From the NCBI RefSeq assembly GCF_947499265.1, contig NZ_CANMNK010000001.1, positions 519,001 through 583,000 on the forward strand: a stretch of 64,000 nucleotides of DNA, in the 5' to 3' direction. Made by a program: the position numbers and the translations under genes. Below are positions 1 to 64,000 of the stretch, one piece after another (the first letter of the stretch is position 1; each line of letters opens with the position of its first letter). The stretch is from an uncultured Roseobacter sp. GTDB taxonomy: Bacteria; Pseudomonadota; Alphaproteobacteria; Rhodobacterales; Rhodobacteraceae. Under the pieces are notes generated by a model. It did not search any database and was not told where the DNA came from. It saw only the letters and a list, made by a program, of their open reading frames with translations.

Positions 1-1150
1 CAAAATCGGCACCGGCCGCCACCAGAACAGCGCCGCCTTGCCGGATGTAATTGGCCACATTGTCAAGATAGAGCGCGGGCAGGATCCCACGTCGCTTATA
101 GCGATCAAAGATGATCAGGTCGAAATCATCGATCTTTTCCAGAAACAGTTCCCGCGTCGGAAAAGCGATGAGGCTGAGTTCGCTGACCGGGACGCCATCC
201 TGCTTTTCAGGGGGGCGCAGGATGGTGAAATGCACCAGATCAACCGAGCTGTCGGATTTCAGCAGATTGCGCCAGGTACGTCCCCCGGGATGCGGCTCGC
301 CGCTGACCAGCAACACGCGCAGGCGGTCGCGCACACCATTCATCTGGATCAGGGCGGTGTTGTTGCGATCGGTCAATTCGCCTGGTGCCACAGGCACGGT
401 GAATTGGATCACGTTGCGCCCGCCGTGCGGCAAGGTCACAGGCAGTTCGATGTCCTGGCCCAGGGGCACCTCAAAGCGTTGCGGCGTGTCACCATCCACG
501 GAGATTTCCAGCGGCGCCAGCCCGGTGCTTTCCGGTGCCGCGCCCATGTCCTCAATCCGCAGTGTCAGGGTGACCGGCTCGCCGATGATGGCAAAAGCGG
601 GGGCGTTTCGAATGCTCAGGCGGCGGTCCCAGTCGGTGGATTTTCCAGTCAGCAACAGATGCATCGGGGCGGGCAGATCAACCGGCAGGTCGGCGTCATG
701 AACCTGCCCATCGCTGAAGGCGAGAATTCCTGCGATCCGGGCACGGGGCTCTTCGGCCAAGGCGCTGGAAAGCTTTGTCATCAGCTGCGTGCCCGCGTCC
801 CCCTCGCCATCGGGCACCATAATCCGGCGCACTTCAGTATTCGGGCGGGCGGCGATCTGTGCGGCAAGGCGATCTGCGGCGGATTTTGTCTGTTCCGGCC
901 TGTCCGAGAGTGCCTGACTGGCGCTTTCGTCTTCCAGCAACATCACGATATCGGTCAGCGGTGCGCGATCTTCCTGCTGGTAAGAAGGGCCTGTCAACGC
1001 GCCGAGGATGACCATCGCGGCCAGCGCCCGCAGTGCCCAGCCGTTGAGCCCCCGCACCGCGGCCAATATCACGCCAATGGTGGCAATGACGGCAACCGCC
1101 GCGACAAGGCTCCAGGGGATGAGCGGGTCAAATATGATGCTGCCGGTCAT
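1..1150 (-). CDS. Membrane protein of the MoxR/DUF58/DUF4159 operon (3' end outside window)
   Basis: Partial gene: 383 codons are visible from the ATG at 1150 and the frame is open to the window edge, so the C-terminus is missing. Two hydrophobic segments lie in the first 55 residues (around 10-30 and 37-52), followed by a long soluble part. In it, segments such as LIIFDRY and GGAVLVAAGA resemble the glutamine-amidotransferase-like fold often found in this operon. The ATG overlaps the stop of the DUF4159 gene (ATGA), so the two are probably translationally coupled. Family knowledge places such proteins with MoxR and DUF58 as envelope or chaperone-like complexes; the exact role is not known. 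Confidence 0.8.
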   Translation of the reverse strand, partial: MTGSIIFDPLIPWSLVAAVAVIATIGVILAAVRGLNGWALRALAAMVILGALTGPSYQQEDRAPLTDIVMLLEDESASQALSDRPEQTKSAADRLAAQIAARPNTEVRRIMVPDGEGDAGTQLMTKLSSALAEEPRARIAGILAFSDGQVHDADLPVDLPAPMHLLLTGKSTDWDRRLSIRNAPAFAIIGEPVTLTLRIEDMGAAPESTGLAPLEISVDGDTPQRFEVPLGQDIELPVTLPHGGRNVIQFTVPVAPGELTDRNNTALIQMNGVRDRLRVLLVSGEPHPGGRTWRNLLKSDSSVDLVHFTILRPPEKQDGVPVSELSLIAFPTRELFLEKIDDFDLIIFDRYKRRGILPALYLDNVANYIRQGGAVLVAAGADF

Positions 1151-3924
1151 TGGCCCAACCTGTCGAGCAAGGCAGGCACATGCACCTGATCAGATTTGTA
1201 ATTACCGGTCAGCACATGCATCACCAGATTGACCCCGAAGCGGAAGGCAAGCTCACGTTGACGCTCGCCAGTAAAGCCGCGCCCAATGGGCACCATGGGC
1301 GCGCCCGAGGCTGCAACGGCCCAGGCCGCGGCCCAGTCGTTGCCGCCGATGACCACTGGCGTCACACCGTCATTGAGGTTGCGGAAGGGCATGCCCTCCA
1401 CCTGCTCCGCATCGGGCGGGGCGGCTTCGACCCAGACGTCGCGGCTGGTGTGGCGACCGGGGAAATCCTGCAGCAGGTAGAAGGTGCGGGTCAGCACGTG
1501 ATCCGACGGCAGCGGCTCCAACGGCGGAATGTCGAGCGGCGCTGCAAGGTCCTGCAGCTTGCGCCCGTTCGGGCTGGCGGCGCCAAAGCGCGCGATATCG
1601 GCGTCGCGCGTGTCGAAAAGGATCAACCCACCGGATCGCAGATAGGCGTTAAGCCTGGCATAGGCCTCTGACGACGGGCGGGGCTGATCAGGGGTGATCG
1701 GCCAGTAGAGCACCGGGAAAAACGCAAGTTCATCGGTTTCCAGATCAACGCCGACGGGTTCGGCAGGCTCCACCGAGGTGCGGAAGAAAAGCGTGTCCGA
1801 GAGACCGCGCAGCCCCGCGTCCGACATATCATCCACGCGGGTGTTGCCGGTCATCACAAACGCCAGTGCCAGTTCCGCCGTTGCATTCAGGGCAAAGGCA
1901 TCGGCATCGGTGGATTGGGCTTTGACATGTTGCGGCAGTCCAAGGGGCAAAAGAGTGACCAAAGCGACCGTTGCCGCGCGGTTCACCTTGCCCAGCAGTC
2001 GTCCGGACAGGGACAGTGATGCGACAACATCCGCCAGCAGCAGCAGGATCGCAAGGCTCAGAAGCCACCCGGCAACGGGTTGCTCCGGCGGCACGGCAAA
2101 CCCTTTGATCGGGATGCGCGCGGGCCAGGTGACCGGCGTCAGAACGCTGTCCGCGGTAATGACGTTGCGGGCCAAACGCCGGTCGCCGGAGGCATAGATG
2201 CCAGGCTGCATATTGGGGCCGGGCGGTGCGTTCAGCAGATCGGGCCCCGGGACACCGGGCAGGTTACCTGCATCGCGCAGGGACCCGAAACCGTCCATGA
2301 CCTGTTCCGGGGTCCAGGTGGTCCCTTCGAGCTGGCTGGCATCGGGTTGCGAGGCTGAGGTGGAGATCGCCAGCCGCTCCAGCATCTGCACGAAAAGACC
2401 CGACAGCGGCAGCGTCGACCAATCCGCGGTGGCGGTGATGTGAAAGAGCACGATTTGCCCCTGCTCGCGGGATTTGCGCGTGACCAGAGGGGTGCCGTCC
2501 GTGAGTTCCGCGATCACCCGTTCCGCCAGAGTTGGGTCGGGCTGCGCCATCACCTGTGACGTGATTTGCACATCATCCGGAATGGCCAGCCCAAAGAACG
2601 GGGAGGTTTCGCGGAACGGCGCCAGCGCCTTGGGCGCGCCCCAGCTCATCGCACCGCCCACCGTGCGGCCCCCGGTGCGCAAGCGCACGGGCATCATCGG
2701 GTCCTCGTCAATCCGGCTCACATCGCTGGCCGCCACACGCGGGCCCGCAAACCGCACCAGCATGCCGCCTTCATCGACCCAGGCGCCAAGCCCCTCCGCT
2801 TCCGAAGGGGACAGGGTCGCAATATCGGCCAGAATGATCACATCCGGATTGGCGGGCAGGATGTCGGTGATCGATCCACGGATCAGATCGGCATTTGGCG
2901 CAAGCGCCTGTTCGATGTAGTGCAGGGGCGACAGCAGCTGTAATCCCTCTCGGCTTTCACGTCCGGCGATCAGCGCAACCTCGCGGCGTCGTAATCCGTC
3001 ATCGGCGAGCGTGGTGGCGCCCGCGGACCGCTGGCCTTGCAGGTCAAAACGTGTGATCCGCGCGCGCAATTCCGAGGGTAGCGAGAGTGCGGTATCCGCG
3101 CTTGTCGCGTCCTCTTCGAAGACCGCAGTGGCAGTGGCGAGAATACTGGCATTGCCTGCGGGATCACGTCCCTGGGCCTGCACGATGACTTCACGCTCCG
3201 GCCCGCCTGCCGCGCGTACTGCGGTGATCTGAACCGCGCCGTCCTCGAACCCGGCAGGCCGCAGCGCGAGTACGTTCGCGGCGGTTTGATAAACCTCCAC
3301 CGCGCCCTTGGCTTCAAATGCGGCGAGCACATCTTCGCGCCCGGGATAATCGAGACCATCGCTGAACCAGAGGGTGTCAAACCCGTCCAGTGTCTCCGCG
3401 AAGGATACCGCTTGCGCGGACCGCGCCGCATCCGGCTGCCAGGGGGCTGGCCTGAACCCGGGTAACCTGCTGCGCCAGGCGTCAGCGGTTTGGAAAACAG
3501 GGGCTTGCGGGCGCGCCATATCCAGGAAGGCAACGGTGCGGCCTGCGCGGCTGGCGCGGGTCAGCTGGGCCGCAATTGCGTCTTCCTGCTCTGACCATCG
3601 GGTCGCACCGGCCCAGCTGCCATCCAGCACGATCAGCAACGGGCCGCTGCCCTGCGCCTGACCTTCATTGGGGTTCAGGACAGGACCGGCGAGGCCGAGA
3701 ATGATCGCCGCCACCGCCAACATGCGCAGTAACAAGAGCCACCAGGGCGTGCGATCAGAAACGCTTTCGTCATCCTTGAGACCGAGGAGCAGCGCAACGC
3801 CGGGAAAGCGCCTGCGGATCGGGGCGGGGGGCACGGCGCGCAGGATCAGCCAAAGGATAGGCAGCGCCAGCAACGCCATCAGCAACCAGGGGGCGGTGAA
3901 CCCGATGCCGCCCAGAACGGTCAT
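1147..3924 (-). CDS. BatA N-terminal / DUF4159 domain membrane protein
   Basis: 925 aa. The N-terminus carries two hydrophobic helices (about 10-28 and 60-80), typical of the BatA double-transmembrane domain. A vWA-like segment follows with a degenerate metal site (LIVLDGSWAG, about 95-105). Two further hydrophobic stretches lie near 640-690. The last ~220 residues look like DUF4159 (motifs TLFFRTS and GGLILFDTRD). It overlaps the DUF58 gene upstream and the next gene downstream by ATGA junctions. Family knowledge: it accompanies MoxR AAA+ ATPases and DUF58 proteins. I infer a cell-envelope assembly or stress role. Domain order is reasonably sure, function is not. Confidence 0.85.
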   Translation of the reverse strand: MTVLGGIGFTAPWLLMALLALPILWLILRAVPPAPIRRRFPGVALLLGLKDDESVSDRTPWWLLLLRMLAVAAIILGLAGPVLNPNEGQAQGSGPLLIVLDGSWAGATRWSEQEDAIAAQLTRASRAGRTVAFLDMARPQAPVFQTADAWRSRLPGFRPAPWQPDAARSAQAVSFAETLDGFDTLWFSDGLDYPGREDVLAAFEAKGAVEVYQTAANVLALRPAGFEDGAVQITAVRAAGGPEREVIVQAQGRDPAGNASILATATAVFEEDATSADTALSLPSELRARITRFDLQGQRSAGATTLADDGLRRREVALIAGRESREGLQLLSPLHYIEQALAPNADLIRGSITDILPANPDVIILADIATLSPSEAEGLGAWVDEGGMLVRFAGPRVAASDVSRIDEDPMMPVRLRTGGRTVGGAMSWGAPKALAPFRETSPFFGLAIPDDVQITSQVMAQPDPTLAERVIAELTDGTPLVTRKSREQGQIVLFHITATADWSTLPLSGLFVQMLERLAISTSASQPDASQLEGTTWTPEQVMDGFGSLRDAGNLPGVPGPDLLNAPPGPNMQPGIYASGDRRLARNVITADSVLTPVTWPARIPIKGFAVPPEQPVAGWLLSLAILLLLADVVASLSLSGRLLGKVNRAATVALVTLLPLGLPQHVKAQSTDADAFALNATAELALAFVMTGNTRVDDMSDAGLRGLSDTLFFRTSVEPAEPVGVDLETDELAFFPVLYWPITPDQPRPSSEAYARLNAYLRSGGLILFDTRDADIARFGAASPNGRKLQDLAAPLDIPPLEPLPSDHVLTRTFYLLQDFPGRHTSRDVWVEAAPPDAEQVEGMPFRNLNDGVTPVVIGGNDWAAAWAVAASGAPMVPIGRGFTGERQRELAFRFGVNLVMHVLTGNYKSDQVHVPALLDRLGQ

Positions 3925-4826
3925 CGCACACCTCCGGTATCAAGTGCACGGTAGAGCCACAGCAGTGCCGATTGCGCCGATGCACCCGTGTGGTGCAGCC
4001 CGTATTGCCACCCGGTCACGGTACAGATCTTTTGCAATTCCTCTTTGCGCTCCGCAAGCCGCGCGAGATAGCGGGTTTTGAGCTCGTTGGCCTTGAGCGT
4101 TTCATGCCGAAGGCTGCCGCCGACGCTTTCAAAAATGGTGCGTCCGCGGAACGGGAATACCTCTTCGGAGGGGTCGAGGACATGCATCAGAACACCGCGC
4201 ACACCGCGATCTGCGGCCTTTGTCAGCGCCAGCTTGACCTCTTCGATGTCCCCCATGAAATCCGAGATGAACAGTGCGCGGGCAGAGGGGATCATCGCCC
4301 GGTGCTCGGGGGGCGCGTAGTCCTCCACGGCATCCGTGGTGAAACTTTCGGCCAGCCTGAGAACCTGGGCATTGCCGCGCCGGGGGGGCAATGTCGTGCC
4401 CGTCAGGCCCACACGTTCACCGCCGCGCACCAGCAGGATTGCCACGGCAAGCCCGAGCAGGCGCGCGCGGTCGGCCTTATGCGGCAAGGCATCGTCGCTG
4501 GAAAACCGCATCGATGCCCCCTGATCGACCCAGAGCATCACCGATTGCGCAATCTGCCATTCGCGTTCACGCACGAATTCCTGATCTCCGCGCGCGGAAC
4601 GGCGGTGATCGATCAGACGGCGGCTGTCACCCACTTGCGCAGGCCGATATTGCCAGAAGTCGTCCCCCAACCCGGCGCGGCGGCGACCATGATCGCCCAA
4701 CAGCACTGCACCCGCGAGATGTTCGGCGCGCGCCAACAGCGCGGGCAGCGAGGCCGCCTGCTCTTCGGCCTTTGCCCGAAGCGCCGTAGGCTGGGACGAC
4801 ATTTGGAGAGGGGCGGGTGAGGTCAC
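3921..4826 (-). CDS. DUF58 domain-containing protein
   Basis: 301 aa with the DUF58 hallmark YRPAQVGDSRR near residue 60, followed by DHRRSARGDQ, and a vWA-like fold after it (MLWVDQGASM near 107). No membrane segment is evident. Translation starts at a GTG that overlaps the moxR stop (GTGA), and its own stop overlaps the next start (ATGA), so three genes form one coupled unit. DUF58 proteins are regular partners of MoxR ATPases; the vWA part is thought to bind metal or a client protein. The client in this bacterium cannot be told from sequence. Confidence 0.9.
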   Translation of the reverse strand: MTSPAPLQMSSQPTALRAKAEEQAASLPALLARAEHLAGAVLLGDHGRRRAGLGDDFWQYRPAQVGDSRRLIDHRRSARGDQEFVREREWQIAQSVMLWVDQGASMRFSSDDALPHKADRARLLGLAVAILLVRGGERVGLTGTTLPPRRGNAQVLRLAESFTTDAVEDYAPPEHRAMIPSARALFISDFMGDIEEVKLALTKAADRGVRGVLMHVLDPSEEVFPFRGRTIFESVGGSLRHETLKANELKTRYLARLAERKEELQKICTVTGWQYGLHHTGASAQSALLWLYRALDTGGVR

Positions 4827-5830
4827 GCGGCGGCCTTCGCTCCAGCAAGATCGGCAGCGGTGGACTCAATGAGCCCCGCAAGACTGTCGCCCCGCGCCCG
4901 TGCCGCAAAGTTGAGCGCCATTCGGTGGCTCAGAACCGGGCGTGCCATATCGAGAACGTCCTCGGCTGACGGGGCAAGCCGCCCTTCCAGCAACGCCCGC
5001 GCCCGCACGGTCAGCATCAGCGCTTGCGCCGCGCGCGGACCAGGGCCCCAGGCGACGGTTTCGCGCACTTGCTGCGATGCGCCTTCCTCTTCGGGGCGGA
5101 AGGCGCGCACAAGATCAAGGATCATTTCCACAACACTGTCGCCCACCGGCATGCGGCGCAGCAACTGCTGTGCGGCGATCAGTTCGGCAGCGGTAAAGAC
5201 TTCTGTCGACGCGGCCTCTGACTCGCCCGTCGTGGCCAGGAGAATATCCCGTTCTGTGTCACGGTCCGGATAGGCCACATCAATCTGGACAAGAAAGCGG
5301 TCAAGCTGCGCTTCGGGCAGCGGGTAGGTGCCTTCCTGCTCAATCGGGTTTTGCGTTGCGAGCACGTGAAACGGCATGCCAAGGCTGCGATTCTCACCTG
5401 CAACAGTGACTGTTTTCTCCTGCATCGCCTGCAAGAGTGCCGATTGCGTCCGCGGGCTGGCGCGGTTGATCTCATCCGCCATCAGCAACTGGCAGAAAAT
5501 CGGGCCCTGAATGAAACGGAAAGCGCGGCTGCCGTCTGCTGCGGTATCAAGCACCTCCGAGCCCAGAATGTCGGCTGGCATAAGGTCGGGCGTGAACTGA
5601 ATGCGGTTTCCATGCAGCCCCATGACCGTGGAAAGCGTCTCAACCAGCCGGGTTTTGCCCAGTCCGGGCAACCCGATCAACAGCCCGTGGCCACCGCACA
5701 ACAGAGCCGTGAGCGTCAGCTCTACGACACGCTCCTGACCAATGAACCGCTTGGTGATCGATGTGCGCGCTTCGGCAAGCTTGTCTTCCAGCGCCTCGAT
5801 TTCCGCGACCAGGTCTTCTGCTTCACTCAT
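4823..5830 (-). CDS. MoxR family AAA+ ATPase
   Basis: 335 aa from the ATG at 5830; the frame is open further upstream, but the family starts near MSEAEDLVAEIEALE. Walker A is GLPGLGKT and Walker B is LLMADEINRAS, followed by the MoxR-typical sensor region ATQNPIEQEGTYPLPEAQLDRF. MoxR ATPases act as chaperone-like remodellers with vWA proteins, matching the DUF58 and DUF4159 genes behind it. The DUF1285 gene reads away from it, so 5831-5898 should hold two divergent promoters. The identification is secure; the client complex is inferred only. Confidence 0.93.
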   Translation of the reverse strand: MSEAEDLVAEIEALEDKLAEARTSITKRFIGQERVVELTLTALLCGGHGLLIGLPGLGKTRLVETLSTVMGLHGNRIQFTPDLMPADILGSEVLDTAADGSRAFRFIQGPIFCQLLMADEINRASPRTQSALLQAMQEKTVTVAGENRSLGMPFHVLATQNPIEQEGTYPLPEAQLDRFLVQIDVAYPDRDTERDILLATTGESEAASTEVFTAAELIAAQQLLRRMPVGDSVVEMILDLVRAFRPEEEGASQQVRETVAWGPGPRAAQALMLTVRARALLEGRLAPSAEDVLDMARPVLSHRMALNFAARARGDSLAGLIESTAADLAGAKAAA

Positions 5831-5898
5831 GACAACGTGCTCCGATGGATTATATGCTTGATGTAACTCTAACGTGCGCATGGGAAATGGCAAAAGCA

Positions 5899-6474
5899 AT
5901 GAGTGGACAAAAAACCGTGACACCGTCGGCAGAAAGTCTTGCTGCATCATTAACTGCTGCAAAAACACGCGGATTGCCGCCCGTGCACCTTTGGAATCCG
6001 CCTTTTTGCGGTGATCTGGGCATGCGCATCGCCCGGGATGGCACGTGGTTTTACCAGGGCACGCCAATTGGGCGGCCCGGATTGGTTAAATTATTTTCAT
6101 CGATTCTCAAGAAAGAGGGCGAGAAGTACTTCCTTGTCACCCCGGTTGAGAAGGTTGGCATTACCGTAGACGACGCCCCCTTTGTCGCTGTGGACTTCGA
6201 GGTGGCGGGCGAGGGTGTCGACCAGATCCTGACATTCACGACCCAGGTGGGCGACAGTGCCACTGCCAGTGCCGATCTGCCAATCCGCGTGGTGCGTGAT
6301 GCGGATACCGGTGAGCCATCGCCCTATGTACTGGTGCGTGCAAACCTCGAAGCGCTGATCGACAGAAAGAGTTTCTACCGTCTGGTGGATCTGGGTCAGC
6401 ACCACGATGGCTGGTTTGGCATCTGGTCCAAGGGGAGTTTTTTCCAAATCATCCCAAGCGCCGAGCTGCCATAA
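5899..6474 (+). CDS. DUF1285 domain-containing protein
   Basis: 191 aa from the ATG at 5899 (MSGQKTV); an in-frame ATG at 5887 (MAKAMSG) is an alternative. The family pattern is clear: LPPVHLWNPP near the start, then CGDLGMRIARDGTWFYQGTPIGRP, a conserved block in which a cysteine precedes the GD. No signal peptide or membrane segment is seen. Structures of the family show a small alpha/beta fold of unknown biochemical role. In this bacterial group it commonly sits divergent from the moxR operon, as here. The family call is sure; no function should be assumed. Confidence 0.9.
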   Translation: MSGQKTVTPSAESLAASLTAAKTRGLPPVHLWNPPFCGDLGMRIARDGTWFYQGTPIGRPGLVKLFSSILKKEGEKYFLVTPVEKVGITVDDAPFVAVDFEVAGEGVDQILTFTTQVGDSATASADLPIRVVRDADTGEPSPYVLVRANLEALIDRKSFYRLVDLGQHHDGWFGIWSKGSFFQIIPSAELP

Positions 6475-6565
6475 GGGGTGGCGCACAGCCCTTGTGCGGT
6501 GACGTGGCTTTGCCCTGTCCGAAAGGGGATTACTATCTGCGGGTGACTCACGAAAGGGATAGATC

Positions 6566-7252
6566 ATGAGCAAGGGAACAGCGGTGATTGTTGGCGCCGG
6601 CAGCGGGGTGTCGGCATCTCTGGCGCGGCAGTTGGCGGCAAAGGGATATGATTTGGTGCTGGGCGCGCGGAATACGGCCAAGCTTTCTGATCTCGCGGCA
6701 GAAACCAAAGCAAAGACCGTGTCGCTTGATGGCAGCGATCCAGCCCAGATGGCGGCTGTTTTTGAGGCTTTACCGAGTGAATTGCGGGTCGCCATCTACA
6801 ATCCATCAGCGCGGGTGCGGGGCAGTGTGACCGAACTGGACCCCGAGGCGGTGCGCAACGCCATGGAGGTAACGGCCTTCGGAGCATTCCTGCTGGGTCA
6901 GCAAGCGGCCATCCGGATGGCGCAGAACGCGGGCGAGACCAAGGGCACAATTCTCTTCACGGGCGCCTCGGCAGGGGTCAAAGGCTTTGCCAACTCCGCG
7001 CCCTTTGCCATGGGAAAGTTCGCACAGCGCGGGTTGGCGCAATCCATGGCACGGGAATTGCATCCGCAGGGCATTCACGTCGCCTGGGTCAATATCGATG
7101 GCGCAATTGCCACTCTCGGGCGGGAAAACGATGGATCGGATCGGATGTTGGACCCAGAAGCGCTCGCCGTGGCCTATCTGCAACTGATCGATCAGCACCG
7201 CTCGGCCTGGAGCAGTGAAATTACACTGCGCCCTTGGGTGGAAAGCTTCTGA
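6566..7252 (+). CDS. SDR-fold NAD(P)-dependent oxidoreductase lacking the catalytic Tyr
   Basis: 228 aa. The Rossmann nucleotide site is VIVGAGSGVSASLA (residues 8-20). Ser135 in FTGASAG fits the catalytic serine, but the expected YxxxK is FAMGK (F147, K151), so the acid/base tyrosine is Phe. The usual NNAG loop is also altered (YNPSA, 78-82). This FxxxK form occurs in a recognisable SDR subgroup, so it is probably a family trait rather than damage. Substrate is unknown. The next gene begins 36 bp downstream on the same strand, so the two may be cotranscribed. Confidence 0.85.
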   Translation: MSKGTAVIVGAGSGVSASLARQLAAKGYDLVLGARNTAKLSDLAAETKAKTVSLDGSDPAQMAAVFEALPSELRVAIYNPSARVRGSVTELDPEAVRNAMEVTAFGAFLLGQQAAIRMAQNAGETKGTILFTGASAGVKGFANSAPFAMGKFAQRGLAQSMARELHPQGIHVAWVNIDGAIATLGRENDGSDRMLDPEALAVAYLQLIDQHRSAWSSEITLRPWVESF

Positions 7253-7288
7253 GCCTTAGGCTTTCGCGAAATTACGCGCAGAGGTCAG

Positions 7289-8053
7289 ATGCTCAAACTC
7301 GCCGCCAATCTCAGTCACCTGTGGCAAGAGCTGCCCTATCTGGATCGTTTCGACGCCGCGGCAGAGGCCGGGTTCGACGGGGTGGAGGTGCTTTTCCCCT
7401 ATGACATACCAGCCAAGGACACGCAGCGTGCTTTGCTCAGATGCGGCCTGCCGCTGGTTCTGATCAACGCACCGCCGCCAAATTACACCGGCGGAAAGCG
7501 CGGGTTCGCCGCTGTTCCCGGGCTGGAGGGCCGGTTTCGCTACGATTTGCGCCGTGCTTTGCGCTATTGCGAGGCGTTGCGCGTGCCCATGCTGCATGTG
7601 ATGTGCGGTGTGGCGGAGGGCGCCGAGGCGCGTCAGACCCTGATTGGAAATCTGCGGTGGGCATCTGGTGAGCTGCCACAGGGCCTGACCTTGATGCTGG
7701 AGCCGCTCAACGCCGAGAGCATGCCCGGATATTTTCTGAACGATTACGGTTTGGCCGTGGACATCCTGCAAGAGCTGTCATTGCCCAATATCGCACTGCA
7801 ATTCGATAGCTTTCATGCGCAATCCATCCACGGCGATGCGGTGAAGGTCTATCAGACGCACAAACCCTGGGTGCGCCATGTTCAGATCGGCGATGCGCCG
7901 GGCAGAACGACACCGGGGACGGGGAGCGTTGATTTCGAAAGTCTTTTTGAACATCTGATTGCGGACAACTACGCCGGTTGGGTCAGTGCTGAATACACGC
8001 CCGGCCCCCAGACCGAAGAGAGCCTGGCGTGGTTGCGTGCGCTGCGCGGCTGA
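7289..8053 (+). CDS. Hydroxypyruvate isomerase-like TIM-barrel protein
   Basis: 254 aa, the usual length of the Hyi/xylose-isomerase-like TIM-barrel family. It begins MLKLAANLSHLWQELPYLDR, as in hydroxypyruvate isomerases. Metal-ligand regions are visible: LMLEPLN in the middle, FDSFHAQ for the next ligand, HVQIGDAPGR, and a C-terminal SAEYTPG. Hydroxypyruvate isomerase interconverts hydroxypyruvate and tartronate semialdehyde in the glyoxylate-glycerate pathway. Many relatives act on other keto-sugars, and no gcl or glxR gene is nearby, so the substrate is uncertain. A GAGG ribosome site precedes the ATG. Confidence 0.85.
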   Translation: MLKLAANLSHLWQELPYLDRFDAAAEAGFDGVEVLFPYDIPAKDTQRALLRCGLPLVLINAPPPNYTGGKRGFAAVPGLEGRFRYDLRRALRYCEALRVPMLHVMCGVAEGAEARQTLIGNLRWASGELPQGLTLMLEPLNAESMPGYFLNDYGLAVDILQELSLPNIALQFDSFHAQSIHGDAVKVYQTHKPWVRHVQIGDAPGRTTPGTGSVDFESLFEHLIADNYAGWVSAEYTPGPQTEESLAWLRALRG

Positions 8054-8147
8054 GTTCCACAAAAACTGCGGTTCTAATGTGCGTTGACGCGCATGTAATC
8101 CCGGTTGCGGCATCCTATGTTCGGCGGGTTGAAACTGGGGGCGTGAG

Positions 8148-8378
8148 ATGATTCCAGCAAAGTACCAGCATTTTGTATTCGGGTTCATCCTGTCGGGGTT
8201 GATGTCGTTCATGGTGTCAGGGATTGCCACGTTCCGCACAGCTGGTCTGATCGACGGGTTTTTGATGCTGTGGATCACCAATTGGCTGCCAAGCTGGTCT
8301 GTTGCCTTTCCCACCTTGCTGCTGGTTTCACCGATCGCACGGCGGATCGTCGCCAAACTGGTCCGTGCCGAGGCGTAA
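8148..8378 (+). CDS. DUF2798 domain-containing small membrane protein
   Basis: 76 aa with two hydrophobic helices (about residues 8-28 and 40-62), in the DUF2798 pattern: FGFILSGLMSFMVSG in the first, then LMLWITNWLPSWSVAFP in the second. No catalytic residues are evident. It reads toward polA with only 23 bp between the two stop codons. Inner-membrane location is predicted; the role is unknown. Confidence 0.85.
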   Translation: MIPAKYQHFVFGFILSGLMSFMVSGIATFRTAGLIDGFLMLWITNWLPSWSVAFPTLLLVSPIARRIVAKLVRAEA

Positions 8379-8401
8379 TCCGGTAAACCGCTGTTCGCGG
8401 G

Positions 8402-11197
8402 CTAGTGCGCGACGGCCCAGTTAGGCCCCTGACCGGCATCGACGCTTAGCGTAACATCCAGTTTGACCACCGGGTCCGGGGCCGCTTCCATCACAGCCTT
8501 CGCCGCCGCGATCAGGTCATCCTGCGCACCCTCTTCGACCTCAAAGAGCAGTTCGTCGTGCACCTGTAGCAGCATTTTCGCAGGCAGATCGGCAATGGCG
8601 TCGGGCATCCGCACCATGGCGCGCCGGATCACATCCGCCGCCGTGCCCTGAATGGGCGCGTTGATCGCGGCGCGGGCGGCAAACCCGGCGTGCGGGCCCT
8701 TGGCGCCGATGTTGGGCGTGTGGATGCGGCGGCCAAAGAGCGTTTGGACATAGCCATGTTCTTTCGCAAAAGCCTTGGTGTCATCCATATAGGTGCGAAT
8801 GCCGGGGAAACGTTCGAAATAGCGGTCGATGAAGCCCTGCGCCTCACTACGCGGGATGCGCAGATTGCGCGCGAGGCCAAAGCCCGAGATGCCGTAGATC
8901 ACGCCGAAGTTGATGGCCTTGGCGCGGCGGCGGATTTCGGGTGTCATCTCCTCCATCGGCACGTCGAACATCTCCGAGGCAGTCATGGCATGGATGTCGT
9001 CACCGCGCTGGAAAGCCTCCTTCAGCGCCTCGATATCGGCGATGTGGGCGAGGATGCGCAGTTCGATCTGGCTGTAATCGAGCGCCACCAGCGTCTTGCC
9101 CTCTTCGGCGACAAAAGCCTCGCGGATGCGGCGGCCTTCTTCGGTGCGGATCGGGATGTTTTGCAGGTTCGGATCGGTCGAAGCCAGACGCCCGGTAGAC
9201 GCCCCCGCAATCGAATAGGACGTGTGCACGCGGCCCGTGTCAGGATTGATATGATCCTGCAACGCGTCGGTATAGGTCGATTTCAGCTTCGATAGCTGTC
9301 GCCAATCCAGAACGCGGGCGGGCAATTCATGTTCGGTCGCGAGGTCTTCGAGCACATCGGCCCCGGTGGCATAGGCCCCGGTCTTGCCCTTTTTCCCGCC
9401 CTCAATCCCCATCTCGTCAAAGAGGATTTCGCCAAGCTGCTTGGGGCTGCCCACATTAAAACTGCGCCCCGCCAGCTCATGAATTTCCGCTTCCAACCCC
9501 GCCATGCTCTGGCTGAAGGCGTTGGACATGCGGCTCAACGTATCACGGTCTACTTTGATGCCGGTGCGTTCCATCTGCGCCAAAACCGGCACCATCGGGC
9601 GTTCGAGCGTTTCGTAGACCCGAGTGACCTGCGCGCGGTGCAGCGACGGTTTGAACTGCTGCCAGAGACGCAGGGTGATATCGGCGTCTTCGGCGGCATA
9701 GGGCACCGCGTCCTCCAGCGGCACCTTGTCGAAGGTGATCGCGGATTTGCCCGAGCCCAAGAGCGGTTTGATCGGGATCGGCGTATGCCCCAGATAACGG
9801 TCGGACAGCGTGTCCATCCCATGATTGTGCAGGCCGCCGTGCATCGCGTAGGACATCAGCATCGTGTCGTCTATGGGCGAAACATCAATGCCCATCTGCG
9901 CGAAAATCTTGGCATCGTATTTCATGTTCTGCCCGATCTTGAGGATTGACGCATCCTCAAGCACAGGTTTCAGCATCTCCAGAGCCTGGGTGACCGGCAC
10001 CTGACCTTCGGCCAAATCGTCGGACCCGAAGAGACCATCGCCCTGATTGGCTTTGTGGATCAGGGGGACATAGCAGGCCTGCCCGGCTTCGACGCAGAGG
10101 GAAATGCCCACCAGATCAGCGGTCATTTCGTTCAGACCTGTGGTTTCTGTGTCCACGGCCACATAGCCACGTTCATAGATCCGATCGATCCAGGCCTGCA
10201 GCTCTTCGGCGGTGCCGACCTTGCTATATCCCGCCCGGTCAAACGGTATGTCTTCGACCTCCGGCGCATCGGGTGCCGCGGCGGGCGTATCGCCGATCTC
10301 CGGCGCTTCGACGCCGAGCTGATCTGCAATCCGTTTTGTCAGCGTGCGAAACTCCATTTCCGCCAGAAAGGGCATCAGCTGATCGGGGTCCGGCGTGCGC
10401 ACTTCCAGATCATCCAGCGTGAAATCCAGTGGGGTCTCTTCGTCCAGCAACACCAGTTTGCGGGACAATCTGATCTGGTCGGCGTGGTTGATCAGCGTTT
10501 CGCGGCGTTTGGGTTGTTTGATCTCGCCTGCGCGCTCCAAGAGCGCGTCCAGATCGCCGTATTCATTGATCAGCAGGGCGGCAGTCTTGATTCCGATGCC
10601 AGGCGCGCCGGGGACGTTGTCCACGGAATCGCCCGCCAGGGCCTGCACATCGACAACGCGCTCGGGGTAAACGCCGAATTTCTCAAACACGCCATCCCGG
10701 TCGATGCGCCTGTTCTTCATCGCGTCCAGCATTTCGACGCCGTCACCGACCAGTTGCATCAGGTCCTTGTCGGAACTGATGATCGTGCAGCGCCCACCTG
10801 CCGCACGGGCCTGCACCGCCAGCGTCGCGATAATGTCGTCGGCCTCGTAGCCTTCCTTCTCCTCGCAGGCGATGTTGAAGGCGACCGTAGCGCGGCGGGT
10901 CAGAGGGATCTGCGGGCGCAGGTCTTCGGGCATCGCTTCGCGGTTGGCCTTGTACTGGTCGTACATTTCGTTGCGGAACGTATGGCTGCCCTTGTCGAAA
11001 ATCACTGCCACGTGGGTGGGCGCATCGTCGCCCTTGGTTTCCTCCAGCATCTTCCAGACCATGTTGCAGAAGCCCGAGACTGCGCCAATCGGCAATCCGT
11101 CCGATTTCCGCGTGAGCGGGGGCAGCGCGTGGTAGGCCCGAAAGATAAAGGCCGACCCGTCGATCAGATGTAGATGATGCCCTTTGCCAAATGCCAT
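8402..11197 (-). CDS. polA: DNA polymerase I
   Basis: 931 aa, full length for PolA. The N-terminal 5'-3' exonuclease begins at HLIDGSAFIFRAYHALPP. The 3'-5' exonuclease domain keeps its acidic motif VAVDTETTGL, so proofreading is probably intact. Polymerase motif A is ALDYSQIELRILAH, motif B RRAKAINFGVIYGISGFG and motif C QVHDELLFEV. The enzyme fills gaps, removes RNA primers and works in excision repair. The gene reads toward the small DUF2798 gene. No frameshift or missing residue was seen. Confidence 0.98.
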   Translation of the reverse strand: MAFGKGHHLHLIDGSAFIFRAYHALPPLTRKSDGLPIGAVSGFCNMVWKMLEETKGDDAPTHVAVIFDKGSHTFRNEMYDQYKANREAMPEDLRPQIPLTRRATVAFNIACEEKEGYEADDIIATLAVQARAAGGRCTIISSDKDLMQLVGDGVEMLDAMKNRRIDRDGVFEKFGVYPERVVDVQALAGDSVDNVPGAPGIGIKTAALLINEYGDLDALLERAGEIKQPKRRETLINHADQIRLSRKLVLLDEETPLDFTLDDLEVRTPDPDQLMPFLAEMEFRTLTKRIADQLGVEAPEIGDTPAAAPDAPEVEDIPFDRAGYSKVGTAEELQAWIDRIYERGYVAVDTETTGLNEMTADLVGISLCVEAGQACYVPLIHKANQGDGLFGSDDLAEGQVPVTQALEMLKPVLEDASILKIGQNMKYDAKIFAQMGIDVSPIDDTMLMSYAMHGGLHNHGMDTLSDRYLGHTPIPIKPLLGSGKSAITFDKVPLEDAVPYAAEDADITLRLWQQFKPSLHRAQVTRVYETLERPMVPVLAQMERTGIKVDRDTLSRMSNAFSQSMAGLEAEIHELAGRSFNVGSPKQLGEILFDEMGIEGGKKGKTGAYATGADVLEDLATEHELPARVLDWRQLSKLKSTYTDALQDHINPDTGRVHTSYSIAGASTGRLASTDPNLQNIPIRTEEGRRIREAFVAEEGKTLVALDYSQIELRILAHIADIEALKEAFQRGDDIHAMTASEMFDVPMEEMTPEIRRRAKAINFGVIYGISGFGLARNLRIPRSEAQGFIDRYFERFPGIRTYMDDTKAFAKEHGYVQTLFGRRIHTPNIGAKGPHAGFAARAAINAPIQGTAADVIRRAMVRMPDAIADLPAKMLLQVHDELLFEVEEGAQDDLIAAAKAVMEAAPDPVVKLDVTLSVDAGQGPNWAVAH

Positions 11198-11281
11198 GTC
11201 TGTGATCCCCTTGTCGCGCTACACCGTTCATGGCGTGCGCGCGACGTGAAGTCCAGAACCTGATCCGGTTGCCCGCGCCGA

Positions 11282-11737
11282 TCAGCCGAGAATGGAGTCC
11301 AGATTTTGCATGATGCCGATCAAAAGCACCACGCCCGCGATCAGCAGAACGGCGTAGAGCAGAACCTGTATCATCACAGCCATTGCACCGAAGGCGACGC
11401 CACACAGAACCAGCTTGGTCGGTTCTTTGCGGATCATGCCAACAAGCGCCACGACAATTGCGAAAACGCCCATCGTTGGGGCGACCGCCCTAAGAATGCG
11501 GTCAATGTCCCACGCGCGGGTGACCGGTGCCGGTTGTTCCTGACCCAGCAAGGCGCGTTGTGCAGAGTCGCGAATACCGGCAGCGATCTCGCCAATCGAA
11601 ACCTCAATGCTTTGCGTTGGTGCAAAAGGACCCGCGAAAGTGTGGATCAGTGCGATTGCCATCGCGAGCGCGGCCAGTCCAATGCCAGCCAGTGCGAAAG
11701 GCGCATGTAGAGGTTGGGGTGCTGGTTCAGCCGTCAT
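11282..11737 (-). CDS. Hypothetical multi-spanning membrane protein
   Basis: 151 aa, not recognised as a named family. Hydrophobic segments lie at about 14-36 and 85-105, and a long one at 109-143 may form two helices. A soluble loop of ~45 residues containing a WDIDRIL motif separates the first two. A GGAAG-type ribosome site precedes the ATG. It lies between polA and a small zinc-finger gene on the same strand. Nothing points to catalysis. Confidence 0.7.
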   Translation of the reverse strand: MTAEPAPQPLHAPFALAGIGLAALAMAIALIHTFAGPFAPTQSIEVSIGEIAAGIRDSAQRALLGQEQPAPVTRAWDIDRILRAVAPTMGVFAIVVALVGMIRKEPTKLVLCGVAFGAMAVMIQVLLYAVLLIAGVVLLIGIMQNLDSILG

Positions 11738-11811
11738 GCCTGTTTTCTTCCGTCAAATCCACTGTGGTTTTCTTCTGCTACAGCGACATGAGGGCGGAAA
11801 TGGGGCGAGAC

Positions 11812-11988
11812 CTAGACCTTACTTTCAAAATCCTTGTGGATGTATTTGCAGTCGCAATAGCCGCATTCGACCCATCCAATGTCCCTTGGGATCTGCAGCC
11901 AGACTCGTGGATGGCCCAAAGCGCCTTCGCCGCCGTCACAGGCGATGCGGAAACTCTCAACAATCTTGGTCTCGGGCGGTTGCTGCAT
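11812..11988 (-). CDS. Small zinc-finger (zf-CHCC, NDUFS6-like) protein
   Basis: 58 aa from the ATG at 11988, which has an AAAGGA ribosome site about 10 nt upstream; the frame is open further upstream but looks non-coding. The pattern [15 protein letters not shown], then [10 protein letters not shown], gives the Cys/His set (C17, H26, C42, C45) of the zf-CHCC domain, which relates to the NDUFS6 accessory subunit of respiratory complex I. In Alphaproteobacteria such stand-alone proteins are common. I infer zinc binding and perhaps complex I association. It is short enough to be missed by automatic gene finders. Confidence 0.8.
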
Positions 11989-12067
11989 GATGGGCGTGTC
12001 CTTTGGCTCTGCGGTGCTGTTATGACCAAAGCGCAGGCGTGGAGCAAGCCCATGCCGCAGCAATTGG

Positions 12068-12535
12068 TCAATCGCGTTCGATCCGCGCCTGATAGCAGTT
12101 GTTGCGGGCGGAGCGGACATGGATGAAGGCGACGTCGGGGTTTTGGAAAACACTAGCAACTTTGGCTTGGATGTCTTGGGTCGCGACGACCTCGCCGGTG
12201 CCGTAGACAATGCGCTCATCCGCTGAATAGCCTTTGACCAAATAATCAGGAGAGGTCGTCAGGATCGGCGGCAATGCATCGGTGTCGCCGCCACGGGGGC
12301 AGGGGTTTGCACACAGGAAGATGGGGCCCGTTTCGGCATAGGCATGCACACCCTCAAAGGGCCGGTGCGCGAGGATCAGCATTTCCTCCCCCTCAGGGAC
12401 GTCTTTCAGGCAGTGTCGGCAGGGTGTGCCCTTGCCATCCGAGATCTTGCGGTCGGGTATCTGACCATGAACATCTTTGCCGCCATTTTGCCAATGACGC
12501 GCGATATCAGTCTCTAATGCAATGAACTTGGGCAT
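12068..12535 (-). CDS. DUF1203 domain-containing protein
   Basis: 155 aa. The family features are visible: [22 protein letters not shown] in the first half, GPIFLCAN in the middle and a C-terminal [16 protein letters not shown]. Cysteines in CRHC and FLCANPCP could bind a metal. No membrane segment is present. A GAGAGGAT ribosome site precedes the ATG. The zinc-finger gene follows 79 bp downstream on the same strand. The family has no established function. Confidence 0.87.
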
Positions 12536-12845
12536 CTATCCTCTCCATCTCCGGGGTCTGTTTTGAGGTGAATATCCGGGCAGCGCGGTAAAAATCGATC
12601 CGAATGATGCGGTTTCGACAGGGCTTTGCATGTCGATGAACGCGCCTCCCGTCGGCGTTGAGCGTGCAGGCGATTGCGTTGATAGCGCCACCTCTGGTGC
12701 AATTGTGGTCCGAGGCAACACCTCTGGCTGACAGGACGGGAGTGGGAGATTTTCAGCCCTGAAGCAGGCAGACCCCGTGAAAGAGGTTCACCCTGCGCGC
12801 CGCAACCGTTAAAAGGCCCCCAAACCCGTCAGAGGAGATGAGCAG
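12536..12845. other. Intergenic region between DUF1203 and gpmI
   Basis: 310 bp separating divergent genes. No convincing coding frame was found. It should carry both promoters. A 9-bp direct repeat CACCTCTGG occurs at 12689-12697 and 12719-12727, 30 bp apart; its meaning is unknown. The gpmI ribosome site (AGAGGAGA) lies at its right end. Confidence 0.5.
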
Positions 12846-14363
12846 ATGAGCGCGCGCAAACCGGTGGTGTTATGCATCCTTGACGGCTGGGGTCTCGGTG
12901 ATCGTCGCGAAGGCAATGCGCCCTTGCTGGCAGAGACGCCGACGATGGATCGGATCATGGCCACCTGTCCCAACGCGACACTGACGACATTCGGCCCCGA
13001 TGTGGGCCTGCCCAAGGGGCAGATGGGCAATTCCGAGGTGGGCCATACGAATATCGGTGCGGGCCGCGTTGTTGCCATGGATCTCGGCCAGATCGATCTG
13101 GCCATCGAGGAGGGCACATTCGAGAAAAACGAACGCTTATGTGCCTTGATTGACCAATTGAAAGGCACCGGTGGCACCGCGCACCTGATGGGCGTTGTCT
13201 CGGACGGCGGTGTCCACGGGCATCTTAATCACATGATTGCGGCCGCCAAGGCGCTGGATGCAGCAGATGTGCCCGTCGTCATCCACGCGCTGACCGACGG
13301 GCGCGATGTCAGCCCGTCCTCGGCGCTTGGGTTTTTTGAAACACTTCAGGCCAATGCGCCGGATGCCGTCCGGATTGGCACGGTCACGGGGCGCTATTTC
13401 GCGATGGACCGCGACAATCGCTGGGACCGCGTTGAAAAAGCCTATCGCGCCATCGTCGGTGCGGAGGGTGCGCGGGCCGCGTCAGCTGCCGCCGCCGTCG
13501 AAGAAGCCTATGCGCGCGGCGAAACGGATGAGTTCATCGCGCCCACGGTTCTGGACGGGTATCGCGGTGCGCAGGATGGGGACGGCGTCTTTTGCCTCAA
13601 TTTCCGGGCAGACCGGGCGCGTGAGATCATGGCGTCGATTGGGGCACCTGATTTCGACGCTTTCGACACCGGGAAGCGCCCGGATTGGGCCAGCCTGATG
13701 GGCATGGCGCAATATTCCGAGGCGCATTCCGAATACATGTCCGTGGTCTATCCCAAGCCCGAGATTGTCAACACGCTTGGCGATTGGGTGGCGCAGCAGG
13801 GGTTGAAACAATTCCGGCTGGCCGAGACCGAAAAATACCCGCATGTGACCTTCTTTCTGAATGGCGGCGAGGAGGTATCCTTTGACGGTGAAGACCGCAA
13901 GATGCCGAAATCGCCTGATGTCGCGACCTACGATCTGCAACCTGAAATGTCCGCGGGTGAGGTGACGGATGCGCTCGTCGGCGCGATTGAGGCAGGCTAT
14001 GACCTGATCGTCGTGAACTATGCCAACCCCGATATGGTGGGTCACACGGGCGACCTTGAAGCGGCCATCAAGGCCTGTGAAGCGGTGGATCAGGGTCTCG
14101 GCCGGGCGGTCGTGGCGCTGGAGGCTGCAGGTGGCGCGATGATCGTGACCGCCGATCACGGCAACTGCGATATGATGATCGATCCCGAGACTGGCGGTGC
14201 GCATACGGCCCATACGCTCAACCCCGTGCCGGTTGCCGTGCTGGGTGGCCCGGACGGCATGCATTTGTCCAAGGGTCGCTTGGCAGATCTGGCGCCCACG
14301 GTTCTGTTTTTGATGGGCCTTGAGGTGCCGCCGGAAATGACTGGCCGGTGTTTGCTGTCATGA
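12846..14363 (+). CDS. gpmI: 2,3-bisphosphoglycerate-independent phosphoglycerate mutase
   Basis: 505 aa, normal length. The alkaline-phosphatase-like metal site begins at CILDGWG (Asp13), and the phosphoserine nucleophile is Ser63 in MGNSEVGHTNIGAGR. Further metal ligands appear in HALTDGRD, ADHGNCD and HTAHTLNPVP. It interconverts 3- and 2-phosphoglycerate in glycolysis and gluconeogenesis using Mn2+. A strong AGAGGAGA site precedes the ATG. Its stop overlaps the start of the EnvC-like gene (ATGA), giving a gpmI-envC-ctpA unit. Confidence 0.98.
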   Translation: MSARKPVVLCILDGWGLGDRREGNAPLLAETPTMDRIMATCPNATLTTFGPDVGLPKGQMGNSEVGHTNIGAGRVVAMDLGQIDLAIEEGTFEKNERLCALIDQLKGTGGTAHLMGVVSDGGVHGHLNHMIAAAKALDAADVPVVIHALTDGRDVSPSSALGFFETLQANAPDAVRIGTVTGRYFAMDRDNRWDRVEKAYRAIVGAEGARAASAAAAVEEAYARGETDEFIAPTVLDGYRGAQDGDGVFCLNFRADRAREIMASIGAPDFDAFDTGKRPDWASLMGMAQYSEAHSEYMSVVYPKPEIVNTLGDWVAQQGLKQFRLAETEKYPHVTFFLNGGEEVSFDGEDRKMPKSPDVATYDLQPEMSAGEVTDALVGAIEAGYDLIVVNYANPDMVGHTGDLEAAIKACEAVDQGLGRAVVALEAAGGAMIVTADHGNCDMMIDPETGGAHTAHTLNPVPVAVLGGPDGMHLSKGRLADLAPTVLFLMGLEVPPEMTGRCLLS

Positions 14364-15490
14364 AATGGGTCTGGCTGATAGCCGTGCTGATGCTGCCGAC
14401 CATGGGGGCTGCGCAGCAGGACAATGTCGAACGCGCGCGGGCAGCGATGGACATGCTGGAAGCGGCATCACAACAATTGGTGGATGCGGAATCTGCACGC
14501 GACCGTGTCCGCGCGCTGACCAGCACAATTCAGGCCTTTGAGGAAGGGTTGAGCGCTTTGCGTAGTGGCTTGCGACAGGCCTCCGTGCGGGAAGAGCAGC
14601 TCGGCGCGCAATTGCAGGCGCGCGACGAAGAAATCGCCGGTTTGCTGGTGGTATTGCAGCGTATGGGCGCAGGCCCGTCGCCGGTGGCCCTGCTGCATCC
14701 GGGGGGGCCGACAGGCACGGCACGCGCAGGCATGCTCCTGGCGGAGATGACACCAGCCCTGAATGCTCGCGCCTCACACCTGCGCCGCGACCTCGAAGAC
14801 TTGCAGGTATTGCGCGGCATGCAGACAGATGCGGCGGGTCGTCTGGTGGACGGATTGCGCGAGGTGCAGGACGCGCGTACCGCTCTCAATCAGGCCATCG
14901 CGGAGCGGACAGAGCTGCCGATGCGGTTTATCAATGATCCCGTGCGCGAGGCCATCCTGATTGCTTCCGCCGAAACGCTGGAGAGTTTTGCCAGCGGTCT
15001 TGAACGTGTTGCGGTCGACGTCAGGGCCACGGCACCCGCCCGGATCAGTGGCGAAAAAGGGGACTTGCCGCTGCCGGTTCAGGGGATCGTGCTGCGGGGG
15101 GCGGGCGAGGCCGATGCTGCGGGCATCACCCGGCCGGGCATCATTCTGGCGACCTTGCCGCGCGCCATTGTGACCAGCCCGGTCGCCGCGACGATCCGCT
15201 ATACCGGCCCGCTGTTGGATCTGGGGCAGGTGGTGATTCTGGAGCCGCAGGCGCAGGTGCTCTTTGTGCTGGCGGGTTTAGATACCGTTTACGGTACTGC
15301 CGGAGAAGTCATTGACGCGGGCGCGCCACTGGGGCTTATGGGCGACGCTGCGGCGGAAAATCGGTCAGAGCTGTCAACAGATGGTGATGACACTGGCGCT
15401 GAGCGCTCAGAAACGCTCTATATAGAGGTAAGACAGCAAAACTCGCCTGAGGACCCGAGCCTCTGGTTCCGAACCGATAAGGATGGATAG
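14360..15490 (+). CDS. EnvC-like murein hydrolase activator with degenerate LytM domain
   Basis: 376 aa from the ATG at 14360, which overlaps the gpmI stop; a GTG at 14348 is possible. A signal peptide (MKWVWLIAVLMLPTMGAAQQ) is followed by a long helical, coiled-coil region to about residue 225 and a C-terminal LytM fold (GQVVILEPQ to TLYIEVR). The zinc ligands of active M23 peptidases are missing: HLHFEVR is TLYIEVR here. That fits EnvC, which activates amidases during cell separation rather than cutting itself. Periplasmic location is inferred. ctpA follows after 6 bp. Confidence 0.88.
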   Translation: MKWVWLIAVLMLPTMGAAQQDNVERARAAMDMLEAASQQLVDAESARDRVRALTSTIQAFEEGLSALRSGLRQASVREEQLGAQLQARDEEIAGLLVVLQRMGAGPSPVALLHPGGPTGTARAGMLLAEMTPALNARASHLRRDLEDLQVLRGMQTDAAGRLVDGLREVQDARTALNQAIAERTELPMRFINDPVREAILIASAETLESFASGLERVAVDVRATAPARISGEKGDLPLPVQGIVLRGAGEADAAGITRPGIILATLPRAIVTSPVAATIRYTGPLLDLGQVVILEPQAQVLFVLAGLDTVYGTAGEVIDAGAPLGLMGDAAAENRSELSTDGDDTGAERSETLYIEVRQQNSPEDPSLWFRTDKDG

Positions 15491-15496
15491 AGAGAC

Positions 15497-16837
15497 ATGA
15501 AAAAATTTGCCATGGCGGCAGCGGGCGGTATCGTCGCAGGTGTCGTTGCCACAACCCAGATTGCGGGCCCCCTGCTGGCGCAGGAAGCGGCAAAGTCGAG
15601 CGGTGTCTACGAGCAACTGGATTTGTTTGGCGATATCTTTGAACGTATCCGCGCCCAATATGTCGAAGAGGTGGAAGCCGGTGAGCTGATCGAAGCCGCA
15701 ATCGACGGCATGCTCACATCGCTTGATCCCCACTCCAGCTATCTCTCGCCGGATGATGCTGCCCAGATGCGGGTACAGACACGCGGCGAATTTGGCGGGC
15801 TGGGCATCGAAGTCACCCAGGAAGAGGGCTTTGTCAAAGTTGTTTCGCCCATCGATGGCACCCCTGCGGATGAAGCCGGGGTCGAGGCCGGCGATTTCAT
15901 CACCCATGTGGATGGCGAATCCGTTCTGGGTCTGACGCTCGACGAGGCGGTCGAGATGATGCGTGGCCCGGTTGGATCGGAGATCCTGATCACGGTCGTG
16001 CGCGAGGGTGAAACTGAGCCCTTTGACGTCTCGATCATCCGCGACACCATCAAGCTGACGGCTGTGCGGACGCGGACCCAGGGCGATACCGTGGTCTTGC
16101 GGGTCACAACCTTCAACGATCAGACCTACACCAACCTGGAATCCGGTCTGAGCGAGCAAATCGAAACGGCGGGGGGCATGGACAAGATCAACGGCATCGT
16201 CGTTGACCTGCGCAACAACCCCGGCGGCCTCCTGACACAGGCGATCCGGGTGTCCGATGCCTTCCTAGATGAGGGCGAGATTGTCAGCACGCGGGGCCGC
16301 AACATTCAGGATGGCGAGCGCTTCAATGCGACAGAAGGCGACCTGGCACAGGGCAAGCCGATTGTCGTGCTGATCAACGGTGGCTCTGCCTCGGCCTCTG
16401 AAATCGTGGCAGGCGCGTTGCAGGATCACCGCCGCGCCATTGTTGTGGGCACCAAGAGCTTTGGCAAAGGCTCCGTGCAAACCGTCATGCCGCTGCGGGG
16501 CGATGGTGCGATGCGTCTGACAACGGCGCGGTATTACACACCATCGGGCCGCTCAATCCAGTCGCTGGGCGTTTCGCCGGACATTGTCGTTGAACAACCA
16601 CGGCGCGCGCCCGAAGCCGAGGAAGAGGACGAAGATAACGCGGCACGTTCCCTGCGGTCGGAGGCGGATTTGCGGGGCAGTCTGAACAACGACAGCCTCA
16701 CCGACGACGAGATCAAGCAGATCGAAGCGGACCGTGCGAAGGCAGAAGCGGCTGCCGCGCTGCGCGAAGAGGATTATCAACTGGCCTATGCCATCGACAT
16801 CCTCAAAGGTCTGAATGCATTGGTGCCCGTCGAATAA
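15497..16837 (+). CDS. ctpA: S41 family carboxy-terminal processing protease
   Basis: 446 aa with an N-terminal signal or anchor (about 1-30). A PDZ domain follows around 85-165 (GGLGIEV, SPIDGTPADEAG). The protease core carries the serine in GGSASASEIV (around 297-301) and the lysine in TKSFGKGSVQT (around 322-330), the Ser/Lys dyad of Prc/CtpA enzymes. The C-terminus is acidic and probably flexible. CtpA enzymes act on periplasmic proteins, often peptidoglycan hydrolases, which fits its position just behind an EnvC-like activator. A strong terminator follows. Confidence 0.96.
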   Translation: MKKFAMAAAGGIVAGVVATTQIAGPLLAQEAAKSSGVYEQLDLFGDIFERIRAQYVEEVEAGELIEAAIDGMLTSLDPHSSYLSPDDAAQMRVQTRGEFGGLGIEVTQEEGFVKVVSPIDGTPADEAGVEAGDFITHVDGESVLGLTLDEAVEMMRGPVGSEILITVVREGETEPFDVSIIRDTIKLTAVRTRTQGDTVVLRVTTFNDQTYTNLESGLSEQIETAGGMDKINGIVVDLRNNPGGLLTQAIRVSDAFLDEGEIVSTRGRNIQDGERFNATEGDLAQGKPIVVLINGGSASASEIVAGALQDHRRAIVVGTKSFGKGSVQTVMPLRGDGAMRLTTARYYTPSGRSIQSLGVSPDIVVEQPRRAPEAEEEDEDNAARSLRSEADLRGSLNNDSLTDDEIKQIEADRAKAEAAAALREEDYQLAYAIDILKGLNALVPVE

Positions 16838-16862
16838 TCTGACGGCTGCTTGAACAGAAATG

Positions 16863-16893
16863 GCCCCGCTGGTTTTCTGGCGGGGCTTTTTTT
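16863..16893 (+). terminator. Rho-independent terminator of the gpmI-envC-ctpA unit
   Basis: A 7-bp GC-rich stem (GCCCCGC at 16863-16869 with GCGGGGC at 16880-16886) and a 10-nt loop are followed directly by seven T residues (16887-16893). It lies 26 bp after the ctpA stop, in the right orientation. The opposite strand does not have a comparable T tract. Confidence 0.9.
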
Positions 16894-16894
16894 A

Positions 16895-17266
16895 TCAGGT
16901 GGTCTCGACACAATGCCGCCGAAAGGCGCGCTTGAGCATGTCGAGTTCAGCGCGCAGCAGGTCCACTTCAGCGCGCAAATCATCGCCAAGCGCTTCGCCC
17001 GCGATCAAAGTGAAACTGGCGAGGCGTTCATCTGTTTCCCGATCAGAAATCAGAATGGTCTGCACCCCATCGGAAATCGCATCGGCGGGCACGGGTATCT
17101 GCAAAAGCCAGCTGTCGGCCTCGCTCGCCGCAACGGTGGTCACATCAGCCACCGGATTTTCCAGATAGGTGACGCTGAGGTCGGGTGCCGCCCCGCCGGG
17201 CCCGGTCACCAATCCCTGCCAGATACCGTTTTGCATCCTGGTGTGTGTCACCACCCACTGGCTCAT
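16895..17266 (-). CDS. Hypothetical protein with C-terminal coiled coil
   Basis: 123 aa, not recognised. The first ~90 residues look like a beta-rich domain (WVVTHTRMQNGIWQG, with later strands ending in TLIAGEAL). Residues about 93-117 form an amphipathic leucine-spaced helix (LRAEVDLLRAELDMLK), suggesting oligomerisation. No signal peptide. It directly follows the DUF6478 gene with a 9-bp gap and is probably cotranscribed with it. Confidence 0.75.
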   Translation of the reverse strand: MSQWVVTHTRMQNGIWQGLVTGPGGAAPDLSVTYLENPVADVTTVAASEADSWLLQIPVPADAISDGVQTILISDRETDERLASFTLIAGEALGDDLRAEVDLLRAELDMLKRAFRRHCVETT

Positions 17267-17275
17267 TACATCATC

Positions 17276-18049
17276 CTACATCTGTGCGCGCTGGCAGCGC
17301 GAAAAGGTGGTGTCACGGAGCGTGACCATGTTCATCTCAGGTCCTTCAAAGATGAAATCGACCCATGCTTTTTCAATCCGTTTCTCATTCAGGTTCGAGT
17401 AGGCCAGATCGAATTCGATGCTCACCTCTTTGTCGCTCAGATCAAACTCGCGCACGATCTGTTCCGTATTCGGCCCGTGACGGATGTTCAGACGCGCGAA
17501 GATCTCAATGGGTTTTTCCATTTCAATGATGCTGCTCACACGCAGGATATGCATGCGTTTCAGACCATCCGTCGCCGCGCCTGGCAGATCGACGACGATG
17601 GACAGGAAGGACCCGTCGAACTTGAACACATCGACCCGCAAACCATAAGGTGCGAGGTCTTCCTGTCGCGTGTTGCGCACCTGGCGCAGCGTGATCTCCG
17701 ACCGTCCGCAGTCGTGAAACAGGGTCACCTCATCGCCCAGCATGGATTTGTTCTGCACCGACGAGATGCCGGGGCTCGCCAAAGGACCACGCCAGAGTTC
17801 CGGTCGCCACGCCCAATCCGCGTTATGTGGTTTGGGGAAGCTGTTGGAGCCCACAACCGGCAGGGCCAGCCTTGCGTCAGCAGTGTGGATCAGCTTGTCG
17901 AGATGGGCACGCAAAAGCCGTGCCCGGGTGCGCTGTTTGCGCAGAACGTTTAACTTCGAGGTGCTCGCCTCGCGCGCCGACAGCGCCCAGCGTTGCAACG
18001 CCCGCCGATAAATCGCCGTATCCCAGAAGGTATCTCCACCTTTGCCCAT
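17276..18049 (-). CDS. DUF6478 family protein
   Basis: 257 aa from the ATG at 18049 (MGKGGDTFWD); an in-frame ATG at 18109 would add 20 basic residues. I chose the shorter form because family members usually begin just before the FxxRxLxRW-like block. The hallmark is the central run LPVVGSNSFPKPHNADWAWRP and ELWRGPL, with a beta-rich C-terminal half. The family is known mainly from Rhodobacterales and has no assigned function. No membrane segment. The gene lies downstream of ilvD and upstream of a small coiled-coil gene. Confidence 0.83.
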   Translation of the reverse strand: MGKGGDTFWDTAIYRRALQRWALSAREASTSKLNVLRKQRTRARLLRAHLDKLIHTADARLALPVVGSNSFPKPHNADWAWRPELWRGPLASPGISSVQNKSMLGDEVTLFHDCGRSEITLRQVRNTRQEDLAPYGLRVDVFKFDGSFLSIVVDLPGAATDGLKRMHILRVSSIIEMEKPIEIFARLNIRHGPNTEQIVREFDLSDKEVSIEFDLAYSNLNEKRIEKAWVDFIFEGPEMNMVTLRDTTFSRCQRAQM

Positions 18050-18178
18050 CGGTCTGTGACTGCCTTTGTGCCGCTCTTTGCCCTTATCTAACGAAAGGGT
18101 TGCTGACATATAAACCAAGAATTCCGGACAATGTGCCGATTTTTTGGGAATTGTTGCTTTCAACCGGAAAGCGGGCGG

Positions 18179-18228
18179 CTCTGCGCGCCGGAAAAGACGC
18201 GCAGAGGGATGGCGCGTTAAAGCGCCAT
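18179..18228 (-). terminator. Tandem hairpins at the 3' end of ilvD
   Basis: Two perfect inverted repeats lie side by side. ATGGCGC/GCGCCAT (18209-18215 with 18222-18228) spans the ilvD stop codon, and CTCTGCGCG/CGCGCAGAG (18179-18187 with 18198-18206) follows it. There is no T tract behind the second hairpin, so intrinsic termination is uncertain; protection of the mRNA 3' end is equally possible. Confidence 0.5.
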
Positions 18229-19980
18229 ATAGTCGTGGCCTTCTTCCTTGGCGCCTGGGTGGGTGACGGCGCCAAGATAGGTCGGCCCCACCAGTTTGGC
18301 GTATTTCCACAGGGCACCGGCACCGTAGATGGTTTGGCGTGGCCCTTTCCAATCGGCTTTGCGCGCGGCCATCTCATCGTCAGACACATCCACGGAAATG
18401 GTACCCTCGATCGCATTCAAGGTGATCATATCGCCGTTTTTCAACAGGGCGATGGGGCCGCCGTGGGCGGCTTCGGGGCCCACGTGCCCGACGCAAAAAC
18501 CCCGGGTCGCGCCGGAAAAACGTCCGTCGGTGATCAGGGCGACTTTCTTGCCCATGCCTTGGCCGGACAGGGCCGCCGTGGTGGCCAGCATTTCGCGCAT
18601 GCCTGGTCCCCCTGCGGGGCCTTCGTTGCGAATGACAAAGACATCACCCTCTTCATAGGTGCGGTTCTGAACGGCTTCAAAAGCGTCCTGTTCACATTCG
18701 AAAACACGCGCAGGGCCGGTGAAGAGCTGGTGCTGCGGTTCCATCCCGGCGATTTTTACGATGGCCCCTTCCGGCGCGAGGTTGCCTTTGAGCCCAACAA
18801 CACCCCCGGTTTTGGAGAGCGGCGCATCGACGGGGTAGATCACGCGGCCATCGGCCTCCAGCGTGACCCTGTCGATCTCTTCGCCAATGGAATAGCCGGT
18901 TGCGGTGATGCAATCCTCGTGGATCAGGCCCGCCTTGCGCAATTCCTTCATCACGACCGGCACGCCGCCTGCCTCATAGAGGTCTTTGGCCACATATTGG
19001 CCGCCCGGTTTCAGATCGACGAAATATGGTGTGTCGCGGAAGATCTCGCAGACGTCTTCGAGGAAGAAATCAATGCCCGCCTCATGCGCCATCGCGGGCA
19101 GGTGCAAGCCCGCGTTGGTCGAGCCACCGGTGCATGCCACGATGCGCGCGGCGTTCTCGAAAGCTTCGCGCGTGCAGATGTCACGGGCGCGGATGTTCTT
19201 TTCGATCAGGTTCATGACTGCCGCCCCAGAGGCCTCGGCATAGGCGTCGCGGCTTTCGTAAGGAGCTGGCGCACCTGCCGAGTTGGGCAGCGCAAGGCCA
19301 ATTGCCTCGGACACACAGGCCATGGTGTTGGCGGTGAACTGACCGCCACAGGCCCCGGCAGAAGGGCAGGCCACACGTTCAAGAATTTCCAGCTCCGCCT
19401 CGGTGAGCGAACCACTTTGCTGACGCCCCACGGCTTCGAACATGTCCTGCACGGTCAGATCACGGTTGGCGAAATCTTCGGGGATGGCCGAACCGGTGGG
19501 TGCCCGACCCGGCAGGATCGACCCGCCATAAAGGAAGACCGATGGCACGTTCAGACGGATCATCGCCATCATCATGCCGGGCAAGCTCTTGTCGCAGCCT
19601 GCCAGACCCACGATGGCGTCATAGCAATGCCCGCGCATGGTCAGCTCCACCGTGTCGGCAATCGCTTCGCGGGAAGCGAGCGAGGAGCGCATGCCCTCAT
19701 GCCCCATGGCTATGCCATCCGTCACGGTGATGGTGGTGAATTCGCGCGGGGTGCCGTACTCGCGTTTCACACCCATTTTCACCGCCTGCGCCTGCCGGTT
19801 CAGCGCGATGTTACAGGGCGCGGCCTCGTTCCAGCAGGTCGCGACGCCAACCAGCGGCTGGTGAATTTCCTCATCCGTCATGCCCATGGCGTAGTAATAA
19901 GACCGGTGCGGCGCGCGCGCGGGCCCTTCGGTCACATGGCGGCTTGGCAGTTTGGATTTATCAAAACGCTGGCTGGACAT
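18217..19980 (-). CDS. ilvD: Dihydroxy-acid dehydratase
   Basis: 587 aa from the ATG at 19980, preceded by a strong AAGGGGAG site; an upstream in-frame start would add six residues without a good site. Fe-S cluster cysteines are visible in [24 protein letters not shown] and [16 protein letters not shown]. It dehydrates 2,3-dihydroxy acids to 2-keto acids in valine and isoleucine synthesis. It faces the ABC-type gene across 206 bp. No other ilv gene is near. The identification is secure. Confidence 0.97.
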
Positions 19981-20186
19981 GGGTATTCTCCCCTTCAAAT
20001 TTGTTGCACCCGAATAGCCAACCGCCCTGTGGCCTGCAAGGCTCTAGCGTTCAGATATGCACAACCCTTGACCGTTTGCGCGCTTGTATTGGGAATTGTG
20101 CGGACATAAGTTGGGTGAAGCCGCACGAAAGTGCGCTTGGCGACCCGCAGTGGCTCCCACGTTAGCCCCATACCGAAAGCCGTTTC

Positions 20187-23100
20187 ATGGAATCTTCACT
20201 CTTCGCGTTCATTTGGAAGTTTTCCAAGCGGGAACAACTGTTTCTGCTGTTCTTTACGCTGTTCACCTTCCCGTTCCTCTACGCGACGCTGGAATTGCCC
20301 AAGCGGATCATCAACGACGCCATCGGCGCACAAAGCACAACTGTGACCGTGTTTGGTGTCACGATGAGCCAGACGCAATTCCTGATGGCTTTGTGTTTTG
20401 CCTACCTTGGCGCTGTGCTTTTGCACGGGCTGCTCAAAATGCGCCTGAACACGATGAAGGGGGTACTCGCGGAGCGGCTTTTGCGGCGGTTCCGGTATCA
20501 GCTGATCAACCGGATGACACGGTTCCCGCGGGCCTATTTCCGCAGCACCAGCCAGGGGGAATTGGTCTCGATGGTGACCTCCGAGGCGGAGCCGATGGGC
20601 GGGTTGATGGGAGACGCCGTGGCGCAACCGGTGTTTCAGGCCGGGCAGATGCTGATCATCGTGATCTTCCTCTTTGCACAAAGCGTCTGGTTCGGGCTCG
20701 CGGGTGTCGCGCTGATCCCGCTGCAGGCCTATGTGATCCCGATCCTGCAACGGCAGATCAACCAGCTGAACAAGAAACGGATTGTCGAAGTACGCCACTT
20801 TGCATCGGAGATTGGTGAGACCGCCGCCGGCATTGGTGATCTGCGCACCAATGGTGGTTTGCGGTACCGCTTGGCCGCGTTTACGGATCGGTTGGGCCAT
20901 CTCTTTGAGATCCGGTTCCAGATCTATCAGAAAAAATTCTTCATGAAGTTTCTCAACAACTTCATCACGCAGCTGACGCCGTTTTTCTTCTATTCCGCGG
21001 GGGGGTATCTGGCGATCCGCGGGGATATCACCGTGGGCGCGCTGGTGGCGGCACTCGCCGCTTACAAGGATCTGAGTTCCCCCTGGAAAGAGCTTTTGAC
21101 CTACTACAACCAGGTGCAGGACATGTCCCTGCGCTGGGAGATCGTGACCGAGCGCTTTGCACCCAAAGGCATGATCGATGAAAAGCTGATGGAAGGTGAA
21201 CCGACAGAGATCCCGCATCTGGATGGTGCCATTTCAATTCACAATGTCACCGTGCGTAATTCGGACGGAAATGCCGTGATCGAAAACATCAATCTGGAGA
21301 TCCCGGCAGGCGCACGCGTGGCCATTCAATCCAGCAGTCAGATCGAACGCACGGCGCTGGCCGAGGTGCTGACCCGTGAGGTGATGCCAGCGCGCGGCAG
21401 CGTCACCATCGCCGGGCACGATCTGGCGGAAATGCATCAGTCGGTGATCGCGGCACGCATCGGCTATGCGCATTCGCGGCCTTATCTCTTTGACGGAACA
21501 CTGGGTGACAACCTGCTGATGCCGCTTAAGTCCAGCCCGAAAACCGTGCTCTGGGACCCCAACCAGAAAGACAGGAACGGCATCGAGGCCAAACGCTCCG
21601 GCAACAGCCTCGACAGCATCAAGGCCGATTGGGTGGACCCCGGGTTGGCCGGGCTGAACACGACAGAGGAAATTCGCGGCTGGTGGTTCCAACTGGTTGA
21701 GGCGATGGGGCTGGACGAGTTCATGTTCCGCCGCATGCTGGGGTCGCGCATCGATCCCGAGACGCATACGAAACTGGCCGCATCTATCGTCAGCCTGCGC
21801 GCCGAGGTCTATGACAAACTGGTTGAGCGACAGCTGGACCGCTTCGTCAATCGGTTCAACCCGGATGAGTTCAACCCCTCGATCCCGCTGGGTGGTAACC
21901 TGATGTTTGCCTCGCCTAAACGCGACATCTCGCAACAGGGCCTTGCCGCAGAGCGGAGCTTTCTGGCGCTGGTATCCGAACTGGGCCTGGCCGAGCAGGG
22001 CATTGCGATCTCGCAGACGCTGATCGAGACATTGCACCAGACTTTTGGCAGAGACGGCACAAACCATCCCTTGTTCACCGCATTGGGGATCGAGGAGGAG
22101 CTTTATGAACGGTTGGTGGACATTGCGACACGGCGTCAGGAAAAAGGCGATCAGGCGCTGACCGAAGAGGAGTTTTCCCTTCTTCTGACGGTGCCTTTTG
22201 CCTTTACCGCTGAGCAGATCGGCCCCGGTTTCCCGGAAAGTTTCAAGGAAGAAATCCTCGAAATCCGCAAGGAAAAGAGTGATGAGATGCGCGAGCGGAT
22301 GCGCGGGATGTTTGTGCCGGTGGCCCCCGACAACTACTTGCCGCGTCTGACGCTGATGGAAAACGCGCTTTATGGGCGCATCTCGGCGATTGCCGGTGTG
22401 CAGGGCGAATTGATCGAAGATCTTGTGGCCGAGGTCGTGGCGAAGCATGAGCTGAAACGTCAGGTGGCGGAGACCATTCTGGACATCAGAACCGGTCTCG
22501 GTGGGACCAATCTGGCCAGCGCCTTTCAGGAACGGGCTGCCTTCAGCCGTGCCGGGATCAAGCGCCCCGATATCCTGATCCTCGATACGGTTCTGGCCAG
22601 CCATGATGCGGCGAGCCGCAAGAAGACGCGCGCCAAGCTGCGGGACCTGCTGCCCAAGGCGACGATGATCTTCCTGGAGGACAAATTCGAAAATCCGACC
22701 GCCTACGATATCTTTGTGGACATCAAGAACGGCCGGATCGATGGGGTGGAACAGCCGGAAACTCAGGACGGCGAAGACAGTGGCTCAGACGATCTGCGCC
22801 GCAAGATCAGGGTGATCTCCCGCACCGATCTCTTCGCCAATCTGGATTCGCGCAGCCAACGCCTGCTGGCCTTTTCCGCGCAATGGTACAAGGCGAAGGC
22901 GGACACGCGCATCTTCTCCATGGGCGAACGCGCGGATGCGGCGTATCTGTGCCTGTCCGGCAATGCGATGATGGGGTACCGCGATGACGATGATAACTGG
23001 CACGACGTCACGGCGGTGGGACCCGGGCGGCTTATTGGTGATCTGGCGATCATCCTGGATGAGCCGCGCCAGCTTGATCTGATTGCCCAGGAAGACACCA

Positions 23101-23276
23101 AGTTCCTGCGGATCGGGGCAGATGAGTTCCGTTCGGTGATTGCTACGGATCCAACCGTGCTCATGCACTTGTTGCAAACGGTGGCCGGGCATTTGACGGG
23201 CGCTGCCGAACTCTTGCGCGAAGCGCGTGTCAGCATTCCGCAGGACACGCAAGACACTGAACGTACAGACGCGTAG
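20187..23276 (+). CDS. ABC transporter-like protein with degenerate ATPase motifs and a cyclic-nucleotide-binding-like domain
   Basis: 1029 aa. Residues ~15-320 form an ABC exporter-type membrane domain. The nucleotide-binding half starts at ~350, but the Walker A position reads AIQSSSQIERTAL (no GxxGxGKS), the signature LSGGQ is LASAFQE (near 776), Walker B is DILILDT without the catalytic Glu, and the switch His is absent. About 320 residues of largely helical sequence are inserted between the two halves of this domain. Residues ~870-1005 resemble a cyclic-nucleotide-binding domain (LIGDLAIILDEPRQLDLIA). ATP hydrolysis is therefore doubtful; a regulatory or sensor role is inferred. The CPBP protease gene follows after 10 bp. 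Confidence 0.88.
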   Translation: MESSLFAFIWKFSKREQLFLLFFTLFTFPFLYATLELPKRIINDAIGAQSTTVTVFGVTMSQTQFLMALCFAYLGAVLLHGLLKMRLNTMKGVLAERLLRRFRYQLINRMTRFPRAYFRSTSQGELVSMVTSEAEPMGGLMGDAVAQPVFQAGQMLIIVIFLFAQSVWFGLAGVALIPLQAYVIPILQRQINQLNKKRIVEVRHFASEIGETAAGIGDLRTNGGLRYRLAAFTDRLGHLFEIRFQIYQKKFFMKFLNNFITQLTPFFFYSAGGYLAIRGDITVGALVAALAAYKDLSSPWKELLTYYNQVQDMSLRWEIVTERFAPKGMIDEKLMEGEPTEIPHLDGAISIHNVTVRNSDGNAVIENINLEIPAGARVAIQSSSQIERTALAEVLTREVMPARGSVTIAGHDLAEMHQSVIAARIGYAHSRPYLFDGTLGDNLLMPLKSSPKTVLWDPNQKDRNGIEAKRSGNSLDSIKADWVDPGLAGLNTTEEIRGWWFQLVEAMGLDEFMFRRMLGSRIDPETHTKLAASIVSLRAEVYDKLVERQLDRFVNRFNPDEFNPSIPLGGNLMFASPKRDISQQGLAAERSFLALVSELGLAEQGIAISQTLIETLHQTFGRDGTNHPLFTALGIEEELYERLVDIATRRQEKGDQALTEEEFSLLLTVPFAFTAEQIGPGFPESFKEEILEIRKEKSDEMRERMRGMFVPVAPDNYLPRLTLMENALYGRISAIAGVQGELIEDLVAEVVAKHELKRQVAETILDIRTGLGGTNLASAFQERAAFSRAGIKRPDILILDTVLASHDAASRKKTRAKLRDLLPKATMIFLEDKFENPTAYDIFVDIKNGRIDGVEQPETQDGEDSGSDDLRRKIRVISRTDLFANLDSRSQRLLAFSAQWYKAKADTRIFSMGERADAAYLCLSGNAMMGYRDDDDNWHDVTAVGPGRLIGDLAIILDEPRQLDLIAQEDTKFLRIGADEFRSVIATDPTVLMHLLQTVAGHLTGAAELLREARVSIPQDTQDTERTDA

Positions 23277-23286
23277 GGTGCTGCTG

Positions 23287-24186
23287 ATGATATTGCGCCC
23301 CGCGTATCGCGCGCATGAACACTTGCTCGCCCCGGCGCGTGAAACCGCGCAGGTCTGGCGTCTGATCATGGGGCTGATCATTGCATCGGGTGTCTACCTG
23401 ATCTGCAACCAGACGATGTTTCGCACGCTCTACACCTGGCAGGGGAAGAACGCGCCGGCCTTTTCCGAAACCCTGATCGCCGGCACCACGCCGTTCGCGA
23501 TGTACGTGCTATTGCTGAGTTTCGGGTTCATGACCCTGGGCGTCGCAGTGGCGCTCAAGGTGGTGCACAAACGGGGCTTTCCCGAAATCTTGGGCAATGC
23601 CGCTTTGTTCCGGAAGCAGCTATGGGCGGTACTGGCCATTCTGGTGCTGATCAATCTGGCGATATTGATCCTGCCGCCGTGGGATATGGGGGCGCCACTG
23701 GTCTCCAACATGAGCCTTGGCGGTTGGTTGATCCTGCTGCCAGCCTCCCTGCTGGCGGTGTTTGTCCAGGTCAGTGCCGAAGAGGTCCTGTTTCGCGGTT
23801 ATATCCAACAGCAGCTGGCGGCGCGGTTTCGCTCGCCGTTGGTCTGGATGGCCGTGCCCGCGCTGCTTTTTGGCGTTGGCCATTACGTACCGGAGGAGGC
23901 GGGTTCGAACGCCACGGCAATCGCGCTCTGGGCGGTTGTTTTTGGCCTGCTGATGGCGGATCTGACCGCGCGCGCCGGGACGTTGGCGCCTGCCATCGCG
24001 GTGCATTTCATGAACAATGTCACGGCCATTCTGATCATTGCCCTGCCGGATAATCTGTCAGGGCTCGCGCTTTACATCAGCCCGTTTTCGCTCTCCGATG
24101 CGGAGGCGGTGCGTGCCTGGCTGCCCGTGGACTTCGGGTTCATGATCGTCAGCTGGCTGGCCGCGCGTCTCGCAATCCGGCGCTGA
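23287..24186 (+). CDS. CPBP family intramembrane metalloprotease
   Basis: 299 aa from the ATG at 23287, just after the previous stop. There are about eight hydrophobic segments. The CPBP/Abi motifs are intact: EEVLFR (E165, E166, R170), FGVGHY (H199) and HFMNN (H240, N244). The family comprises CAAX-type prenyl endopeptidases and related glutamic or metallo intramembrane proteases. The tight junction with the degenerate ABC/cNMP gene suggests one operon and perhaps one function. The substrate is unknown. Confidence 0.9.
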   Translation: MILRPAYRAHEHLLAPARETAQVWRLIMGLIIASGVYLICNQTMFRTLYTWQGKNAPAFSETLIAGTTPFAMYVLLLSFGFMTLGVAVALKVVHKRGFPEILGNAALFRKQLWAVLAILVLINLAILILPPWDMGAPLVSNMSLGGWLILLPASLLAVFVQVSAEEVLFRGYIQQQLAARFRSPLVWMAVPALLFGVGHYVPEEAGSNATAIALWAVVFGLLMADLTARAGTLAPAIAVHFMNNVTAILIIALPDNLSGLALYISPFSLSDAEAVRAWLPVDFGFMIVSWLAARLAIRR

Positions 24187-24244
24187 TTGCACTTTGCCCA
24201 AGAGGCGACTAATTAGAACCTGAGGGACGCCAAAGGAACGCCAC

Positions 24245-25198
24245 ATGAACTGGATCACCAACTATGTCCGGCCGAGGATCAATTCGATTTTCTCGCGCCG
24301 CGAGACGCCGGACAACCTGTGGACCAAGTGCCCTGAATGCGGGACCATGCTGTTTCACCGCGAAGTGTCGGACAATCTGAATGTCTGCACAAACTGCAAC
24401 CATCACATGCATATCACGCCGCGGGATCGGTTCACCGCGCTTTTTGACGGTGGTATTTTTACGGAAGTGAAGGTGGAGGCGCCCAAGCCTGACCCGCTGA
24501 ATTTCCGCGACCAAAAACGCTATCCCGACCGTTTGAAAGCCGCACAAAAGCAAACCGCCGAGGCGGAGGCGATGCTGGTTGCCAATGGCGAGATCGGGCG
24601 CACCCCGATTGTTGCCGCCGCGCAGGATTTTTCCTTCATGGCCGGGTCCATGGGCATGTATGTGGGTGATGCGATCATTGCCGCCGCCCAGGAGGCTGTG
24701 AAGCTGAAGCGTCCCTTGATCCTGTTCTCCGCTGCGGGTGGCGCGCGGATGCAGGAGGGGATTCTGAGCCTGATGCAGATGCCACGCACGACGGTTGCGG
24801 TGCAGATGCTCAAGGAGGCGGGGCTGCCCTATATCGTCGTGTTGACCCACCCGACAACCGGCGGCGTGACTGCGAGCTACGCGATGCTGGGCGATGTGCA
24901 CATTGCGGAACCCAACGCCTTGATTTGTTTCGCCGGACCTAGGGTGATCGAACAGACCATCCGCGAAAAGTTGCCCGAAGGTTTCCAGCGCGCCGAATAC
25001 CTGCTGGATCACGGGATGCTCGACCGGGTGACGCACCGCGGCAAGATGCGTGATGAGCTGATTTCGATCACGCGGATGCTGCTGGGGCTGCCCCCTGCGG
25101 TGCGGGGTGATCTGCCCGCGCCTGAGCCGGGCGCGGACCTGCCGCATGCCCTGTCCGAGGACGAAGCGGCATCAGAGACCGAGACCGCCAAGAAATGA
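24245..25198 (+). CDS. accD: Acetyl-CoA carboxylase carboxyltransferase beta subunit
   Basis: 317 aa. The N-terminal zinc ribbon is complete: CPEC (C29, C32) and CTNC (C48, C51). The carboxyltransferase core shows GSMGMYVGDAI, AAGGARMQEG, TTGGVTASYAMLGD and AGPRVIEQTIREKLPEGFQ. It transfers the carboxyl group from biotin to acetyl-CoA to make malonyl-CoA for fatty acid synthesis. Its stop overlaps the folC start (ATGA), the common accD-folC arrangement. The C-terminal ~25 residues are an acidic tail. Confidence 0.98.
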   Translation: MNWITNYVRPRINSIFSRRETPDNLWTKCPECGTMLFHREVSDNLNVCTNCNHHMHITPRDRFTALFDGGIFTEVKVEAPKPDPLNFRDQKRYPDRLKAAQKQTAEAEAMLVANGEIGRTPIVAAAQDFSFMAGSMGMYVGDAIIAAAQEAVKLKRPLILFSAAGGARMQEGILSLMQMPRTTVAVQMLKEAGLPYIVVLTHPTTGGVTASYAMLGDVHIAEPNALICFAGPRVIEQTIREKLPEGFQRAEYLLDHGMLDRVTHRGKMRDELISITRMLLGLPPAVRGDLPAPEPGADLPHALSEDEAASETETAKK

Positions 25199-26469
25199 CC
25201 GCGGCCACATCGGACGCCATCCTTGCACGGATGATGGCCCTGCACCCGAAAATCATCGACCTGACGTTGGACCGTGTCTGGCGGTTGCTCGACGCGTTGG
25301 GCAACCCGCAGGATAATTTGCCGCCCGTGATCCATATCGCGGGCACCAATGGCAAGGGGTCGACACTGGCGATGGTGCGCGCCGGGCTGGAGGCATCCGG
25401 CCACAAGGTACATGCCTACACCAGCCCGCATCTCGCGCGCTTTCACGAGCGGATCAGGGTGGCTGGGACGCTGATTTCAGAACCGGACCTGACGGCGGTT
25501 CTGGATGAGTGTTATGCGGCGAACAACGGCGAAAACATCACCTATTTCGAGATCACGACCTGTGCGGCACTGCTCGCCTTTTCGCGCGCGCCCGCAGACT
25601 ACACCCTGCTTGAGGTGGGCTTGGGCGGGCGTCTGGATGCCACCAATGTCATCGCGCGTCCGGCGGTTACAGTGATCACGCCCGTCTCCATCGATCATCA
25701 GCAATTTCTTGGCGATACCCTTGGAAAGATTGCATTCGAAAAGGCAGGTATCCTGAAACGCGGTGTACCTTGCGTTGTCGCGCGACAGGATGACGAAGGC
25801 CTTGAGGTGATCGAAGAGGTGGCAAACCGCATCGGCACCCCGCTGCTGGCCTACGGTCAGCATTGGCACGTGGGACCGGAACGAGACCGCATGACCTATC
25901 AGGATGAAACCGGTCTGCTGGATGTGCCGCGTCCGAACCTGCCCGGCGCACATCAGATCATGAATGCCGGCGCAGCACTCGCTGTGCTCCGCCATCTGGG
26001 CATTGGACCTGAGGCGTGTGAGGCAGCGGTGACGCAAGCGCAATGGCCAGCGCGGATGCAGCGCCTTGTGGCAGGACCATTGGCAGACGCAGTGCCAGGC
26101 GTGGAGCTTTGGCTGGATGGTGGTCACAACCCGGCGGCGGGGCAGGCACTTGCAGACCACCTCGAAAGCCTGCCCAAGCGCCCGACCTATCTGATTTGCG
26201 GCATGCTCAACACCAAGGACATCGGTGGATATCTGCGCCCGCTTTCCCAGGTTGCGGATGGCCTGGTGGCGATTTCCATTCCCGATGAGGTCAATACGCT
26301 ACCCGCCGAGACAACCGCCGACGCGGCCCGGGCCGCCGGGTTCGATGCGGATATTGCAGAGAGTGCAAGAAACGCCTTGTCCGGGATCGCGGCAAAGGCG
26401 CCGGATGCACGTGTGCTGATCTGTGGCTCCCTCTACCTTGCCGGGAGTATTCTGCGCGAAAACGGGTAA
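25195..26469 (+). CDS. folC: Bifunctional folylpolyglutamate synthase / dihydrofolate synthase
   Basis: 424 aa. The ATP site is GTNGKGST (residues 50-57), with the Mur-ligase-like motifs EVGLGGRLDATNV and ITPVSIDHQQFLGDT, and a C-terminal ligase domain (LWLDGGHNPAAG, GMLNTKDIGGYL). It adds glutamate to dihydropteroate and folates. It is translationally coupled to accD. A small inverted repeat (GGGTA/TACCC, 26464-26476) spans the stop but has no T tract. Confidence 0.97.
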   Translation: MTAATSDAILARMMALHPKIIDLTLDRVWRLLDALGNPQDNLPPVIHIAGTNGKGSTLAMVRAGLEASGHKVHAYTSPHLARFHERIRVAGTLISEPDLTAVLDECYAANNGENITYFEITTCAALLAFSRAPADYTLLEVGLGGRLDATNVIARPAVTVITPVSIDHQQFLGDTLGKIAFEKAGILKRGVPCVVARQDDEGLEVIEEVANRIGTPLLAYGQHWHVGPERDRMTYQDETGLLDVPRPNLPGAHQIMNAGAALAVLRHLGIGPEACEAAVTQAQWPARMQRLVAGPLADAVPGVELWLDGGHNPAAGQALADHLESLPKRPTYLICGMLNTKDIGGYLRPLSQVADGLVAISIPDEVNTLPAETTADAARAAGFDADIAESARNALSGIAAKAPDARVLICGSLYLAGSILRENG

Positions 26470-26514
26470 AATACCCAATCTTACAACTCCAGATTTAGAG
26501 ATTTCTTCTTTATA

Positions 26515-26544
26515 TTGACGGATTTGCAGATGCCCACCTATATG
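26515..26544 (+). promoter_or_regulatory. Putative sigma70-type promoter
   Basis: TTGACG (26515-26520), an 18-bp spacer and TATATG (26539-26544) sit just upstream of the small membrane-protein gene. Transcription would start near 26551, close to the first ATG (26561). This makes the second ATG (26615) a plausible real start. Confidence 0.5.
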
Positions 26545-26560
26545 TTGCGTCGGGGAAGAA

Positions 26561-27193
26561 ATGCACCTGAATGGCGCGATAACGCGCAGGGGCTGCATAG
26601 TGGGGGTCAACAACATGCCACAGGATGATCGGGGGCCCGCCTCCGAACTGGACTTGAGTCGTATGATCACGCGGCCGCATGCGCCATCGTTCGCGATATG
26701 GTGGCCCTTGGCGGGCCTGTGCCTCCTGGCGATCATCACTGTATTCAGCCTATCGCTCTTTGGGATGACGAAGACCACCGTAACCCTTGAAGATCCCTCT
26801 AAGGCCCCCAACCCGTCCCCTCAGGTGTCACGGGCTGCGATCAGCCTGCTGGAGGTGTCGGAGCTTACACACTTGCAGAGCGATTTACCTGTCAGCCAGC
26901 TGTTGCGCCAACCCGTGCGGCTGACGGATTACTCGGCTGAAACCCATGACTTGCCGCAGACAACGGCCCGGGCGCTCGCGCGTTTTGACCACCATCCAAC
27001 GGCTGACGATGTTCTGCACCAGTTGCTGGTCAAAACCCTGGCTGAGGGCCAAAGCGACGTCTATATTGATGCGGCGCTGAATGCGGCCCTATCGCGGGCC
27101 GAGTTCGCTGCACCGATCGCGCTGACCACACCCTTCGGAGAGTTGGATACCATGCGCCTGCTCGCGGCGGTCCTGCACGAGGTGCCGCGTTAA
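26561..27193 (+). CDS. Hypothetical single-pass membrane protein
   Basis: 210 aa from 26561, or 192 aa from the in-frame ATG at 26615 (MPQDDRGP), which may be the true start given the promoter position. One hydrophobic segment at about residues 44-68 is followed by a soluble domain without a recognisable family. The topology suggests a short cytoplasmic tail and a periplasmic domain. Its stop overlaps the zapE stop on the opposite strand (TTAA). No function can be assigned. Confidence 0.7.
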   Translation: MHLNGAITRRGCIVGVNNMPQDDRGPASELDLSRMITRPHAPSFAIWWPLAGLCLLAIITVFSLSLFGMTKTTVTLEDPSKAPNPSPQVSRAAISLLEVSELTHLQSDLPVSQLLRQPVRLTDYSAETHDLPQTTARALARFDHHPTADDVLHQLLVKTLAEGQSDVYIDAALNAALSRAEFAAPIALTTPFGELDTMRLLAAVLHEVPR

Positions 27194-28248
27194 AGGCCCC
27201 AGCCTTCCGATTGCATTTCACGCAGGCGCGAGGCGGTGCGTTCGAATTCGAACGTCCCTTCACCTTCAAGATAGAGCATTTCGGGTTTGGCCGCCGCCGA
27301 GCAGATGAGCCGGACCTTGGCCTCGTAAAGCGCATCAATCATCGTGACGAAGCGCTTCGCCTCGTTGAAGTTGTTGCGCGACAGGGCGGGCACCCCGTCC
27401 AACATCAAGACTTTCACCGCCTCCGCCAGCGCCAGATAGTCCCCCGGACCCAGCGGTTTACCGCATAGATCGTGAAACCCCGCGCGGGCCACGCCATTGC
27501 GAAAGGCGGGCACTTCGACGTCGCGCCCTTTGACCTTGAGAACGAGGACCTCGCCTTCGCCGCCCGCAAGATCATCCCATACCGCATCCATCGCGGCACG
27601 GGCCTCGGCGTTCACCGGTGTGAAGTAAACCGGCTGCCCCCCCAACCGGTCCTGGCGGTAATCCGTGGGGCTCGCCAATTCGACCACGTTCATCTTTTCC
27701 CGGATCAGGGCGATGAACGGCAAAAACAGGTCACGATTCAGCCCGTTTTTATAAAGCTCATCCGGCACCCTGTTTGACGTGGTGACCACAACCACCCCGT
27801 CTTCAAAAAGCGCCTGAAAGAGCCGACCCACAATCATCGCATCCGTGATGTCGGTGATTTGCATCTCATCAAAGGCCAGCAGGCGCACGGAGGCGGCAAC
27901 ATCGGCAGCCACCGGAGCAATGGCATCCTCAACCCCGGTCTTGCGGACCTCATGCATGGCGGAATGGATCTCCTGCATGAAGGCATGGAAGTGAACTCGG
28001 CGCGCGGGAATGCCTTCCAGATGCTCGACAAAGAGATCCATCAGCATGGATTTGCCACGCCCGACGCCGCCCCAAAGATAGAGACCCTTTGGCGGTTCGG
28101 GAGCCTTGCGAAACAACCCTTTCTTGACGGGCGCGTTGAGCTCGGTTCGGATCCGTTCGAATTCGGGCATGACGTTCAACTGCGCGTCATCGGGCTGAAC
28201 TGTGCCGACCTCAATCAGGTCCTGATATATGGCGCGCAGGGTTTGCAT
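27190..28248 (-). CDS. zapE: Cell division protein ZapE (AFG1-like ATPase)
   Basis: 352 aa, the usual length. Walker A is GGVGRGKS (residues 60-67), the Walker B region is LLAFDEMQITD, and family motifs include VHFHAFMQ and VVVTTSNRVPDELYKNGLNRDLFLPFI. ZapE is a cytosolic AAA-like ATPase linked to the divisome in Gammaproteobacteria; the homologous AFG1/LACE1 acts in mitochondria. In many Alphaproteobacteria it sits near mdh, which is not visible here. The identification is secure; the role in this species is inferred. Confidence 0.93.
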   Translation of the reverse strand: MQTLRAIYQDLIEVGTVQPDDAQLNVMPEFERIRTELNAPVKKGLFRKAPEPPKGLYLWGGVGRGKSMLMDLFVEHLEGIPARRVHFHAFMQEIHSAMHEVRKTGVEDAIAPVAADVAASVRLLAFDEMQITDITDAMIVGRLFQALFEDGVVVVTTSNRVPDELYKNGLNRDLFLPFIALIREKMNVVELASPTDYRQDRLGGQPVYFTPVNAEARAAMDAVWDDLAGGEGEVLVLKVKGRDVEVPAFRNGVARAGFHDLCGKPLGPGDYLALAEAVKVLMLDGVPALSRNNFNEAKRFVTMIDALYEAKVRLICSAAAKPEMLYLEGEGTFEFERTASRLREMQSEGWGL

Positions 28249-28292
28249 GAACTTTCAATAGCTTGCGGATGTGCCCGTGAAAAGAGCGCTGA

Positions 28293-28308
28293 CACATCAG
28301 AATATGTG
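28293..28308. promoter_or_regulatory. Inverted repeat between zapE and the MFS gene
   Basis: CACAT and ATGTG arms separated by 6 bp, in the 132-bp divergent region. It could be a regulator site for either gene. A possible promoter for the MFS gene (TTGACC near 28333) lies downstream of it. Confidence 0.3.
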
Positions 28309-28380
28309 ATGCGAGCGTCAAAACCTTTGAATTGACCCGCAACGGGCCTGCGGTACTGTCGCTCCAACGGAGGACCCTGC

Positions 28381-29622
28381 ATGCAAAGCCGCACGCCATT
28401 ATTCACACCGGTTCTGATTGTCGGCTGCGTCATCATCATCGTCAGCTTTGCGATCCGCTCGACCTTTGGTGTGTTTCAAATCCCGATTGCCGAAGAATTT
28501 GGATGGCTGCGTGTCGAGTTTTCGCTGGCGATTGCCATTCAGAACCTCGCATGGGGGGTGGGCCAGCCGCTCTTTGGCGCCTTGGCAGAGAAGATCGGCG
28601 ACCGGAAGTCCATCGTGCTGGGCGCCGTGATCTACGCGCTGGGGCTGATGCTGACGGCGCAATCCACCACGCCGGTGGAACATCAGCTTTACGCCTGGCT
28701 TGTTGGTTTCGGGATCGCGGGCACCGGGTTCGGGGTGATCCTCGCGGTGGTTGGTCGTGCAGCGTCGGATGAAAACCGGTCCATGTCGCTGGCGATTGTA
28801 TCGGCGGCGGGCAGCGGCGGGCAGATCTTTGGCCCGCCGACGGCGGAATGGATGCTGGGGTTTCTGACGTGGCAGAGCACTTTCATGCTCTTCGCGGCTG
28901 CGATCATCCTCGTGCTGCTGACGTTGCCGATGATGCGTGCACCGGCGATGGCCAGCAAGACCGAGCTGGATGAGAGCCTCGGCCAGATTCTGGTGAAAGC
29001 CTTCAAGGACCCCTCCTATACCTTCATCTATCTGGGGTTTTTCTCCTGCGGCTATCAGATTGCCTTCATCACCGCACATTTCCCGGCCTTCGTGACGGAG
29101 CTTTGCGGGCCGATCATGCCGGGCGGGACGCTCGACAGCATGGGGATCAGCACAACGTCGGCGCTGGGGGCCCTCGCCATTTCGCTGATCGGTATCGCCA
29201 ATATCGCGGGCACGCTGCTGGCGGGCTGGGCGGGCAAGTACTATTCCAAGAAATACCTGCTGGCAGGCATCTACACCGGGCGGACCCTCATCGCGGCGCT
29301 GTTCATCATGTTCCCGATCACCCCCACCAGCGTTTTGCTGTTTTCCTTTGCCATGGGCATGCTGTGGCTGGCGACCATTCCGCTGACCTCCGGCCTTGTC
29401 GCGCATATCTACGGGTTGCGTTACATGGGCACGCTTTATGGCATTGTGTTCCTCAGCCATCAGGTGGGCAGCTTCTTGGGTGTCTGGTTGGGCGGGCGCA
29501 TGTATGACGTCTATGGCGACTACACGTTGGTGTGGTGGGTCGGGGTTGCTGTGGGCGCGTTCAGTGCGCTCATCCATCTGCCCATCCGCGAGCGACGCCT
29601 GGAAGGGCTGCGCACGGCCTAG
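28381..29622 (+). CDS. MFS transporter
   Basis: 413 aa with about 12 hydrophobic segments. The start has a GGAGG site. The inter-helix 2-3 loop GQPLFGALAEKIGDRKSI matches the major facilitator signature. The N-terminal half resembles the monocarboxylate/oxalate-formate type (SFAIRSTFGVFQIPIAEEFGW). The substrate cannot be told; members often carry carboxylates. It is convergent with the alpha/beta hydrolase gene, the two stops sharing the palindrome CTAG. Confidence 0.9.
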   Translation: MQSRTPLFTPVLIVGCVIIIVSFAIRSTFGVFQIPIAEEFGWLRVEFSLAIAIQNLAWGVGQPLFGALAEKIGDRKSIVLGAVIYALGLMLTAQSTTPVEHQLYAWLVGFGIAGTGFGVILAVVGRAASDENRSMSLAIVSAAGSGGQIFGPPTAEWMLGFLTWQSTFMLFAAAIILVLLTLPMMRAPAMASKTELDESLGQILVKAFKDPSYTFIYLGFFSCGYQIAFITAHFPAFVTELCGPIMPGGTLDSMGISTTSALGALAISLIGIANIAGTLLAGWAGKYYSKKYLLAGIYTGRTLIAALFIMFPITPTSVLLFSFAMGMLWLATIPLTSGLVAHIYGLRYMGTLYGIVFLSHQVGSFLGVWLGGRMYDVYGDYTLVWWVGVAVGAFSALIHLPIRERRLEGLRTA

Positions 29623-30542
29623 CCGCTTTGCTGCGTAAACTCGGTAATATGCGCCAGCACCTCGGCGGTGTGTGAGTAGGTCAGGCCATGGCCGGCGCCG
29701 TCGATCACCACATTCTGGACAGAGCTGTTCCATGCGCTGATCGTTTCGGCGCAGGACAGCGGGATCACATCATCCTCGCGCCCCCAGATAGCGAGCACGG
29801 GCACTGCTTCACGTTCCAGAATTGCATGATCGGGCGCAAGGTTTTCCGACAGCATGCCGCGCAGGCTCGCTCTGACGCTGGGCACAAACCCACGCCAGTT
29901 CAACTCCGCCTCTTGCAAGGCGTTGATGTTCTCAACACTGGTTGGTGTGCCTTTTTCCGCCTTGAGGCCCTTGCGCAATATGGTTGGGTAGAGTTCCAGC
30001 ATCAGCCAGGTGCCGATGATCGGCGTGCGGGCCGCAAACCCGACGATGCCCTTGCCAACAGGGCGCATGCCCGCAGGTGCCAGCAGGATCAGCTGCCGGA
30101 TACGGTCGGGCTGGTCCGCGGCAAAGATAGTCGAAATGGCGCCCCCCATGGAATAGCCGATCAGGGTAATGTCATCCTCGACCCCGTGATCGGCCAGTAA
30201 ATCGTTGAGCTGCTGCAAAAAGAACTCACGATCCTGAAGGCCACCGGGGCGATCAGAATACCCACGCCCAAAAAGGTCATAGACCAGAACCCGAAAGCCC
30301 ATCAGGGCCAGCCCTTTGGCCAACCCGCGCCAGACGAAACTCGGCGTTGTCAGACCATGGACACACACGGCGACGGGCCCGTTTTCGGGACCGTACCATT
30401 GATAATGGGTGACGCCTTGTGACAGCTCGGTAAATTCACCCGGGGCGTCCACGCGCGCGGCATCGTCCATCTGTTTGCGCGTGGCTTCGATGATCAACGG
30501 CGTCGCGACGAGGGCGGCCAGAACCAGATAGAGCCAGATCAA
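29619..30542 (-). CDS. Alpha/beta-fold hydrolase with N-terminal membrane anchor
   Basis: 307 aa from a TTG at 30542. I chose this start because GGGAGG lies 9-10 nt upstream and the TTGA overlaps the preceding gene's stop. A hydrophobic N-terminal helix (2-19) suggests a membrane anchor. The hydrolase core shows CVHGLTTPS (oxyanion region), the nucleophile Ser131 in GYSMGG and a C-terminal DGAGHGLTYSH with the catalytic His. It is the last gene of the five-gene minus-strand unit. The substrate is unknown. Confidence 0.85.
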   Translation of the reverse strand: MIWLYLVLAALVATPLIIEATRKQMDDAARVDAPGEFTELSQGVTHYQWYGPENGPVAVCVHGLTTPSFVWRGLAKGLALMGFRVLVYDLFGRGYSDRPGGLQDREFFLQQLNDLLADHGVEDDITLIGYSMGGAISTIFAADQPDRIRQLILLAPAGMRPVGKGIVGFAARTPIIGTWLMLELYPTILRKGLKAEKGTPTSVENINALQEAELNWRGFVPSVRASLRGMLSENLAPDHAILEREAVPVLAIWGREDDVIPLSCAETISAWNSSVQNVVIDGAGHGLTYSHTAEVLAHITEFTQQSG

Positions 30543-31456
30543 ACGCCCGCCTCCCACTGGTCCAGAATGTAGCGGCAAGTCATCAGGTCCAGATGCGCCC
30601 CGCCGCCGTTTTTGAAGATCGTGATCTCGTCTGCCGAGCCGCGTCTGAAATCCGCGGGCGCGTAGTAATCCGCGACGATGTCCTGCGCCGTGATCACGCC
30701 TGTTTCAATCGGGATTTTGATCTCTCCGATGTGCCCGACGGTGGTGTCGAGGCTGTCGACAAAGAGGCGCGCGCGGGTCAGGGCGGTGTCGTCCACTTCG
30801 CGCATATCAGGGCGATAGGCGCCGATCAGATCGATATGCTGCCCAGGTCGCAGCCACTCACCGAGGATCAGAGGATTTGTGGACATGGTGGCAGAGGTCA
30901 CGATATCAGCCGCGCGCACCGCCGCTTCCAGATCTTCAGCGACGGCGAGGCCGGGGATCGTTTCCGCCATCGCGCGTGCCTTTGCGGTCGTCCGGTTCCA
31001 GACCGTGAATGTCGCCTGGGGAAAGGCGGCACGATAGGCCGCGTGCAGCCCATGCGCCTGCGTCCCCGCGCCCACAATCAGGATGTTCTTGCTATCGGGA
31101 CGCGCCAGCCGTCTGGCTGCCAGCAGGCTGTCGCCCGCGGTTTTCCACTTTGTGACCAGATGGAAATCGATGATCGCCTGCAATCCCCCGTCGGCGTCCG
31201 AAAATAGCATCACGCCGCCGTTGATGGAGGACGCCCCTTTGGCGGTGTTTCCGGGAAAGATCGTGGCGGATTTCACTGCAAGACCCAGCCCATCAATCCA
31301 TGCCGCGCGGTTCAGCAGCGTGTCGGGATCGCGATACAGAAATGTATCGGCAATCTCCGCTTTCGGCAGCAGGTGCCCAGCGGCAAGGGCGTCGGTAAGG
31401 GCGATCCAATCCAGCCGGGCCTCGCCCGCGTCAAAGGGAACAACAGGTACGCTCAT
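30539..31456 (-). CDS. Ornithine cyclodeaminase / mu-crystallin family dehydrogenase
   Basis: 305 aa from the ATG at 31456, which overlaps the stop of the HAD gene (ATGA); longer frames upstream run into that gene. The fold is indicated by KSATIFPGN, INGGVMLF and the Rossmann motif VGAGTQAHGL. Family members include ornithine cyclodeaminase, ketimine reductase and iminosuccinate reductase (BhcD). The bhc neighbours are absent, so BhcD is not claimed. Coupled to HAD and hydrolase genes; the substrate is probably an imino or keto acid. Confidence 0.87.
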   Translation of the reverse strand: MSVPVVPFDAGEARLDWIALTDALAAGHLLPKAEIADTFLYRDPDTLLNRAAWIDGLGLAVKSATIFPGNTAKGASSINGGVMLFSDADGGLQAIIDFHLVTKWKTAGDSLLAARRLARPDSKNILIVGAGTQAHGLHAAYRAAFPQATFTVWNRTTAKARAMAETIPGLAVAEDLEAAVRAADIVTSATMSTNPLILGEWLRPGQHIDLIGAYRPDMREVDDTALTRARLFVDSLDTTVGHIGEIKIPIETGVITAQDIVADYYAPADFRRGSADEITIFKNGGGAHLDLMTCRYILDQWEAGV

Positions 31457-32073
31457 TGCGCCTCCGCCTGTGTCAGCAATCCGGCGGCGACCAGCCTGTC
31501 CGCCCATCCTTGCGGACCCTCAAAGAGATGGGTCTGCCAGCCGTATGTCTCCGCGATGCGAATGTTGTCGGTGCGGTCATCTGTAAAGATCAGATCGGTT
31601 CCGGAGAGACCTGAGGTTTCTTCGACACGCCGGTAGATCTCCGGGTCGGGTTTGGTCACGCGCATGTGGCCGGAGATGAAATCGCGGTCGAACTCACGCA
31701 GGAACGGGTAATGCATGGCCGCGAAATCATAGCTGTCGATCCCGAAATTGGTCAGCGAAAACACAGGCACGCCCTTGGCCTGCAGGGTCTTCATCAGCCG
31801 CACGGAATGATCGATCACAGGGGTCGCCATTTCAATCCAGCGGTCATGCCACATGCGGATTTCATCGCGCCACGCAGGGGTCGCATCGGCCTGCGCATAG
31901 ATGGTTTTGGCGAAAGGTTCGCCGCGGTCGACCAGCTCGTTCATGCCGTGCAGATCGACCTGCGCAAACATCGCGCGCCTGCGGTCCTCGCCGATCACCG
32001 CGTCGTAAAACCGCTCCGGTTGCCATTCGATCAGCACATTGCCGATGTCAAAAATCACCGCTTTTGGTTGCAT
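31453..32073 (-). CDS. HAD family (subclass IA) hydrolase
   Basis: 206 aa. The nucleophile loop is IFDIGNVLIEW (Asp9), like YihX-type phosphatases in having DxGNV rather than DxDxT. Motif II is FSLTNFG, the motif III Lys is in VTKPDPEIY, and motif IV is FTDDRTDNI. Likely a sugar- or organophosphate phosphatase; the substrate is unknown. It lies 15 bp behind the yaiI-like gene and overlaps the next gene by ATGA. Confidence 0.9.
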   Translation of the reverse strand: MQPKAVIFDIGNVLIEWQPERFYDAVIGEDRRRAMFAQVDLHGMNELVDRGEPFAKTIYAQADATPAWRDEIRMWHDRWIEMATPVIDHSVRLMKTLQAKGVPVFSLTNFGIDSYDFAAMHYPFLREFDRDFISGHMRVTKPDPEIYRRVEETSGLSGTDLIFTDDRTDNIRIAETYGWQTHLFEGPQGWADRLVAAGLLTQAEAQ

Positions 32074-32088
32074 GCAGCACCTCGCCCT

Positions 32089-32553
32089 TCAGGCCTTTCG
32101 GATGGTTGATTTCGCGCTGCGCAAGGCCCGCTCCAACGCGTCCAGAAAACGGGACCGATCGGCCTTTGTAAAGCCTTTGCCGCCGCCCTGGCGAAAGGGG
32201 TCGGCGGCGCGCAGATCAGCCATCAGATCACGCGTGGCCAGCACATTGCCGATATTCGCCGCCGTCAGCGGCTCGCCGTTATGCTTGAGCACCTGCGCGC
32301 CCGCTTCCACACATTTTGCGGCCAGTGGGATGTCGCCCGTCACCACGACGTCACCGGGGCCGCAGCGCTCCGCGATCCACATATCGGCGACGTCCGGGCC
32401 GTCCGGCACGATGACTGTTTCCACAAGCGGGTTCTGCGAGGGCCTCAGGCCGCCGTTCGAGACGACAAACATCTGCACACGGTGTCGCGTGGCGACCTTT
32501 TCGGCCTCGGCTTTGACGGGGCAGGCATCCGCATCGATGTAGAGCGCGGTCAT
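32089..32553 (-). CDS. YaiI/YqxD family protein (UPF0178)
   Basis: 154 aa, normal length. The family signature is [14 protein letters not shown] at the start, [35 protein letters not shown] and a C-terminal [12 protein letters not shown]. The acidic residues suggest a PIN-like nuclease fold, but the activity is unproven. The ATG overlaps the fghA stop (ATGA). Confidence 0.93.
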
Positions 32554-33380
32554 GCGTAGAGCGCATCCGCATGGAAGGCCACGTGTTCCTCCATGAAGGT
32601 GGAGACAAAGAAGTAGCTGTGATCATAGCCGGGTTGCAGCCGTAGTGTCGCCTGTTGCCGCCGGGCCGCGACGGCCTGCGCCAGGGCTTCGGGTTTCAGC
32701 AGATCGATGAACTGGTCATTGGTGCCGGTGTCGATCAGGATCGGCCCGTCAAACCCCTTCTCCTGCATCAGCAGCGTGGCATCGTGACCGGCCCATTTGG
32801 TTTCATCACTGCCAAGATAGGCGGACAGCTGTTTGCGACCCCAGTCGCTGGCCGTTGGGTTGGAAATCGGGGCAAATGCCGATACGGACCGGTAACGCCC
32901 CGGCAGGGCCATCGCCATGGTCAGCGCGCCGTGCCCGCCCATCGAATGGCCGGTGATGGCTTGCCGCGACATATCCAGATCGAAATTGCGTTCCAGCAGC
33001 TTTGGCAGCTCTTCGGTCACATAGTCCCACATCTGAAAATGCGGTGCCCAAGGCGTTTCGGATGCATTGACATAGAAGCCCGCGCCCTGACCCAGATCAT
33101 AGGCGTCGTCATCGGCCACACCCTCACCGCGCGGCGAGGTGTCGGGAAAGACCAGCGCAATGCCCTGCTCCGCAGCCCAGGCCTGAGCGCCAGCTTTGAC
33201 CATGGCGTTTTCATGGGTACAGGTGAGGCCGGAAAGATACCACAGCAGCGGCACCGGGCCGTCCTTGGCTTCCTGCGGCACAAAAAGCCCGAAGGTCATA
33301 TCACAAGCGCAGCTTGTCGAGGGGTGAGAATAGACGCCCTGTGTGCCGCTGAAACAGGCGTTTTCCGAAATGGTTTCCAT
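32550..33380 (-). CDS. fghA: S-formylglutathione hydrolase
   Basis: 276 aa. The esterase nucleophile is Ser146 in [10 protein letters not shown], with [12 protein letters not shown] and FPDTSPRG as family motifs and a C-terminal [12 protein letters not shown] holding the catalytic His. It hydrolyses S-formylglutathione to formate and glutathione in formaldehyde detoxification. The glutathione-dependent formaldehyde dehydrogenase usually found next to it is not in the window. It is the first gene of a unit running to the alpha/beta hydrolase. A GAGGAG site precedes the start. Confidence 0.96.
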
Positions 33381-33445
33381 GACAGGCTCCTCATGCTGGT
33401 CCTCTGTTGGCTACCCCGCGCGTGCCGAGGCGGCAAGCGTTTTGG

Positions 33446-34375
33446 TCAGCCGGGCGCCACCAGTGCGATAATCCCGCTGACCGTGAGAATGCTGATTGCG
33501 GTGGAGACGAGGATTGCGGCGGAAACGCGATGCGGTGCCACGCCGTAGTGCTGCGCCAGGATATAGACGTTGCCTGCCACGGGCAGCGCGGCGGCGGCGA
33601 TGATCACGGCCGCGAAATAGGGGTCGGCGGGAAAGAGATAGAGCACGCCGATGGCCACGAAGAGCGGATGCAGCCCCAGTTTGCAGAAGGTCAGCCACCC
33701 GGCAATGTGCAGGCGCTCGGCGGATTTGGTAGCAAGCGATGCGCCGATGGCAAAAAGCGCCCCCGGTGTTGCCGCAGCCCCCAGAATGGCGAGGAATTCA
33801 TTGGCAGGGGCGGGAATCGGCAGATCGAAGAATGACCACATCAGCCCCACGACAATCGCAACGATCATCGGGTTTTTGACAAGCCCAAGCCCGACGGTGC
33901 GAAAGATACCGAAGTTCAGCCGCCCATCGCGCGATCCGGTGATCAGAATGACGATGAGGCTGGAAAAGACGATCAGATCAACGGCCAGCGCCATCATCAC
34001 CGGGCCAATCGCGGCCTCGCCCATCAACAGGGTCAGCATGGGCACGCCCAGAAACCCAACGTTGCCAATGGCCGCGCATTGCGCCTCGACCGCGGTGGTG
34101 GCCACGTCAAGTTTGCGCAGATATCCCACAAGCGTTGCGATCAGATAGACCGCCATGGTGCCCGCGAGATAGCCCGCTACAAGATTCGGGTCCCAGACGT
34201 CTTCAAGGGACAGATTGGCCGAAAACCGAAAGAGCATGGCCGTCAGGGCAAAGTAGAAAACGAATTTCGTGAGATAGGCGGTGGCTTCTTCGGTGAAAAA
34301 CCGGGTGTACCCGGCCCAGTACCCCAATCCGATCAGTGCAAAAAAGGGGACAGTCTTGAAAAAGATTTCAACCAT
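33446..34375 (-). CDS. AEC family (auxin efflux carrier-like) transporter
   Basis: 309 aa with about ten hydrophobic segments, matching the AEC/PIN-like family in length. Family traits are the central NVGFLGVPM and the C-terminal AALPVAGNVYILAQHYGV. These carriers export or import small organic anions such as malate or malonate in bacteria. It is monocistronic or follows its own promoter, since 36 bp separate it from mbfA upstream. The substrate is unknown. Confidence 0.9.
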   Translation of the reverse strand: MVEIFFKTVPFFALIGLGYWAGYTRFFTEEATAYLTKFVFYFALTAMLFRFSANLSLEDVWDPNLVAGYLAGTMAVYLIATLVGYLRKLDVATTAVEAQCAAIGNVGFLGVPMLTLLMGEAAIGPVMMALAVDLIVFSSLIVILITGSRDGRLNFGIFRTVGLGLVKNPMIVAIVVGLMWSFFDLPIPAPANEFLAILGAAATPGALFAIGASLATKSAERLHIAGWLTFCKLGLHPLFVAIGVLYLFPADPYFAAVIIAAAALPVAGNVYILAQHYGVAPHRVSAAILVSTAISILTVSGIIALVAPG

Positions 34376-34411
34376 GATCGGGTGTTAGAGCGAACCGCCG
34401 GGCAGCGCAAG

Positions 34412-35386
34412 CTACCCCGACCCGATCAGAACACCCGCCGCAAACACAAGCGCCCCGCCCAGCACGACCTGCAGGGTTGCGCGCCAGAACGGCGTATCCA
34501 TATAGCGGTTTTGGATCCACGCGATGGCCCAAAGCTCCACGAACACAACAGCGATGGCGATGACCGTCGCGGTCCAGAAATCCGTGATGAGATAGGGCAG
34601 CGCGTGGCCCAAACCGCCGATCGTTGTCATGATCCCCGATGCAAACCCTCGTTTGATGGGCGAGCCACGACCAGACAGCTGCCCATCATCAGACGCGGCC
34701 TCGGTGAAGCCCATAGAGATACCGGCGCCGACAGAGGCCGCGAGGCCCACAAGGAAGGTCGTCCAGGTGTCCTGTGTGGCGAAGGCGGTGGCAAAAATCG
34801 GCGCCAGCGTGGAGACGGAGCCGTCCATCAGACCGGCGAGGCCCGGTTGCACCCATGTCAGCAGGAATTGCCGGTGCGCGGCTTCTTCTTCACTCTGGCG
34901 GGTTTCCGGATCGAGGTGTTTGGCCTCCAGACCTTCTGCTATCGCGTGATGCGCGGCCTCTGCTGCTGCGAGGTCGCCCAGCAGTTTTCGTGTCGCCGCA
35001 TCTGTCGCAGCCGCCGCGGCGGTCACATAGAATTGCTCGGCTTCGCGTTCCATCGCTTCGGCTTCGGCGCGGATGCGGTCCAGCCCCAGGTTTTCGATCA
35101 GCCAGACCGGTCGACGCTGATAGTATCCTGCCACATGCTCACGGCGGATCAGGGGGATCACATCGCCGAAACGGTCCCGATGCAGGTCAATCAGCCGTTG
35201 CCTGTGTTGATCTTCCTCCCGCGCCATATCTTCGAAAATATGGGCGGAATCGGGAAATTCGTGCCGCAGAGTTTCCGCGTAGCCGCGATAAATGCGTGCG
35301 TCGTCTTCTTCTGACGAGATCGCGAGGGCAAGGACTTCCTGTTCGCTCAAATCACGGAACCGCTTGCGGGCAAAGGAAAAACGCAT
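34412..35386 (-). CDS. mbfA: Membrane-bound ferritin-like iron exporter
   Basis: 324 aa with two parts. Residues 1-165 form a rubrerythrin-like ferritin domain with metal ligands E26, E57/E58 and H61 (REEDQH), and E143/H146 (AAEAAHH). Residues 170-324 form a VIT1/CCC1-type membrane domain (GLMDGSVSTLAPIFATAF, SVGAGISMGFTEA). This fusion is MbfA, which exports iron and protects against peroxide and acid in rhizobia under Irr control. An ICE-like box sits just upstream. The identification is strong; function in this species is by homology. Confidence 0.95.
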   Translation of the reverse strand: MRFSFARKRFRDLSEQEVLALAISSEEDDARIYRGYAETLRHEFPDSAHIFEDMAREEDQHRQRLIDLHRDRFGDVIPLIRREHVAGYYQRRPVWLIENLGLDRIRAEAEAMEREAEQFYVTAAAAATDAATRKLLGDLAAAEAAHHAIAEGLEAKHLDPETRQSEEEAAHRQFLLTWVQPGLAGLMDGSVSTLAPIFATAFATQDTWTTFLVGLAASVGAGISMGFTEAASDDGQLSGRGSPIKRGFASGIMTTIGGLGHALPYLITDFWTATVIAIAVVFVELWAIAWIQNRYMDTPFWRATLQVVLGGALVFAAGVLIGSG

Positions 35387-35401
35387 GGATCGAACCTCTA
35401 G

Positions 35402-35418
35402 TTTAGAATGATTCTAAT
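35402..35418 (-). promoter_or_regulatory. Irr-type iron control element (ICE box) upstream of mbfA
   Basis: TTTAGAATGATTCTAAT matches the ICE consensus TTTAGAA-N3-TTCTAAA at 13 of 14 positions. It lies 16 to 32 nt upstream of the mbfA start codon. Known from Bradyrhizobium and Agrobacterium: Irr represses mbfA through this element under low iron. The Irr gene itself is not in the window. Confidence 0.85.
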
Positions 35419-35473
35419 GCAACTATGTCTATGGGACAACCGGCCTATGCAATGGTTTTTGGGAATTTGCTTG

Positions 35474-35487
35474 GAACTGAACAGTTC
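35474..35487. promoter_or_regulatory. Palindromic operator candidate upstream of the TetR gene
   Basis: GAACTG-AA-CAGTTC is a perfect 6-2-6 inverted repeat, 35 nt before the TetR start and just upstream of a TATATT that may be its -10 box (35492-35497). Position and symmetry suit an autoregulatory TetR site; it could also affect mbfA, which reads the other way. Confidence 0.55.
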
Positions 35488-35522
35488 GGTTTATATTGTT
35501 GTGGCGTACATCCGGGGGCGCC

Positions 35523-36140
35523 ATGACATCCACAGCCGAAATGATCCGCAAGGGGCGCAAGTTCGATCAGGTGCTCGAAGGCGCGCGGCGGGTCTTTATG
35601 GCGGATGGGTTTGAAGGCGCCAGCGTTGACGAAATCGCGCGGGTGGCCAATGTTTCCAAGGCGACGCTCTACAGCTACTTTCCCGACAAGCGGTTGTTGT
35701 TCCTTGAGGTCGCGACGACCGAATGCCAAAGACAATCCCGCGATGCGTTGGACAGCATCGATATGGAGGCAGAGCCTCGTGAGGTGCTGCAACAGACCGG
35801 GCAACATTTCCTACGCTTCATCACATCCAAGTTCGGACAGCAGATTTTCCGAATCTGCGTGGCGGAATCGGATCGGTTCCCGGAGCTGGGGCAGAAGTTC
35901 TACAATTCCGGTCCCGCGGTGTTCCGGGCCGAGATGGCGGCGTATTTCGACCGGGCCGTTGCGCGCGGGCAGTTGCGCATCGAAGATCGTATTCTGGCGG
36001 CAGATCAGTTTGGCGAACTTTGCAAGGCAGATGTCTGGCCGCGTCTGATTTTCGGCATGACCAAAGTCGTGACGCCTGCCGAGATTGATCGGGTCGTCAA
36101 TGGGGCGGTCAGAACATTCATGGCGCGTTACGGCGTCTAA
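35523..36140 (+). CDS. TetR/AcrR family transcriptional regulator
   Basis: 205 aa from the ATG at 35523 (MTSTAEM); an earlier in-frame start at 35496 is less likely because it would sit next to the putative -10 box. The N-terminal helix-turn-helix is clear: VFMADGFEGASVDEIARVANVSKATLYSYFPDK. The C-terminal ligand domain resembles the AefR-type subgroup. The neighbouring genes do not name a ligand. A palindrome at 35474-35487 suggests self-control. Confidence 0.93.
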   Translation: MTSTAEMIRKGRKFDQVLEGARRVFMADGFEGASVDEIARVANVSKATLYSYFPDKRLLFLEVATTECQRQSRDALDSIDMEAEPREVLQQTGQHFLRFITSKFGQQIFRICVAESDRFPELGQKFYNSGPAVFRAEMAAYFDRAVARGQLRIEDRILAADQFGELCKADVWPRLIFGMTKVVTPAEIDRVVNGAVRTFMARYGV

Positions 36141-36363
36141 GGGTCGCTGCAACCTGTATTTCTCACGTTTCTTTCGCATGCAAGTCAGCTAATCAAATCC
36201 GGTACTCCTGTTATTCTAAGACTAACGGCCTGCACCTGCGGGGGTTTTTACCGGCATGATTTTTCCGCGTGCATTCGCGTGACGCACAGCGCCCCAACCC
36301 CTCACCGGGAACCCTCCAACGCTGCAAGACCGATCTGAAGAAATGCACGATTCAGAAACGCGC

Positions 36364-36392
36364 TTGCCAAATTTAGAACGATCCAGTAGTTA
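36364..36392 (+). promoter_or_regulatory. Putative promoter of the catabolic island
   Basis: TTGCCA (36364-36369), a 17-bp spacer and TAGTTA (36387-36392). Operator 1 occupies the spacer and operator 2 would cover the transcription start. The -10 box is a moderate match. Confidence 0.5.
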
Positions 36393-36408
36393 TTTGGAAC
36401 GATCCAAA
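36372..36408. promoter_or_regulatory. Tandem LacI-type operators controlling the catabolic island
   Basis: Two 16-bp sites share GAACGATCCA: TTTAGAACGATCCAGT (36372-36387) and TTTGGAACGATCCAAA (36393-36408). The second is a near-perfect inverted repeat with the central CG typical of LacI-family operators. Their centres are 21 bp apart, two helical turns, and they overlap the putative promoter. The LacI gene at 51004 closes the same gene cluster and is the obvious candidate regulator. Confidence 0.65.
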
Positions 36409-36423
36409 ATAGGAACGCGAATC

Positions 36424-37428
36424 GTGAACTGGATATTTGTCGGCGCCAGCACAATTGCTGCGCAATACATGATTGGCGCCGTCAGAGCGCAAGCTGGTCA
36501 GGACGTGGTCTGGGCTGTCAGCGGATCTCCGGATCGGGTGGCAGGCTGGGCGGAACGCCACGTAATCCCAAACGCGACAACAGATCTGGCGGAAGCATTG
36601 GCAGATCATGACGCTTCGGCCGTCTATATTTCCTCAACCAACGAAAAGCACTTCGCACAGGCGATGGCAGCGATCTCATCCGGTAAACATGTGCTGTGTG
36701 AAAAGCCGCTGGCTCTGAATCAGGCAGATGCGCTCGAAATGGTTGCCGCAGCGCGAGACGCCGGGGTGATCTTTGGCACCAACCACCATCTTCGGTGTTC
36801 GGGGACACATCGCGCAATACGCGACCTGATTGCCTCCGGCAGGATCGGCAAGGTTCTATCGCTGCGCGTTCATCACGCGGTGCATTTGCCGCCCAACCTG
36901 CAGGGGTGGCGGATCAATGACGCCGCCGCAGGAGGTGGTGTGATCCCGGATATCACGGTGCACAACGCCGATGTGGCGCGGTTCCTGCTGGGCGAAGACC
37001 CGAAATGCGTTGTCGCGCAGATGGCGTCTTCGGGCATGGGCGAGGGCGTCGAGGATTCCGCGATGTCTGTCTGGGCGATGCCGTCAGGCGCCATGGTGAT
37101 GTCGCATGAAAGCTTCACGCATAGATTTGCGGGCAACGGGCTGGAAGTGCATGGAGAGACCGGCTCCATCTTCGCGCAAAGCGTGATGACGCAGGAGCCG
37201 GTTGGATCGGTTGAGTTGGTCACGGAGGACGGTCGTGAAACTATCTCCTGTTCTCCGCATTCGCTCTACGCGCAGGGGGTAAGCGATTTCACCAAGGCCA
37301 CATTGGGGGAGGGCCGTCCGGCGGCGGATGGGATCGATGGAGTCAAGTCGCTCACCGTCGCGTTGGCCGTTCGCGAGGCCGCGCGCACCGGCAAACGGAT
37401 GGATGTCGACTATGAGGGCGTGTCGTGA
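36424..37428 (+). CDS. Gfo/Idh/MocA family oxidoreductase
   Basis: 334 aa from the GTG at 36424 (MNWIFVGASTIA), chosen for the AGGAA site 8 nt before it and because the Rossmann strand begins there; a frame open upstream would run through the operators. NAD(P)-binding motif FVGASTIAAQYM, the family EKP motif in LCEKPLAL, and a DITVHNADVARFLLG segment typical of the catalytic helix. Members oxidise or reduce sugar-type hydroxyls. First gene of the 36424-52002 island; it overlaps the CoA-transferase start (GTGA). Confidence 0.9.
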   Translation: MNWIFVGASTIAAQYMIGAVRAQAGQDVVWAVSGSPDRVAGWAERHVIPNATTDLAEALADHDASAVYISSTNEKHFAQAMAAISSGKHVLCEKPLALNQADALEMVAAARDAGVIFGTNHHLRCSGTHRAIRDLIASGRIGKVLSLRVHHAVHLPPNLQGWRINDAAAGGGVIPDITVHNADVARFLLGEDPKCVVAQMASSGMGEGVEDSAMSVWAMPSGAMVMSHESFTHRFAGNGLEVHGETGSIFAQSVMTQEPVGSVELVTEDGRETISCSPHSLYAQGVSDFTKATLGEGRPAADGIDGVKSLTVALAVREAARTGKRMDVDYEGVS

Positions 37429-38996
37429 GCAAACTTGTCTCCGCAGCCGAGGCCGTAGCCCGTATTCCGGACAATGCCGTTGTCACCGTCTCGTCGTCGT
37501 CATCGCTGGGCTGCCCTGATCTTGTGCTCAAAGCCATCGGCGCGCGCTTCGATGCCGAGGCGCATCCGCGCAACATCACCTCCCTGCACCCGATCGCGGC
37601 GGGTGACATGTATGGCGTCAAGGGCATGGACTATCTGGCCAAGGATGGGCTGCTGACACGGGTGCTGGCCGGGTCCTACCCCTCGGGACCCTCCAGCCTT
37701 GAGATGCCCGAGATTTGGAAAATGATCGTGGAGGACCGCGTGGCGGCATACAACGTGCCGTCGGGCATCATGTTCGACATGCACCGCGAAGCGGCCGCGC
37801 GCCGTCCCGGGGTCCTGACGCAGATCGGTCTGGAAACCTTCGTGGATCCGGTGCGGCAGGGCTGTGCGATGAACGAAAGCGGCGCGGCAGAGCCTATCGT
37901 TTCGCGGGTCGAATTCGCGGGTGACACCTGGTTGCACTTCCCGAATGTCGTGCCGAACGTCTGTATCCTGCGGGCCACGACCGCCGACGCGCGCGGAAAC
38001 CTCACCTATGAGCACGAGGGCGCTTATCTGGGCGGGCTGGAGCAGGCGATCTGTGTGCGCAATCACGGTGGTCTGGTGATCGCACAGGTCGAACGGGCGA
38101 CGGCGGTGGGCAGCCTGCGCCCACATGATGTGCGGGTGCCGGGGCATCTGGTCGATGTGGTGGTGCTTGATCCGGATCAGAAGCAAACTTGCGAAACGCC
38201 CTATGATCCTGCGATTTCGGGCCAGATCATGCGGCCCTGGGACAGCTTCGCCCATGCTGAGCATGGCGTCGAAAAGATCATTGCCCGGCGCGCCGCACAG
38301 GAGCTGCGCTCTGGCATGACGGCCAATCTCGGCTTTGGGATCAGCGCGATGGTGCCGCGTATCCTGCTGGAGGAGGGCCACCCCAACGCGGTCACCTGGG
38401 CCATCGAACAGGGGGCTGTCGGCGGCGTGCCCCTGACCGGGTTTGCCTTTGGCTGTGCCTCGAACGCGGATGCTTTTGTGCCCTCACCCCAGCAGTTCAT
38501 CTACTTTCAGGGTGGCGGATTTGACGTGTCCTTTCTATCCTTCCTTGAGGTTGATCTGCAGGGCAATGTGAACGTCTCGAAATTGGGGAAAAAGCCTTAT
38601 CTTACTGCGGGTTGCGGTGGCTTTGTGGACATCACCGCGCGGGCAAAGAAAATCGTGTTTTCGGGCTGGTTTGAGGCCGGGGCGGAGATCGATTTGAGCG
38701 AGAACGGCATCAAAGTCACCAAGCCCGGGCGGTTCACTAAAATGGTCGATGAGGTGGAGCATGTCACTTTTTCTGGCGACCGTGCGCGGGCCTTGGGGCA
38801 GGATGTACTTTACGTCACCGAGCGCTGCGTGATCAGGCTGGCGGAGGAGGGGCTCATCGCGACTGAGATCATGCCGGGCATTGATGCACAGCGGCATATC
38901 GTTGCGGCGTCCTCGGGTCGTGTGCAGGTTGCGGAGAATGCCAAAGCGATGCCCAAATCGCTGCTTGGCGCGCACCCTATGGGGATGACGCTATGA
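37425..38996 (+). CDS. Acyl-CoA:acetate/3-ketoacid CoA-transferase (class I)
   Basis: 523 aa: alpha and beta halves are fused in one chain, as in YdiF/SCOT-type enzymes. The N-terminal half starts MSKLVSAAEAVARIP with VSSSSSLGCPDLVL, and the C-terminal half has the catalytic glutamate in WAIEQGAVGGVP. It moves CoA between short acyl groups. In this cluster it most likely activates an acid made by the aldehyde dehydrogenase. It overlaps the crotonase start by ATGA. Substrate unknown. Confidence 0.9.
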   Translation: MSKLVSAAEAVARIPDNAVVTVSSSSSLGCPDLVLKAIGARFDAEAHPRNITSLHPIAAGDMYGVKGMDYLAKDGLLTRVLAGSYPSGPSSLEMPEIWKMIVEDRVAAYNVPSGIMFDMHREAAARRPGVLTQIGLETFVDPVRQGCAMNESGAAEPIVSRVEFAGDTWLHFPNVVPNVCILRATTADARGNLTYEHEGAYLGGLEQAICVRNHGGLVIAQVERATAVGSLRPHDVRVPGHLVDVVVLDPDQKQTCETPYDPAISGQIMRPWDSFAHAEHGVEKIIARRAAQELRSGMTANLGFGISAMVPRILLEEGHPNAVTWAIEQGAVGGVPLTGFAFGCASNADAFVPSPQQFIYFQGGGFDVSFLSFLEVDLQGNVNVSKLGKKPYLTAGCGGFVDITARAKKIVFSGWFEAGAEIDLSENGIKVTKPGRFTKMVDEVEHVTFSGDRARALGQDVLYVTERCVIRLAEEGLIATEIMPGIDAQRHIVAASSGRVQVAENAKAMPKSLLGAHPMGMTL

Positions 38997-39760
38997 GCGA
39001 CGTCCAGCTCCATATCGACGGTGATGTTGCCGTGCTCACCCTGCAAAACCCCGATAAGCTGAACGCGCTGACAACGCAGATGCTGGAGGCTCTGGATGCG
39101 CATCTGACACAGATTGAACGGGATACTACGCTGCGCTGTGTTATTCTGACGGGAACCGGTCGCCGCGCTTTCTGCTGTGGTGCGGATATCGCCGCTTGGG
39201 GCCATCTGAGCCCGAGCGCGTTTGCCCGTCATTGGGTCCGCGACGGGCACCGTATTTTTGATCGTTTGGCGCGCCTTTCCATGCCGACGATTGCCGCGCT
39301 GAATGGTCATGCCTTTGGCGGTGGCCTGGAACTCGCGAGCGCCTGCGATATCCGCGTGATGGTGCCAGGTGCGACGCTTGCACTACCCGAAGCGCGCGTT
39401 GGGATCGTACAAGGCTGGTCCGGCACGCAGCGTGTTTTGCGCCTCTTCCCGGAACCTGTGGTCAAGGAGATGGCGCTTTTCGGGCGGCGTATCCCGGCGG
39501 AGCGCGCGGTGGCGCTTGGGTATGTGGCCGAAATCGCCGACGATGCGCTGGCTGCTGCACAAGAGATTGCAGTCTCCCTTGGCGCGCTGTCACCCCGCGC
39601 CGTGGAGGTGTCGAAATATATGCTGCACGCCGCGACGGGCGAGGACCGCGCCGCCATGGTCGAAGCCTTGGGCAGCGCCGCCATTGCCGCCAGCGATGAT
39701 CGTGTTGAAGGCGTAACCGCCTTTCTCGACAAACGCCCCCCGAAGTTTTCAGGACAGTGA
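38993..39760 (+). CDS. Enoyl-CoA hydratase/isomerase family protein
   Basis: 255 aa, usual crotonase length. The oxyanion-hole motif CGADIAAWG and both catalytic glutamates (GGGLELA and LPEARVG) are present, so hydratase activity is plausible. It is coupled to the CoA-transferase before it, and the aldehyde dehydrogenase begins 4 bp after it. I infer hydration or dehydration of a CoA ester made by the CoA-transferase. Other crotonase activities (isomerase, hydrolase) remain possible. Confidence 0.9.
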   Translation: MSDVQLHIDGDVAVLTLQNPDKLNALTTQMLEALDAHLTQIERDTTLRCVILTGTGRRAFCCGADIAAWGHLSPSAFARHWVRDGHRIFDRLARLSMPTIAALNGHAFGGGLELASACDIRVMVPGATLALPEARVGIVQGWSGTQRVLRLFPEPVVKEMALFGRRIPAERAVALGYVAEIADDALAAAQEIAVSLGALSPRAVEVSKYMLHAATGEDRAAMVEALGSAAIAASDDRVEGVTAFLDKRPPKFSGQ

Positions 39761-39764
39761 AATC

Positions 39765-41300
39765 ATGAAAGACCTCACCATCCTTCCCGCCATCGCCGCC
39801 GAGCTGCCCAAAATATTTGAGGGCCGTCACCTGATTGATGGCGTCTGGTCTGCCAGCGCAGATGCGCAGGTGTTTGAGCGGGTGTCGCCCTCGCATGGTG
39901 TGGTGGTCAGCCGATCTGCAAAGGGTGGCGTCGCGGAATGCGAGGCGGCGATCACCGCGGCGCGCAACGCTTTCGATGCCGGGCGCTGGAGCCGCCTATC
40001 CGGCAAGGACCGCGCGACTGTGCTGCTGCGGGTTGCGGCGCTTATCGAAGCCAATGTGGACCGCATCGCGGTTCAGGAAACGCTGGAAAGCGGCAAGCCG
40101 ATCACGCAGTCGCGCGGCGAGGTGTCCGGTGCCGCAGATCTCTGGCGCTATGCCGCATCGCTTGCCCGCACGATGCATGGCGACAGCCACAACTCGTTGG
40201 GCGATGACATGCTGGGTATGGTTCTGAAGGAACCGATTGGCGTGGTGTCGATCATCACCCCTTGGAACTTCCCGTTCTGGATTCTGAGCCAGAAACTGCC
40301 CTTTGCCCTGGCTGCTGGCTGTACGGTGGTTGTGAAACCGTCCGAGGTCACGCCTTCCTCCACCGTGATGATGGGCGAGCTGTTGGTCGAGGCTGGCCTG
40401 CCAGCGGGCGTTTGTAACATCGTTCTGGGCTTCGGCGCGCCGGTCGGCAGCCTGATGTCCACCCACGAAGACGTGGATATGGTAACCTTCACCGGCTCCA
40501 CGGCTGTGGGCAAGAGGATCACGCAAGCGGCGTCCGGCACGTTGAAAAAGGTGGCACTTGAGCTGGGTGGCAAGAATGCGCAGGTGATCTTTCCCGATGC
40601 CGATCTTGAGGATGCCGCCGATGCCGTGGTTTTTGGCGCCTATTTCAACGTTGGCCAATGCTGCAACGCGTCGAGCCGGATCATCGTCCACGAAGATATC
40701 GCATCTTCATTTGTGGAATGGGTCGTTGCCCTGTCGCGCGCTGTGTCATTCGGCGATCCGCTTGATCCCGAAACACAGGTTGGCGCGATTGTAACGCCGG
40801 ACCACAACGACAAGATCGACGGGTATGTAAAAGACGCCATCGCTGCGGGCGCCAGGGTGGAGTTGGGCGGTCATACGTTCGATGTCCCCGGCTTGGGCGA
40901 TCAGTTTTACCAACCAACCATCCTCAGCAACGTCTCTCCGGATATGCCGATTGCGCGCGCCGAGGTTTTTGGCCCGGTGCTGACGGTTTTGACTTTCAGG
41001 ACGCTCGATGAGGCCATCGCTTTGACCAATGACACATCCTATGGGCTGTCTGCCGGGGTGTGGAGCGAGAACGTTCATACCTGTCTCGAGTTTGCACGGC
41101 GCGCCGAGGCGGGTACAGTTTGGACAAACACCTGGATGGACGGTTATCCGGAACTGGCCTTTGGCGGGATGAAGCAATCCGGTCAGGGTCGGGAAATCGG
41201 GCGCTACGGATTTGACGAATTCCTTGAGGTGAAATCGGTTGTGATGCGTGTGGGACGCACGCGCGCGCCTTGGGTGAAGACACGTGAAAAAAGCGTGTGA
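39765..41300 (+). CDS. Aldehyde dehydrogenase family protein
   Basis: 511 aa. It shows the NAD site [19 protein letters not shown], the general base Glu in LELGGKN and the nucleophile Cys in GQCCNASSR. The C-terminal [12 protein letters not shown] and [14 protein letters not shown] are typical of betaine-aldehyde-type ALDHs. It oxidises an aldehyde to an acid with NAD(P)+. Its partners here are two GMC oxidases that could make the aldehyde. The stop overlaps an open frame leading into the binding-protein gene. Confidence 0.93.
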
Positions 41301-41332
41301 AGACAATGTTACGCGATAAGGGAGGATACCAA

Positions 41333-42583
41333 ATGCGTGTACTATTGAAAACGAAGGCTGCTGTTGTGGCGGTGTTGATGGCATCTACCACCATGGGGGC
41401 GGCGGAGGATGTAGAAGTCCTGCACTGGTGGACATCGGGCGGTGAAGCTGCGGCCCTGAACGTGCTGAAACAGGACCTTGAAGGTCAGGGCATTGGCTGG
41501 ACCGATATGCCGGTCGCGGGGGGCGGCGGCGAGCAGGCGATGACCGTGCTGCGTGCGCGGGTGACTGCGGGCAATGCGCCGACCGCCGTGCAAGGACTGG
41601 GATTTGATATTCTGGACTGGGGCAATCAGGGATCGCTGGCAAACCTCAATGACGTCGCCGCCAAAGAAGGCTGGGACGATGTGGTGCCGGATGCGCTCAA
41701 GTCCTTTGCGAAAGTGGACGGCAAATGGGTTTCCGCGCCCGTGAACGTGCATTCGACCAACTGGGTCTGGGCCAACAAGGCGGTGCTGGATGCCAATGGC
41801 ATTGCCGTGCCGACCTCATGGGAGGAGTTCACCGCCGCGCTGGAAACGCTGAAGGCTGCGGGTGTCACACCCATTGCCCACGGTGGCCAGGCCTGGCAGG
41901 ACGCGACCGTCTTTGACGCGGTTGCCATGTCTGTGCTGGGGCCGGATGGGTACAAGGCTGCCTTCATCGACCTCGATGAAGAGACGCTTGGTTCGGACGG
42001 CATGAAAGAAGCCTTCGACCGCATGGCGGTGATCCGTGCGAATGTTGATGACAATTTCTCGGGCCGGGATTGGAACCTTGCCACGGCGATGGTGATCAAC
42101 GGCGAAGCGGGCTTCCAGATGATGGGGGACTGGGCCAAGGGGGAATTCCTGAATGCCGATAAGGTCCCGGGCGAGGATTTCCTCTGCTTCCGCTTCCCCG
42201 GCACCGCGGATCAGGTCACGTTCAACGCCGACCAGTTCATGATGTTCGACCAGGGTGGCGCGGTATCTGCGGAACAGGCCGCGCTGGCCTCCGCGATCCT
42301 GTCGCCATCCTTCCAGTCGGCATTCAATGTCGTCAAAGGGTCGGTGCCCGCGCGCACAGATGTCAGTGACGCGGATTTTGATGCCTGCGGCAAACAGGGC
42401 ATGAAGGACCTTGCCGCAGCAGCAGCCTCGGGCAACCTTTTCGGGTCGATGGCCCATGGTCATGCGGCGCCCGCCTCGGTGAAGAACGCGATCTATGACG
42501 TGGTCACAGCGCATTTCAACGGCGAATACGACAGCGAAACCGCTGTCGAAGAGCTGGTGGATGCGGTTTCGATCGCCAAGTGA
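41333..42583 (+). CDS. Carbohydrate ABC transporter substrate-binding protein (hexose type)
   Basis: 416 aa from the ATG at 41333 with a perfect GGGAGG site; an in-frame upstream start at 41297 lacks one. The signal peptide runs to about residue 23 (STTMGAAED). The mature start [12 protein letters not shown] and [17 protein letters not shown] resemble the glucose/mannose-binding GtsA/GltB-type proteins of family 1. It captures the substrate in the periplasm for the two permeases and ATPase that follow. The real ligand may be a hexose or hexose derivative. A stem-loop follows the stop. Confidence 0.93.
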
Positions 42584-42589
42584 TCCTCC

Positions 42590-42620
42590 CGGTGGGGTGG
42601 CGCAATCTGTTGCCCCACCG
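42590..42620 (+). promoter_or_regulatory. Intercistronic stem-loop between binding protein and permease
   Basis: An 8-bp perfect stem (CGGTGGGG at 42590-42597 with CCCCACCG at 42613-42620) encloses 15 nt that can extend the helix. It lies 6 nt after the binding-protein stop with no T tract, so it looks like an mRNA-stabilising or partial attenuation element rather than a full terminator. Confidence 0.6.
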
Positions 42621-42671
42621 CCTTGCGCGCCCGCCGCGTAAAACAATCCCGTCTCACAAGGAGGGCGCGTG

Positions 42672-43565
42672 ATGGCTCATACAGCCGACGCGGATTTCAA
42701 GACACGCCTGCAGAATTGGATTCCCAAGCTGGTGTTGTCGCCATCGATTGCGATGATGCTGGTCTTTGTCTACGGCTTCATCCTGTTTTCGGTCTACCTG
42801 TCCTTCACCGACAGCCGCCTGCTGCCGAGCTACGGCTGGGTGGGCCTTGAGAATTATTCCAAGCTCTGGCGTCTCAGCCATTGGGAAGTCTCGCTCAAGA
42901 ACATGGGCATTTTTGCGGGTCTCTACATCGTGATCTGCACCAGCATTGGCCTCGGTCTGGCGATCTTCCTTGATCAGAAAATCCGCGGCGAAGGCCTGCT
43001 GCGCCCCATCTATCTCTATCCCATGGCGCTCAGCTTCATCGTGACCGGAACCGCGTGGAAATGGTTTCTGGATCCGGGCATCGGCCTTGAAAACGTCATG
43101 CACACCTGGGGTTGGGAGAGCTTCGAATTCAACTGGATCAAGGACCGGAATTTCGCCATCTACACCGTGGTGTTGGCCGCCGTCTGGCAGACCAGCGGCT
43201 TCGTCATGGCGATGTTTTTGGCGGGCTTGCGCGGCATCGACAATGAAATCCTCAAAGCCGCACAGATGGACGGGGCCAGCAACTGGAACCTCTACCGGCG
43301 GATCATCATCCCGCAACTGCGCCCCGCCTTCCTGTCAGCTTTTGTGATCCTGTCGCATCTGGCAATCAAGACCTTCGATCTGGTGATCGCGCTGACGGGC
43401 GGCGGGCCGGGGCGGGCCACGGAATTGCCTGCGACCTTCATGTATTCCTATACCTTCACGCGAAACCAGATGGGGATCGGCGCGGCCTCTGCCACGATCA
43501 TGCTGATGACCATCGCCGCCATCATGATCCCCTACCTCTATTCCGAACTGCGGGAGAAGCGCTGA
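42672..43565 (+). CDS. Sugar ABC transporter permease (first subunit)
   Basis: 297 aa from the ATG at 42672, preceded by AGGAGG; a GTG one codon earlier is less likely. Six hydrophobic segments, and the EAA-type loop EILKAAQMDGASNWNLYRRIIIPQL for contact with the ATPase. The segment YLYPMALSFIVTGTAWKW is typical of GtsB-like hexose permeases. It forms the channel with the next gene, whose start overlaps its stop (TGATG). Confidence 0.94.
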   Translation: MAHTADADFKTRLQNWIPKLVLSPSIAMMLVFVYGFILFSVYLSFTDSRLLPSYGWVGLENYSKLWRLSHWEVSLKNMGIFAGLYIVICTSIGLGLAIFLDQKIRGEGLLRPIYLYPMALSFIVTGTAWKWFLDPGIGLENVMHTWGWESFEFNWIKDRNFAIYTVVLAAVWQTSGFVMAMFLAGLRGIDNEILKAAQMDGASNWNLYRRIIIPQLRPAFLSAFVILSHLAIKTFDLVIALTGGGPGRATELPATFMYSYTFTRNQMGIGAASATIMLMTIAAIMIPYLYSELREKR

Positions 43566-44446
43566 TGTCTGTCGCCTCCCAGGATACCGCCATCCGCACC
43601 GGTCGGGTCACGCGCACGCTGATCTATGTGGTACTCATTCTCTTTGCGCTCTTCTACATGCTGCCGCTCTACGTGATGGTGGTGAATTCGGTGAAACCGC
43701 TCTCCGAGATCACCGGCGGCGGCATGATGAACCTGCCGCGCGAGTTTACGCTGGAGCCCTGGTTCAAGGCCTGGTCTTCCGCTCAGATCGGGGTCGAGCC
43801 CACCGGGCTGTCGCCCTATTTCTGGAACTCTATCAAGATGGTGGTGCCAGCGGTTGCAATCTCGACCGTGCTGGGCGCGCTCAATGGCTACGTGCTGACG
43901 AAATGGCGGTTCAAATACGATACCATCATTTTCGGCCTGATGCTCTTTGCCTGCTTCATCCCCTTTCAGATCGTGCTGATCCCGATGGCGCGCATGCTGG
44001 GCCTGATGGGTCTGGCTGGAACCACCTGGGGGCTGGCGCTGGTGCATGTGGTTTACGGCATCGGCTTCACAACACTCTATTTCCGCAACTACTACGCGGT
44101 TTTCCCGACAGAACTGATCCGCGCGGCGCAGATCGACGGGGCGGGGTTCTTCCAGATCTTCTGGCGCATCCTCTTGCCGTCCTCGGGACCGATCGCGGTA
44201 GTGTCGATCATCTGGCAATTCACCAACATCTGGAATGACTTCCTTTTTGGCGCCTCCTTTGCCGGGGCCGACAGTCAACCGATGACGGTGGCGCTCAACA
44301 ATCTGGTGCAGGCCTCGCACGGCGTAAAGGAATACAACGTTCATTTCGCCGGGGCGATCCTGGCCGCCATGCCAACGCTGCTCGTCTACATCGTGGCCGG
44401 ACGGTATTTCGTCCGCGGCCTGATGGCGGGTTCTGTGAAGGGGTGA
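43565..44446 (+). CDS. Sugar ABC transporter permease (second subunit)
   Basis: 293 aa with six hydrophobic segments and the EAA loop ELIRAAQIDGAGFFQIFWRILLP. It is the MalG/GtsC-type partner of the preceding permease. The start overlaps the previous stop. A 31-codon open frame and then the ATPase follow. Confidence 0.94.
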   Translation: MSVASQDTAIRTGRVTRTLIYVVLILFALFYMLPLYVMVVNSVKPLSEITGGGMMNLPREFTLEPWFKAWSSAQIGVEPTGLSPYFWNSIKMVVPAVAISTVLGALNGYVLTKWRFKYDTIIFGLMLFACFIPFQIVLIPMARMLGLMGLAGTTWGLALVHVVYGIGFTTLYFRNYYAVFPTELIRAAQIDGAGFFQIFWRILLPSSGPIAVVSIIWQFTNIWNDFLFGASFAGADSQPMTVALNNLVQASHGVKEYNVHFAGAILAAMPTLLVYIVAGRYFVRGLMAGSVKG

Positions 44447-44449
44447 GGG

Positions 44450-44545
44450 ATGGCTTTGCATCATAAGAAGACAGGCGCCAGTGGCGCGTTACAAGAGCCG
44501 AACACACGGGGCAATCGCGCCGCGCCGGGCAATCTGAAGGATTGA
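44450..44545 (+). CDS. Possible 31-aa small protein between permease and ATPase
   Basis: ATG at 44450, stop TGA at 44543-44545, preceded by AAGGGG. The peptide (MALHHKKTGASGALQEP then NTRGNRAAPGNLKD) is basic, hydrophilic and has no helix signal. It fills almost all of the 103-bp gap and may serve only to couple translation to the ATPase. Conservation would decide. Confidence 0.3.
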   Translation: MALHHKKTGASGALQEPNTRGNRAAPGNLKD

Positions 44546-44549
44546 GACG

Positions 44550-45662
44550 ATGGGTTTTCTCGACATCGACAATACGACAAAGGCCTATGGCAGTGTCGAA
44601 GTGCTGCACAACGTCGACATTTCCGTGCAGGAGGGCGAGTTTCTGGTGCTCGTCGGCCCTTCGGGCTGCGGCAAGTCCACGCTGCTGAACATGATCGCCG
44701 GGCTGGAGGAGATCACCAGTGGCGAAATCCGCATCAAGGATCAGATCATGAACGGGGTGCACCCGTCCAAGCGGAATATCGCGATGGTGTTCCAGAGCTA
44801 TGCGCTCTACCCGAACATGACCGTGGGCCAGAACATCACCTTCGGGCTGGAGATGCATGGCACGCCCAAACCGGAACGCGAAAAGGCGATGCATGAGGTC
44901 GCCAAGCTGCTGCAGATCGAACAATTGTTGGACCGTAAACCGGGGCAATTGTCGGGCGGCCAGCGGCAGCGCGTTGCCATGGGGCGGGCGCTGGTACGCA
45001 ACCCGGATGTCTTTCTCTTCGATGAACCCCTGTCCAACCTCGACGCCAAACTGCGCGTCGACATGCGCACCGAGATCAAGAAGCTGCACCAGAATCTGGG
45101 GACCACGATTGTCTATGTCACGCATGATCAGATCGAGGCGATGACGCTATCGACACGCATCGCGGTGATGAACGGCGGCTATGTGCAACAGCTGGGCACG
45201 CCGCAGGAGATCTACGACAGCCCGGCGAATATCTTTGTGGCGACCTTCATGGGCTCACCGGCGATGAACGTCATCCCGGCGACGGTGCGCATGCAAAACG
45301 GTGTGCCGCAGGCGGAGATTTCCCTGCATGATGACAGCAAGTCGCTCCTGCCCTTCAGTCAGGCCAATCTCGCCGCATGGAAGGGTAAGGACATCCTGTT
45401 GGGCATTCGTCCGGAAACCATCACGGACATTGATGGCGCAGACCGGAAATCATCAAATATTGCCCAGATGACCAATCGGATCGTGGTCACGGAACCTGCC
45501 GGCTCCGATACGTTTGTTTCAATGCAACTGGGTGGCAAGGACGTGATCGCGCGGATGCGGTCCGATGCTGAAGTGCGCGCGGGACAGGATTTTGAATTTG
45601 CCGTTAACATGGAAAAAGCTGTGGCCTTTGACCCACAGTCCGAAGACCGCATCGCGCCCTGA
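44550..45662 (+). CDS. Sugar ABC transporter ATP-binding protein (UgpC/MsmK type)
   Basis: 370 aa. Walker A GPSGCGKST, signature LSGGQRQRVAMGRAL, Walker B VFLFDEPLSNLDAKL and the switch His in YVTHDQIEAMTL are intact. The C-terminal ~130 residues form the TOBE-type regulatory domain seen in MalK/UgpC (LGIRPETI). It powers the two permeases upstream. Its stop overlaps the start of the first GMC gene (TGATG). Confidence 0.96.
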   Translation: MGFLDIDNTTKAYGSVEVLHNVDISVQEGEFLVLVGPSGCGKSTLLNMIAGLEEITSGEIRIKDQIMNGVHPSKRNIAMVFQSYALYPNMTVGQNITFGLEMHGTPKPEREKAMHEVAKLLQIEQLLDRKPGQLSGGQRQRVAMGRALVRNPDVFLFDEPLSNLDAKLRVDMRTEIKKLHQNLGTTIVYVTHDQIEAMTLSTRIAVMNGGYVQQLGTPQEIYDSPANIFVATFMGSPAMNVIPATVRMQNGVPQAEISLHDDSKSLLPFSQANLAAWKGKDILLGIRPETITDIDGADRKSSNIAQMTNRIVVTEPAGSDTFVSMQLGGKDVIARMRSDAEVRAGQDFEFAVNMEKAVAFDPQSEDRIAP

Positions 45663-47158
45663 TGCAGCCGGATGTCATCATAATCGGATCGGGCATGGGC
45701 GGTGCCACACTGGCCGCTGCACTGGCCCCGAGCGGTCGCCGCATTCTGATCCTGGAGCGTGGCGAAACCCTGCAACCGTCGCCTGCGGATCGGGATGCGC
45801 GTGCCATCTTCGAGGCAGGTGTTTTTCGACCGGACGAGCAATGGCTGGATGGATCAGATCAACCTTTCAGCCCGGGAAATTACTATTGTGTTGGGGGCAA
45901 TTCCAAATTCTACGGCGCGGTGTTGATCCGGTATCGGGAAGCGGATTTCGCAAGTATTCAGCATCGCAGGGGCAGCACCCCGGGCTGGCCGATTTCGTAT
46001 CGCGATCTGGAACCCGATTATCTGGCGGCTGAGCATCTCTATGAAGTGCGGGGCACCACTGGCGAAGACCCAACAGAGCCACCGCGGTCGGGAAGGTATC
46101 TCCATGGGCCAGTCGCCGATGAACCAGATATTTCGAAACTGCGCCAACGGTTGAAAATCGCGGGCCTTACCCCCGCGTCCTTGCCGCTGGGCGTCGATAT
46201 CGACCGCTGGTTGGCGGCGGGGCAAGATCCCTGGGATGCTCATCCCGACACCTGCGGTGGCAAGATGGATGCGGAGACCATCGCCATCAAGCAAGCGTTG
46301 GAACACGCGAATGTGGAGTTGCGAACGGGCTGCCAGGTCTCGGGATTGTCCGTTGGCGACGATGGGCGCATCTCGGGTGTGACCTGCATGATGCAGGGGA
46401 AAGTACAGACCGTTACAGCGCCCACCGTCGTTGTTTCGGCCGGGGCGGTGCAGACGGCGGCCCTGCTGCTGGCCTCGGCGAATGACAATCACCCAACCGG
46501 TCTGGCCAATAGGTCCGGTCAGGTGGGCCGCAATTTCATGAACCACAATTGCTCAGCGCTCATGGCGCTGCACCCGCTGCAAAAGAACCGGGCGATCTAT
46601 CAGAAAACGCTGATGATCAACGACTTTTACCTCTCGGATGGGCAAGGCGGCATGCCCTTGGGGAATGTGCAATTGCTGGGCAAGATTTCCGCCCCGATCC
46701 TGACCGCGGCCTCCCCCTTGCCAACCTGGCTTGCCCGTCTGATCGCAGCGCGGTCCTTCGACTTCTATGCCATGTCCGAGGACCTACCCCATCCAGACAG
46801 CCGCGTGACGCTCAAAGACGGGCAAATCAAGCTCAACTGGCAGCGATCCAATTGGGCAGCGCATGAAGCCTTGGTTGCCACGCTCAAGACATATCTGCGC
46901 AAGGCCGGACTTCCGATTGTCCTGTCGCGCGCTTTTGATCGGCGCACGCCCTCGCATCAATGCGGCACCGCACGCATGGGGCATGACCCGGACACCAGCG
47001 TGGTCGACACCTTCTGCCGCAGTCACGATCACCCCAATCTTTTCATCGTTGACGCCTCGGTGCTGCCGACATCCGCCGCGGTGAACCCGGCGCTGACGAT
47101 TGCGGCGCTGGCGCTGCGCAGCGCCAGCCACATCACCGAAACGGAGTTCGCAGCATGA
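45662..47158 (+). CDS. GMC family FAD-dependent oxidoreductase (first)
   Basis: 498 aa. The FAD dinucleotide site is IIIGSGMGGATLAAAL with ILERGE at the end of the second strand. The GMC C-terminal His region is HQCGTARMGHDP and FIVDASVLPTSAAVNPALTI. Shorter and more diverged than choline dehydrogenase-type GMCs; it resembles sugar or polyol oxidising branches. It probably oxidises a sugar hydroxyl of the imported compound. No export signal was seen, so it should be cytosolic. It overlaps the SDR start by ATGA. Confidence 0.9.
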   Translation: MQPDVIIIGSGMGGATLAAALAPSGRRILILERGETLQPSPADRDARAIFEAGVFRPDEQWLDGSDQPFSPGNYYCVGGNSKFYGAVLIRYREADFASIQHRRGSTPGWPISYRDLEPDYLAAEHLYEVRGTTGEDPTEPPRSGRYLHGPVADEPDISKLRQRLKIAGLTPASLPLGVDIDRWLAAGQDPWDAHPDTCGGKMDAETIAIKQALEHANVELRTGCQVSGLSVGDDGRISGVTCMMQGKVQTVTAPTVVVSAGAVQTAALLLASANDNHPTGLANRSGQVGRNFMNHNCSALMALHPLQKNRAIYQKTLMINDFYLSDGQGGMPLGNVQLLGKISAPILTAASPLPTWLARLIAARSFDFYAMSEDLPHPDSRVTLKDGQIKLNWQRSNWAAHEALVATLKTYLRKAGLPIVLSRAFDRRTPSHQCGTARMGHDPDTSVVDTFCRSHDHPNLFIVDASVLPTSAAVNPALTIAALALRSASHITETEFAA

Positions 47159-47913
47159 GTAAGATTGCGCTGGTCACCGGCGGGCAACAGGGTATTGGGC
47201 TTGGCATTGTCGAACAACTTATCGCGGCCAACTACCGGGTTGCCATCGCATCGCGGTCTCCCGGCGATACGCCGATTGTGCAATCTGCCTTGGACAAATT
47301 TGGCAGTGCCGCGCGTTATTTTCAGCATGATGTTTCGGAGATCGGGCATGTTCCCGCGTTGCTCAATCGGGTGGAGGAGGCGTTTGGCCCTGTGACCACG
47401 CTGATCAGCAATGCGGGCGTCGGCGCCCCGGTGCGCGGTGATATGCTCGATCTCGCGCCGGAAAACTGGGATTTTGTTCTCGATGTCAACCTGCGCGGCG
47501 CGTTCTTTTTGGCGCAGGCCGTGGCCAAGCGCATGTTGGCAACACCTTCGGAAAGCTACCGTTCCATCAGCTTCATCACCTCGGTCAGCGCGGCCATGGT
47601 GTCGACGGAGCGCGCGGAATACTGCGTGTCCAAAGCCGGTGCCGCGATGATGTCGGAGCTTTTCGCGGTGCGTCTGGCCCCGCATGGCATCGGTGTGTTC
47701 GAGCTGCGTCCCGGCATCATCGAGAGCGAAATGACCGCCGGTGTGCGTGACAAATACACGGCGCGCATTGAAGACGGTCTGGTGCCTGCCCGGCGTTGGG
47801 GGCTGCCGCAGGATATCGGGGAAATCGTTCTGGCCGTGGCTGAGGGGCAGATGCGGTTTGCCAATGGCGCCTGCATTCCGGTGGATGGCGGTCTGTCCAT
47901 CGCGCGCCTGTAG
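47155..47913 (+). CDS. SDR oxidoreductase, 3-ketoacyl reductase-like
   Basis: 252 aa. Rossmann site VTGGQQGIGLGI (8-19), ISNAGVG (85-91), Ser143, Tyr156 and Lys160 in AEYCVSKAG form a complete catalytic set. The C-terminal GACIPVDGGLSIARL is typical of FabG-like SDRs. Placed between two GMC genes, it probably acts on a keto intermediate of the same pathway rather than on fatty acids. The substrate is not known. Confidence 0.92.
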   Translation: MSKIALVTGGQQGIGLGIVEQLIAANYRVAIASRSPGDTPIVQSALDKFGSAARYFQHDVSEIGHVPALLNRVEEAFGPVTTLISNAGVGAPVRGDMLDLAPENWDFVLDVNLRGAFFLAQAVAKRMLATPSESYRSISFITSVSAAMVSTERAEYCVSKAGAAMMSELFAVRLAPHGIGVFELRPGIIESEMTAGVRDKYTARIEDGLVPARRWGLPQDIGEIVLAVAEGQMRFANGACIPVDGGLSIARL

Positions 47914-47922
47914 AGAAATGCG

Positions 47923-49515
47923 ATGACCGAAGGATATGATTTCATCATCATCGGCGGCGGGTCTGCAGGGTCCGTGATTGCGGCCCGCCTGAGCGAAGAC
48001 GCGAATGTGCGTGTGCTGCTGCTGGAGGCGGGAGGGCGGGATCGGCATCCGTTTTACCACCTGCCTGCCGGGTTCGCCAAGATGACCAAGGGCATCGGCA
48101 GCTGGGGGTGGACCACCACTCCGCAGCGCCACATGCAGGGCAAGGTGTTCACCTACACGCAGGCAAAGGTCATCGGCGGTGGGTCGGCGATCAATGCCCA
48201 GATCTACACCCGCGGTGCTGCGCAGGATTATGATGAATGGCGTCAGCTGGGGTGCGAGGGCTGGAGCTTCGCCGATGTGCTGCCCTATTTCAAAAAATCC
48301 GAAGACAATGATGCCTTTGACAATGAATTTCATGGTCAGGGCGGTCCCCTTGGTGTGAGCAAGCCAGCGGCGCCTTTGCCGATTTGCGATGCCTATATCG
48401 CGGCGGCGGGCCAGTTGGGCATTCCGGAAAACAAGGATGTAAACGGCGCGCGTCAGGATGGTGCCGGGTACTATCAATTGACGCAACGCCATGCGCGCCG
48501 GTCCTCGGCGGCAATGGCCTTTCTGGCGCCAAACAGGGATCGTGCGAACCTGACCGTGCGCACGGGGGCTCAGGTGCGGCGCATCCTGTTCCACGCCGGG
48601 CGCGCGACCGGTGTTGAATTGGAGGACGGCAGCCGGGTTTTGGCGGATCGAGAGGTGATCCTGTCCTCGGGCGCTATCGGCTCGCCAAGACTTTTGCAGC
48701 TGTCCGGCGTCGGACCTGCGGATGAGCTGCGCGCGCTTGGCATCGAGGTTGTTCTTGACCAGCCCAATGTGGGTGCGAACCTGCAGGATCACCTCGATCT
48801 CTACGCGATTTGTGAGGTGACCGGCCCGCACACCTACGACCGCTTTGCCAAGCCGCATCTTTCTGCGCTGGCCGGGCTGCAATATTTTTTCACCCGCAGG
48901 GGGCCGGTGGCGTCTAGCCTCTTTGAAACAGGGGGTTTTTGGTATGCGGACCCCGACGCCCGCTCCCCCGATATTCAGATGCATCTTGGTCTCGGCACCG
49001 GGATCGAAGCGGGCGTGGCGGCGATGCCCAACGGTGGTGTGACGCTGAATGCGTGTTTCCTGCGCCCACGCTCGCGCGGTACCGTACGCCTGCGAACGGA
49101 TAACCCAGGCGATATGCCGTTGATCGATCCCAATTATCTGGCGGATCCCTATGATCGGGAGATGTCGATCCGCGGGCTGAAGCTGGTGCAATCGATCCTG
49201 GCACAGGACGCGCTGAGACCCTTCATCCTGGCGGAACGCCTGCCGGGACCGGACGTGCAGACAGATGAAGAATACTTCAATTTTATCTGCACACATTCCA
49301 AGACCTCGCACCACTGTGCCGGCACCTGCCGCATGGGCGTTGACGCGGGCGCGGTGCTCGACCCACGCCTGTGCTTCAATGGCATCGACGGTCTGCGCGT
49401 TGCAGATGCCTCGATCATGCCGCGCGTCAATTCGTCCAACACCAACGCCCCGTCCATCATGATCGGCGAAAAAGCGGCCGATATGATCAAATCAGACCAA
49501 GGAATTTGCCAATGA
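47923..49515 (+). CDS. GMC family oxidoreductase, choline dehydrogenase-like (second)
   Basis: 530 aa, full GMC length. FAD site FIIIGGGSAGSVIAARL, the GMC signature KVIGGGSAINAQIYTRG, and the C-terminal catalytic region HHCAGTCRMGVD, GLRVADASIMP and NSSNTNAPSIMIGEKAA. It oxidises alcohols to aldehydes, which would suit the ALDH earlier in the operon. The stop overlaps the Dabb start (ATGA). Whether it acts on a sugar derivative or another alcohol is unknown. Confidence 0.94.
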   Translation: MTEGYDFIIIGGGSAGSVIAARLSEDANVRVLLLEAGGRDRHPFYHLPAGFAKMTKGIGSWGWTTTPQRHMQGKVFTYTQAKVIGGGSAINAQIYTRGAAQDYDEWRQLGCEGWSFADVLPYFKKSEDNDAFDNEFHGQGGPLGVSKPAAPLPICDAYIAAAGQLGIPENKDVNGARQDGAGYYQLTQRHARRSSAAMAFLAPNRDRANLTVRTGAQVRRILFHAGRATGVELEDGSRVLADREVILSSGAIGSPRLLQLSGVGPADELRALGIEVVLDQPNVGANLQDHLDLYAICEVTGPHTYDRFAKPHLSALAGLQYFFTRRGPVASSLFETGGFWYADPDARSPDIQMHLGLGTGIEAGVAAMPNGGVTLNACFLRPRSRGTVRLRTDNPGDMPLIDPNYLADPYDREMSIRGLKLVQSILAQDALRPFILAERLPGPDVQTDEEYFNFICTHSKTSHHCAGTCRMGVDAGAVLDPRLCFNGIDGLRVADASIMPRVNSSNTNAPSIMIGEKAADMIKSDQGICQ

Positions 49516-49820
49516 TCCGCCATATCGTCTTGACTCGATTTGCACCTGAAACTGCCGAAGGCACGATCGCCGAGATTTATGCCGGTCTCTCTGGTTTGAC
49601 CGAAACCCTTGCAGGTGCTCATAATTTCGGCGGTGGGCGCTCGCAAAGTCCCGAACAGATCGAGCGTGGCTACATGCATGGCTTCACCATTGATTTCGAC
49701 ACTTGGGATGATCTGCAGGCCTATGCTGACAACGCCGCGCATCAAGCGCTGGGAGCCCAGATCGTTGCCAATGCGGTGGGCGGTCTCGATGGCGTGCTTG
49801 TCCTCGACATCGAAGTGTGA
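49512..49820 (+). CDS. Dabb (stress-responsive A/B barrel) family protein
   Basis: 102 aa from the ATG at 49512; the frame is open further upstream but this ATG overlaps the GMC stop. The dimeric alpha/beta-barrel pattern is IRHIVLTRFAPET at the start and FTIDFDTWDDLQAYADNAAHQAL in the second half. In catabolic clusters such proteins can be small isomerases, lyases or accessory factors. Function unknown here; the tight coupling suggests a part in the pathway. Confidence 0.9.
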   Translation: MIRHIVLTRFAPETAEGTIAEIYAGLSGLTETLAGAHNFGGGRSQSPEQIERGYMHGFTIDFDTWDDLQAYADNAAHQALGAQIVANAVGGLDGVLVLDIEV

Positions 49821-49829
49821 GGCCTGCGC

Positions 49830-50990
49830 ATGCTGCACCTGCCCACCGAAGACGGTCGTCTAGAACCCTACACGCTTTCCGGAAACCCGCTGATACCGCG
49901 GGCTCCCGATGTACCTTTGACGCGAACGGCCTTTGCGGCGGCGCATGTTGTTTCCGACCCGCTGCGGGAAAGAAACCCATGGGATACCCGACCGGCGGTG
50001 GACTGGGATGCGACGCTCGCGTTTCGGCAGGGTCTTTGGGATCAGGGGCTTGGGCTGGCCGAAGCCATGGATACCGCGCAGCGGGGCATGGGGGTGGATT
50101 GGCAAACTGCGCGCGAGCTGATCGAGCGCACGTTGGTGGCGGCCAAAACGCACCCGCTGAAACCACGCGTTGCCTGCGGCGCGGGCACCGATCACCGGCC
50201 TCTTGAGACCCTTACAACGCCGGCGCAAATTCTGACAGCCTACAGCGAACAGGCGGAGGCCATCGAGACCGCTGGCGGCCAATTGATCTTGATGGCATCC
50301 CGCGCATTTCCTGCCATGACTGCCGCGCCTGATGTCTATCACAAGGTCTACCGGTCCTTGATCGATGGCGCGGCGGAGCCGGTGATCTTGCACTGGTTGG
50401 GGAATATGTTTGACCCTGCGCTGACGGGATATTGGGGCCATGCAGATTTGGCAAAAGCCAGCGATTTTGTCCTCGACTTGATCGCGGAAAACCCGAAACA
50501 GGTGGATGGCATCAAGATCTCCTTGCTCGATCAGGCGCATGAAGAGGCGTTCCGCACCCGCCTGCCTGATGGCGTGCGTCTCTATACCGGTGACGATTTC
50601 AACTATGCGGATCTGATCGCCGGGGACGGTAAGTGCTTTTCCCATGCGCTGCTTGGCATCTTCGCGGCGATTGCGCCCGCCGCCTCACAGGCGCTGGCGG
50701 CATTAGCACAAGAGGACGTCGCGAAATTCCACAGCCTGCTTGAGCCGACCGTGCCCCTGAGCCGCGAGATTTTCAAGGAACCCACGCGATTTTACAAAGC
50801 GGGTATCGCGTTTCTGTCCTGGCTGAATGGCTATCAGAGCCATTTCATCATGCCCGCTGGGTTCCAATCCAGCCGAGACATCACTCATTACGCGCATGTT
50901 TTCCGCCTTGCCGATCAGTCGCGGGTGCTGATCCAGCCCGATCTGGCAGAGGCACGAATGAAAACGCTGCTATCTCTGCACGGCATCTGA
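49830..50990 (+). CDS. DUF993 / dihydrodipicolinate synthase-like aldolase
   Basis: 386 aa. The TIM-barrel family is recognised from VACGAGTDH, ILHWLGNMFDPALTGYWG and VDGIKISLLD, where Lys229 is the likely Schiff-base lysine of class I aldolases. The C-terminal part carries FQSSRDITHYAHVFRLAD. DUF993 proteins are related to dihydrodipicolinate synthase, and many such relatives do retro-aldol cleavage or dehydration of keto acids. As the last enzyme gene before the regulator it may cleave the oxidised sugar product. Reaction unproven. Confidence 0.88.
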   Translation: MLHLPTEDGRLEPYTLSGNPLIPRAPDVPLTRTAFAAAHVVSDPLRERNPWDTRPAVDWDATLAFRQGLWDQGLGLAEAMDTAQRGMGVDWQTARELIERTLVAAKTHPLKPRVACGAGTDHRPLETLTTPAQILTAYSEQAEAIETAGGQLILMASRAFPAMTAAPDVYHKVYRSLIDGAAEPVILHWLGNMFDPALTGYWGHADLAKASDFVLDLIAENPKQVDGIKISLLDQAHEEAFRTRLPDGVRLYTGDDFNYADLIAGDGKCFSHALLGIFAAIAPAASQALAALAQEDVAKFHSLLEPTVPLSREIFKEPTRFYKAGIAFLSWLNGYQSHFIMPAGFQSSRDITHYAHVFRLADQSRVLIQPDLAEARMKTLLSLHGI

Positions 50991-51003
50991 TACGGACACC
51001 GCC

Positions 51004-52002
51004 ATGGAGCGAAGACCAACCATCAAGGACGTGGCAAGAGAAGCGGGCGTTTCGAAATCAACCGTCAGCCTGGTCTTGCAACGCAGCCCGTTGGTCAAAG
51101 AGCGTACCCGCGTTCAGGTTCGTGAGGCGATGGCGCGGATTGGCTATGTTTACAATCGGTCCGCGGCTAACCTGCGTTCTTCCTCCACCGGCTTGATCGG
51201 GTTGATCATCAACGACCTGCGCAACCCTTTTTTCACTGAATTCGCGGCATCCTTGCAAATGGCGCTGTCGGATCAGGGCTACGCGGTTGTGCTTGCCAAT
51301 ATCAACGAAGATGCAGAGATGCAGTCAAAGATGATCGGTACCTTGATCGAGCATGGCGTGTCGGGTTTTGTCGTGTCGCCCGCCTATGGCCCGCAGGAAA
51401 GCCCGTTCGATGCAATTGCGCGCGCGGGATTGCCGGCGATCCAGGTGTTTCGGAAAGTCGATGATCGCGAGGATCAGTTCCCGTTTCTCGCCCCGGATTA
51501 TCAATCCGGCAGCCGTCTGGCCACGCAACACTTGTTGGATCGAGGGTGCCGCCGCATTGCCTTTGTCGGCGGCCTGGCCGGTCGTGCCGTGACGCAGGAA
51601 AGAATGTCTGGCTATCTTGAGCTCATGGACGCGAACGGGGTCGAACCGGTGATTTTGACCGGTGCGGCGAGCCATGAATTTGGCGTCCAGGGCGCTCATG
51701 AGCTACTGGCGCACCACCCTGATGTGGACGGCGTTTTATGTTTCAACGATCTTGTCGCGCTCGGCCTGCTTACGGCAAGCAACGCGCTTGGCCGCACCGT
51801 CGGAACGGATTTGCGGGTCGTTGGGTTCGACAACATCGAGGAGTGCGAGCAAAGCATCCCGCAACTCTCTTCCGTCAGCTGTGGAATCCCGGATTTCGCA
51901 GAAGCGATTTCGCGGCGCATGCTGACCTGGTTGATCGACGGCATGCCGCCTGAAACGGGGATCCGGACGCAGGTTGAGCTGGTGGTCAGAGCGTCCAGTT
52001 GA
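51004..52002 (+). CDS. LacI family transcriptional regulator (catabolic island)
   Basis: 332 aa. The N-terminal helix-turn-helix TIKDVAREAGVSKSTVSLVLQ and hinge (NRSAANLRSS) are followed by a periplasmic-binding-protein-like effector domain (IGLIINDLRNPFF, FVGGLAGRAVTQERMSGY, VVGFDNIEECE). It follows DUF993 after 13 bp in the same direction. It should bind the paired operators at 36372-36408 and release them upon binding the substrate or an intermediate. Local repression is inferred. Confidence 0.94.
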   Translation: MERRPTIKDVAREAGVSKSTVSLVLQRSPLVKERTRVQVREAMARIGYVYNRSAANLRSSSTGLIGLIINDLRNPFFTEFAASLQMALSDQGYAVVLANINEDAEMQSKMIGTLIEHGVSGFVVSPAYGPQESPFDAIARAGLPAIQVFRKVDDREDQFPFLAPDYQSGSRLATQHLLDRGCRRIAFVGGLAGRAVTQERMSGYLELMDANGVEPVILTGAASHEFGVQGAHELLAHHPDVDGVLCFNDLVALGLLTASNALGRTVGTDLRVVGFDNIEECEQSIPQLSSVSCGIPDFAEAISRRMLTWLIDGMPPETGIRTQVELVVRASS

Positions 52003-52302
52003 CGGCGTGATATAGGCCAAAACCCCGATCGCGACGGCAATTGTGGCTAAATGCCTCTCCCTCCATCGGGCAATCTGATTCGCACCGAATGTGCAGAATA
52101 CACGCCTAAGTATGCCCTTTGCTGAAGTTTTCAGATCAGAAAACAACCCCGGCGTGCGTGATCATATCAGGGACGGCCAGAATTTCTCGGCAAACTAGTA
52201 AATCCAGAATCTAATGCTGCAAATCGCGGGTTTGTGTATGATCAGTTAGTGGCGTTTTCGCGTCTTCGGGCAGTATAGTCCGCTGATAGGCAAGAATTTT
52301 TT
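52003..52302. other. Intergenic region with an 18-bp palindrome
   Basis: 300 bp between the LacI gene and the histidine kinase gene, without a coding frame I can support. It holds the inverted repeat GTTTTCAGATCAGAAAAC (52127-52144; one mismatched pair). No T tract follows, so it is more likely a regulator site than a terminator. The kinase promoter should also lie here. Confidence 0.45.
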
Positions 52303-53856
52303 ATGACCAACAACATTCTACGGTACTGGCAATCCATCAAGTCCGACGATCCCATGCAGGGGCTTTTTTCGGCCGCTCCCATCCTGATGCATTCGATTGA
52401 TGAAAGAGGGGTCCTACTGAAAGTCAGTCAGTTCTGGGCGGATAAGCTTGGCTACGCTGTGGAGGATATGGTTGGGCGGGCATCCACTGACTTTCTCAGC
52501 CCGGCGTCGAAGGAATATGCCGAAAAGGTCGTGTTGCCCGAGTTCTTTCGGACCGGGAAGATTTACAACGTCGAATACGATTTCGTTCGCAAAGATGGTC
52601 AGACGCTGCCGGTTCTGATGTCTGCGATGGCGGAGTATGATGATGGCGGCGCCTATGTGCGGTCGCTGGCGGTGATGTTCGACAATACCGAGGCGAAGCG
52701 CGCTGCCGCTGAACTGAGCCAAAAACAGCGGATGGAGGCGATCGGGTCTCTCGTCGGTGGCGTGGCGCATGATTTCAACAATTTACTAGCCATTGTGCAG
52801 GGCAATCTTGAATTTCTGAAACGCGATCCGGACGATAAGGACCGTGGGGAATTCATCGACACCGCTCTGAGCGCGGTACAGCGCGGGGCAGGGCTCACCC
52901 AGCAGCTTCTGAGCTATGGACGCAAAGCACATCTGACGCCGACACGGATAAACCTTAATGAGATCGTCAAAGGCGCCGACCGCATGGTGAAACGGCTTAT
53001 GCCCGTCAATGTCCTGATCGAAACCGTAACCGATGCAGGGCTCTGGGAAACCGAAGCGGACCCGGCGCTGCTCGAAACGGCGATTTTGAATATCCTGAAT
53101 AACGCACGCGATGCCATGCCCGATGGCGGGCGGATCACGATGGAGACCTGCAACGTGCGGATTTCCGGGGATTATATTCTGTCGCGCCAGGAGGAGCTCG
53201 AGCCGGGTCGTTATGTCATGCTTGCCATTTCGGATACCGGTGCGGGCATTGATGCTGCCACGCTGGCACAGGTTTTCGAGCCGTTCTTTACCACCAAAAC
53301 CGTGGGACAGGGATCGGGTCTGGGCCTCTCCATGGTTTTTGGGTTTATGCGGCAGTCAAAGGGAACCATTCGCGCCTATAGCGAAATGGGTGTTGGAACG
53401 ACTTTCAAACTCTATTTTCCAGCGGCGAATGCGGCCAATGTGCCGGTCTATGCACCGCGAATGGAACGCAAGGCGGTGCCCGCCGGCGAGACCATTTTGG
53501 TTGCGGAAGACGACCTCGAGGTCCGCCGCGTTCTGGTGCGCCAGCTAAGTGACGAAAACCTGACCGTTGTCGAATGTGCGAGCGGGGACGAAGCGCTCCG
53601 CCAGATCGAAGGGGGGGTGCGGCCAACCATATTGCTGACGGATATCGTGATGCCAGGGTCGGTGCAGGGCCCTGAACTTGCGGCCCGCGTGCGTGATATC
53701 CTTCCGGACATTCACGTGCTCTTTATCTCCGGCTATCCGACCGAAGCCGCCATTCACGGCAATGGCGTCAGGCCAGAGGACAAATATCTGGTGAAACCGG
53801 TGAACAAATCGGAACTGATCAGCGCGGTGCACGACTTACTGCGCAAGGATGATTAG
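52303..53856 (+). CDS. Soluble PAS-containing hybrid histidine kinase/response regulator
   Basis: 517 aa. PAS domain at ~22-130, HisKA with the phospho-accepting His156 in GGVAHDFNN, HATPase with N266/N267 (NILNNARDAMPDGG), DTGAGID and GQGSGLGLSMV, and a C-terminal receiver domain (397-513) with the acceptor Asp447 in LTDIVMPG and the Lys of LVKPVN. There is no membrane segment, so it senses an internal signal. No partner regulator gene is adjacent. Output may be through a separate phosphotransfer protein. Confidence 0.95.
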   Translation: MTNNILRYWQSIKSDDPMQGLFSAAPILMHSIDERGVLLKVSQFWADKLGYAVEDMVGRASTDFLSPASKEYAEKVVLPEFFRTGKIYNVEYDFVRKDGQTLPVLMSAMAEYDDGGAYVRSLAVMFDNTEAKRAAAELSQKQRMEAIGSLVGGVAHDFNNLLAIVQGNLEFLKRDPDDKDRGEFIDTALSAVQRGAGLTQQLLSYGRKAHLTPTRINLNEIVKGADRMVKRLMPVNVLIETVTDAGLWETEADPALLETAILNILNNARDAMPDGGRITMETCNVRISGDYILSRQEELEPGRYVMLAISDTGAGIDAATLAQVFEPFFTTKTVGQGSGLGLSMVFGFMRQSKGTIRAYSEMGVGTTFKLYFPAANAANVPVYAPRMERKAVPAGETILVAEDDLEVRRVLVRQLSDENLTVVECASGDEALRQIEGGVRPTILLTDIVMPGSVQGPELAARVRDILPDIHVLFISGYPTEAAIHGNGVRPEDKYLVKPVNKSELISAVHDLLRKDD

Positions 53857-53956
53857 GGGGTGGCCTGCTCCGACGGATGCAAATTCCGTTTTGCCTTCCA
53901 GGGTCCTTTACAAAAGCGAGCAGCTTGCAAGAGCGCTTCCGATAGCCGGGCTTGAG

Positions 53957-54685
53957 TCAACGTATCAGCGATAAGTCATTTCGCGCATTGTTTGCGCTAT
54001 AAAGCGCAGGCTTCAACCGGCCCACTTCTGCACGTATTGCATCAGCGGAGATGATAAATGCCTCTCTGGTCCGGCGGTTATCCTCGCGGCCCTCCCTGAG
54101 GGCGGCGACCATGCCGACGAGCTGTCCGTTTCTGTCAAACACGGGTCCCCCGGAAAACCCTCTTTTGACCCGGGGCATGCTTGCAATCACCCCACGGCCG
54201 AATGGTGCGAGCGTACGTCGCTCCGAGGCCACGGTGCCGCTGATCACGAGACGGCGTCGCGGGTTGCCATCAGCGGCAATGCCCACGGCATAAATTGGGT
54301 CGCCACGGGCGTCCCGGGCCCGGCCTGCGGGCGCAATGGGCAAAAGGTCTGGGTCTATGGATAGGATTGCGAGGTCCATACGAGGGCTTATGGCGAGAAT
54401 ACGTGCCGTGCCGCGCGGTTTTCCCGGCGCCAAGAGGGTGACGACCTCACCAATACCGCGCCGCCCTAAAACATGCGCGTTTGTAACGGCGACCCCATCC
54501 GCGATCATGAAGGCGGATCCGGTGATGGCACCGTTGAGAAGGGTCGCGTGATAAGACAGAGACCGGGGAGGTTCCGTCGCCTCCGCGCCGCGCACCAAGG
54601 CGAAGAGTAACAATGCAACAAGCATGACCTGTCGCGCAAAAGCCAATACCCGTGCGGCAACACAGGAATAATTCCCGAAAAACAT
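53957..54685 (-). CDS. Trypsin-like (S1) serine protease, secreted
   Basis: 242 aa. A signal peptide or anchor spans about 14-35 (ending GAEATEP). The catalytic triad is complete: His71 (TNAHVLG), Asp104 (RMDLAIL) and Ser178 (GFSGGPVF). The fold resembles trypsin/DegP-type proteases without a PDZ domain. A GGAG site precedes the ATG. It lies 158 bp behind the TpsB gene in the same direction. A role in adhesin processing is only a possibility. Confidence 0.9.
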   Translation of the reverse strand: MFFGNYSCVAARVLAFARQVMLVALLLFALVRGAEATEPPRSLSYHATLLNGAITGSAFMIADGVAVTNAHVLGRRGIGEVVTLLAPGKPRGTARILAISPRMDLAILSIDPDLLPIAPAGRARDARGDPIYAVGIAADGNPRRRLVISGTVASERRTLAPFGRGVIASMPRVKRGFSGGPVFDRNGQLVGMVAALREGREDNRRTREAFIISADAIRAEVGRLKPALYSANNARNDLSLIR

Positions 54686-54842
54686 AACGCACTCCGACCC
54701 ATACTGCCCGTTACGAGCAGTCCCGGCCGCAATGCTGCGCCCGGCGGGTTAAAGCGTGGCTAACGCCGTGTCACGACTTTCAGAGAGTTTTAGTCGACCT
54801 GTCGAGGATCGCAGGAGCCAGAGGCGTGAGAGGTACCCGATA

Positions 54843-56555
54843 TCAGAAGCGCGCGACCGCGCCGATGAAAAACCGTGTTTCCTGTGAGGGATCAACAGTG
54901 TCGCGTGGCGTTCCGCTGATTTGCCGCACGATCTGAGGCGTGACCGACAGCCATGTATTCAATGAAATCTGCGCGCCGATCCCAATGGATCCGAGGTTTT
55001 CCCATTGTTGTCCGTCGCGCGCGATTGATCGGTCGTAGGCACGTCCGTAGTCAATGAATGCGTATAGGCTGGCAGCGTCCGCAACCGTGCCCAGGCTGTC
55101 CGGACTGATCGCGCGGCGCAATTCCGCGCGGCCTGCATAGCCGGTGTCGCCCGAGGTGTTTCCGGGTGCGAAACCACGGCCAATCGATGAACCGCCCAGA
55201 TAAAACCGTTCCGAATTTGGCTGGAGGCCGCGCGACATTTGACCTGTTATCTCGCCAAAGACCGACCAGGGGCCGCTGCCCAGTGCTTGCAACCGCGATA
55301 GGGTCACCTGAGCGGAGGTGAAGTTCAGATCACCCGCTGCCGGGCCTGTCGCTGAAACCCGCGCGCCTGCGACGTCAAGGCCCTGGCGGATGGAGACATC
55401 GACAAGGCTGATGCCCCCCAGCCTGTCCGCGAAATCCCAGGCGAGGCCTGCTTCCAAAACGGCAAGCCGGTCTTCTTCCACGGTTGTGAGCCCGACCAAC
55501 CCGGTTTCCGTTTCGCTATCGCGAAAGGTCAGACCGAACCGCCCGAAAACATTCTCTGATCGGGCACGGACAAAGGGTACCACAAGCTGAGCGTTCAGCT
55601 CCGTCTGATCGGATACGGTTGTCAGACCAGCGGTAGCGCCAGCCTCTTCGAGGTCAGGATCGCCGCGGAAGATATTGCCACCGAACCTGAGCCGTGCGCC
55701 ATCCAGCCAAGTGCCGGTCAGGCCGCGCAACGGCACGTCGGCGGTGATCGACCCAAACGCCAGCGAGGTTCCTTGCGGTGCCAGTGCAAAATTGCCATCC
55801 AGCGTTTCATTGAGCCCCAGTAGATTGAACGCCCGTGCGCCCGTGCCAAGCGTCCAGTCGCCATAAAGGCGCGAGCCGCGATTATCGATGGACACATACC
55901 CGGAAACGGGCTGTTGTGCGATCTGCACGTCCAGATCAGCGGCCCCGAAGGTGTCGGGCGACGGCCCAAGAACCGTCTCAACCGATCCCGAGTTCACACT
56001 ACCAACCGCATCTCGCGACAGCAGCACGCTGCGCTCCAACGTTGTCAGACGCAGCGGTTGGTCATCGGCAACCGGGCCAAAATACTCGGCAACCAGATCC
56101 TGCTGATTGGCCGCGCCGCCGCTATAGGTGATCTGATCGACAAACCCCTCGACCACCACAATCCGGACAATGCCGCCGTCAACGGTTTGAGCGGGCAGAA
56201 TGGCCTGTGACAAGACATAGCCGCGCTCGCGGTAGGCGGCACTGATCTGCCGGGTCACCTCATCCAGCGTCTGCACGGTCACGCGCTGGCCAATCAATTC
56301 CTGCCAGATCGGGCTGATGGTTTTTTGGTCCAGCGCTGTGACACCTTGCAAAACGATGCCGTTCAGCACGAAAGAGGGGCCGCTGCCTCTTGCTGTGACG
56401 GCACCGGTCTCTGCCCGAGGGCGAGGGGCTTCCACCTGACGCGAGGTATCAGGTGCGGTTTCAGGCAGGGGTGGTACCTGCGGAGCCTGCGCACCAGCAG
56501 TCAGGGGGGCCGCAGCCATCGCAGCGGCGACGCTCAGATGTCTTATGAATTGCAT
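54843..56555 (-). CDS. TpsB outer-membrane transporter (ShlB/FhaC/HecB family)
   Basis: 570 aa from the ATG at 56555, which overlaps the tpsA stop (TAATG). Signal peptide to about residue 22 (AGAQ), a POTRA-type region (~70-160: QELIGQRVTVQTLDEVTRQI, AYRERGYVLSQAILPAQ) and a beta-barrel C-terminus with the conserved IGRGF motif near residue 460, ending in an aromatic Phe. It exports the adjacent TpsA. The one-gene partnership is standard two-partner secretion. Confidence 0.93.
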   Translation of the reverse strand: MQFIRHLSVAAAMAAAPLTAGAQAPQVPPLPETAPDTSRQVEAPRPRAETGAVTARGSGPSFVLNGIVLQGVTALDQKTISPIWQELIGQRVTVQTLDEVTRQISAAYRERGYVLSQAILPAQTVDGGIVRIVVVEGFVDQITYSGGAANQQDLVAEYFGPVADDQPLRLTTLERSVLLSRDAVGSVNSGSVETVLGPSPDTFGAADLDVQIAQQPVSGYVSIDNRGSRLYGDWTLGTGARAFNLLGLNETLDGNFALAPQGTSLAFGSITADVPLRGLTGTWLDGARLRFGGNIFRGDPDLEEAGATAGLTTVSDQTELNAQLVVPFVRARSENVFGRFGLTFRDSETETGLVGLTTVEEDRLAVLEAGLAWDFADRLGGISLVDVSIRQGLDVAGARVSATGPAAGDLNFTSAQVTLSRLQALGSGPWSVFGEITGQMSRGLQPNSERFYLGGSSIGRGFAPGNTSGDTGYAGRAELRRAISPDSLGTVADAASLYAFIDYGRAYDRSIARDGQQWENLGSIGIGAQISLNTWLSVTPQIVRQISGTPRDTVDPSQETRFFIGAVARF

Positions 56556-59500
56556 TATTGCTGGTCCCAATAGGATTCGGTGGTCACCACGCTTGCGCAG
56601 CCATTGCGGCCCGCGCCGCCGAGATTGACGGCGACGCCGCAATCGCCGGATGCCGTGGAGTCCAATCCGCCTGCGGCGGGTACAAACCCTTCTGCTGCGG
56701 CATCGGAGATGGGCTGGAACGCAATGACCTCACCCAGCGAGTAGTTCAGCGCAAAGGGATCTGCGCCCGCAAGCCCGATGTCCCGCTCGGTTGTGCGGAA
56801 GGCCGCATCGCCCGGTGTGACCGGTGCCGCCCGCAGGCCGCTGCGGCGCTGCGCAATTGCGCCACCATCATTGACGTCGTTCACTGTGCCGCCTGCTGTG
56901 GCACCAGTACCCGCCGCCGCGTTCACGGTCAGAATACCGTCCACAAATGTGATTGCGTAGTTTGAGCTGGTCACGCCAGCGGGCGTGATCGCGAAGCTCC
57001 CCGCCGGGCTTGCTGCAGTTGCCGGGGTGGTCAGGGCCAAAACCCCGGAAAGGTCGGAAACGGTTTCGCCCAGAACAAACCCGGAGAATTGCGCGGTGAA
57101 GGCCGGATTGGGCGCGCCCACAGCACGGCTTGCGTTGTCTGCGGTGATTGTCAGCGCCGCAGGATTAACGGTCAGCGTGCCGTCGACCACGGTCACATTG
57201 TAGCCCTGCGTCGATGCTGCGGCCGTGGCGGAGATTGTATAGGGGCTGCCCGCAACCGCGGCATTGGCGGCGGCGCCCGCGCTGGCGAGTGTCACAGGCG
57301 CGGTCAGAGCGGTTGCCTCGCTGTCGCCTGTGCGCAGGCCGGTCAGCGTGAAGGTCAAGGCACCCGTCAGATCATCCCCGTAGGTTTTGGTTAGAGCATC
57401 CGCGGTCACGGTCAGGTCTGGCTGTTCGCCATAGACGATGCGGTTGCCGGTAAAGCCGCCCAGAGAGGCCGGAGGGGTTGACGCAAAAGACCGATTGTAG
57501 AGATCGAAGGTGCCTGAGGCGGGGGCTGTCCCGACGAGGCTGGCGAATTGATCCATATAGAGCAACCAGCGCGCGGACGGGTCTGTGACCTGAAGGGCAC
57601 CTGCGCCTGCGTTATTCTCAAACCGGTTGCCCGCTGCAACGATGACGGCATTGCCCGCGCCTGTTCCGGTGATCTGTGCACCGCTGTCGAGCGTGACGCC
57701 GGTATCGGTTTCCAGCGTGACCTGAGGTGAATTGACGGTGCCACCGACGCCAATCGTGCCACCGGTCGCCGTGACCTGCAGCGGCACACCGGTCGCGGTG
57801 AAGCTGCCGGTTGGATTTCCGACGTTCAGATTGAAATCGGCACCGTCAACCAGGTCGAATGTCGGCCGCACACTGGCAGTGATGCCCCCGATGAGGGTCA
57901 CATCGCCCCCGGTCGCACCTGTGCCACTGCTGCGCACCAGACCGTCCCAGGTCTGTGTGGCGGCATCCAGTGTGAGGGTCGCGCCATTGCGCGCCTGAAT
58001 GCTGGCCAGCGCATTTGCGTCACCGCTCTCAATATCAATCTCGTCAGCATCGATGCTGATCGACCCGCCAGAGCCAACAATGATCTGCGCAGCGCCCTGC
58101 GGGACACTGTCGCCAGCGATGACGGACACCTTGGGCGCCGTCAGAGAGATGTCAGACGCGTCGCCCGTGCGACCGATCCGAACAACCTGTCGGTTGGCTT
58201 CGCCGCCTTTCAGTTTGATTTCAGTACCTGCCGTGATGTCGATATCGCCGGAGTTCGAGTAAATCTGCGTGTTGCGCAAACGGGTGTTCGTCCGCTCCAG
58301 AATGACACTCCCGGCCGTGGCTTCGACCGTCAGATCGCCGCTGTTTGTGCTGATGCGTTGATTGCCGTTGGCGCCGCCCATGGCGACGTCGCCCATGTTC
58401 GAGCGAATATCTATGTCGCCGTCGCGGCTGGCGATGACATTGTTGTTCAGCGTGATCGCATTTTCAGCGCGCAGGGTCAGGTCACCCGCGCGCGTGGTGC
58501 GCAGACGTTGATTGACCGTGATCGCGTCGCCTGCATCGAGGGTCAGATCGCCCGCACCGCTGATTTGTGTCGCCCGGTTGACCAGGATTGAACCATCGGC
58601 TGTGGCCTTGATGTTACCTGCCCCTGTCGAAGATACCGCGCCATCCAATCTGATGTCCGCACCCGCCTCGATCCCGATGGTGCCGGTGCTTGTGGTCTGC
58701 ACGGTCCGATTGATGTCCACGGTCTCAGCGGCGCTTAGCGTTAGGTTGCCTGCGCCGCGCGTCTGAACCGTCTGATTGACAAAGATGGACCCATCCGCGT
58801 CGAGGGTGAGATTGCCGTTTCCTGTCCAGCTCAGGCTCGCCGCGACGGTGATGTTTCCGGCATCAGACGATGCGGGCTGTTCGGTGGTGATTGTGACGTC
58901 TGAATTACCGTTCAACGCCGCAACGATGGAATCGCGCCTGATCTGGTAGTCCCCTGCACCCGCGGGCGGATTGTTCACGCCCGCGGAGGCGTTCGCGCCG
59001 CTGGTGACGATCCTCACGTTGCGGGGGTCCAGCAGCCATGTGCCGCCATCGCCAGCCGTTACGGAGGCATTGTCGCCGGTGCCCAGATTGATTTTGCCGG
59101 AGGTCTCGACCAGGCCGCCTTTGGTGGCTCCGGTGGTGCTGATCCTGCCGTCGAACCAAGTGGAATCGTCCGACCAGACAACGACCGTGCCCCCTTCGCC
59201 GGATGTGCCGTCGGCCTTGACTACGGAGCCCATGTTCAGCACTGTTTTTGTCGCGCGGCGCAAATCGCCACCACCCTGAAAACCGCCACCGATCAGGATT
59301 TCACCGCCTGAGATGTCCCCACTCGCATCGATGCTGGCCATCTGCGCAAGATCAACGGATGCGCCAGTGATGTGCACGGTGCCGCCAGACGTTTGCCCGG
59401 TTGCATCGATTGTGCCTGCCACCTGCACTTTGCCGCCGCCGCGCCCAATCAGCTCGACCCGTCCACCTGACCCGGTTCCGGAGGTGGCGCGAATGATGCC

Positions 59501-60289
59501 CGATGTATTGATGACGGAATCGAGCACCCCCGCAGCGCCGCCAGCCGACAGCAGAACGCGACCACCTGCAACATTGATGCGCCCTGAATTGGCGGCGCGG
59601 CCCTTGTCGGGATTGCCCGATACGGCGATCTGGAAAACGCCGTCACCGGCCAGATCAATCGTGGTCTGCTCGCCAGAGGCCAAAACCACGGTGCCCAAAT
59701 GGGCGATGATCGTGCCCGCGTTTTCGACGTTGCTGCCGACCAGCGCTGCTAGCCCGGCGTCGCCAATGGAAAATGTCCCTTCGTTCAGGACGCGCGCGCC
59801 GGGGCGTTCGCCGCCGCCAATTCGGAAGTTACCGCTGTCCATGAAATGTCCGGGATCGACCAGTTGGCTGGACGCGATCAACCCACCGGTGTCAATTTGC
59901 GCGTCGCCGGTGAAGAGCACCCCTGCGGTATTTTGGATAACAACAGTACCCGGGGCGTTCACGGCGCCCTGGATGACGCTGGCGCTGGCTGAAGTCACGC
60001 GGTTCAGCGTCGCGGATGTGCGACCCGGTTGATTAAACGTCACCGTATGGTCGCGCCCGACGTCGAAGCTTTGCCAATCAATGACTGCGCGTTCGGTGGT
60101 CTGGTTGATGACAGATTGCTGCGCCGATTGTGAGATATTGGCAGTGCCGCTTGCCACCACACCGCCCTGTGGCGATTGCGCGTGTGCCGCGGGCGCGGTC
60201 AGCAAGACACCTGACGCCAAGGTGGTCACCAGCAAATCTCGCGATCCGAACGATGTCTGGCGTTCGTCCTTTGGAACAATAAATCTCAT
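56555..60289 (-). CDS. TpsA filamentous-hemagglutinin-like secreted adhesin with MBG domains
   Basis: 1244 aa. Signal peptide to about residue 37 (AAHAQS). The TPS secretion domain follows (TVTFNQPGRTSATLNRV, VIQNTAGVLF). A beta-helix shaft continues to ~950, with ~22-residue repeats at about 490-690. Two MBG-type domains (~950-1120, LTKTYGDDL and later YAITFVDGILTV) follow. The last 30 residues carry Cys1217 and Cys1231. There is no CdiA-type toxin end (no VENN). Probably a surface-bound adhesin exported by the TpsB gene behind it. A GGAG site precedes the start. Confidence 0.93.
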   Translation of the reverse strand: MRFIVPKDERQTSFGSRDLLVTTLASGVLLTAPAAHAQSPQGGVVASGTANISQSAQQSVINQTTERAVIDWQSFDVGRDHTVTFNQPGRTSATLNRVTSASASVIQGAVNAPGTVVIQNTAGVLFTGDAQIDTGGLIASSQLVDPGHFMDSGNFRIGGGERPGARVLNEGTFSIGDAGLAALVGSNVENAGTIIAHLGTVVLASGEQTTIDLAGDGVFQIAVSGNPDKGRAANSGRINVAGGRVLLSAGGAAGVLDSVINTSGIIRATSGTGSGGRVELIGRGGGKVQVAGTIDATGQTSGGTVHITGASVDLAQMASIDASGDISGGEILIGGGFQGGGDLRRATKTVLNMGSVVKADGTSGEGGTVVVWSDDSTWFDGRISTTGATKGGLVETSGKINLGTGDNASVTAGDGGTWLLDPRNVRIVTSGANASAGVNNPPAGAGDYQIRRDSIVAALNGNSDVTITTEQPASSDAGNITVAASLSWTGNGNLTLDADGSIFVNQTVQTRGAGNLTLSAAETVDINRTVQTTSTGTIGIEAGADIRLDGAVSSTGAGNIKATADGSILVNRATQISGAGDLTLDAGDAITVNQRLRTTRAGDLTLRAENAITLNNNVIASRDGDIDIRSNMGDVAMGGANGNQRISTNSGDLTVEATAGSVILERTNTRLRNTQIYSNSGDIDITAGTEIKLKGGEANRQVVRIGRTGDASDISLTAPKVSVIAGDSVPQGAAQIIVGSGGSISIDADEIDIESGDANALASIQARNGATLTLDAATQTWDGLVRSSGTGATGGDVTLIGGITASVRPTFDLVDGADFNLNVGNPTGSFTATGVPLQVTATGGTIGVGGTVNSPQVTLETDTGVTLDSGAQITGTGAGNAVIVAAGNRFENNAGAGALQVTDPSARWLLYMDQFASLVGTAPASGTFDLYNRSFASTPPASLGGFTGNRIVYGEQPDLTVTADALTKTYGDDLTGALTFTLTGLRTGDSEATALTAPVTLASAGAAANAAVAGSPYTISATAAASTQGYNVTVVDGTLTVNPAALTITADNASRAVGAPNPAFTAQFSGFVLGETVSDLSGVLALTTPATAASPAGSFAITPAGVTSSNYAITFVDGILTVNAAAGTGATAGGTVNDVNDGGAIAQRRSGLRAAPVTPGDAAFRTTERDIGLAGADPFALNYSLGEVIAFQPISDAAAEGFVPAAGGLDSTASGDCGVAVNLGGAGRNGCASVVTTESYWDQQ
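58200..58830 (-). repeat. Internal repeats of the TpsA beta-helix shaft
   Basis: About nine degenerate units of ~20-23 codons follow a pattern such as GNLTLDADGSIFVNQ, VQTRGAG. They vary at many positions, and the DNA is diverged, so they are old duplications. They should form successive turns of a right-handed beta-helix. Confidence 0.7.
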
Positions 60290-60668
60290 AACAACAAACT
60301 CCAGATAACCGAAACGTAGCAGAAGTTGTTTAGAGACTCTAAAATTTTACTCAATATTGATTTTCATTATTGGTGAACGCCGTGTTCCAAATACCATACG
60401 CTCCTGTCTGCTCTGGCAGCCTCATCACAGCGGTTTTCGGGGATGACCGTCTGGCGAAAAAAATCTGCGCTGGGTCAGCGTCTGTTGGAAACCCATGTTG
60501 ACTTACCCGTACAATCACGAGCAATTTGTGAGTGCATGCTCATTAAAAATCTGAATAGTCTGCATCGAACTCGGTTTTGGCGAAAGCCCACTGCTTCAGG
60601 CGCTGAGGCCAGACAGTTTCTTTGCGCGCATGATTTCAGACCCCAACCCCCGGAACAGGAACACATAG
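60290..60668. other. Intergenic region between tpsA and the SDR gene
   Basis: 379 bp between divergent genes, AT-richer than the neighbours. Nothing that codes convincingly was found; a frame from 60443 merely runs into the SDR gene out of phase. It holds the TTTAGAG-A-CTCTAAA palindrome near tpsA. The SDR ribosome site (GGAACAGGA) lies at the right end. Confidence 0.5.
60329..60343. promoter_or_regulatory. Perfect palindrome upstream of tpsA
   Basis: TTTAGAG-A-CTCTAAA, a 7-1-7 inverted repeat 40-54 nt before the tpsA start. Its outer half-sites (TTTAGA, TCTAAA) equal those of the ICE box at mbfA, but the centre is 3 bp rather than 5. A regulator binding here would control adhesin expression. 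Confidence 0.5.
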
Positions 60669-61526
60669 ATGTCCAAAGTTGTAATCGTCACTGGCACGTC
60701 CACAGGGCTGGGGATCAGCATCTCGGTAAAGGCCGCTCAGGCTGGCCACAAAGTCTATGCCACGATGCGGAACTTGAAGAAGCGCGATGCGCTGGACGCT
60801 GCGGCCACCGCCGCAGGCGTTTCTCTCGACGTATTGCCTTTGGATGTTCAGGACACAGCGTCGGTCAACACAGCGGTCGATGCGGTCATGCAAAAAGAAG
60901 GGCGCATCGACCTCTTGATCAACAATGCGGGCGCCGGATACGTGCGCACAACCGAACAGGCCAGCGAGGAAGATATTGACTGGGTCATGGATGTGAATTT
61001 CATGGGCGTCGTTCGGTGCACGAAGGCCGTTTTACCGCACATGCGCCAGCAGCGTAGCGGGCATATCCTTACGGTTTCTTCGGTGGGCGGATTGGTGGGG
61101 CAGCCGTTCAACGAGATCTATTGCGCCGCTAAATTCGCGGTCGAAGGCTACATGGAGGCCCTGGCAAGCTATGTCACGGCGCCTTTTGGTATTAATTTTT
61201 CCGTGATTGAGCCAGGGGGCATCAGCACTGAATTCGCGGCAAATGTTCTGGAGCATGTTCAGCAGACCGGCGGGATGCTGGAGGATGAATACCTGCCGAT
61301 TTTGCAAAAATACATTGGCGGTGCGCAAAACCGTCAGGCCGGGTCAGACATCTATCAAACGCCCGACGAGGTTGCGGATGTCATGATGAGATGCATCAAC
61401 GCGGATGAACCACCCATTCGCATGCGTACGTCGAAATGGGCGGAAGACTTTGCGTCGCTGAAAACCGGACTTGATCCGGATGGGCAGCAACAGCGGGCGC
61501 GTGTGATTCAGGAGTTCCTGAGCTAG
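60669..61526 (+). CDS. SDR family oxidoreductase
   Basis: 285 aa. NAD(P) site VTGTSTGLGISIS (8-20), NNAGAGY (85-91), Ser137/138 in LTVSSVGG, Tyr151 and Lys155 (YCAAKFAVEGY). The classical SDR set is complete. The C-terminal extension of ~50 residues is like that of SDRs acting on larger or hydrophobic substrates. It stands alone between tpsA and the LacI gene, with which it is convergent. Substrate unknown. Confidence 0.92.
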   Translation: MSKVVIVTGTSTGLGISISVKAAQAGHKVYATMRNLKKRDALDAAATAAGVSLDVLPLDVQDTASVNTAVDAVMQKEGRIDLLINNAGAGYVRTTEQASEEDIDWVMDVNFMGVVRCTKAVLPHMRQQRSGHILTVSSVGGLVGQPFNEIYCAAKFAVEGYMEALASYVTAPFGINFSVIEPGGISTEFAANVLEHVQQTGGMLEDEYLPILQKYIGGAQNRQAGSDIYQTPDEVADVMMRCINADEPPIRMRTSKWAEDFASLKTGLDPDGQQQRARVIQEFLS

Positions 61527-61547
61527 CGGGTCAAGCAACAGCCTGCA

Positions 61548-62561
61548 TCAATCGGATGCAACGGACCCTGTTGTGCTGCGCACGACCAGTTCTGCCGAGA
61601 TTTCTGAAGTAGTCACCGGCGCGTTTGGTTCACGGATACGTTCCAACAAGACACGGGCCAATCTGCGCCCGAGCTCGTAAGGGGAAACGGCCATTGTTGT
61701 TAGGGGCGGGGTCGCGACCGCGGCGTCCTGAATATCATCGAACCCAACGATAGACAACGCCTCGCCCGGCACCAGACCGTCGCGTTGCAATGCCAGACAA
61801 GCGCCAAGAGCCACCGTGTCGCCGTTGCACACCACCCCCGTCACGTCGGGGTGGGCCAGACGGAGCGCCTGCATCGCCATCAGACCGGCCAGTTTGTTGT
61901 CCTGACAATCCCAGATGATCGGTGGGCCGAGGTTGGCCGTTGCAAGCGCCGTGGTGTATCCGTCGATACGCTCCCGACGGACGCTCGTCATGATATCGCC
62001 GCCAAGATAGGCAATGTGGCGATGTCCCCGGTCAACAAGATGCTGGGTTGCACAGGCCGTTGCCTCTGCATTCCGAATGCCGACGTGATCGAACCCGCCC
62101 ATTTCGGTGCGCCGCAGGAAGGTCACGACCGGGATACTGTGTGCCCTGAGCAGTGAGAAGGTTTCCGCCGGTGTGTCCAGCGCGGGCAGCCATAGTAGCC
62201 CGCCACGGCCATTGCGGATGAAGGCTTCGAGGTGCCGGCCCTGGCGTTCGGTATCGTCGCGCGCGTCCAGAACGGAGACGAGATACCCGTCTGCTTCAAG
62301 CAAATCGCTTACGCCAAAGATAACTTCGGCGTTGAAGGGGTTGGAAATCTGATTGATGACAAAGCCAATCTCGCGATTTTCACCGGATCGCATGGCGGCG
62401 GCGCGTGAGTCCGGCACATAGTGCAGTTTCTTGGCTGCCTGAAGCACCTTTCTGCGGGTCTGCTCGGAAATTCGGCCAGTCCCACGCATCACCTGACTCA
62501 CGGTGGGAATCGAAACGCCCGCCTCCTTTGCAACGCTCCCAAGGGTCGGCTTGCCTGCCAT
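61548..62561 (-). CDS. LacI family transcriptional regulator (second)
   Basis: 337 aa. The helix-turn-helix TLGSVAKEAGVSIPTVSQVMRGTGRISEQTRRKV and the hinge region precede an effector domain (IGFVINQISNPFNAEVI, IAYLGGDIMTSVRRERIDGY, SIVGFDDIQDAAVATPPLTT). It is divergent from a sugar-binding protein gene across 302 bp with LacI-like operators, so it very likely controls that transporter and itself. The sugar is unknown. Confidence 0.95.
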   Translation of the reverse strand: MAGKPTLGSVAKEAGVSIPTVSQVMRGTGRISEQTRRKVLQAAKKLHYVPDSRAAAMRSGENREIGFVINQISNPFNAEVIFGVSDLLEADGYLVSVLDARDDTERQGRHLEAFIRNGRGGLLWLPALDTPAETFSLLRAHSIPVVTFLRRTEMGGFDHVGIRNAEATACATQHLVDRGHRHIAYLGGDIMTSVRRERIDGYTTALATANLGPPIIWDCQDNKLAGLMAMQALRLAHPDVTGVVCNGDTVALGACLALQRDGLVPGEALSIVGFDDIQDAAVATPPLTTMAVSPYELGRRLARVLLERIREPNAPVTTSEISAELVVRSTTGSVASD

Positions 62562-62582
62562 CGAAACTCCGTTTTGGTGATG

Positions 62583-62590
62583 TAACGTTA
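62583..62590. promoter_or_regulatory. Palindrome in the LacI gene leader
   Basis: TAACGTTA (perfect, central CG) lies 22-29 nt upstream of the LacI start. It shares CGTTAT and a C two bases on with the stronger site at 62687-62702, suggesting that the same repressor binds both and controls its own gene. Confidence 0.45.
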
Positions 62591-62677
62591 TGCCTGATTT
62601 TGTCGGCGCGGGCCAAAGGAATCAAGGCAAATCTCCCGAAACCGCAAGGATAAGCCCAATAAGAAAGAAAAAATCAT

Positions 62678-62707
62678 TTGACTAAAGATATATCGTTATA
62701 TCATGAT
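62678..62707 (+). promoter_or_regulatory. Putative promoter of the sugar transporter gene with LacI-type operator
   Basis: TTGACT (62678-62683), an 18-bp spacer and CATGAT (62702-62707, weak -10). The operator GATATATCGTTATATC (62687-62702) lies within it: a 16-bp inverted repeat with a central CG and one mismatched pair next to it. This is a classical place for repression by the divergent LacI protein. Confidence 0.55.
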
Positions 62708-62863
62708 GGCGACCATCGGTTGAGTCGTTCTCGTAATACGTGAGGGTGGCTGACCCGATGACGGACGTGGCCTGAGCCCCGACCCCGAGGCAAAGCTACG
62801 GCCGTGGATATGATTGGCGCCGACAACGCATTCGGCTCCAAAATCAGCTACGGGAGGAAACCA

Positions 62864-64000
62864 ATGACCCTACATACGAAAATCGCCGGTGCAGCCACCG
62901 GCATCGCGCTCGCCCTGTCGGCCAGCGTGTCGCAAGCCGATGTGCTCTTTTGGTCAACACAGGCCAAACCGGTGGAAGAGGCGCAGGCCATGCGCGAACA
63001 GGTGCTGGGCGCCGCAGATCAAACCGTTGACTACCAGCCCAATGATGGCGGACCCTGGCTGACACGGCTTCAGGCGGAGCTTCAGGCCGGGTCGGGCACC
63101 ATTGGCCTGCTGGGCGCGCTGCATGGTGATTTCTCGGCCATGAACCCCGATGATCTTGTAGATCTCGATGAATTGGGCCTTGCGTCGGCCAGCGGCACCT
63201 TCAACAGCCTCGCCAAACTGGGCACCGATGGGATGCAGTATATCCCGTGGATGCAGGCCAGCTATATCATGGCGGCGAACAAGGAGGCCTTGCAGTATCT
63301 GCCTGACGGTGCCGATATCGACGCGCTGTCTTATGACGAGCTGATTGCCTGGGCCGCCAATGTGCACGAAGCGACGGGCGAGCCCAAATTCGGCTTCCCT
63401 GCCGGCCCCAAGGGCCTGAAGCATCGGTTTTTCCAGGGCTATCTCTATCCCTCCTACACCAACGGCGTTGTGCGGACTTTTGCATCTGATGAAGCCGTCG
63501 TGGCCTGGGAGAAATTCCGCGAGCTTTGGGAGCATACCAACCCGGCCTCGACCAACTTCTCTTTCCTGCAGGAACAGCTCCTGTCGGGCGACGCCTGGAT
63601 CGTGTTTGATCACACATCGCGCTTGGCGCAGGCCTTCAATGAGCGTCCGGATGATTTCGTGGCCTTCCCGGCTCCAGCCGGTCCTGCGGGCCGTGGCTTT
63701 ATGCCGGTGCTGGCCGGTGTGGCGATCCCGCGTACCGCGCCGGACATGGATGCCGCCAAATCGCTGGTTGCGCATATGCTGAAACCGGAAACACAGATCG
63801 CGACATTGCGGGCGACCAATTTCTTCCCGGTCATCGATGTGGAGCTTCCCGCGGATCTGCCGACCTCTGTTCAGGCAGCTGGTGCGGCTGTCGCCAAGAT
63901 GAGCGGTTCTCCGGATGCCAATCCGGGTCTGCTGCCCGCCGGTCTCGGCGACAAGGGTGGTGATTTCAACCGGGTCTTCGTGGACTCGTTTGAGCGCATC
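62864..64000 (+). CDS. Sugar ABC transporter substrate-binding protein (3' end outside window)
   Basis: 379 codons are visible from the ATG at 62864, preceded by GGGAGG; the frame stays open to the window edge. A signal peptide to about residue 25 (SVSQAD) is followed by VLFWSTQAKPVEEAQAMREQVL and other family 1 features (WMQASYIMAANKEAL, FDHTSRLAQAF, GVAIPRTAPD). It differs clearly from the binding protein at 41333. Permease and ATPase genes probably follow outside the window. Control by the divergent LacI is likely. Confidence 0.93.
   Translation, partial: MTLHTKIAGAATGIALALSASVSQADVLFWSTQAKPVEEAQAMREQVLGAADQTVDYQPNDGGPWLTRLQAELQAGSGTIGLLGALHGDFSAMNPDDLVDLDELGLASASGTFNSLAKLGTDGMQYIPWMQASYIMAANKEALQYLPDGADIDALSYDELIAWAANVHEATGEPKFGFPAGPKGLKHRFFQGYLYPSYTNGVVRTFASDEAVVAWEKFRELWEHTNPASTNFSFLQEQLLSGDAWIVFDHTSRLAQAFNERPDDFVAFPAPAGPAGRGFMPVLAGVAIPRTAPDMDAAKSLVAHMLKPETQIATLRATNFFPVIDVELPADLPTSVQAAGAAVAKMSGSPDANPGLLPAGLGDKGGDFNRVFVDSFERI

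Follow-up and report, generated by a model that had tools for sequence, protein, structure and literature searches.

The sugar 1,5-anhydroglucitol lacks an anomeric carbon. Its 6-phosphate is responsible for neutropenia in two human diseases. The described system closest to the locus presented here is the 1,5-anhydro-D-fructose reductase (AFR) of Sinorhizobium (solved as 2glx and 4koa), in which this one enzyme alone is characterised. The onward route reported for it leads to mannose via an oxygenase. According to section 5.1 of a 2025 review, 1,5-anhydromannitol is converted to mannose in Rhizobiaceae by an unidentified P450-like enzyme (PMC12441222, citing Kuhn 2006). The same substrate class, as 1,5-anhydroglucitol-6-phosphate and 1,5-anhydromannitol-6-phosphate, is handled by the anaerobic glycyl-radical pathway (YbiW, PflD), which, according to that section, depends on a glycyl radical enzyme and on uptake by a phosphotransferase system (PMC12441222). 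It is further stated there that a probiotic would need an aerobically working enzyme and that an oxidative 1,5-anhydroglucitol pathway has not been described (PMC12441222).

The locus lies in a window of 64,000 nucleotides, the whole stretch of DNA that was analysed, from an uncultured Roseobacter sp. It comprises a 14-gene operon that probably serves the import and aerobic breakdown of ring-locked anhydro sugars. The whole gene set was not found described in the open literature searched, the initial annotation likewise knew of no pathway with it, and a match to a characterised system was found for one gene only, the AFR-like one. Neither phosphotransferase import nor a glycyl radical enzyme is encoded among the 14 genes, and the glycyl-radical route was rejected on that account.

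Organization of the 14-gene block

The genes are co-directional on the + strand, span positions 36424–52002 and are tightly packed. Ten of the 13 junctions overlap (six of them) or are at most 20 bp apart, and the remaining three gaps are 32, 88 and 103 bp. The block is preceded by a LacI-type operator, a near-perfect palindrome (TTTGGAACGATCCAAA) at 36393–36408, with a weaker second copy, identified by eye, at 36372–36387, about 21 bp upstream. The operator region spans 36372–36408 (no strand), with TGGAACGWTCCA as the putative LacI site, and a single mononucleotide shuffle served as the control.

The first gene (36424–37428, +) encodes a Gfo/Idh/MocA oxidoreductase resembling AFR. It is 50–51% identical to the AFR of the S. 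meliloti island, which equals the solved 4koa except for one residue and sits in the same operon type; the identity to the Sinorhizobium AFR structures 2glx and 4koa is likewise about 50%. The similarity to characterised AFR is full-length and includes K94, D176 and H180, presumably the AFR catalytic residues. Within its own genome, the gene scores 330 bits vs. 82 for the next paralogue. Homology and shared gene context with characterised enzymes make it a putative AFR, which would reduce 1,5-anhydrofructose to 1,5-anhydromannitol with NADPH.

It is followed by a family I CoA-transferase with fused alpha and beta parts, of the YdiF/FadX type (37425–38996, +), a crotonase (38993–39760, +) and an aldehyde dehydrogenase (ALDH; 39765–41300, +). 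The importer consists of a periplasmic sugar-binding protein related to solved glucose-binding proteins (41333–42583, +), the CUT1 permeases A (42672–43565, +) and B (43565–44446, +), and a MalK/UgpC-type ATPase (44550–45662, +). The nearest solved relatives of GMC1 (45662–47158, +) are FAD glucose dehydrogenase and fructose dehydrogenase, with a weaker match to pyranose oxidase. An SDR of the PRK12745 family (47155–47913, +) lies between it and the choline-dehydrogenase-like GMC2 (47923–49515, +). A dimeric alpha/beta barrel (Dabb) protein of 102 aa (49512–49820, +), the DUF993 enzyme (49830–50990, +) and a LacI-family regulator (51004–52002, +) complete the block. The catalytic motifs are conserved when 12 to 20 island sequences are aligned for each enzyme: K94/D176/H180 in the Gfo enzyme, EQGAVGG in the CoA-transferase, both hydratase glutamates (E113 and E133) in the crotonase, ELGGKN and the Cys in the ALDH, the His/Asn motifs in GMC1 and GMC2, and S-Y-K in the SDR.

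Much of the initial annotation agrees with these data, namely the packed one-directional genes ending in LacI, the retention of catalytic residues in each enzyme, and the reading as a single LacI-controlled catabolic unit with oxidation at more than one position. Its title, which lists two GMC oxidases, ALDH, CoA-transferase, crotonase and a DUF993 aldolase, leaves out the SDR, the Dabb protein and the AFR-like enzyme; as the identity of the first gene was missed, it had no substrate. The hexose-type importer it proposed is indeed of a sugar type and is better described as CUT1/MalK, with a binding protein near glucose-binding proteins.

Conservation and alternating end modules

The 14-gene block is a conserved operon in Rhodobacterales and Rhizobiales. 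With a threshold of E ≤ 1e-100, relatives of GMC1 are present in 44 of the 290 genomes of the family, its own genome counted. Among the matches listed, 80 of 575 confirmed relatives were kept as named islands. The flanks fetched were 10 kb, for which reason 25 of the 80 loci were too short and long-range counts refer to 55. The co-occurrence of the gene set exceeds chance, with the CoA-transferase, crotonase and GMC2 each present in 54 of these 55 listed islands. The AFR-like gene lies within the fetched range in 36 of the 55, window included. Gene presence required at least 100 bits together with an identity of at least 39% for AFR, 40% for the crotonase, 44% for the SDR and glycerate kinase, 45% for DUF993, 50% for the CoA-transferase, ALDH, binding protein and KDG-kinase-like kinase, 55% for GMC2 and 60% for the module II enzymes described below. 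In S. meliloti Ak57, the operon runs LacI, AFR, CoA-transferase, crotonase, ALDH, importer, GMC1, SDR, GMC2 and glycerate kinase, and DUF993 is divergent, upstream of the operon.

Two end modules alternate. Module I, the SDR plus DUF993 found in the window, is present in 41 of the 80 named islands listed, and module II, a flavoprotein and/or a levoglucosan-dehydrogenase-like enzyme (293–306 bits, under the cut-off of 650), in 33; none of the 80 has both. In a quick GMC1 tree with SH-aLRT support only, the modules swap at least 8 times, 6 of the swaps being forced by well-supported branches. Glycerate kinase (at least 44% identity) accompanies 20 of the 41 module I islands listed vs. none of the 33 with module II, and a kinase resembling 2-keto-3-deoxygluconate (KDG) kinase accompanies 9 of the 33 vs. 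none of the 41. The best solved relatives of the latter are the KDG kinases 4e69 (241.9 bits) and 3lhx (196.8 bits), followed by YdjH (8iwl, 191.1 bits). Its best family is NF052444, at 231–258 bits, below the curated KdgK cut-off of 400. One locus (L142) has the SDR and the KDG-kinase-like kinase in a genome from which DUF993 is absent. Twenty-four loci had neither module in range, and 23 of them were searched as whole genomes along with L165; 18 of the 20 DUF993 neighbourhoods fetched join the island. A DUF993 gene is present in 16 of the 33 module II genomes listed. In the 8 of these that were fetched, it lies on a contig that differs in length from the island's, with neither GMC1 nor GMC2 beside it, two of the 8 genes (L214, L215) being at contig ends.

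The DUF993 enzyme and its relatives

The terminal DUF993 protein, which had been placed among Schiff-base aldolases, is a DHDPS/NAL-fold enzyme. A fold search returned DHDPS and NAL at E of about 1e-9, and most of the 50 best matches have TM values of 0.78–0.85 when normalised by target length. E. coli YagE, a KDG aldolase, is one of the leading matches. K229 is invariant in 23 sequences and lies on a GIK strand, where it would form the Schiff base. The catalytic Tyr that DHDPS carries on the preceding strand (YNxP) is not seen in DUF993; an invariant H188-W189 lies on strand 185–190, placing a His, judged by strand order only, at the strand position of that Tyr, which counts against the reading proposed below. 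The solved DUF993 protein SMc04132 (4dnh) is 55% identical to that of the window and has the same fold, without an assigned activity, and related DUF993 genes of the family occur in other clusters.

Of 63 DUF993 places, five (the window's own and four fragments) were left out of the neighbourhood survey. At 5 of 20 loci with DUF993 clusters of another kind, a CUT1 importer adjoins the cluster. Two of these were followed downstream, to 5-oxoprolinase-like genes (L232) and to proteins without an NCBIfam match (L231), and revealed no substrate.

A possible route and its alternatives

As a whole, the island is best explained by aerobic 1,5-anhydrohexitol use converging on KDG, a reading held with slightly less than even confidence. 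The substrate class (1,5-anhydroglucitol, 1,5-anhydrofructose, 1,5-anhydromannitol) is fairly likely, convergence on KDG is evenly balanced, and the chain of steps is doubtful in its entirety. The CUT1 importer, whose family is clear from the matches, would take up the 1,5-anhydrohexitol as its presumed ligand. GMC1 would oxidise C2 to give 1,5-anhydrofructose, and AFR, assigned by homology and synteny, would reduce this to 1,5-anhydromannitol, with net inversion at C2. In favour of this, a GMC1 gene and an AFR-like one are also paired, without the CoA genes, in Bradyrhizobium and Arthrobacter plasmids. GMC2 and ALDH would oxidise C6 to the acid, after which the CoA-transferase and crotonase could eliminate water across C4–C5. 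Hydration of the resulting enol ether, perhaps with the help of the Dabb protein, would turn C5 into a hemiketal carbon and so open the ring. As crotonases place water on the beta carbon, this hydration would require a different catalyst or have to be spontaneous. The manno epimer would yield D-KDG; a Fischer check on paper leads from 1,5-anhydromannitol to D-KDG and from 1,5-anhydroglucitol to the L-threo isomer. If the proposal is true, GMC1 and AFR, by inverting C2, establish the configuration from which the later steps lead exactly to D-KDG. With module I, as in the window, DUF993 would split KDG or its SDR-oxidised form into pyruvate and glyceraldehyde or glycerate, and with module II the KDG-kinase-like kinase appears to act instead. 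In its simplest form the scheme requires neither the SDR nor the flavoprotein, and the presence of the kinase in a minority of module II islands, below its cut-off, counts against it.

No thiolase, ligase or thioesterase is found among the 14 genes, so the transferase and hydratase look less like a means of cleaving a CoA ester than like a dehydration in which CoA is used catalytically. The CoA activation first proposed is supported, and the cleavage is better placed after the CoA steps. β-Oxidation is ruled out for the CoA part, as the island has no acyl-CoA dehydrogenase or thiolase. CaiB and CaiD carry out a CoA-dependent dehydration of carnitine, CaiB being a family III transferase. The window likewise has adjacent CoA-transferase and crotonase genes and no ligase or thioesterase, but its transferase belongs to family I (PF01144), with YdiF nearest. 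The Entner-Doudoroff pathway has non-phosphorylative and semi-phosphorylative branches, which are mirrored by the Schiff-base-fold enzyme and glycerate kinase of module I and by the KDG-kinase-like enzyme of module II, whereas KDG would arise here from a C6 carboxylate via CoA-dependent dehydration and not from gluconate. A CoA-dependent, Entner-Doudoroff-like anhydrohexitol pathway that ends in either of two interchangeable modules, with DUF993 as a new family of lyases acting on KDG or diketo-KDG, is possible and, in our estimate, rather unlikely.

The same chemistry might act on another non-reducing hexopyranose, such as levoglucosan or another anhydro sugar, or a C-glycosyl or methyl glycoside product. 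The binding protein and GMC1 are of a generic gluco type. Among the matches listed, 8 islands without AFR begin with the CoA-transferase after the operator, which counts against anhydrohexitols, and 7 of them, with module II, carry the low-scoring levoglucosan-dehydrogenase-like enzyme in its stead. The frequency of the AFR-like gene in the long islands makes this unlikely. In levoglucosan, the ether ties up C6 and keeps it out of reach of GMC2 and ALDH unless it is opened first, and the levoglucosan route is ruled out for the window, which has no such dehydrogenase gene among its 14. Since AFR also reduces osones, glucose or glucosone may be the substrate.

An oxidative (deoxy-)sugar-acid route without ring opening, resembling oxidative deoxyribonate catabolism and with glycerate plus a CoA ester as end products, would suit the ALDH, the CoA-transferase, the nearby glycerate kinase and the acyl-CoA dehydrogenase of related DUF993 clusters. 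It is improbable, as it leaves AFR, two GMC enzymes and a gluco-type importer unexplained; the oxidative deoxyribonate pathway itself was rejected, since none of the 14 genes encodes a thiolase or an enzyme cleaving beta-keto acids.

Quite improbable, too, is that AFR and GMC1 perform a side task, turning glucose or anhydroglucitol into mannose via a 2-keto sugar, while 1,5-anhydromannitol is processed to the end by an oxygenase encoded elsewhere and the CoA enzymes serve another compound. The occurrence of GMC1 with just a Gfo gene on Bradyrhizobium plasmids, the AFR-less islands and the mannose route given in the review (PMC12441222) fit such a task, the last of these counting against the anhydrohexitol reading. 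Yet the CoA-transferase and crotonase are nearly constant companions of GMC1 in the long islands and share one transcription unit behind one operator. The reported mannose route would be a different one, as the 14 genes include no P450-like C1 oxygenase.

The anhydrohexitol reading, if true, would give DUF993 its first function, show CoA used catalytically in opening a sugar ring, and mean that a sugar lacking an anomeric carbon undergoes ring opening with no radical enzyme. The operon supplies candidate genes for an aerobic route in the culturable symbiont S. meliloti and in marine roseobacters. The S. meliloti gene smc04396 is, we assume, the island's binding protein. In favour of the reading, it is induced by dextrin, according to a published study (PMC4960864).

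The operon and its S. meliloti counterpart

The island is a real, widespread and co-regulated catabolic operon. Its 14 genes all run in one direction (window 36424-52002), and 10 of the 13 junctions overlap or measure at most 20 bp; wider gaps separate the aldehyde dehydrogenase (ALDH) from the binding protein (32 bp), the binding protein from the permease (88 bp) and the permease from the ATPase (103 bp). The first gene begins with GTG at 36424, in agreement with the alignment to its solved relatives. The best solved matches of this gene are two 1,5-anhydro-D-fructose reductases (AFR), 2glx and 4koa (E about 3e-97), the second of which we take to come from S. meliloti. In S. meliloti Ak57, the AFR differs from 4koa by a single residue and its gene is part of this same operon, in the order LacI, AFR, CoA-transferase, crotonase, ALDH, binding protein, two permeases, ATPase, GMC1, SDR, GMC2 and glycerate kinase. 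In the window, GMC1 is closest among solved proteins to FAD glucose dehydrogenase and fructose dehydrogenase, and GMC2 is choline-dehydrogenase-like. A DUF993 gene (623.9 bits) is located upstream of the Ak57 operon and is divergent. Eight proteins of the window's island were compared with their Ak57 counterparts, giving identities of 47 to 71%. With the S. meliloti AFR as query, the window's own genome yields the island gene at 330 bits and no other match above 82. AFR is taken as the anchor for the probable substrate class of the operon. The 2glx enzyme originates from S. morelense (PMC5969746). The record L093 (CP090106.1) is titled pSymB yet is chromosome-sized (3.7 Mb); the label has possibly been swapped.

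Conservation, operator and alternative end modules

A GMC1 scan of named genomes gave 575 confirmed relatives, of which 80 loci among the matches listed were analysed; the hosts of these listed loci are roseobacters, Rhizobiales and one contig labelled Flavobacteriales. In the 55 listed loci with flanks of at least 9 kb upstream and at least 6 kb downstream, CoA-transferase, crotonase and GMC2 each occur in 54, ALDH and the binding protein each in 52, SDR in 37 and the AFR-like Gfo in 36.

Among the matches listed, DUF993 lies within the fetched range in 23 of 80 loci, every one with SDR, and in 18 further SDR loci it lies just past the fetched edge, adjoining the LacI gene that precedes AFR; module I (SDR and DUF993) is therefore present in 41 of the 80. 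Module II is carried by 33 of these listed islands, as a fumarate-reductase-type flavoprotein (32) and/or a levoglucosan-dehydrogenase-like Gfo (25). None of the 80 listed loci has both modules, and SDR was found in none of the 33 module II islands. Six listed loci fall outside both modules: L113 and L138 are short contigs; L156 has GMC1 only; L178 has SDR and carries DUF993 at another place in its genome; L125 is an SDR-type island (11491-15186) whose fetched range holds neither DUF993 nor module II genes nor glycerate kinase, DUF993 again being located elsewhere in the genome; and L142 has SDR and a KDG-kinase-like kinase, with no DUF993 found in its genome. Glycerate kinase often accompanies module I (20 of 41 islands versus 0 of 33 with module II, among the matches listed), and the KDG-kinase-like kinase occurs in 9 of 33 module II versus 0 of 41 module I islands in the same set.

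A quickly built tree covers 87 GMC1 proteins, of which 44 are labelled module I, 34 module II and 9 carry no label. The label has to change at least eight times on this tree, and well supported branches force six of these changes; shuffled labels need a mean of 25.7. That the modules were swapped repeatedly between operons which are otherwise alike suggests a shared input intermediate.

The palindrome TTTGGAACGATCCAAA lies at window 36393-36408, and TTGGAACGWTCCAA with at most one mismatch is found at only two places in the whole genome. The second operator-like palindrome of the window's genome (G000:C8:66175-66188) has one mismatch. Palindromes of the TGGAACGWTCCA type number 68 in the 80 loci versus 2 in the control, one mononucleotide shuffle. 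Of 94 loci, 39 have AFR together with 150 bp of sequence ahead of it, and in 19 of these a palindrome precedes AFR. Palindromes also stand ahead of LacI in several rhizobial islands, ahead of the CoA-transferase in eight islands that lack AFR, and ahead of module II genes in seven loci, in five of which the module is on the opposite strand.

A candidate intermediate and route

2-Keto-3-deoxygluconate (KDG) is the best guess for the intermediate at which both modules join. Among solved proteins, the module II kinase is closest to KDG kinases (4e69, 241.9 bits; 3lhx, 196.8), but it scores below the curated KdgK cut-off. The predicted DUF993 structure (pLDDT 91.3) matches 4dnh first (SMc04132, 55% identity), followed by members of the DHDPS/NAL family, among which YagE holds rank 7 of the list. 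K229 is invariant, and where DHDPS carries its tyrosine, DUF993 has His-Trp on the preceding strand. In module I, KDG would yield pyruvate and glyceraldehyde or, if SDR oxidation came first, pyruvate and glycerate; with module II, KDG would instead be phosphorylated to KDPG. Since it could be cleaved or phosphorylated, KDG would be compatible with both modules.

In a Fischer check, C6 oxidation and water loss over C4-C5 convert 1,5-anhydromannitol to D-KDG and 1,5-anhydroglucitol to the L-threo isomer of KDG. AFR would be needed because the manno, not the gluco, anhydrohexitol leads to D-KDG. The 14 genes include no ligase, thiolase or thioesterase, so the CoA-transferase and crotonase would fit a catalytic CoA dehydration. 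Enzyme roles along the KDG route are putative assignments from protein families, and the chain as a whole stands as a proposal that can be tested.

According to section 5.1 of PMC12441222, anaerobic breakdown of 1,5-anhydroglucitol and 1,5-anhydromannitol employs glycyl radical enzymes, and an oxidative 1,5-anhydroglucitol pathway is not yet described. The same section, citing Kuhn 2006, states that in Rhizobiaceae 1,5-anhydrofructose is reduced to 1,5-anhydromannitol, which an unidentified P450-like enzyme converts to mannose. The mannose report speaks against the proposed 1,5-anhydromannitol route, unless strains differ or mannose is a side product. In the open-licence literature searched, DUF993 is named in no paper, and no description of the gene set as a pathway was found. 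We take smc04396, SMc04390, SMc04391 and SMc04392 to be the binding protein, GMC2, SDR and GMC1 of the S. meliloti island. The first is described as induced by dextrin (PMC4960864), and the other three are listed with SMc04132 among proteins lowered in a phbC phaR mutant (PMC12542648).

Distribution and related clusters

Including the window's own genome, DUF993 is present in 60 of 295 family genomes and GMC1 (E<=1e-100) in 44 of 290; the one other genome of the same genus in the sample has neither. The 58 DUF993 loci fetched comprise 20 with a window-type island (L088 in part only), 20 with another cluster (CoA-transferase at 55% or more, crotonase or SDR, and in many an acyl-CoA dehydrogenase), 10 with a Gfo-DUF993-isomerase cluster and 8 with none of these. 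One DUF993 cluster (L036, L047, L216 and others) consists of CoA-transferase, crotonase, Dabb, acyl-CoA dehydrogenase, SDR, DUF993 and sugar isomerase, often with ALDH, GMC and a ribose-type importer, and with glycerate kinase in some. The Gfo-DUF993-isomerase cluster is seen in L032, L043, L217, L218 and others, and in some of them it includes a TctABC-type importer.

GMC1 and the same importer also occur in a third type of island (L097, 4421-13422; L098, 4454-15066), which has no CoA genes. It carries a histidinol-dehydrogenase-like enzyme and an acetolactate-synthase-like ThDP enzyme (301 bits against the IolD model, under the cut-off), and is perhaps another way of opening the same ring. 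On a Bradyrhizobium plasmid (L094, 11822-14497), only Gfo (50% to the window's) and GMC1 (60%) occur, with an MFS permease, among transposases; these two may be a mobile C2-inversion pair.

Elsewhere in the window, an MbfA-type iron exporter (minus strand, within 34412-36140) and an AefR-like TetR regulator (35523-36140, plus strand) lie just upstream of the island. A 1029-aa ABC transporter-like protein with a C-terminal cyclic-nucleotide-binding domain is located at 20187-23276, and a ShlB/FhaC-type outer-membrane transporter at 54843-56642 on the minus strand.
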